Positions 1 through 22,580 of a DNA stretch of 22,580 nucleotides are shown here, one piece after another. The translations under genes and the position numbers were made by a program. Within the stretch, counting starts at the first letter, position 1, and the number at the start of each line of letters is the position of its first letter. Source of the DNA: a virus; IMG/VR virus record IMGVR_UViG_3300017917_000575, positions 1-22,580 of that record. One strand, 5' to 3'. Under the pieces are notes generated by a model. It had not been told where the DNA came from, did no database searches, and saw only the letters and a program-made list of their open reading frames with translations.

Positions 1-489
1 ACCAGTAACAATGTCGCTACTTGTGCTTGCAAATACAGTACCTGTACCTTGAACACCAAATGCTACGTTACATAGAACTTGCTTGCCATAGATGCCAGTG
101 TTACCACCAACTACACCGTATGAAGTACCGTTAGTTGCAGTGTTTGAACCATCTGGATTGCTGAAACCAGTATCAACAGTAGCAAAAGATGCTTTAACTG
201 TTTGACCAGTTGTATCTGTCAATGTAGCCATAACTCGTGGTTGAACACTTAGTTGTGTAGCTGATACATCAAACGTAGTATTTGATAAGATTGAGTTAAC
301 ATAGTATGTTGTACCTGCAACTAATCCACCAACTGTAGTAGCTACTACGAATGGCATACCTGGTAGAATGCCTACTGTAGGAGCGGTAGTTAAATTACCA
401 CCTGAAATTGTGACGATACTGCCTGTCGCTGCGGTATCAGTGATTGTTAAAATTGCTTGAGCTTTCGCTATTTTTAGAGGACGTCCCAT
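1..489 (-). CDS. Virion structural protein, C-terminus cut by window edge
   Basis: The frame is open for 163 codons from an ATG at 489 to the window edge with no stop, so the protein is partial. It begins MGRPLKIAKAQ and is rich in Thr, Gly, Val and Ser with very few charged residues, as in beta-rich phage fibre and decoration proteins. I recall the MGRPLKI start and a VVGG-type Gly-rich segment from structural proteins of T4-like marine phages, but this was not checked. A Shine-Dalgarno AAGGAA lies just before the ATG, and a late box GATAAATA lies about 90 bases upstream. It is divergent from the plus-strand gene at 631. The virion role is inferred from composition, promoter type and neighbours. 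Confidence 0.7.
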   Translation of the reverse strand, partial: MGRPLKIAKAQAILTITDTAATGSIVTISGGNLTTAPTVGILPGMPFVVATTVGGLVAGTTYYVNSILSNTTFDVSATQLSVQPRVMATLTDTTGQTVKASFATVDTGFSNPDGSNTATNGTSYGVVGGNTGIYGKQVLCNVAFGVQGTGTVFASTSSDIVTG

Positions 490-527
490 TTGATTTTCCT
501 TAATGTTAGACGCGGGTTCTAGCCGCT

Positions 528-545
528 ACGCAGTGGGTACTGCAT
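528..545 (-). promoter_or_regulatory. Leader stem-loop upstream of the partial structural gene
   Basis: Arms 528-534 and 539-545 can pair over 7 bp, including one G-T wobble, around a 4-base loop. If transcription starts about 6 bases after the late box at 573-580, this hairpin lies in a roughly 78-base leader of the gene starting at 489. It could affect mRNA stability, but this is only an inference from the pairing. Confidence 0.3.
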
Positions 546-572
546 AAACTCTCCCTATGAGAATGTATAATT

Positions 573-580
573 TATTTATC
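573..580 (-). promoter_or_regulatory. T4-type late promoter box GATAAATA
   Basis: Read on minus, this is GATAAATA, a 7 of 8 match to the T4 late consensus TATAAATA, which is read by a gp55-like sigma factor. The same octamer precedes the genes at 4947 and 7059. By the T4 spacing, transcription would start near 567 and feed the structural gene that starts at 489. Confidence 0.6.
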
Positions 581-605
581 AAATATTTTGGTTTTGACCG
601 TCCTA

Positions 606-613
606 AGTAAATA
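606..613 (+). promoter_or_regulatory. Variant late promoter box AGTAAATA
   Basis: AGTAAATA matches 6 of 8 positions of TATAAATA. The implied start near 619 leaves a leader of about 12 bases that begins almost directly with the Shine-Dalgarno AAGGA of the gene at 631. The other plus-strand gene (14664) has the identical octamer. Confidence 0.45.
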
Positions 614-630
614 TCTGATAAGGAATAAAC

Positions 631-1692
631 ATGACAAAACAAGTATACGAGTATGACGGCGATGATGAAAGACTCTACTACATTTCCCCACCGTTAGAAG
701 TAGGAAAATTAGAACGCCAATGGCTGAACAATGTGAAGAAAAACATAGCCGACCAATCAGAATATGAACACAATGTCCTAGTAAATCTGACTTGGTTCAA
801 AGCCGGCTGGGAAGACACTGAAGCACTGAGAAAACTAGTTCATGACGTAGGACCAAAAGAGCAAGTTAAAATTTGGTTTGCTGGATCAGTTGACGGAAAT
901 CATTGGATTACCCATTCCCACTTCGATTTCTATCATTACTTTGTCAACAATGGATATGCAATTTCTTTTGTGGGTTACTCAGGTGAACATTGGCATTCAT
1001 GGTACCCTCAGTGGTTCATAGATAGCAATTTGAAGGCAGATGTTAATGATATGATGCTAAACAATCCACCCAAACATCTATATCTAGCTTACAACAGAAA
1101 GCCTAGGATTCATAGAGAATGGCTGATTAATTCATTGATTGAACACAAACTCTTAGATAAGGGATGGGTTACATTTGAAAAGGGTCATTACCCTGAAATT
1201 GACGCTAGAACAGGTGAAACAGATCAGGATAAACACTCAGAGGATGTACGATTCACACGACCAGAAGATATCTTGTCACTAGGCGACATGAATATTTGGC
1301 GTGATTCCTATATGATTGTCGTTAGTGAGACTGACCATGATGATCCATATCAATTGTCAGAAAAGACATGGAAGCCTATATTTGGATTGCGTCCATTCTT
1401 AATCAACGGTCGCAGGGAAGTTTATGATGTACTGGAAAAACTAGGCTTCTATACACCCAAAGACTTGTTTAAGAATAGTGAACTTGACTGCCACTATGAA
1501 TCGGTTACAAAACAAATTCAGGCGCTTTATGACAAGACGCCTGAAGAATTGTATAAGCTGTGGCAAGATCAGTATGAGATGTTGTTGTATAATCGCAAAC
1601 GAATGTTTGAAATTGCTAACTCTGATCCTACTAAAATACTAAACTGGCCACAAGCTAAAGAAAAGCCTTACTCCGTACCTGTATCCGGATGA
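631..1692 (+). CDS. Putative glycosyltransferase-like phage protein
   Basis: 353 residues. The ATG has AAGGA six bases upstream. No signal peptide or membrane segment is visible. The C-terminal half has an acidic stretch, VSETDHDDP, then SEKTWKPIFGLRPF at about residues 246-259, then INGRREVYDVLEKLGF. This arrangement (acidic patch, S-E-K-x-W, hydrophobic strand, then a loop) resembles the sugar-nucleotide end of GT-B glycosyltransferases such as the alpha-1,3-fucosyltransferase family, and I recall it from unannotated T4-like marine phage proteins. That assignment is an inference; the gene is certain, the activity is not. It is one of only two plus-strand genes here, and its last 25 bases overlap the convergent gene ending at 1668. 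It may modify a sugar on the virion or the host surface. Confidence 0.75.
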   Translation: MTKQVYEYDGDDERLYYISPPLEVGKLERQWLNNVKKNIADQSEYEHNVLVNLTWFKAGWEDTEALRKLVHDVGPKEQVKIWFAGSVDGNHWITHSHFDFYHYFVNNGYAISFVGYSGEHWHSWYPQWFIDSNLKADVNDMMLNNPPKHLYLAYNRKPRIHREWLINSLIEHKLLDKGWVTFEKGHYPEIDARTGETDQDKHSEDVRFTRPEDILSLGDMNIWRDSYMIVVSETDHDDPYQLSEKTWKPIFGLRPFLINGRREVYDVLEKLGFYTPKDLFKNSELDCHYESVTKQIQALYDKTPEELYKLWQDQYEMLLYNRKRMFEIANSDPTKILNWPQAKEKPYSVPVSG

Positions 1693-1955
1693 GGTGCACC
1701 GAGTTCAGTGACACTGAAAGGTCTAGCTGTTCCTGAACTAACATCAATGTATGCTAGGTAATTTCCCTGACCGACAATAATACTGTTTTCTACGGTATTG
1801 TCAGGGACAATCATACATGCAGTTGTATTGGCAGTGACGCTAGAATTTCCTATTGCAATTGCTAATGCAGAGGTAGATGCAATACGTATCTTGTCTGTGG
1901 CAATAGGACCAATACGTGCTGATGTTCCTGATGCTGTTTGAATATATGATGCCAT
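1668..1955 (-). CDS. Small conserved phage protein, probably virion-associated
   Basis: 95 residues starting MASYIQTASGTSARIGP, with TTAGGA upstream of the ATG. It is Ser, Thr, Ala and Ile rich with few charges and no Cys pairs, as expected of a small beta-structured tail or capsid accessory protein. It lies 13 bases downstream of the 992-residue fibre-like gene in the same direction, so it is probably co-transcribed with it from the late box at 4975. Its 3' end overlaps the convergent plus-strand gene by 25 bases, with no terminator between them. No enzyme motif is visible; the structural role is inferred from composition and position. Confidence 0.65.
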   Translation of the reverse strand: MASYIQTASGTSARIGPIATDKIRIASTSALAIAIGNSSVTANTTACMIVPDNTVENSIIVGQGNYLAYIDVSSGTARPFSVTELGAPHPDTGTE

Positions 1956-1968
1956 TTCTAATTCCTAA

Positions 1969-4947
1969 TTATAATCTTCCGACAGCGACTTCAATTACGC
2001 CCTCGACTCCGTCAAAGTTTTCTAATGCTTTGCCGATAACTGTTCCCATTTGTGGGTTGTTCCATGATCTTGCATAGCCATTGCCTGCACTAACCATCAT
2101 ATCACCTTTACGTACTGTGCCTCGTACTTTAACTGGCACACGCCCTTGTAGAGCTATTGGTGTAGCAATTCCCGGGCATTTTGCATTCATTGCATATGCC
2201 GGATCAGTTGATACAACACCTGCAACTCTTGTAGTTCCATCTTGTGCTAGTGTAACTTCTTTGTCACCGCCGAACTCTAATACTGTGCCTGGCTCATAGT
2301 GAGCATCAGCTTCGTAGTATTCTGCCAAGTCAGCGTATGTTGCATTCAAACGTGATCCTGCAGTCAATGTCCAGTTACCTGTCATTGTACCGGGTGTAGT
2401 ATTAGCACCTGTTGTTATGTTTGCAACTTGTATATTTGTTGTTGTAACAGTTCCTGCATTACTTGGGCCAACGTTGATGTTACCATCTCTGCCTACTGTA
2501 AACTGACTTGTACCACCAACTTGCAAGTCCATTAGATAGCTTCCGGAAGCGCTGTTAGTGTTTGTAATGTTCTGTCTAAAACCAGTAAATGCTATACTAG
2601 AGTTGTTCCATGTTTGTGTAAGCAAGACCGGTGTTGTCGCTACGATAGCACCGCTAGCTACGCTTAATCCTGTTAATGTACCTGTACTTGTGATATTTGG
2701 CTGTGCATTTGTAGTGACTGTACCTGCAGTAGTTGCCGCAGTAGCCGTTGCAACTGTTCCGCTAATGTTGCCGGCTGGTATGCCTGTCAAACCTGTTGCC
2801 GCACCGTAGAAAGCTGATGCGTATACGTTACCACCAACACCCACGCCACCTGCAACTTCTAATGCACCGGTTGCAGTGGATGTAGATGCAGTAGTAAATC
2901 TGACATTCATCTGTGTGTCATCGATGATAACTCTGTCAGATAATGTTTGTACCGTGTTGCCTGTACTTCCTGTAGTTGCTGTTTGAAAAGTGATCTTACC
3001 TACAGTAGCACTGCCTGTACTGGCACCTGCTTTAATTGTAATATCGCCACCAACGTGATTTTGACCGGCAGCTTCGCCGGCTGATACAGTCATGTCCCCG
3101 CCGGCACCATCATATGTTCCACCGGTGATGACGATGTTACCGCCCTTGGCTCCATATGTGTTAGCAGAAGCACCAGAATAAATTGCTACTGTACCGCCTT
3201 GACCTTGACCATACCCCTCACCTGCAGATAGTTCAGCAAGGCCGCCGGCGGCATTACCGCTAGCATTAGCAGTGCCTGCGTTTAATGATAATACGCCACC
3301 TGCACCAGTTCCATTTCCGTCACCGGCAAATATTTGAACTGCACCACCAGCACCGTTGACGTTCGTATTGCCTGCACCATAGATGTTTAATGTGTCACCT
3401 GCAGTTCCGTAAGTAGCAATGTCATTAGCTGTTACTGTACCAGAAACAGCTAATGATGTTAGTGTACCTAAACTAGTTACGTTTGGTTGAGCCGCTGTAG
3501 TCAATACACCTGTGAATAAAGTTGCGCTCAATGCACCTGTTGCGGCGTTGAATGATAAATTAGCATTTGCACCCTCAACAATATTACCAGTTAGTGCATT
3601 AGCTAACACTGGATAGAATGTACCTGTCGTTACAGTGTTGACATTAATAAAATCTGCAACGTTTGCATACGCTACATTTAAGTTTGCAACACGGGTTGTA
3701 CTAGTAACGGTTAATGGAGCAGTGCCGGTAGCAACGTTTGAAGTCAATGTACTTGCAGTGACTCCTCCTGCTGTATCTAAGTTAGCACCTCTAATGTTAC
3801 CAACTGCTGTAATCGTGGTGTTAGCATATAGAATCGTAGACGACAAGTTACCAGTAGCAATGTTGAAGCCTAAGTTTGCATTAGCTGCCATTGCTCTGTT
3901 AGCTGTAGTGCTACCGTTGACTAATACAGGGAAATAAGAACCTGTAGTCTGTGCTGTAACTACACCAAAGTCACTGACGTTAGAGTACGCAACGCTTAGG
4001 TTGCCTACACGTGTTGTACTTGTAACTGTTAAAGGCGCTGTACCTGTTGCAATGTTAGATGTTAATGTACTTGCAACGACAGAGTTGGCTGCATTCAAAT
4101 TACCTACGTTTGCATTACCAGATAGTGTTAGAATCTTACCAGAGAAGTCATATACTAAGTTTGCATCACCTGCAACAACACCGGAGTTGTTGTATTGAAT
4201 AGATGTGTTGGCGCCACCTGCTGATGTACCACCAGAACCACCTGATAATACAACTGCGGTCGCTATACCTGTATTAGCAGTAGCAGTTAATCCTGCACCG
4301 TTGGCAGTTGTAGATAACAAAGCATCAGTATATAACGTTACGTTACCCGAACCTGTCGTGCTACTATTTGATGTGAAGTTGCTGTTTAACTTGACATAGA
4401 AAGTCTTACCGTTAACTGGTACTGTGTTGCTACCTTGAACTCCAGAGATTGTGATTGATTGTCCGTTGACATACGGTGTAGTATTAGCAACGTTCATTGT
4501 AATGACGTTGGCTGCACCGTTTGTTAGACTTTTGATGTTAGTGTATAGCGTTCCCTTAGGTGTCCATGATAAGTTACCTAAACCGTCTGTCTCTAAGGTG
4601 TATCCAATAGCGCCCCCGCTGATACTGACATTGGATACATTACCCAAGTCAACTAGGCCACCGGCGGCACCACCACGGTTGACCCAGTTAGTGCCGTCAT
4701 AGGCTAAAACTTGTCCGTCTCCTACTGATACCGCAGAGATATCTAAGTTACCTACAGCGCCGTCAATCTGACTGAATACGATGTTGGAATAGGATGTGAG
4801 AACCTCAATGTTCTCGTTAGGGGAAACTTTACCAATAAACAGTCTTTTGGCATCTGTTGCCCAGCCAAATTCAGCTTCATCAAGCTGTGGTAGGTCAACA
4901 ATGTTTCCTGAACGTTGTTGGATTTTTGAAATTTGTACAATGGCCAT
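1969..4947 (-). CDS. Large tail-fibre-like virion protein
   Basis: 992 residues. The N-terminus (about 1-55) has MAIVQISKIQ, then DLPQLDEAEFGWA and KRLFIG, a pattern I recognise from T4-like marine phage fibre-type proteins, where it is thought to mark the virion-attachment end. Residues about 288-371 and 395-476 are a duplicated segment. The phrase AQPN-TS-GTLT recurs at about 487 and 748. Residues 533-652 form a Gly-rich domain of about seven 17-residue units. The segment at 686-710 (STATGALEVAGGVGVGGNVY) is a common fibre repeat. The C-terminal 120 residues start YADLAEYYEAD and look like the conserved, non-repetitive end that fibre proteins often use as a chaperone or self-cleavage domain; that reading is an inference. 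A late box lies 28 bases upstream. It probably contributes to host recognition. Confidence 0.85.
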   Translation of the reverse strand: MAIVQISKIQQRSGNIVDLPQLDEAEFGWATDAKRLFIGKVSPNENIEVLTSYSNIVFSQIDGAVGNLDISAVSVGDGQVLAYDGTNWVNRGGAAGGLVDLGNVSNVSISGGAIGYTLETDGLGNLSWTPKGTLYTNIKSLTNGAANVITMNVANTTPYVNGQSITISGVQGSNTVPVNGKTFYVKLNSNFTSNSSTTGSGNVTLYTDALLSTTANGAGLTATANTGIATAVVLSGGSGGTSAGGANTSIQYNNSGVVAGDANLVYDFSGKILTLSGNANVGNLNAANSVVASTLTSNIATGTAPLTVTSTTRVGNLSVAYSNVSDFGVVTAQTTGSYFPVLVNGSTTANRAMAANANLGFNIATGNLSSTILYANTTITAVGNIRGANLDTAGGVTASTLTSNVATGTAPLTVTSTTRVANLNVAYANVADFINVNTVTTGTFYPVLANALTGNIVEGANANLSFNAATGALSATLFTGVLTTAAQPNVTSLGTLTSLAVSGTVTANDIATYGTAGDTLNIYGAGNTNVNGAGGAVQIFAGDGNGTGAGGVLSLNAGTANASGNAAGGLAELSAGEGYGQGQGGTVAIYSGASANTYGAKGGNIVITGGTYDGAGGDMTVSAGEAAGQNHVGGDITIKAGASTGSATVGKITFQTATTGSTGNTVQTLSDRVIIDDTQMNVRFTTASTSTATGALEVAGGVGVGGNVYASAFYGAATGLTGIPAGNISGTVATATAATTAGTVTTNAQPNITSTGTLTGLSVASGAIVATTPVLLTQTWNNSSIAFTGFRQNITNTNSASGSYLMDLQVGGTSQFTVGRDGNINVGPSNAGTVTTTNIQVANITTGANTTPGTMTGNWTLTAGSRLNATYADLAEYYEADAHYEPGTVLEFGGDKEVTLAQDGTTRVAGVVSTDPAYAMNAKCPGIATPIALQGRVPVKVRGTVRKGDMMVSAGNGYARSWNNPQMGTVIGKALENFDGVEGVIEVAVGRL
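2992..3351 (-). repeat. Gly-rich beta repeat domain inside the fibre protein
   Basis: Encodes residues 533-652. About seven units follow the pattern G-G-x-[VLI]-x-[IL]-x-[AS]-G and then 6-9 variable residues, for example GGAVQIFAGDGNGTGA and GGTVAIYSGASANTYGA. The period of about 17 residues with alternating hydrophobics suggests a beta-helix or Gly-stacked fold. Copies differ at the DNA level, so the duplication is old or under protein-level selection. Confidence 0.6.
3520..4086 (-). repeat. Tandem duplication of about 80 residues in the fibre protein
   Basis: Copy 1 is residues 288-371 (about 3835-4086) and copy 2 is residues 395-476 (about 3520-3765). Both contain ASTLTSN-ATGTAPLTVTSTT, then R-[VG/VA]-N-L-[SN]-VAY-NV-DF, a T-T-G-[ST]-[YF]-[FY]-PVL segment, and a closing ANANL-FN-ATG-LS stretch. 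This kind of duplication commonly changes shaft length in phage fibres. Confidence 0.65.
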
Positions 4948-4974
4948 AAGCGTATCTTTACCGTTTGATACACT

Positions 4975-4982
4975 TATTTATC
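4975..4982 (-). promoter_or_regulatory. T4-type late promoter box GATAAATA
   Basis: The minus-strand octamer GATAAATA has a predicted start near 4969, giving a 22-base leader with GGTAAAGA before the ATG at 4947. It separates the fibre unit from the nuclease gene that ends at 4992. Confidence 0.6.
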
Positions 4983-4991
4983 ATTAAACCA

Positions 4992-5678
4992 TTATAGGAA
5001 CTTCATGTAGTATTGTTCAACTCGCTTGAACCAGCGATCAGACCACATATCGAATTCAGTACCTTCAATGATGAATTCTTGATATATGTTATCTGCGGTA
5101 CACATGAAAATAACACCTTTACGAATGTTAGTCCCGTGTACTTCATTGTGTGCATTAGCGTAGGCCGCTAGCTGTATGAAATAGTCGTCAATCCATTCAC
5201 GCTTTTTCAGCTTGTTAGATTGCTTGTGATCCATTATGGCTTCGCTGCCACTATGAACGCCAACCAGATCAGTTGTTCCGGCATATATCTTAGGAAAATA
5301 GAGAGGAACTTCTGTTCCCCAAAACTCAGTACAGTTGACAAGACCTTGTCTAATGATGCTGTCTGCCATTTTATGGCTTTGCTGGCTGTATGGATTGCTT
5401 CCGGGCTCACCTGTTTCTCCTGTCTTTACATAGTTTTCTAACCACTTGTGCATTCGTGTTCCACGACCTGCGGCTTCGGCTGTAATCTGTTGAGCCTTAA
5501 CGGGACCAACTCGTTTACGCCATTCGTTTAGAGCTTGTTTGGATTCTTCTGACTTCGTAGCATCGAGAATTGTAGTAACTGATGGTAGCTTCTCGCCGTC
5601 AGGGGTAGCATATCTTCGTCCTTCCGGAGTATCTATGCGATTGATTTTTACGTAGTTGAATTTGTTTGGATTGTACAT
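4992..5678 (-). CDS. PD-(D/E)XK superfamily nuclease
   Basis: 228 residues. Motifs appear in the RecB/Cas4-like order: GRGTRMHKWLE with His77, Glu123 in GTEVPL, Asp137 in AGTTDLVG, the D-x-K core Asp150-His-Lys152 in IMDHKQ, and Q169-L-A-A-Y173 in FIQLAAYA. These residues would bind metal and cleave DNA, so the protein is probably a phage exonuclease in recombination, repair or host DNA degradation. It has only two Cys, so the Cas4-type Fe-S cluster is absent. Its ATG shares one base with the TAA of the Fe-S carrier gene upstream (TAATG), so the two are translationally coupled. The exact substrate cannot be read from sequence. Confidence 0.85.
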   Translation of the reverse strand: MYNPNKFNYVKINRIDTPEGRRYATPDGEKLPSVTTILDATKSEESKQALNEWRKRVGPVKAQQITAEAAGRGTRMHKWLENYVKTGETGEPGSNPYSQQSHKMADSIIRQGLVNCTEFWGTEVPLYFPKIYAGTTDLVGVHSGSEAIMDHKQSNKLKKREWIDDYFIQLAAYANAHNEVHGTNIRKGVIFMCTADNIYQEFIIEGTEFDMWSDRWFKRVEQYYMKFL

Positions 5679-5998
5679 TATACTCTAAAGCTTTCTCCAC
5701 ACCCACAGCGATCACGTTCATTTGGATTGATGAATTCAAACCCTTCGTTCAGTCCATTTCTGACGTAATCAATAGTCATGTTCTGAACATAAGGACAACT
5801 CTTGGGGTCTATGTATATAGCACACCCATCACAATCTAATTTGAAATCCGTATCTGTTTGTGTATCGACAAACTCTAGTACGTATGCAAGCCCTGAGCAT
5901 CCGGTAGTTTTTACACCTACACGTATACCTAGGCCTTTTCCTCTTTTTTGTATTTGTTGTTTTATCTTCTTAATTGCCGATTCTGTAGCTGTAATCAT
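5678..5998 (-). CDS. A-type Fe-S cluster carrier (IscA/HesB-like)
   Basis: 106 residues, the usual length of the family. The three conserved cysteines are present: Cys34 in TTGCSGLAY, and Cys98 and Cys100 in RCGCGESF, a C-x63-C-x-C spacing typical of A-type carriers, which hand Fe-S clusters to apo-enzymes in the cytoplasm. Three extra Cys (56, 59, 68) lie between them. HesB-like genes are known in T4-like marine phages. It is coupled to the nuclease downstream and lies 5 bases after the gene ending at 6004. Its client is unknown; the radical SAM enzyme at 17092-18327 needs Fe-S clusters and is one candidate in this window, as is any host enzyme. Confidence 0.92.
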   Translation of the reverse strand: MITATESAIKKIKQQIQKRGKGLGIRVGVKTTGCSGLAYVLEFVDTQTDTDFKLDCDGCAIYIDPKSCPYVQNMTIDYVRNGLNEGFEFINPNERDRCGCGESFRV

Positions 5999-6003
5999 AA
6001 TGA

Positions 6004-6327
6004 TTATTTTGCTGCATTTTGAGCCATCCCAGCAACAATGTTTTTGCTTTCATCATCAGGTGGAGCTTCTGGAGTTCCCATGCCTTTGAAAACAATCTTG
6101 TCACCTTGAATGTTAGAGATAAGATTTTTAAGTGGAAGTTGCTTAATCATATCGTACAAGTCTGCCTTGTCGATAATTATATCATACTTCTTTAGGTATT
6201 GCAAGAAATCGGGAAGAGACATATTAGGGTCTGCTTCCCCTTTTTCTAAATCTGCTTTAAGCTGGTCACCTACAGCTACAAGCTTTGTAACCATAGGATC
6301 AGGACCAGCAAATTCGTAGAGGCGCAT
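6004..6327 (-). CDS. Conserved phage protein of unknown function
   Basis: 107 residues from ATG 6327. A TTG three bases further upstream is possible, but AGAGGT, formed by the last codons of the preceding gene, is well spaced for this ATG. It begins MRLYEF, and the middle has SLPDFLQYLKKYDIIIDKADLYDMIKQLPLKNLI, which reads as two or three short helices. The C-terminus is Ala, Asn and Pro rich. No catalytic motif is visible. It starts at the stop of the 242-residue protein and precedes the Fe-S carrier in the same operon. The MRLYEF/MRLSDI style of start recurs in this window (6327, 11046) and is common in virion-associated T4-like proteins, which is weak evidence only. Confidence 0.65.
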   Translation of the reverse strand: MRLYEFAGPDPMVTKLVAVGDQLKADLEKGEADPNMSLPDFLQYLKKYDIIIDKADLYDMIKQLPLKNLISNIQGDKIVFKGMGTPEAPPDDESKNIVAGMAQNAAK

Positions 6328-6330
6328 CAA

Positions 6331-7059
6331 TTACCTCTTAGCACGACCTACAGCGCCGCCCATGCTTGGCTCTGGCTCTTCTTCGGGTGCAGGAGGAATG
6401 TCAGCATCAGCTTCTGCGTCTAGGTCAGCACCTAAGCCGGCATCCATACCAGCGTCCATGCCACCCATCTCATCATCCATACCAGTATCTAAGCCTGCGT
6501 CCATACCGGCGTCAGTAAAGCTGCCACCTTGACCAGTGATAGCATCACGTGCAGCCTTCATTTGAGCAAAGGCTTCTTTCAATGCACCACTTAGAGTATC
6601 TAGTTGACCAGATACTTGGTCGTTGTATGATTGTGCTTCGTTAACCCCGATCTCACTTTCGATACTATCGACAAGTGCAGGTAGTTCTTTAACTTGCATT
6701 TGACCAACATCTTCAAGCATCTTCTGAATGCTATCAACTAGGTCTTGTGCAGCTAGCACAACTTGAGATTTTTCGACTTCTTCGTTTTCAATAACGATAC
6801 GAGTTCTTGGTTGGGACTGTAGTTCGTTATAGTGTTGAACAAGTGCTTGCTCCATGAATACTAGTTTCATGTATGCAGGGCTAGTTTGGTTTTGGTGAAA
6901 GTCAGGTGCTTCCTTAGCTTCATTAGCTAGAGTGCGAACCTTCTTCAACATCTTTTGTGTTTCCATCTTTGTCATGGAAGCAGGGTTAAAAGACATTTTG
7001 TAGTTCTCAGCTAATGCTCTAGGGGCATAAACTTTTTTGTCAAAATCAGTTAGTTTCAT
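6331..7059 (-). CDS. Conserved helical phage protein with acidic tail
   Basis: 242 residues. Residues 27-175 are largely helical: a Lys-rich region, then VVLAAQDLVDSIQKMLEDVGQMQ, KELPALVDSIESEIG and an amphipathic stretch to about 172. Residues 183-230 form an acidic low-complexity tail built from repeats such as DAGMDAGLD, followed by PPAPEEEPEP and a basic end, GRAKR. I recall similar proteins in T4-like cyanophages and pelagiphages without a firm role. The helical body plus acidic tail would suit a scaffold, prohead-core or DNA-mimic protein, which is speculation. It is driven by the late box at 7085-7092, which supports a virion assembly role. Confidence 0.7.
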   Translation of the reverse strand: MKLTDFDKKVYAPRALAENYKMSFNPASMTKMETQKMLKKVRTLANEAKEAPDFHQNQTSPAYMKLVFMEQALVQHYNELQSQPRTRIVIENEEVEKSQVVLAAQDLVDSIQKMLEDVGQMQVKELPALVDSIESEIGVNEAQSYNDQVSGQLDTLSGALKEAFAQMKAARDAITGQGGSFTDAGMDAGLDTGMDDEMGGMDAGMDAGLGADLDAEADADIPPAPEEEPEPSMGGAVGRAKR

Positions 7060-7084
7060 AGTTGTTATTCCAAACGTTATCTAT

Positions 7085-7092
7085 TATTTATC
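7085..7092 (-). promoter_or_regulatory. T4-type late promoter box GATAAATA
   Basis: The minus-strand octamer GATAAATA has a predicted start near 7079 and gives a 20-base leader for the gene starting at 7059. The box sits at the 3' edge of the upstream gene, whose stop is at 7091-7093. It would drive the unit 7059 to 4992, including the Fe-S carrier and nuclease. Confidence 0.6.
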
Positions 7093-7558
7093 ATTTTGCA
7101 GCAAACTTTCTAGTTTGCCAAGTCCTGGATTCATTGATGAACGAGGACATTTCTTCTACCATATACTTCTTTTTGGCTTGTTCTTCGCTCATCTTTGCTA
7201 TGTATATTAGCTTGTTTTCGATATCCTTAGTCCTTGAAATCAGATTCCTGTGTACAGTTATATTAGCATCTAGCCCTGAAATCATAGTGTCTAGGTATGC
7301 AATTCGATTAGCCTGTGTTAGCTTGTTTCTGTTGTCAAAACTGCACCAAGTCACTGCATTACGCAAGGATGAGAAGTTCATAGTCTCAAAGCTACGTTTA
7401 GGTTTGATGACATAGTTTCCCTTTTCCTCTATAATATAATATTTATTGAACAACTCATAAGTACCATCTTCATGCTTAAAGATAGCAATGTCTCCTAACT
7501 TGTGAAACAATTCTTTAGATAAGAATTGGTTTATTTTCTCGACTAGTTTATCATTCAT
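7091..7558 (-). CDS. Conserved phage protein of unknown function
   Basis: 155 residues. The N-terminal 70 residues alternate hydrophobic and charged residues (DIAIFKHEDGTYELFNKYYI, then a KGNYVIK strand) and look like a small beta-rich domain. The C-terminal part (about 85-150) is helical and Lys/Glu rich. No membrane segment and no known catalytic motif is seen. The ATG overlaps the stop of the gene at 7555 (ATGA), so translation is coupled. It contains the late box for the next unit at its 3' end. It could be an assembly or replication accessory factor; the sequence does not decide. Confidence 0.65.
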   Translation of the reverse strand: MNDKLVEKINQFLSKELFHKLGDIAIFKHEDGTYELFNKYYIIEEKGNYVIKPKRSFETMNFSSLRNAVTWCSFDNRNKLTQANRIAYLDTMISGLDANITVHRNLISRTKDIENKLIYIAKMSEEQAKKKYMVEEMSSFINESRTWQTRKFAAK

Positions 7559-8007
7559 AGTTGTACTGTAAAATAGATATTTCTTAACTCAGGGGTAGTG
7601 TCTAGGAACGCGGGTAGCTTTTCCCATTCTGTACCACACAGTATCATAGGTACTTGGTCGCAGTCATTGTATAGTGCGCCCAGTTCTGTTTTGCCGTCAT
7701 TGAAAACACTATGGTGCTGAATATCAAAAGAAAACTTCCAGCAAGGATATACTTCATTTTCCTCTTGTTGAAATAGAAATCCAAAATGTTCGAATTCATC
7801 AAATCGTATATCTATTTTTTCAGGAGCGGCAACGAGTTCAGGCTGTGATCTTAGATTGATCGCTTGCAATATAGTGTCTAGGTTAGCTTGAGTATTTCGC
7901 TTGAACACCCATTGAGTGTATTCAGAATCATCACTCGGCTTGGAACGATTCAACACCCCAGTTTGGGTAATGTCAAATAGTGTGTAGCAAGTGATTCTAT
8001 AACTCAT
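7555..8007 (-). CDS. Conserved phage protein of unknown function
   Basis: 150 residues starting MSYRITCYTLFDITQTGV. Trp, Phe and Tyr are frequent (YTQWVFKRNTQANLDTI, HFGFLFQ, CWKFSFDIQH), typical of a compact globular alpha/beta domain. I recall a similar start in proteins of T4-like marine phages with no assigned role. It lies directly downstream of the strong terminator at 8030-8054, so it must be transcribed by read-through or from a promoter in the few bases between. The only late-like octamer there (GTTAAATA at 8013-8020) would place the RNA start on the ATG itself. Confidence 0.65.
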   Translation of the reverse strand: MSYRITCYTLFDITQTGVLNRSKPSDDSEYTQWVFKRNTQANLDTILQAINLRSQPELVAAPEKIDIRFDEFEHFGFLFQQEENEVYPCWKFSFDIQHHSVFNDGKTELGALYNDCDQVPMILCGTEWEKLPAFLDTTPELRNIYFTVQL

Positions 8008-8029
8008 ACAAGTATTTAACAGCCATAAA

Positions 8030-8054
8030 AAAACCCGAGAATTTCTCGGGTTTT
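8030..8054 (-). terminator. Strong intrinsic terminator
   Basis: Arms 8030-8039 and 8045-8054 pair perfectly over 10 bp with a CCCGAG/CTCGGG core and a 5-base loop (8040-8044). Read on minus, the hairpin is followed by an unbroken run of T (complement of 8027-8033). It lies 15 bases after the stop of the small structural gene, so it ends that transcript. Because the arms start and end in A/T runs, it could also work on the plus strand. Confidence 0.92.
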
Positions 8055-8069
8055 ATCAAACTAAAGAGA

Positions 8070-8441
8070 TTAGTTTGTGAATGTAGCAGAAGCTGTAACA
8101 ACAACGTTAGCTAGACCAGTAGCAGCAGTAACCGCTGTGTCTAGAGTTGTAGTTGTCCAAGCGCCTGTTGGGTAGATCGCTAGAGCCAATGTGTCATCTG
8201 TAGAGTCAGTGTACTCATATATATGTACAGTTGCTAGTTGCTCAACAGCTTGGAAAGTCTGTAGCAATTGTGTACCTGTCATACCTGCGTTAGCAGTGAT
8301 AGTGAAGAAGTCTAGCTTAGGACCTTGAGGTTGTACTGTTACACCAGAAGTAGCTGCATTCAAACCTGTGTTTGTATATGCAGGTGTGTCAAAGTTAATT
8401 AGCGGTTTGAAGTCACCGTTGACTTTTGTAAATTGTGCCAT
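8070..8441 (-). CDS. Small virion structural protein, probably abundant
   Basis: 123 residues, starting MAQFTKVNGDFKPLINFDTPAY and ending in Val/Thr/Ala strands (VVVTASATFTN). It is neutral to acidic, has no Cys, and is rich in Thr and Ala with aromatic residues spaced as in beta-sandwich capsid or decoration proteins. The ATG is preceded by AAAGGA at 8 bases. It is transcribed alone: a late box at 8486-8493, a predicted 5'-terminal hairpin at 8463-8479, and a strong terminator directly after the stop. This is the best-insulated transcription unit in the window and suggests high-level late expression. The function is inferred from composition and expression signals. Confidence 0.75.
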   Translation of the reverse strand: MAQFTKVNGDFKPLINFDTPAYTNTGLNAATSGVTVQPQGPKLDFFTITANAGMTGTQLLQTFQAVEQLATVHIYEYTDSTDDTLALAIYPTGAWTTTTLDTAVTAATGLANVVVTASATFTN

Positions 8442-8462
8442 GATATAAATCCTTTATAAAAT

Positions 8463-8479
8463 TGAGACCTACTGTCTCA
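8463..8479 (-). promoter_or_regulatory. Predicted 5'-terminal mRNA hairpin
   Basis: TGAGAC (8463-8468) and GTCTCA (8474-8479) pair perfectly over 6 bp around a 5-base loop. With the T4 box-to-start distance from the box at 8486-8493, the RNA would begin at about 8480, so the stem would start at the second nucleotide. A 5' hairpin at that position can protect an mRNA from 5'-end-dependent decay. The pairing is seen; the start site and effect are inferred. Confidence 0.5.
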
Positions 8480-8485
8480 TGATAG

Positions 8486-8493
8486 TATTTATG
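8486..8493 (-). promoter_or_regulatory. T4-type late promoter box CATAAATA
   Basis: The minus-strand CATAAATA, followed by C, is the same nonamer as at 11306. It has a predicted start near 8480 and a 39-base leader to the ATG at 8441. It drives the small structural gene only, since a terminator follows. Confidence 0.65.
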
Positions 8494-8521
8494 CCTGGCA
8501 CAAAAAAATGTCGGTTTTGGC

Positions 8522-9685
8522 TTATCTTCCGGCGAGATTTTGGCGACTGAAACCCATACGATCCACAAATTTCAAGCCATTCGCAACGAATCCTTCTTGA
8601 GTCTGGGTTCCGTCTTGTAGGTAACCCTTGACAGGACTAGATTCTGCGGCTTTGTTCAATTGAGTAACAATCGACATTTTCAATGCATAGATAGCAGCCC
8701 AGATTTCAAATGCACCTTTGACACCGTTCATATTGTCTTGTAAATGTTGCTCAATCTTAGCTTTCATGCTAGCTGTCATGGGACGACTATCGACATATTC
8801 CATGAAGCTAGGTAGTAGATTACCAAGATCACCTGCTACAATCTTCTTGTTAATGAAAGTCGTGAACAATCCATTGAATGTGTTACGTGCTTGAGGTGCA
8901 GTACTGAATAACTGATCTACTGCAGGACCCCACTTTTGAATGGCAGCGTTTGCATTCTTGGCTAGTTTTGCATCTAGTTTCAACTTAGGAGTGATGGGCA
9001 TCTTGGCAGGCACAATAGCAACATCGCTGTTGTTCTTTAGATTACCGATTCCACCGTCTAATGGAACTGCATCATCTGTTGTATATGCATCAGGGGACAT
9101 ATACTGGTGAACAACGATACCTGCTGTCTTTCCACCTAAGAATTGTCCAACTTCGCTGTCAGCATCAATTGTGTATGCAATACCGTTGGGGTTAGCTTTG
9201 AACTTATACATACCGTTTTGTTCTTGCAGCGGAGCACTGAATAACAAATCTCCCCAATAGTAACCTTTACCTGTATCAGATTTCTCTAGACCTGGCCAGA
9301 TGTTGGCAATCAATTGATGTAGGTTCTTACGATCTACACCGCGGGCAAGATCATACTTAACGAATTCTTCGGGACTATAGACTTCACGCCCTGATCCGTC
9401 TTTCTTGTTGAACATGTGCTTGTCCATGATAGAGAATCTACCGTCTACTCCACGACCAAAGATCAATGCAGGATAACCGTCCCACTTGATAGTTACTTTA
9501 GCTGGGTTGGCAACTGTATCTTGTGACGCTTGTACAGCACGTTGAGCACCTTGACTACCACCCAAGAATACTAAATCCTCAGGGTGATCTAAGTGACCTT
9601 TGTCCTCGAACATCAAACGCTCTTCGGGTTGTTCGACCTCATTAATGAAGTCTCTAAGTTTGCTTAATGATTCGGATAAGTTCAT
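8522..9685 (-). CDS. Nucleotidyltransferase (DNA/RNA ligase)-like phage protein
   Basis: 387 residues. KVTIKWDGYPALIFGR has K67-W-D-G, the motif I pattern K-x-D-G of covalent nucleotidyltransferases (ligases and capping enzymes), where the Lys is adenylated. WGDLLF at 144-149 sits where motif III would be, GKTAGIVVHQY follows at 185-195, and EGFVANGLKF at 364-373 resembles motif IV (E-G-x-V). A long helical insert (about 230-350) separates the last two. The start HLDHPEDLVF--GSQGA matches conserved proteins of T4-like cyanophages that I recall as unassigned. It may be an active adenylyltransferase, or a ligase fold reused for another job. The ATG overlaps the stop of the upstream gene (ATGA at 9682). 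Confidence 0.8.
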   Translation of the reverse strand: MNLSESLSKLRDFINEVEQPEERLMFEDKGHLDHPEDLVFLGGSQGAQRAVQASQDTVANPAKVTIKWDGYPALIFGRGVDGRFSIMDKHMFNKKDGSGREVYSPEEFVKYDLARGVDRKNLHQLIANIWPGLEKSDTGKGYYWGDLLFSAPLQEQNGMYKFKANPNGIAYTIDADSEVGQFLGGKTAGIVVHQYMSPDAYTTDDAVPLDGGIGNLKNNSDVAIVPAKMPITPKLKLDAKLAKNANAAIQKWGPAVDQLFSTAPQARNTFNGLFTTFINKKIVAGDLGNLLPSFMEYVDSRPMTASMKAKIEQHLQDNMNGVKGAFEIWAAIYALKMSIVTQLNKAAESSPVKGYLQDGTQTQEGFVANGLKFVDRMGFSRQNLAGR

Positions 9686-11046
9686 TTTGCCCCCATCTGA
9701 CTTTGAATTCGTTTTTCTAAGTTAGCGTATTCATCAGGGGTAGGCGCGCCTGGCTTTGCACCACTGATCGGACTTGCGGCAGCTGGCGCCGTCGCAGGAG
9801 GAGTGCTGGTTGGAGCTGCTGCCGGAGCAGGAGTTGCAGCTGGTGCTGCTGCAGGTGCCGCTGATAATTCCTTAATAAGCTTTGAATACAATGCAGGATC
9901 AAGTCCTTTTATTTTAGCTAGATTTGATCTTACACTGGCTACCATGCTATCAACTGATTGAGTTTTTGCAGGGGCAGCCTGTGAACTAGCTGTGGTGCCG
10001 GATGGACCACTTGCGCCTGCAGGTGTATTGGCCCCGGCTGGTGTATTGGCCCCGGCTGGTGTATTGGCGCCAGATGCTGAACCACCACCTGCTCCATAAC
10101 CCGGAGAACGTGACGCTGCATAAGCCGCTGTTGCTAACTTCTGCATAGCAGCCTGACCTTGATCTTGCTTATATGTATCCTCTACGCTTTTCATCAATTG
10201 TTGTGTATGCGGATCAGACATATCAGTACCGCGCATGTATGAAGGTACCCAACGTGCTAGGAACTGAGAAACAGACTCGGCTTCTGTTAAGATGCTTTCA
10301 AAAATGTTGTTTAATTTACGATACTTAGACTCAGCAATGATGTACTTACCGTTCTTTTTGTTTTCCTTAAGCAACGTTAGACCAACATCTTTCCATGTCA
10401 AGCTAACTGATTCTAACAGTTTATTAATCCAGTAAACGTTCCAAGCTTCTGAAACTTTCTGGCCGCCGGTCAATGATCTAATCATATTGCCACCAGCTTG
10501 ATTCTTTTGCAATACTGCCTTAGCAGTACCAAGAGCATTTTCCCATTCCGGGTAGCCCTTGCGATCAGCCATGAAGTTGATTAGTTCTTTAGTAAGAGCA
10601 ATTTTCTTGCTTCTTTCGGGTTCATTGTTCAACTCTTTTGCAATACGTTGAACGTAGTTATTGATGTTCTGATTAGTTTGGCGTTGTTGTGCTCCCGGAG
10701 CCGCAGCATTACCGGGTGCAACTTTAGCAGGACCAGCTTTGGCAGCAGGCGGAGCCGGGGGTGTCGCGGGCGCTTGAGCGGGTGATGCAGCTGGCGCGGC
10801 CTGTGCCGCCGAATTAGGGTCTACTCGACCACTCTCAATTTCAGCGTTTAAAGCCGCATATGCACGGCTTACAAAGTCGTTGACAAACTTTTCTTTGGAC
10901 ATCTTGTCAGCAACAGTTGCATTGCCCTCAGAGTTACCTGTAAGTCTATTGCCCAGCTGCTTTAGTGCAGAGGCTCCATAGTTACCAACCCAATCAGCAA
11001 GCTTCTCGTCTACTCGTTGCCTATTCTTAATGTCACTCAGTCTCAT
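9682..11046 (-). CDS. Ala/Pro-rich, probably virion-associated protein
   Basis: 454 residues. Three low-complexity Ala/Pro/Gly linkers (about 79-118, 317-358 and 396-435) separate helical blocks: 1-75, 125-312 (with WNVYWINKLLESVSLTWKD at 202-220) and 362-395, with a last short helix DEYANLEKRIQSQ. The middle linker holds three copies of PAGANT. The beaded layout suits an extended structural or scaffold-like protein, but no family is recognised. AAGGAA lies before the ATG, which overlaps the stop of the 82-residue gene by 14 bases; the stop overlaps the ligase-like gene. Two shorter frames nested within it on the same strand follow the repetitive codons and are not genes. Confidence 0.75.
   Translation of the reverse strand: MRLSDIKNRQRVDEKLADWVGNYGASALKQLGNRLTGNSEGNATVADKMSKEKFVNDFVSRAYAALNAEIESGRVDPNSAAQAAPAASPAQAPATPPAPPAAKAGPAKVAPGNAAAPGAQQRQTNQNINNYVQRIAKELNNEPERSKKIALTKELINFMADRKGYPEWENALGTAKAVLQKNQAGGNMIRSLTGGQKVSEAWNVYWINKLLESVSLTWKDVGLTLLKENKKNGKYIIAESKYRKLNNIFESILTEAESVSQFLARWVPSYMRGTDMSDPHTQQLMKSVEDTYKQDQGQAAMQKLATAAYAASRSPGYGAGGGSASGANTPAGANTPAGANTPAGASGPSGTTASSQAAPAKTQSVDSMVASVRSNLAKIKGLDPALYSKLIKELSAAPAAAPAATPAPAAAPTSTPPATAPAAASPISGAKPGAPTPDEYANLEKRIQSQMGAK
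10022..10075 (-). repeat. Three tandem 18-bp in-frame repeats
   Basis: The plus-strand unit GGTGTATTGGCCCCGGCT occurs twice exactly (10022-10039, 10040-10057), and a third copy (10058-10075) differs in four bases. Each unit encodes six residues of the PAGANT repeat in the linker of the 454-residue protein. The near-identity suggests recent slippage; changes in copy number would keep frame and alter only linker length. Confidence 0.85.
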
Positions 11047-11281
11047 GGTTTTTCCTTATACTTTTGGAAAATCTTGCCTGGTCACGTCCTTTGATAGCAC
11101 TTACTAGCTTCTTTTCCAGAAGTTCGGCAGTATCCTTATCATAGTGTTTGTTGATTAACTCTATTAGATTAATCGCACTAGTGATGATGTTATGGGCTCT
11201 GTTTTCGATGACATGTGACATGTCTCGGTCTTTGCCCATAGACTCCAATTCTTCCAACAGGGAACGTGTTTTCTTTTGCAT
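11033..11281 (-). CDS. Small conserved helical phage protein
   Basis: 82 residues, almost entirely helical and charged: MQKKTRSLLEELESMG, then HVIENRAHNIITSAINLIELINKHYD and a basic end, KGRDQARFSKSIRKNHETE. I recall the H-N-I-I-[TV]-S-A-I-N-L pattern from a small conserved protein of T4-like marine phages with no known role. AGGA sits at the 5' end of a 12-base leader behind the late box at 11299-11306. It overlaps the next gene by 14 bases and starts the unit 11281 to 8522. It may act as an adaptor or assembly factor; no motif decides this. Confidence 0.7.
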   Translation of the reverse strand: MQKKTRSLLEELESMGKDRDMSHVIENRAHNIITSAINLIELINKHYDKDTAELLEKKLVSAIKGRDQARFSKSIRKNHETE

Positions 11282-11298
11282 AAAATTTGTCCTAATTG

Positions 11299-11306
11299 TA
11301 TTTATG
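11299..11306 (-). promoter_or_regulatory. T4-type late promoter box CATAAATA
   Basis: The minus-strand CATAAATAC has a predicted start near 11293. The transcript would begin with AGGA, serving as Shine-Dalgarno for the ATG at 11281. It lies in the 39-base gap after the helicase gene. Confidence 0.6.
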
Positions 11307-11320
11307 CTGGATTCGGTTTA

Positions 11321-12784
11321 TTACTTCTTTAACGAATTCAGCAAGGCTTTTAGTTTTGCACCCTGTACGTCAGCTACGACCTTCTTTTCTAGGGGAGAAA
11401 AGTCGAATTTATGATTAGGATCAGGTTTAGATGAGGCGATTTCCCCGGTTGAACTATCTACAGATTGTACGGTAGACTGAGCTTTTAGCTTATCCATGAT
11501 GTTGTTAGGACTAGGCTGTGGGTTACTAGGACGATAAGTGTCGCCATCACCTTCAGGATTAGGATCCGTGATTCTCAGTGTCTCAACGTCAAATGCTAAT
11601 TCAATCTTTTGACCAACACCTGAGCTACTACGAGTTTTCATCAATTGTAATTGATACTGGCCACGCTCACGCATACTACGGCTAGTAAAAATGCCAAATA
11701 CGTTATCCGCAGTATTAATCTTTGAAATACCACCTGAAATATGACTGTGGTCGAACTCAATTTCTTCAACCGCTGATCTATTAAGCTGTGAAGCTGTGAC
11801 AAATAAAACATTCAATTCTTTCGCTAAGTTACGCAATTCTTCCGACACATACTTGTCTTTAACGAACAAGTCTGAGGGACTGACTTTTGCACTAACGGGC
11901 ATCAACAAGTCAAGGTAATCAACACATAAGAAATCTAGTTTTGTACCTGTCTGTATCTGTAGTTCTTTACAGTATGCCCGTAAGTCATTTACTGTACTCT
12001 GTGCAGGCATGTACTTAATTCTAAGCTTACCTGCTTTCTTCGCCATCATCTTGACCTTCATCTCAATGTTGTCGATAGATTTAAAAATTTCACGACTAGA
12101 GGTTTCAGTCATCATCGAGTCGATACGCATAGAACACAAACCCTCGCTCAATTCTAGTGTTACATAAACACCATTGAGTCCTGCTTGCGCCCAGTTAACC
12201 GCTAAGTTCTGCATGAACAAACTCTTACCTGAACCTGAGCCACCTGCAAAGATTTGCAATTCACCTCTATTGAAACCACCGTAGAGTTTCTGATCCATAC
12301 AGGGCCAACCTGTACTGTTCTGTCCATTGTTAGACTTCAGTGCCATCAATCGTGCTCTTGGATCAGCAAAGTAGTCTGTACCCATGTCTTTCTGTAGGCT
12401 GATCTGAACCGCGTCTTTGATTAGTTTCTCAACTGGATCAAAGTCTCCCTTTTCTAACAAGTCTGCACTCTTTAGAATAGCCCGTTCTAGTTCTTGTCTC
12501 TTAGTAAACTGTTCGAATTCTTCTAAGAACCAATCAGTATGACCATCGTTAAGTTCTGGGATATTTTCAATATCTGAACCAGTCACGGCTTTGATTTGTG
12601 TAGGCTCGGGCATGATGCCATACTTCTTTGAATGATCCACGATGAATTCTGCCACCGGCTTTAACTTCTTTTCAAAGTTGTCCGGATTCATGATGTTTGT
12701 TACCCGTGTATACAGTTCTGCATTCGTAACCATCATACGAAGGAACAGAACCTGCATATCTGTATTATACTCTTTGCTTGCCAA
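11321..12784 (-). CDS. gp41-like: Replicative DNA helicase, DnaB/gp41 family
   Basis: 487 residues. The N-terminal helical domain (1-135) is followed by a RecA-type core: Walker A GGSGSGKS at 181-188, a catalytic Glu region in YVTLELSEG (207-215), Walker B VDYLDLL at 288-294, Gln/Asn in TASQLNRS (330-337), and an arginine-finger region KTRSSSGVG near 383-391. It would unwind DNA at the fork as a hexamer with the primase. The C-terminal 80 residues are Pro/Ser rich and end in a short helix that may bind a partner. The start is a TTG at 12784 with a strong GAGG seven bases upstream, inside the last primase codons; the next Met (residue 10) has no Shine-Dalgarno. It overlaps the primase gene by 20 bases. 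Confidence 0.93.
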   Translation of the reverse strand: MASKEYNTDMQVLFLRMMVTNAELYTRVTNIMNPDNFEKKLKPVAEFIVDHSKKYGIMPEPTQIKAVTGSDIENIPELNDGHTDWFLEEFEQFTKRQELERAILKSADLLEKGDFDPVEKLIKDAVQISLQKDMGTDYFADPRARLMALKSNNGQNSTGWPCMDQKLYGGFNRGELQIFAGGSGSGKSLFMQNLAVNWAQAGLNGVYVTLELSEGLCSMRIDSMMTETSSREIFKSIDNIEMKVKMMAKKAGKLRIKYMPAQSTVNDLRAYCKELQIQTGTKLDFLCVDYLDLLMPVSAKVSPSDLFVKDKYVSEELRNLAKELNVLFVTASQLNRSAVEEIEFDHSHISGGISKINTADNVFGIFTSRSMRERGQYQLQLMKTRSSSGVGQKIELAFDVETLRITDPNPEGDGDTYRPSNPQPSPNNIMDKLKAQSTVQSVDSSTGEIASSKPDPNHKFDFSPLEKKVVADVQGAKLKALLNSLKK

Positions 12785-13742
12785 TCTTCTTCCTCTGCAT
12801 TTCTATTTTAACTTTACTGCTTGTAGCCGATTGAATGATGCTAATCAATGTCATCAACTTACCATACTTCACTACAGCATCATTAACGTCTTTAACGTCA
12901 ATATCCCAATCAGGGATACTTACACTATATCCTAACTCTAACGCTCTATCACAGGTTTCAAGACCTGTCTTATCACGATCAGGTACAAAAATGATCTTTC
13001 TATTCAACTGCGCTAATAGACTAGCCTGTTCATCGCTGATGGTATTGTGTGTCAACGCACAAGCATTCAAACTTAGTGCATCAAAGATACCTTCAACAAG
13101 AATACATACTTGCCATTCAGGCTTTTGAAAGTCGATACCGAACACATATCCCGGCTGTTGTTCGTTAATGTACTTGGGAATCTTGTTGTCTAAGAACCTA
13201 CTTGTATGACCTACAATCTTATTGTGATACGTGTAAGGTATTATAACACGATTACCCATTCTTCCAGACTCATCTGGGGTAATCATAAAGGGATAGTCAT
13301 TAGGATTTATCTCACGTTTACGTAGATAATCAACATATACTTTGTGTTGTGGATTGTTTACATCTATCAGTTCAGCTTCTTCCGGTAACAAGTGTTCTTT
13401 GAACTTTACCTTTGACTTCTGCTTTTTCACACTGACATAGCTTAATAGGTCTTTGTGTTGTAGACTTTCTAAGCTCCACTTTTGAATCTGTGTTTCATCG
13501 ACCCCACACCAAGATAAGAATTGTCTGGTGTTCTTTGATATGGTCTTTCCCAATGTGAAACCGCATTTGAACCCACAGTTGAAACAATGCATAGACCAAT
13601 TGTCACCGTCTATACGAATGCCACCGCGGCCTCTACGGTCAGCTTTGTGACCTCGGTGGTGACAACATATTGCATTGAAACTGTGCCAACCACTGTGGGA
13701 CAGCTTCTTTCTGCCCGGGGTGATGGTTAGGATATCAAACAT
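12765..13742 (-). CDS. gp61-like: DNA primase, DnaG/gp61 type
   Basis: 325 residues. The N-terminal zinc-binding domain has Cys26/Cys27 and His28/29 with Cys53-x2-Cys56 (HCFNCGF), which would read the primer template. The Toprim domain has the acidic Glu217 in ILVEGIFDAL and Asp255-x-Asp257 in FVPDRDKTG, the metal-binding residues of primer synthesis. It has no helicase domain, so it works with the separate helicase encoded directly downstream, as in T4. The start codon lies in the 3' arm of a 9-bp hairpin (13740-13764), and no clear Shine-Dalgarno is seen, so its translation may be held low or regulated. Confidence 0.92.
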   Translation of the reverse strand: MFDILTITPGRKKLSHSGWHSFNAICCHHRGHKADRRGRGGIRIDGDNWSMHCFNCGFKCGFTLGKTISKNTRQFLSWCGVDETQIQKWSLESLQHKDLLSYVSVKKQKSKVKFKEHLLPEEAELIDVNNPQHKVYVDYLRKREINPNDYPFMITPDESGRMGNRVIIPYTYHNKIVGHTSRFLDNKIPKYINEQQPGYVFGIDFQKPEWQVCILVEGIFDALSLNACALTHNTISDEQASLLAQLNRKIIFVPDRDKTGLETCDRALELGYSVSIPDWDIDVKDVNDAVVKYGKLMTLISIIQSATSSKVKIEMQRKKIGKQRV

Positions 13743-13764
13743 ACTACGATTTTAGCATAGTATG
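13740..13764 (-). promoter_or_regulatory. Hairpin occluding the primase start codon
   Basis: Arms 13740-13748 and 13756-13764 pair over 9 bp (one G-T wobble) with a 7-base loop. The primase ATG (13742-13740) is the last triplet of the 3' arm on the minus-strand RNA. This could be a translational operator or simply a brake. It lacks a T-run, so it is a poor terminator for the gene ending at 13791. Confidence 0.45.
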
Positions 13765-13790
13765 TATCAAGAAGCAATAGTCTTGGTATT

Positions 13791-14492
13791 TTATCTGGAT
13801 AAGATGTTAGTGATTGCACCCGTATTGCTAGTGAATACCATGCGAATATAAGGGTGATAACCCTGAACCACATATCCCTGTGTAGTGCTGTTGTTAGAAT
13901 ACGTAGCAGTGGTAATAGGATACCAATCACCATCAACGATAGTAGAACCTTCTACCGTTACGTCACCGTTGTACTGATAGAATGACGTTTGCAAAGTCAG
14001 TACTGGGTTATCTTCTGTATTGATTACGCTAGAATAGTATGTATTTGCATTGGGCAATGCATTCTGAATGCTATTGTTGGAATCAATGTTAGGGAAAGGC
14101 TGACCAGTGGGGATGGTTACGTTTGCTGAAGGTATAAATGCTGGAAGTACTGAATTGACTATGTTCATATCCCCACGGGCGCCCGCATTCTGATCTACGA
14201 ATACAGGGAATCCGAAGTCTCCTACTGGAATCTCTAACGAATAATGTGCTTTCTGTGCTGGAATGTCTTCGATATCGGCTGCATTGACTGTGAATACTGC
14301 TAGCCCATTCAATGCTAATGTAGGTGTTAGTGCTTTACGGAACAAGACCTCGGACCCGTCATAGCTAATGATTCTGCAAGTGATTTCTTTGCCCGTGATA
14401 TCCACAGGCTTTTGTTCCTGATTCAGGAATTGGAATTGAATCTGATTGTCAACTCCTTTATGTAAGGTCAATGGTTTGGCGTAAACAGGCAT
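13791..14492 (-). CDS. Virion structural protein (conserved in T4-like marine phages)
   Basis: 233 residues from ATG 14492, chosen because AGGAG lies four bases upstream. The frame extends to a GTG at 14570 (259 residues), which also has AAGGA upstream and a 13-base leader from the late box at 14589, so the longer form is possible. The N-terminal MPVYAKPLTLHKGVDNQ, then FQFLNQEQKPVDITG, matches a start pattern I recall from T4-like marine phage structural proteins. The rest is beta-rich with Asn, Thr, Val and Ser, and ends GYHPYIRMVFTSNTGAI. It may be a neck, baseplate or fibre-connecting component; the call rests on composition and the late promoter. Confidence 0.75.
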   Translation of the reverse strand: MPVYAKPLTLHKGVDNQIQFQFLNQEQKPVDITGKEITCRIISYDGSEVLFRKALTPTLALNGLAVFTVNAADIEDIPAQKAHYSLEIPVGDFGFPVFVDQNAGARGDMNIVNSVLPAFIPSANVTIPTGQPFPNIDSNNSIQNALPNANTYYSSVINTEDNPVLTLQTSFYQYNGDVTVEGSTIVDGDWYPITTATYSNNSTTQGYVVQGYHPYIRMVFTSNTGAITNILSR

Positions 14493-14588
14493 ATATCTCC
14501 TAGCTGAGTTACCGGAAAGTAGTACAACGATCTGTCGTTGCGTATAAATGAAAACTGGGGTAGAGTACACAGACGTAATCCTTTCTAG

Positions 14589-14596
14589 TATTTAGC
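14589..14596 (-). promoter_or_regulatory. Late promoter box GCTAAATA
   Basis: The minus-strand GCTAAATAC matches 6 of 8 of TATAAATA. Its predicted start near 14583 leaves AAGGA at the very 5' end. It is divergent from the plus-strand box 38 bases away, in an AT-rich gap. Confidence 0.45.
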
Positions 14597-14632
14597 GCCT
14601 AAATATTAAAATATTAACTTCGGGCTACCGGT

Positions 14633-14640
14633 AGTAAATA
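14633..14640 (+). promoter_or_regulatory. Variant late promoter box AGTAAATA
   Basis: This octamer is identical to the one before the other plus-strand gene (606-613). The predicted start near 14646 gives an 18-base leader to the ATG at 14664. Confidence 0.45.
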
Positions 14641-14663
14641 TAAGCATTGTTTGAAAAGAATTA

Positions 14664-15044
14664 ATGGCACAGAACGAGTTTTTCAGAAAACTTAGCGAGA
14701 ATCACCCATTCATAACGGTGTGTTCGTATGCTAACCAAGACTATGTAGGAATCATACAGAATAGGGATGATGCCGTTACCACGATCTATGATTACGGAGC
14801 GATAGTCGAACCCGATGCTAAGGCTAAGTTTTTAGAGTTAGGGGATATATGGTGGTGGGAATCAAATAGACTGATTCCCATTAACCTGTTTCTAAAAGAC
14901 GAATGGGCTATGTTCAAGCCCTTCATTAGAACGTTCACAAACAAGAATCTTACTGTATTACATGGTCCTGTAACCAGTATGAATGAACTTCACAAGCGCC
15001 GTAGCAAAAGACGCAGTATCACATTAGTCAAACGATTACCGTAA
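14664..15044 (+). CDS. Conserved phage protein of unknown function
   Basis: 126 residues. It has a beta-rich N-terminal part (PFITVCSYANQDYVGIIQN), then a striking LGDIWWWESNRLIPINLFLK at 58-77, which I recall as a conserved segment of an unassigned protein in T4-like marine phages. It ends in a basic tail, HKRRSKRRSITLVKRLP, that could bind nucleic acid or an acidic partner. It is the second of only two plus-strand genes and sits between a structural gene and the end of the long minus-strand operon, overlapping the PolIII-alpha-like gene by 17 bases. The Shine-Dalgarno is weak (AAAAGAA). No enzymatic motif is seen. Confidence 0.7.
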   Translation: MAQNEFFRKLSENHPFITVCSYANQDYVGIIQNRDDAVTTIYDYGAIVEPDAKAKFLELGDIWWWESNRLIPINLFLKDEWAMFKPFIRTFTNKNLTVLHGPVTSMNELHKRRSKRRSITLVKRLP

Positions 15045-15609
15045 ATTCTTCAAGTAGGTTCATATGTACTACTACTAGATGTGCGTAGGCGCAGGCATGC
15101 GACCGCTTGAACGAGTACCCTGTATTATCTTTATCCCATACAGTTTTTGCAACTTCTTTCCAGGGCTTCCCAATCAAATGCTTTTTACCGGGACGAATGA
15201 TAGCCAAGAACATTGCTAGTCTGGGAATACTATTCACTGGTTCTGGCATGCTTCTTAACGTGCTATATTGGTTGTTCAAATGAATCAGCTTTTCTACAAA
15301 GTCTTTGTTCTTCAAATGATCCCAATTAGGATCACGCATAAGTTCAATTAAATGTCGTTCATCACGTACCTGATTATAAACGTGAACATTCAGCAAGTCT
15401 AGCTTCAAATATCCACGCTTTTCTGCCTCAGCATAATCTATAGAAGCCATATCGTTGACCGGATCATATGGTACATCCGTTACGTGAACACCAGTTGCAT
15501 GTTTACGCATCGGGTGTACTTTACGCATAGCCGCAGGAATATGATCTATCAAAGACAGAATCTTATCTCTGTCTCCAAAGTCAATGTCAATGTCACTGTT
15601 AAATTTCAT
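15028..15609 (-). CDS. Miniature DNA polymerase III alpha (DnaE)-like palm protein
   Basis: 193 residues. Five signatures of the C-family polymerase palm occur in the DnaE order: S-D6-I-D8-I-D10-F (DnaE P-D-F-D-x-D-F), RKHATGVHV at 35-43 (DnaE KHAGGVVI), YLKLD71LLNV (DnaE LVKFDFLGL), FLAIIRPGK at 134-142 (DnaE ALFRPGP), and YSFKRSHACAYA at 165-176 (DnaE YGFNKSHSAAYA). D6, D8 and D71 line up with the three catalytic aspartates of DnaE. PHP, fingers, clamp-binding and OB parts are missing: DnaE is about 1100 residues. It may be a reduced polymerase, a nucleotidyltransferase or a decoy of the host replisome; activity is unknown. It overlaps the cytidylyltransferase gene by 11 bases at the end of the operon. 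Confidence 0.75.
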   Translation of the reverse strand: MKFNSDIDIDFGDRDKILSLIDHIPAAMRKVHPMRKHATGVHVTDVPYDPVNDMASIDYAEAEKRGYLKLDLLNVHVYNQVRDERHLIELMRDPNWDHLKNKDFVEKLIHLNNQYSTLRSMPEPVNSIPRLAMFLAIIRPGKKHLIGKPWKEVAKTVWDKDNTGYSFKRSHACAYAHLVVVHMNLLEEFTVIV

Positions 15610-16087
15610 GTGGTTTAACTAATTCAGGGCTGTATTGTGGAGGCTCGTTATCAATCTTTTCAACATTCTTCAATGTTTCTAGCCTATGTGTTCTAGCACG
15701 TAGTTCGCTTGAACTATAATCATGGTGTCGTTTATGATAGTGTAACTCAATTCCATTGTTCATGCACCACTGTTTGCCCGTAAAGTCACGATTCAGATAC
15801 TCGTCACTCAAAAAGCGAATATGAATAGTCTGGGTCATGAGCATTTGCAATAAGTCGTATTCTGTCTCGTAGATTAGAATCTCGTCAACATACTTGCACG
15901 CCTGCAATTGAACATAACGTTCATATGCACTTTGAATGGGTTTGTTCTTGATGCCCGGCCGATCAATCGTAGGATCGATCTGTAATGCAACAATCAAGTA
16001 ATCGCATAATTGTTTTTCCATCTTGAGCATAGTTACATGCCCTGCATGTAGCAAATCAAAACTGCTACAATTGAATCCTATCTTCAT
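15599..16087 (-). CDS. Cytidylyltransferase-like nucleotidyltransferase
   Basis: 162 residues. The Rossmann-type start MKIGFNCSSFDLLHAGHVTML contains the H-x-G-H motif (14-17) of the cytidylyltransferase superfamily (glycerol-3-phosphate cytidylyltransferase, ADP-heptose synthase domain). The segment VALQIDPTIDRPG matches the strand and loop that follow, and HDYSSSELRAR near 120-132 stands where family members have the S-T-[ST] nucleotide-binding motif. It would join CTP or ATP to a phosphorylated sugar or alcohol. It is coupled by ATGA to the RmlC-like gene, which points to a shared role in activated-sugar or surface-polymer chemistry. The C-terminal 25 residues are polar and unlike the family core. 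The substrate cannot be told. Confidence 0.85.
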   Translation of the reverse strand: MKIGFNCSSFDLLHAGHVTMLKMEKQLCDYLIVALQIDPTIDRPGIKNKPIQSAYERYVQLQACKYVDEILIYETEYDLLQMLMTQTIHIRFLSDEYLNRDFTGKQWCMNNGIELHYHKRHHDYSSSELRARTHRLETLKNVEKIDNEPPQYSPELVKPHEI

Positions 16088-16545
16088 TTGTCTTTCTCCG
16101 AGAGTAATGGTTCAATGTCTAAGGGCCATCGAATTCCATATTCATTCCATTTGAAATTTTCTTCAAGTTCTTTGTTGTAGGGCTTATCAACAATGTATTG
16201 CACGATTGCCCCCTCAGTTAGAGCCATGTATCCATGTGCGTATTCCGGTGGTATCAACAATCCACATGTGTTGTCTAGTTCTATACCGAACCATCTTCCC
16301 GTCTCTGGTTCTAGTGCAACATCAAAGATTCTCCCATGTGCAGGCATAACCAACTTGTATTGATCTTGTCTATGCATGCCACGGATAACATACTGACTTG
16401 ATACCGCAGTATTCAATTGACGATATGTATCACGCATACCATCATAAGTCATCTTCCAAGTCTCACTGAAATATCCTCTATTATCAGTGTGCTGTGTTCT
16501 GTATACTACCCTCACACCGGGTAACATTTCTCCGTATGTTTTCAT
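16084..16545 (-). CDS. RmlC-like sugar epimerase (dTDP-4-dehydrorhamnose 3,5-epimerase family)
   Basis: 153 residues, shorter than the 180-185 usual for RmlC. The cupin signatures are in order: DNRGYFSETW at 21-30, VIRGMHRQ at 53-60 with the probable catalytic His58, YKLVMPAHGRIFDVALE at 63-79, and LLIPPEYAHGYMAL at 96-109. These residues bind a dTDP- or similar 4-keto sugar and epimerise it. A shorter C-terminus leaves only the core cupin, as in FdtA/QdtA-type and phage relatives, so a 3,4-ketoisomerase or single epimerase is also possible. It is coupled by ATGA on both sides (16084, 16542). It probably helps make a modified sugar for surface change or DNA decoration. Confidence 0.88.
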   Translation of the reverse strand: MKTYGEMLPGVRVVYRTQHTDNRGYFSETWKMTYDGMRDTYRQLNTAVSSQYVIRGMHRQDQYKLVMPAHGRIFDVALEPETGRWFGIELDNTCGLLIPPEYAHGYMALTEGAIVQYIVDKPYNKELEENFKWNEYGIRWPLDIEPLLSEKDK

Positions 16546-17102
16546 CGCGGTGTCGCCAATCCGGCTTTCATTAATTTCATGTATGCTTTTTGAACAACAA
16601 TGGCTTGTCGTTCGGCATCTTCTACCGCTTTGTGACTGGTACTGTGTCCACCGTCTTTGAGACTGACGCCTGCGATTTCATACAATGTTCGGGTGTCTCG
16701 CATTGTCCAGAAAGGCCAGGGGATGGGATTAGGCTTGTCACTAACTTGTCTCCAGGCATGCTCCATAACGACAAGGTCAAATGGAGCGCCATTACTCCAC
16801 ACAGCACGGCGATTCCAACAAAACTTATAAAGGGCCTCCATGCACTCACTAAATGGTTGACGTCCTTGGTCTCCCAATGCTTCTTCAAGTGCCGCAGGGC
16901 TCTGCGTGGACCACCATCGTAATGTATCCTCATTAATGCTCCTATTGTATATCTCTGTTTGATCCTCGACCGTAGGTTTAAGTTCTAGTCGTTCGACTAC
17001 CCCCTCACCGCGTGGATCAAATCTTACCGCACCGATAGTTAAGATAACACAATCAGGTCGTGTATCTAAACTCTCAATGTCAATCATAATATCATTTGCC
17101 AT
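16542..17102 (-). CDS. 3'-5' exonuclease, DEDDh (DexA-like)
   Basis: 186 residues. The DEDDh motifs are complete: Asp8 and Glu10 in IMIDIESLD, Asp109 in SNGAPFDLVV, and His157-x4-Asp162 in HKAVEDA. DTLRWWSTQSPAAL at 59-72 matches the E-W-W-x-x-Q-S-P segment of T4 DexA and its relatives, which degrade single-stranded DNA or RNA from the 3' end. It overlaps the radical SAM gene by 11 bases and the epimerase gene by 4. A separate 3'-5' exonuclease in the same operon as a PolIII-alpha-like protein recalls the bacterial alpha/epsilon pair, but DexA-like enzymes also act alone in nucleotide salvage. Confidence 0.9.
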   Translation of the reverse strand: MANDIMIDIESLDTRPDCVILTIGAVRFDPRGEGVVERLELKPTVEDQTEIYNRSINEDTLRWWSTQSPAALEEALGDQGRQPFSECMEALYKFCWNRRAVWSNGAPFDLVVMEHAWRQVSDKPNPIPWPFWTMRDTRTLYEIAGVSLKDGGHSTSHKAVEDAERQAIVVQKAYMKLMKAGLATPR

Positions 17103-18327
17103 AATTCTCTTTCAATTTTTGTAACTCTTCCCATACTTCAGGTATGAAATCTTCTATGTTTCGTTTTCTAAATTCGTCTGACCGACTTATAAACTTGATC
17201 GCAGTGTCGATTAAATCTTTGTTATCTTTGGTAGGCTCATTAGCCCATGCCTCGAATGTATTACATGCTTCTAATAGACTCGGATGAAGGTTAAGTCTTT
17301 TCAGTCGTTCTTTTACTGAGGTAAGTTTAGTTAAAGACTCTCTCCTGAATTCAGATGATAGTAGTGAACTATTAAAGTGCGGTGGATTGTTGACATAATT
17401 TAGAAAAATTGTCATTCTATCAGAGCCACGCTCACCTCTGTGTTGTTCTATCAATGATGCATAGTGATCTAATAACTCATGGAATCTAGAAAAGTTAAAG
17501 ATGCTTATCGTGCAACTTAACGTAATTCCAAATTTACCAGCGGCAGTAAGATCAAGATACTTTTTAAGATTAAATTCTATCTTATCAAACTTTGCAGGAT
17601 AACGCACATAGTCGTTTACTGCTCCTATCCCATCCATACTCAAACTTGCACCAACCGACTTGAAGTTCTCCCAAAGAAGAATCAATTCATCATCATAGAC
17701 TGTCAAGTTAGATACGTAATTTAAGGTTATGTTTTTGCTGGCACCAGTGCTGATTAATTTATCCAACAACACTCGATGTTCATCAGAGAACATAGGTTCT
17801 CCGCCTAATAGGTTTATGATTTCTACATTTTGGAACGTATCTAATAGTCGGTGAGTTGTTGCTTCTGCAATCGATGAAGCAGGAACTAACGCAGCAAGCT
17901 TAGTGGGGCTTGAGCTAATGTATTGATGTTCTTCTGCCCAGAAATCACTACAATATGGATTGCAGGTCATGCATTTGCTATTACACTTATTACCAAACGA
18001 TATGTCTAGATATTTTACAGCCTTTGGCAAAACTATCTCGCTCACAGGTGCATCCGGTATGTTTCGATTCCAAATCACTCGCATTGATTCAGATCCGATA
18101 CTCTCTGTGTTCTTACAAAGACCGCATGCTTCTGGCCACTCTCCGGCTATTAGTGATTTGCGTACTTCCCGCAAATTTTTAGAATTGATTCTCTGAATGA
18201 AGCTGAGTTCTTTGTCATTAATAGCCCTGAACTTATTAGGAATAATGTTACAGCATGGACGCAGGGTACCCATAGTATCCATGGACACGCTACCAAAAGC
18301 TAATCCACAGTATATAGGCTCACTCAT
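17092..18327 (-). CDS. Radical SAM enzyme with N-terminal twitch domain
   Basis: 411 residues. The N-terminal region carries Cys7, Cys25-Cys26 (TLRPCC) and Cys68-x2-Cys71 (EACGLCKN), as in twitch/SPASM auxiliary Fe-S domains, here placed before the core. The core has YLDISFGNKCNSKCMTC, a C-x3-C-x2-C motif (Cys115, 119, 122) that binds the 4Fe-4S cluster and S-adenosylmethionine, and LLGGEPMF at 173-180. The enzyme would generate a 5'-deoxyadenosyl radical to modify a peptide, sugar or nucleotide. Such N-terminal-twitch radical SAM genes occur in T4-like marine phages. It overlaps the 2OG oxygenase gene by 8 bases, with GGGAAAG before the ATG. The substrate is unknown. Confidence 0.92.
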   Translation of the reverse strand: MSEPIYCGLAFGSVSMDTMGTLRPCCNIIPNKFRAINDKELSFIQRINSKNLREVRKSLIAGEWPEACGLCKNTESIGSESMRVIWNRNIPDAPVSEIVLPKAVKYLDISFGNKCNSKCMTCNPYCSDFWAEEHQYISSSPTKLAALVPASSIAEATTHRLLDTFQNVEIINLLGGEPMFSDEHRVLLDKLISTGASKNITLNYVSNLTVYDDELILLWENFKSVGASLSMDGIGAVNDYVRYPAKFDKIEFNLKKYLDLTAAGKFGITLSCTISIFNFSRFHELLDHYASLIEQHRGERGSDRMTIFLNYVNNPPHFNSSLLSSEFRRESLTKLTSVKERLKRLNLHPSLLEACNTFEAWANEPTKDNKDLIDTAIKFISRSDEFRKRNIEDFIPEVWEELQKLKENYGK

Positions 18328-19009
18328 TGCTTTCCCAAATGTTATCCATAGTTTTTATATCATCGATTATACTACTATCTAGGTAATTAAGCAATAGAGC
18401 CTGGCGAGGTTGGTCTTGTGTATTGGGCATACTAGAATGCAATACCCTACAATTATAGTACAGTACGCTTCCTTTGGGTAATGTAGGTTGTACACATTTC
18501 TTGTTGAACAGTGAGTTATAGAATCCCTGATAACACAAATTGATATTGTAATCTTGCGTTTGGCTACCCGGTACTACTCCAGTTACTCCCCTAGATGCAT
18601 CCAAATCAAACAATGATACGATAGCTTGTACCCCGAGTAATCGCTTATCGTAGTTGTATTTCTTAAATCGATGAGGTGTATCTACGTGTGGATTGATCCA
18701 CTTGCTATTACCCTCAATCACCACGATATCACTCGCATACCATTCCGCTGATGGTAGTTCTGGTTTTATGAGTTCACTGACCATTGAATTGACTTCAATG
18801 ACTTCAGGCCAATCCATTACCATTTGACTCCACCATACCGAGATATCAGGTAAGTCTTTGATTTTTTCACGCTCTGCATACGTGCGATTTGCGCTACTTG
18901 CACGTACTGGATGTAATGTGTCAAGCTTTGCTACAACTGCATCAATTAGTTTCTCGGGGATATAACTGATAGCTACATCATATCCCTGTCCGTCTGTTAG
19001 TTCTGCCAT
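18320..19009 (-). CDS. 2-oxoglutarate/Fe(II) dioxygenase, phytanoyl-CoA hydroxylase-like
   Basis: 229 residues. The facial triad is visible: His108-x-Asp110 in INPHVDTPHR and His191 in CRVLHSSMPN, with Arg202 in PRQALLLNYL placed to bind 2-oxoglutarate. GVVPGSQ at 144-150 is the usual strand-turn between them. It would hydroxylate an unknown substrate using O2 and 2-oxoglutarate. It is directly upstream of and overlaps the radical SAM gene; the pair, plus RmlC-like and cytidylyltransferase genes, suggests a tailoring pathway for a sugar, base or peptide. The ATG overlaps the stop of the preceding small gene by 13 bases and has no clear Shine-Dalgarno, so it probably relies on coupling. Confidence 0.9.
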   Translation of the reverse strand: MAELTDGQGYDVAISYIPEKLIDAVVAKLDTLHPVRASSANRTYAEREKIKDLPDISVWWSQMVMDWPEVIEVNSMVSELIKPELPSAEWYASDIVVIEGNSKWINPHVDTPHRFKKYNYDKRLLGVQAIVSLFDLDASRGVTGVVPGSQTQDYNINLCYQGFYNSLFNKKCVQPTLPKGSVLYYNCRVLHSSMPNTQDQPRQALLLNYLDSSIIDDIKTMDNIWESNE

Positions 19010-19251
19010 AGTTCATACATAGTTATCAGTTTACTAGACCATATCGTAATATCTACTGCTTTGTCAGAACCCGAGAAGTCCCAACCGTCACCCCTGTTGC
19101 CGAAGTTTCTGCGGCACCACTTAATGACTTCCATTGGGTTACCTTTGCATCGAAAGATAACTTTGCCAGAGTCACGTGCGTTTACGCATTCGTACTCAAC
19201 AATTTCTATATAAGGTGACATTGTATCAAACGGTGAGTTTGTGATTGCCAT
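18997..19251 (-). CDS. Small array protein, degenerate LRW-family member
   Basis: 84 residues. PMEVIKWCRRNFGNRGDGW (39-57) matches the W-C-x4-F-G segment of other members of the array (for example DWCYHTFGPSGF and AWCSQHFGP), and TIWSSKLITMYELWQN at the end is a weak form of the F-x-x-E-K-D-x3-F-x-L-R-W tail. It is the last member before the enzyme genes. The ATG has GGGAG at 8 bases and lies 26 bases inside the upstream gene, so this junction does not use the LRW-coded Shine-Dalgarno. Function unknown. Confidence 0.7.
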   Translation of the reverse strand: MAITNSPFDTMSPYIEIVEYECVNARDSGKVIFRCKGNPMEVIKWCRRNFGNRGDGWDFSGSDKAVDITIWSSKLITMYELWQN

Positions 19252-19639
19252 TTAGTATCTCCCACATTAGTGTTTTATTCATGACTTCGGCACAGATGTT
19301 AGCTTCTGCCTCATCCTCAAAAGCTAGTCCAATGACTTCATACATATCACGAATGTATTCAGTGTAGTTCTTCCTATCAAACCATATACTGCTGTTTACC
19401 CACATGATATCATACTCATTGTTGTTGTGTTTGATGGCAAGACCTGCATAATTGCTACGCACGGTTCTAAACATGACTTCAAACAAATCAACACTTTTGA
19501 TGTGCTTAATCATTTCGGGTGTCTGTGGCCAATCTACGACATAGAAGATTTTATGCACATCATGTATTTTGACTTTGAAACTCATATCTGCCTCATAAAA
19601 GATTTTGCGTTCATCATGTTTGGTAACATAGAAACTCAT
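19226..19639 (-). CDS. Small array protein with N-terminal internal duplication
   Basis: 137 residues from ATG 19639, which overlaps the upstream stop (ATGA) and has AAGGTGG upstream; a GTG two codons earlier is less likely. Residues 1-18 and 19-36 are near-repeats (MSFYVTKHDERKIFYEAD and MSFKVKIHDVHKIFYVVD), so the second Met could be the ancestral start. The rest is alpha/beta with EMIKHIKSVDLFEVMFR and a helical acidic part, FEDEAEANICAEVM. It lacks the LRW tail and ends KLTV. Function unknown. Confidence 0.7.
   Translation of the reverse strand: MSFYVTKHDERKIFYEADMSFKVKIHDVHKIFYVVDWPQTPEMIKHIKSVDLFEVMFRTVRSNYAGLAIKHNNNEYDIMWVNSSIWFDRKNYTEYIRDMYEVIGLAFEDEAEANICAEVMNKTLMWEILNGNHKLTV
19532..19639 (-). 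repeat. 54-nt tandem duplication inside a small array gene
   Basis: Copy 1 is 19586-19639 and copy 2 is 19532-19585. The encoded 18-mers share 11 residues: M-S-F, V, H-D, K-I-F-Y and D. Both copies start with ATG. Divergence at the other positions suggests an older event. Confidence 0.6.
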
Positions 19640-19932
19640 AACCACCTTAGCTTATACATAATCAAGTCTTGTTCTTTTTCAAAGACTGCGGTTCCTGACC
19701 TAAGCTCATAGTTGCCAATGCAATTCTCTGCTAACCAATCTTTCATCTCTCTAGCCGTTGTTTCAGAAGTTCGAGGTTCATATGATACACGCTGCCAGCC
19801 TAAAGTAACAAGCATATCGGTCATGATTTCCCAATCGATTTCTTCTTGAAGCCTCTTAGAGAATTCTTCACCGATCAAATCGTCTATCTCATTTGTTGGA
19901 TCTATAGTCCATGTTGCTTTAATTGTTTTCAT
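19636..19932 (-). CDS. Small array protein with LRW tail
   Basis: 98 residues from ATG 19932, which overlaps the upstream stop (ATGA) and is served by GAGGTGG. A GTG seven codons earlier in the same frame lies before this Shine-Dalgarno and is rejected. The protein is acidic, with a helical middle (EEFSKRLQEEIDWEIMTDMLVTLG), then AREMKDWLAENCIGNYE, and ends VFEKEQDLIMYKLRWL, a clear copy of the family tail. The last codons (CTA AGG TGG) form the Shine-Dalgarno of the next gene. Function unknown. Confidence 0.75.
   Translation of the reverse strand: MKTIKATWTIDPTNEIDDLIGEEFSKRLQEEIDWEIMTDMLVTLGWQRVSYEPRTSETTAREMKDWLAENCIGNYELRSGTAVFEKEQDLIMYKLRWL
19642..19650 (-). promoter_or_regulatory. Shine-Dalgarno encoded by LRW codons (junction 19636/19639)
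   Basis: CTA AGG TGG encodes L-R-W and places AAGGTGG just upstream of the ATG at 19639, which overlaps the stop as ATGA. Confidence 0.75.
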
Positions 19933-20177
19933 GACCACCTCAATACAAACCACTCAAGGTCTTTTTCATCCCTAAAGTAAACCTCGCCGTCACGAATTTC
20001 ATCACCCCATCTAGTTTGTCGTGTATTGTGATTGAAGCCTGATGGTCCGAATGTGTGGTAGCACCAATCATAAATCTCATAATGATTTTTTGGAATAGTA
20101 AATGCCGCAACGTGCCATTTTTCTATTTCTGGCTCTCGTGCATCATAGTTCTTTTGTGTGTACATATGAATGAACAT
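19929..20177 (-). CDS. Small array protein with LRW tail
   Basis: 82 residues from ATG 20177, one base overlapping the TAA of the upstream gene. The GTG eight codons earlier is inside the upstream gene and before the Shine-Dalgarno, so it is rejected. After a His/Tyr-rich start the protein shows EIYDWCYHTFGPSGFNH (W-C-x4-F-G segment), then a Trp (TRWGDEI) and ends VYFRDEKDLEWFVLRWS, a nearly canonical tail. TTG AGG TGG at its end is the Shine-Dalgarno of the next gene. Function unknown; together with its neighbours it defines the family. Confidence 0.78.
   Translation of the reverse strand: MFIHMYTQKNYDAREPEIEKWHVAAFTIPKNHYEIYDWCYHTFGPSGFNHNTRQTRWGDEIRDGEVYFRDEKDLEWFVLRWS
19935..19943 (-). 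promoter_or_regulatory. Shine-Dalgarno encoded by LRW codons (junction 19929/19932)
   Basis: TTG AGG TGG (L-R-W), then TC and ATGA. GAGGTG is complementary to the 16S 3' end and sits 5 bases (counted from GAGG) from the ATG. Confidence 0.8.
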
Positions 20178-20401
20178 TATGACCACCTCAATATAAACCA
20201 CTCGTAATCTTCTTTACGTTTGAAGGCAAAGTGTTGACCAACGTTGCGCCAGTTGCGAGTTTTGAAATGTTTATAGCAGAATGCTTCTGCGGGGAGATAT
20301 TCATTCCAAGCAACCATCTTGGTATAGGGCCAATAGGTTTTATTGAATTCATACCCGCCTACCATAATGTCGATCATCTTTTGAACGTCATTCTGTTTCA
20401 T
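20177..20401 (-). CDS. Small array protein with LRW tail
   Basis: 74 residues from ATG 20401 (ATGA overlap with the coiled-coil gene upstream). A GTG six codons earlier is possible but lies inside that gene. The protein reads KQNDVQKMIDIMVGGYEF, then PAEAFCYKHFKTRNW, in which F-C-x3-H-F takes the place of W-C-x4-F-G, and ends HFAFKRKEDYEWFILRWS. Its own start lacks the LRW-coded Shine-Dalgarno (the upstream end is ACG TTG AAC CGA), but its end provides one for the next gene. Confidence 0.75.
   Translation of the reverse strand: MKQNDVQKMIDIMVGGYEFNKTYWPYTKMVAWNEYLPAEAFCYKHFKTRNWRNVGQHFAFKRKEDYEWFILRWS
20183..20191 (-). promoter_or_regulatory. Shine-Dalgarno encoded by LRW codons (junction 20177/20177)
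   Basis: TTG AGG TGG, then TCA TAATG; the stop TAA and start ATG share one base. Confidence 0.8.
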
Positions 20402-20826
20402 CGGTTCAACGTTGCCCACATGTCAAGTTTGCTTTTCATATCTTCACGCTCTTGGTGTGCATTATAACGACTTCGCTCTGCGGCTTCTCGCATATATTTT
20501 TCTGTAGTGATTTCTTGTCGTAGCTGTTCGATCAATTCACTGACTTTCATTGGCTTCAGGCTTTCAATCTCGTCCAATGCGTCATGCAATTGTTCTTGTA
20601 GATAACGAACTTCTTCTCTAAGGTGAGTAATATACTGACCTGGAAGATAATCGTTACAGGTATCTTCATCCCTGAAGGTGCAATATGTTTCATCCATGCC
20701 TGCTCGTTCAAGGTCATCTAGGATCGCACCTGGATGACGATCCATGTATGTAGCAAGTCTAACCCGAACAGGGTCGCTATCAAACTTGATAGTGTAATCA
20801 ATCAATTCATTGTCTGTCATATTCAT
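20398..20826 (-). CDS. Coiled-coil protein inside the small-gene array
   Basis: 142 residues from ATG 20826 (TGATG overlap with the 58-residue gene); ATGs at 20832 and 20820 in the same frame are alternatives, and no strong Shine-Dalgarno separates them. The first 65 residues are acidic with RVRLATYMDRHPGAILDDLERAG. From about residue 68 to 125 there is a long heptad pattern (LREEVRYLQEQLHDALDEIESL, then LIEQLRQEITTEK) typical of a coiled coil. It has no LRW tail. It may oligomerise or bind a host factor; the sequence does not say which. Confidence 0.72.
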   Translation of the reverse strand: MNMTDNELIDYTIKFDSDPVRVRLATYMDRHPGAILDDLERAGMDETYCTFRDEDTCNDYLPGQYITHLREEVRYLQEQLHDALDEIESLKPMKVSELIEQLRQEITTEKYMREAAERSRYNAHQEREDMKSKLDMWATLNR

Positions 20827-21002
20827 CACCATATTAAGTTATACCAAACTGCATCTTTATCTTCTACCTCAAAGTAGATATCATCTTGTGCTATTTGCCA
20901 CATTGACCAGTTTGTCTTATCTACATAATTCTTGCAATTCTTTTCTATCCAAGTACATCGTTCGTGCCAAGTGATAGGACAAGTAATAGTGATTCTGGTC
21001 AT
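20826..21002 (-). CDS. 58-residue array protein with LRW-like tail
   Basis: A 58-codon frame from ATG 21002 to TGA 20828-20826. It starts MTRITITCPITWHERCTWIE, has WIEKNC in the place of the W-C segment, and ends IYFEVEDKDAVWYNLIW, a variant of the family tail. It fits exactly between its neighbours: its ATG overlaps the upstream stop (ATGA) behind the GAGGTATGC Shine-Dalgarno coded by L-R-Y, and its TGA overlaps the next ATG. Coupling on both sides and family similarity make it a real gene despite its length. Confidence 0.8.
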   Translation of the reverse strand: MTRITITCPITWHERCTWIEKNCKNYVDKTNWSMWQIAQDDIYFEVEDKDAVWYNLIW

Positions 21003-21199
21003 GCATACCTCAACACAAAAATAGTGTATAGTTCATGATCGTGCCACTTTACATTCATCATGTAATGTTTGTTTTTGCTTTTCGCTAATGTAGCCTTGTA
21101 CCTTTTCAATTCCGTTTCTATAGTTCCTTCAGGGTCATGTGACATGATGAAGTTGTTGAAGTAACCGGATTCTCCCCTACGATATTGTCTCTTTATCAT
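20999..21199 (-). CDS. Small basic array protein with LRY tail
   Basis: 66 residues from ATG 21199 (ATGA overlap; GAGGT from the upstream LRF codons). The longer frame to 21220 lies inside the upstream gene and is rejected. The protein is Lys/Arg rich (MIKRQYRRGE, ELKRYKATLAKSKNKHY) and ends VKWHDHELYTIFVLRYA, keeping F-x-L-R-aromatic. TTG AGG TAT near its end forms the next Shine-Dalgarno. Its basic charge differs from the mostly acidic siblings. Function unknown. Confidence 0.75.
   Translation of the reverse strand: MIKRQYRRGESGYFNNFIMSHDPEGTIETELKRYKATLAKSKNKHYMMNVKWHDHELYTIFVLRYA
21005..21013 (-). promoter_or_regulatory. Shine-Dalgarno encoded by LRY codons (junction 20999/21002)
   Basis: TTG AGG TAT (L-R-Y), then GC and ATGA. 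GAGGT is kept although Trp is replaced by Tyr. Confidence 0.72.
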
Positions 21200-21399
21200 C
21201 CAAACCTCAACATTAACCAAGATTCGTACTTTTCAGGAATGTCCAACGTCCATTCTAGGTCTTTGGGCCATTCAGCCGGCACAACACTCATCATGTCAGT
21301 CAACATAATTGCTTTAGCACGATCCACATTATTCTCAAAACACCATTTGATAATGGCTATCGCTAGTTTATAGGGTAGAGGGTTCAAATCCAATATCAT
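21196..21399 (-). CDS. Small array protein with LRF tail
   Basis: 67 residues, starting MILDLNPLPYKLAIAIIKWCFENN; the K-W-C segment matches the family W-C. It ends EWTLDIPEKYESWLMLRFG, a variant tail (E-K-x-x-x-W-L-x-L-R-F). The ATG at 21399 lies 32 bases inside the upstream gene, because that gene runs past the usual tail position; no Shine-Dalgarno of the LRW type precedes it. Its own TTG AGG TTT codons provide one for the gene at 21199. Function unknown. Confidence 0.72.
   Translation of the reverse strand: MILDLNPLPYKLAIAIIKWCFENNVDRAKAIMLTDMMSVVPAEWPKDLEWTLDIPEKYESWLMLRFG
21202..21210 (-). promoter_or_regulatory. Shine-Dalgarno encoded by LRF codons (junction 21196/21199)
   Basis: TTG AGG TTT (L-R-F), then GG and ATGA. 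GAGGT is kept although Trp is replaced by Phe. Confidence 0.72.
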
Positions 21400-21610
21400 G
21401 TGAAAACATCAATCCAAAAAATGTTGCTTGTCTATCATCTTCTAATGTGAGAACCCAGTATGATGATACCATACCCGGCTTGTAATTTCTTCTGGCGATC
21501 CAACCTTGTCCACCTATGCTGTTGTGTAGGTAGTGCATTCTAGGGCCAATGTTTTTTGCAAGCCATGCTTCATGTTCACCCTTAAAGTCACGCAAAGATA
21601 ATGATATCAT
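21368..21610 (-). CDS. Small array protein with extended tail
   Basis: 80 residues from ATG 21610 (ATGA overlap; GAGGTGG upstream). The GTG two codons earlier is rejected. It reads MISLSLRDFKGEHEAWLAKNIGP, a middle Gly/Trp part (GGQGWIARRNY), and YWVLTLEDDRQATFFGLMFS, which aligns with F-x-L-R-W-S of its siblings. It then continues for 10 more residues (HDIGFEPSTL) that overlap the next gene. The junction TCACATGA differs from the TCATGA of siblings by two bases, which would remove the usual stop. Confidence 0.75.
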   Translation of the reverse strand: MISLSLRDFKGEHEAWLAKNIGPRMHYLHNSIGGQGWIARRNYKPGMVSSYWVLTLEDDRQATFFGLMFSHDIGFEPSTL

Positions 21611-21825
21611 GCCCACCTCAGTGCAAAATGTAATGCATCTTTCTCTGACCTAAAGTAGAATACATCTTTCTCGGTAGAAAACCAGCCGTATCTCCAACGA
21701 TTCGTATCATGTTTACCAGCGGCTCCGAAAGACTCCTTACACCAATCTTTCATAGTATGTAGGTCTTTCGCAGATTTATCCGCAAAGTATACCCTAAATT
21801 CGTGTTTACTTTTTCTTGTTATCAT
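21607..21825 (-). CDS. Small array protein with LRW tail
   Basis: 72 residues starting MITRKSKHEFRVYFADKS. DWCKESFGAAGKHD is a textbook W-C-x4-F-G segment, followed by RWRYGWF and the tail VFYFRSEKDALHFALRWA. The ATG lies 20 bases inside the upstream gene, without a strong Shine-Dalgarno. CTG AGG TGG at its end serves the next gene. It is one of the three clearest family members. Function unknown. Confidence 0.78.
   Translation of the reverse strand: MITRKSKHEFRVYFADKSAKDLHTMKDWCKESFGAAGKHDTNRWRYGWFSTEKDVFYFRSEKDALHFALRWA
21613..21621 (-). promoter_or_regulatory. Shine-Dalgarno encoded by LRW codons (junction 21607/21610)
   Basis: CTG AGG TGG (L-R-W), then GC and ATGA. Confidence 0.78.
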
Positions 21826-22132
21826 ATACTAACAAATCAAATGCTGTAGCGTATTGTACTTCGGGTTCCATGTGAAAGCCGGTGCCCCACACAACCCATA
21901 CTTTTCGTTTAAATGCTTTCTCCCAAAAGATACGCTTACCTGTTACAGTGGTGCGTGGCCAAATAGCAAAGTACTCATGCCAGGGATAGCAATCTGCTCC
22001 ATCTTCAATGACAGTGTATTCCATATAAACTGTTCCTGGATTGGGGTTGAACTTGGATGCTCCATTATAACTCATACGTGCCTTCTGTAACTCTATGTTG
22101 AATCCAATACTTCTTCCCCATACGATCCTCAT
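21806..22132 (-). CDS. Array protein of unknown function
   Basis: 108 residues starting MRIVWGRSIGFNIELQK; the ATG overlaps the upstream stop (ATGA). It is Trp and Tyr rich with alternating hydrophobic residues (TVYMEYTVIEDGADCYPW, KVWVVWGTGFHMEP), as in a small beta-rich domain. The end, VQYATAFDLLVYDNKKK, could be a distant form of the family tail, but L-R-W is not present. No catalytic motif is visible. It is co-translated with the array. Confidence 0.68.
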   Translation of the reverse strand: MRIVWGRSIGFNIELQKARMSYNGASKFNPNPGTVYMEYTVIEDGADCYPWHEYFAIWPRTTVTGKRIFWEKAFKRKVWVVWGTGFHMEPEVQYATAFDLLVYDNKKK

Positions 22133-22407
22133 CTATATTCTTTCATAGTGAGTTCTTCGTACTCACCTGCGAATGCGATTCTGAATACTTTGGCTGCTTC
22201 ACTCCATTCAAACTGAATCACATCATAGTCTCTTGGGTTATCCATTTTGCTGTATACTGCATTCCATTCAACATGCCAACGCTGAAAGTACCCCTTGTGA
22301 GGATATGCTTCTGCCCACTGATACATTTCAGTAGTACACTTCTTGACTTTGAATCTGTAAGTGAAGACTGGACGATTGTTGCCTCCACCTGAATAAAAGT
22401 ATTCCAT
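22129..22407 (-). CDS. Array protein, distant family member
   Basis: 92 residues from ATG 22407, one base overlapping the upstream TGA (TGATG), with GAGGTGG upstream. A GTG three codons earlier is rejected. It starts MEYFYSGGGNNRPVFTYRF, has TEMYQWAEAYPHKGY where siblings have the W-C-F-G segment, and IQFEWSEAAKVFRIAFAG near residues 67-84, an altered tail that is followed by eight more residues (EYEELTMKEYR end). Relation to the family is likely but weaker than for its siblings. Confidence 0.7.
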   Translation of the reverse strand: MEYFYSGGGNNRPVFTYRFKVKKCTTEMYQWAEAYPHKGYFQRWHVEWNAVYSKMDNPRDYDVIQFEWSEAAKVFRIAFAGEYEELTMKEYR

Positions 22408-22580
22408 CAACTCCACCTCAATGTGAACAAGATATAATCTTTTTCATCACGGAACAGTATGCTATTGTGAAACTTATGCCACCATCGACTCCACGCATCT
22501 GGATTAGCAGGATGAGGACCAAAGTGTTGACTACACCATGCGTCTACTTCAAAGTAATCCTTATCATTGAATTCTGCTTG
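22407..22580 (-). CDS. Array protein with LRW tail, N-terminus cut by window edge
   Basis: The frame is open from the window edge to TGA 22409-22407 and gives 57 residues. EVDAWCSQHFGPHPAN carries the W-C-x4-F-G segment, AWSRWWHKF follows, and ILFRDEKDYILFTLRWS is the canonical tail. It ends with TTG AGG TGG AGT TGATG, providing the Shine-Dalgarno for the next gene. The array therefore continues beyond the window. Function unknown. Confidence 0.78.
   Translation of the reverse strand, partial: QAEFNDKDYFEVDAWCSQHFGPHPANPDAWSRWWHKFHNSILFRDEKDYILFTLRWS
22413..22421 (-). promoter_or_regulatory. Shine-Dalgarno encoded by LRW codons (junction 22407/22407)
   Basis: TTG AGG TGG (L-R-W), then AGT TGATG; stop and start share one base. 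Confidence 0.78.

What the first reader, a model, noticed from the sequence alone, without database searches (positions are those of the whole stretch)
8522..9685. Ligase-type motifs in an unassigned, widely conserved-looking phage protein
K67-W-D-G, W-G-D-L-L-F and a very C-terminal E-G-F-V follow the order of motifs I, III and IV of nucleotidyltransferases, but about 215 residues separate the last two and motif V is unclear. It lies among virion-type genes rather than replication genes. It could be an RNA or DNA ligase, a capping-like enzyme, or a protein AMPylating or structural derivative.
Basis: partly seen in the sequence, partly recalled or inferred. Interest (0 to 1): 0.62.

Follow-up and report, generated by a model that had tools for sequence, protein, structure and literature searches.

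The report
Ligase-like phage enzyme, probably head-packaged
The gene encodes a virus enzyme of unknown job whose active-site pattern matches the family of enzymes that seal RNA or DNA ends, and in many related viruses it carries a short leading tag like the one phage T4 uses to load proteins into its head, so it may be delivered into the bacterium with the viral DNA.

Summary
The 387-aa protein is a member of Pfam DUF6267 (function unknown). In 160 of 160 relatives collected without using these motifs, K67, D69, G70, D146, E364, G365, K372, D375 and R376 are unchanged. AlphaFold models are confident (pLDDT 90 and 93). With a natural short form the nine best PDB matches are all DNA/RNA ligase or capping-enzyme entries, though each is individually weak (E 0.08 or worse, TM about 0.2). 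The 215-residue gap is a helical insertion. I file it as a divergent family with a covalent-nucleotidyltransferase-type active site, not as a DNA ligase, capping enzyme or Rnl1: no OB domain, no profile match. The unexpected part is the N-terminus. 35 of 83 representative relatives start with the residues that target T4 internal proteins into the head (MKTYQEFIAE-like); the window's clade carries a cleavage-site-like [LIV]-x-E just before the domain. In phage S-CREM2, proteins with this tag, including a partner-type adenylyltransferase, were found in virions by others. Packaging of DUF6267 itself is inferred; no tagged member has been seen in a virion.

The parts
8522..9685 (-). DUF6267 protein, 387 aa, ligase-type nucleotidyltransferase candidate
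   Evidence: Pfam PF19782 E 4.6e-35; phrog_455; AlphaFold pLDDT 89.9
9605..9685 (-). N-terminal extension, residues 1-27: helix 3-18, disordered linker 19-28; cleavage-like sites I-N-E (14-16) and M-F-E (25-27) before K-G-H-L-D-H
   Evidence: inferred propeptide, cleavage not shown
9575..9595 (-). H31-x-x-H-x-E-D37, invariant family motif of unknown role
9467..9487 (-). Motif I, K67-W-D-G-x-P-A73; K67 is the candidate nucleophile
9419..9421 (-). K89, invariant; position of motif Ia by analogy with Rnl1 (inferred)
9239..9256 (-). Motif III, W144-G-D146-L-L-F149, on a beta strand
9098..9121 (-). Candidate motif IIIa, residues 189-196 with invariant H193, on a beta strand
   Evidence: assignment inferred from order
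8645..8971 (-). Helical insertion, residues 239-347, with invariant N279 and K336; accounts for the long gap
8585..8596 (-). Motif IV, E364-G-F-V367
8558..8575 (-).
9682..11046 (-). Upstream neighbour (454 aa, Ala/Pro-rich), overlaps the DUF6267 start by 4 nt; function unknown
11033..11281 (-). Small virion structural protein
   Evidence: phrog_11854 E 2.1e-18
6331..7059 (-). Virion structural protein (head and packaging category)
   Evidence: phrog_14154 E 1.3e-12

Best explanation
DUF6267 is a divergent covalent nucleotidyltransferase with a ligase/capping-type active site. SHOWN: invariant motifs I, III, IV and V; a confident model with these motifs on strands in the expected order; a helical insertion between IIIa and IV; no room for a C-terminal OB domain. 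INFERRED: K67 attacks the alpha-phosphate of a nucleotide (ATP most likely, NAD+ possible) to form a lysine-NMP, which is passed to an acceptor, most likely an RNA end. INFERRED: in tagged members, including the window clade, the protein is drawn into the prohead core by its N-terminal peptide, trimmed by the T4-gp21-type protease at [LIV]-x-E next to the domain, and enters the host with the DNA, as T4 Alt and the internal proteins do. In most relatives outside the window clade it is encoded beside an NMN-adenylyltransferase-like protein that is often tagged too.
For: Conservation of nine catalytic-type residues in 160/160 loci found without those motifs. Models at pLDDT 89.9 and 93.0. Foldseek with the short form: ranks 1-9 and about 20 of the first 25 PDB matches are DNA ligase, RNA ligase, tRNA ligase or capping-enzyme entries. 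Tag: 35/83 representatives match M-x(1-5)-[FYL]-x-x-[FYH]-[ILV]-x-E directly before the domain against 8/3431 internal methionines; these are residues 4, 7, 8 and 10 of the T4 IPIII targeting sequence, shown by mutation to direct targeting (4, 7) and processing (8, 10) (PMC9026906). Window clade: 48/48 distinct extensions have aliphatic-x-E before D/A/G-K-G-H, against the T4 gp21 motif L/I-X-E. Peptidase_S77 (gp21) genes in six large contigs of this clade. In S-CREM2, 4 of 5 ORFs with the tag are in the measured virion proteome (Fisher p=0.013).
Against: No individual fold match is significant (E 0.08 or worse, TM about 0.2) and profile comparison with Rnl1 aligns only motifs IV-V (E 0.04, probability 1%). 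No tagged DUF6267 has been detected in a virion in any held source; the S-CREM2 and S-SCSM1 members are untagged and not reported there. The window protein does not match the strict T4 tag pattern, and its site has M, not L/I, at the key position (I-N-E at 14-16 does fit). The authors of the proteome warn that enzymes may be carry-over.
Confidence: 0.5

Rival explanations
1. A ligase-type enzyme that acts inside the infected cell during replication (RNA or DNA end repair next to helicase and primase) and is not packaged; the N-terminal extension is an ordinary variable tail.
For: Operon position downstream of helicase and primase; 27 of 83 representatives start at or close to the domain, mostly cyanophage-type forms; untagged forms not reported in two virion proteomes.
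Against: The tag is far commoner than chance and sits directly before the domain; tagged proteins of S-CREM2 are in virions; the closest named neighbours in the window are virion proteins.
Confidence: 0.35
2. A structural or regulatory head protein in which the nucleotidyltransferase-like motifs arose by convergence or are a dead remnant.
For: No significant match to any solved nucleotidyltransferase by sequence or fold.
Against: Catalytic-type residues are the most conserved positions while the rest diverges to 20-25% identity; order and secondary structure fit; the best structural matches come from several separate families of one superfamily.
Confidence: 0.07
3. A protein- or small-molecule-modifying nucleotidyltransferase (AMPylation or nucleotide-cofactor transfer) rather than a nucleic-acid ligase, working with the NMN-adenylyltransferase-like partner.
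For: Partner gene close downstream in 92 of 115 testable loci outside the window clade, fused in S-PM2; partner's best named matches are NMN adenylyltransferases, below cut-off; no OB or known nucleic-acid-binding domain.
Against: The partner is absent near the gene in 49 of 49 testable window-clade loci, so it is not needed for the core function; no direct evidence for a protein or small-molecule acceptor.
Confidence: 0.2

Closest known systems
Pfam PF19782 (DUF6267) / phrog_455
   Same: Full-length match; a member by definition
   Different: The window clade is a long-branched subgroup (branch length 3.9) without the usual partner gene
T4 RNA ligase 1 (Rnl1, gp63)
   Same: Motif order K-x-D-G ... 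E-G-[YF]-V-A ... K in a T4-like phage
   Different: No Pfam or significant profile match; helical insertion between IIIa and IV; ends 11 residues after motif V, so the Rnl1 C-terminal region is missing
DNA ligase III/IV, Naegleria RNA ligase, fungal tRNA ligase, mRNA capping enzymes
   Same: Best structural matches of the short form
   Different: Matches not significant; no OB domain or motif VI in DUF6267
T4 internal proteins IPII/IPIII and Alt
   Same: Tag residues 4, 7, 8, 10 in 35/83 representatives; L/I-x-E-type processing site; gp21-type protease present in the clade
   Different: A 40-kDa enzyme rather than a small basic protein; the window's own tag is longer and not of the strict form
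Virion-associated cytidylyltransferase/NMNAT of cyanophages S-CREM2 and S-SCSM1 (PMC10665884, PMC9602691)
   Same: Same type of protein sits next to or fused with DUF6267 in other phages; carries the tag; detected in virions
   Different: A different, HIGH-type nucleotidyltransferase fold; in those two phages DUF6267 is a short untagged form elsewhere in the genome

Membership tests
Pfam DUF6267 | Profile match above the curated cut-off (27 bits) | tested here: met
   122.1 bits, residues 31-384
Covalent nucleotidyltransferase superfamily | Motif I K-x-[DNH]-G with invariant lysine | tested here: met
   160/160 loci
Covalent nucleotidyltransferase superfamily | Motif III acidic residue, motif IV E-G, motif V K, in this order | tested here: met
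   D146, E364-G365, K372 in 160/160
Covalent nucleotidyltransferase superfamily | Nucleotidyltransferase fold | tested here: inconclusive
   Matches dominated by the superfamily but not significant
Covalent nucleotidyltransferase superfamily | Covalent lysine-NMP intermediate | not testable with these tools
   needs a labelled-nucleotide assay
DNA ligase / mRNA capping enzyme | C-terminal OB domain with motif VI after motif V | tested here: not met
   protein ends at 387, 11 residues after motif V; model shows a single helix there
T4 Rnl1 family | Sequence-profile membership | tested here: not met
   no Pfam hit other than DUF6267; profile comparison not significant
T4 Rnl2 family | Sequence-profile membership | tested here: not met
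   comparison with T4 Rnl2 not significant, single-sequence template only
T4-type internal head (ejected) proteins | N-terminal targeting residues at 4, 7, 8, 10 | tested here: inconclusive
   met in 35/83 family representatives; the window clade uses a longer extension that does not match the strict pattern
T4-type internal head (ejected) proteins | Prohead-protease site L/I-x-E before the mature domain | tested here: inconclusive
   39/48 window-clade extensions have L/I, 8 V, 1 (the window) M; the window also has I-N-E at 14-16
T4-type internal head (ejected) proteins | Presence in the virion | not testable with these tools
   no proteome of a phage with a tagged DUF6267 in the held sources; untagged forms not listed in two proteomes

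The most novel reading that the evidence does not exclude
A ligase-type nucleotidyltransferase packaged in the phage head and injected with the DNA, which in most relatives works with a co-packaged NMN-adenylyltransferase: the ligase domain uses NAD+ (or repairs RNA cut by host defences) at the first moment of infection while the partner regenerates NAD+ from NMN and ATP.
Probability: 0.1. Interest if true: 0.85.

Novelty: new variant of a known kind. Interest (0 to 1): 0.6.

Why it matters
A protein found in hundreds of T4-like phage records has had no function. A ligase-type active site with an unusual helical insertion, together with a T4-like head-targeting tag that also marks enzymes found in cyanophage virions, would turn an anonymous family into a testable injected enzyme and give a simple sequence rule for finding other proteins that environmental phages deliver into their hosts.

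Tried and rejected
Direct PDB sequence search with the protein and with two profiles: nothing, or coiled-coil noise. Profile comparison with Rnl1 and Rnl2: only motifs IV-V of Rnl1, not significant. Strict T4 tag pattern in the window clade's 230-kb relative: no hit at any gene start, so for the window the packaging claim rests on the cleavage-like site alone. T4-type late promoter TATAAATA in the window: none. The window's own CTP_transf_like gene (15599-16087) as the partner: thought unlikely, since it sits by a dTDP-sugar epimerase gene and no GRFNPPxxGH-type gene was found near DUF6267 in 49 of 49 testable clade loci. Bacterial-genome matches are mostly MAG contigs; phage contigs binned with bacteria are likely, but this was not tested one by one, and I did not read them as cellular genes. 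A Pnkp-Rnl1-like RNA repair cassette (P-loop kinase and NT5C nucleotidase near DUF6267 in HTVC008M and Melnitz): kept only as a lead.

Full report
WHAT IS THERE. The region 8522-9685 encodes a 387-residue protein on the minus strand. It is a full-length member of Pfam DUF6267 and matches phrog_455, both without function. No paper in the held library mentions DUF6267. Relatives occur in over 400 of 50,697 phage records, mostly T4-like cyanophages, with a few Pelagibacter, Methylophilales, Stenotrophomonas, Vibrio and Pseudoalteromonas phages, and in hundreds of viral contigs.

THE MOTIFS. Across 84 representatives below 70% identity these residues are invariant or nearly so, together with H31, H34, E36, K89, N167, H193, N279 and K336. 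To avoid circularity I used only loci found with other peptides: K67, D69, G70, D146, E364, G365, K372, D375 and R376 are unchanged in 160 of 160. In T4 Rnl1 the corresponding order is K99-E-D-G, F-E-F-V-A (from 158), E227-G-Y-V-A and F-K-I-K (from 239).

THE FOLD. AlphaFold2 gives pLDDT 89.9 and pTM 0.85 for the window protein. Motif I lies at the end of strand 65-67, motif III on strand 141-149, candidate IIIa on 188-196, IV on 365-368 and V on 371-373; residues 239-347 are helices inserted between IIIa and IV, which explains the long gap. A natural short form (298 aa) models at pLDDT 93.0. Foldseek against the PDB finds no significant match for either. With the window model the first match is a fungal tRNA ligase adenylyltransferase domain, followed by CorA helical noise. 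With the short form, ranks 1 to 9 and about 20 of the first 25 are DNA ligase, RNA ligase, tRNA ligase or capping-enzyme entries. I read this as superfamily-level support, not proof: E-values are 0.08 or worse and TM-scores about 0.2, and the homologous entries are not independent of one another. Sequence-profile comparison adds only a weak motif IV-V alignment to Rnl1. The chain ends 11 residues after motif V, so there is no OB domain, and it is not a DNA ligase or capping enzyme in the strict sense.

THE N-TERMINUS. The Pfam match begins at residue 31. In 35 of 83 representatives the preceding residues match M-x(1-5)-[FYL]-x-x-[FYH]-[ILV]-x-E, for example MKTFTQYLTED, MHTFKQFLAEN, MISFKTFIAEA. 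Twenty-seven have a start codon at or within about seven residues of the domain (one of these, L219, still begins MEFITEA, and one, L068, is a window-clade member with the clade's long extension), and 21 have other extensions, 12 of them with [LIVM]-x-E. T4 IPII and IPIII begin MKTYQEFIAEA; in IPIII residues 4 and 7 direct targeting while 8 and 10 direct processing (PMC9026906), and T4 gp21 cuts after L/I-X-E. The pattern occurs at 8 of 3431 internal methionines in four genomes, and in T4 it picks IPII, IPIII and one other ORF of 257. In the window clade 48 distinct extensions end in an aliphatic residue (L 30, I 9, V 8, M 1), any residue, E (48 of 48), then D/A/G and K-G-H-L-D-H; these are related sequences, so the count is not 48 independent events. 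The window has M-F-E there and also I-N-E at 14-16. The model shows a helix 3-18 and a disordered linker 19-28. A gp21-type Peptidase_S77 gene is present in six large contigs of this clade. Cleavable-type extensions lie on both sides of the family tree and change at least four times.

A CHECK AGAINST EXPERIMENT. The S-CREM2 virion proteome (PMC10665884) served as an outside test. Five ORFs of that genome match the pattern; four are in the proteome: SAM hydrolase, APH/ChoK-like kinase, cytidylyltransferase and ORF13, which includes all three proteins the authors list as regulatory (Fisher p=0.013). The pattern was fixed in its final form after I had seen some of these N-termini, so the p-value is indicative only. 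The S-SCSM1 NMNAT, also in virions (PMC9602691), starts MKSFLQFLKEA. The DUF6267 genes of these two phages are untagged short forms located elsewhere and are not reported in the virions. The S-CREM2 authors caution that such enzymes could be carry-over, and the passages I read do not mention a targeting sequence; the only paper in the library holding both 'capsid targeting' and 'cyanophage' is a T4 review.

NEIGHBOURS. Outside the window clade, 92 of 115 loci with enough flank have a GRFNPPxxGH-type nucleotidyltransferase close by on the same strand, 37 of them with a tag by a slightly looser pattern; in S-PM2 it is fused to DUF6267. Its best named matches are NMN adenylyltransferases, all below cut-off. 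In the window clade none of 49 testable loci has it. The window gene overlaps its upstream neighbour by 4 nt, and the order helicase, small virion protein, next gene, DUF6267 is kept in a 230-kb relative.

VERDICT. About 0.85 that this is a covalent-nucleotidyltransferase-type enzyme, about 0.6 that tagged members are packaged, about 0.5 for the combined statement as applied to the window protein. The acceptor is unknown; RNA end joining is the default guess from the nearest relatives by motif. The tag finding and its agreement with published virion data are, as far as the held sources show, not described for these phages.

Noticed in passing
window 487-564, minus strand: freshwater-2 RNA motif (RF02980), 62 bits against a gathering score of 49.9.
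   Followed up: no
window 15599-16545, minus strand: CTP_transf_like gene overlapping a dTDP-4-dehydrorhamnose 3,5-epimerase-like gene: a small sugar-nucleotide cluster.
   Followed up: no
window 5678-5998, minus strand: A-type iron-sulphur cluster biosynthesis protein in a phage (Fe-S_biosyn, E 4.5e-20), kept in the 230-kb relative.
   Followed up: no
window 17092-18327, minus strand: Radical SAM domain protein (phrog_14086).
   Followed up: no
window 18997-22416, minus strand: Run of small ORFs, several ending in similar L-R-W/R-Y/R-F-type residues, that look like a diverged tandem family.
   Followed up: no
L283:82-1131 and L283:12203-13288 (Melnitz); S-CREM2 3837-5081 and 10310-12861: Other proteins with the T4-like head-targeting tag: a RimK-like ATP-grasp enzyme and the gene upstream of DUF6267 in Melnitz; SAM hydrolase, APH/ChoK-like kinase and ORF13 in S-CREM2, the last three found in virions.
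   Followed up: partly
L282:9718-10380, L282:14284-14874, L283:19277-19789: P-loop kinase (Zeta_toxin/AAA_33) and NT5C-type nucleotidase genes near DUF6267 in pelagic phages; a possible end-processing set.
   Followed up: no
L085:9212-9583, L283:14525-14917: Small very basic proteins next to DUF6267, one starting MLSFKQFVSEV, similar in character to T4 internal proteins.
   Followed up: no
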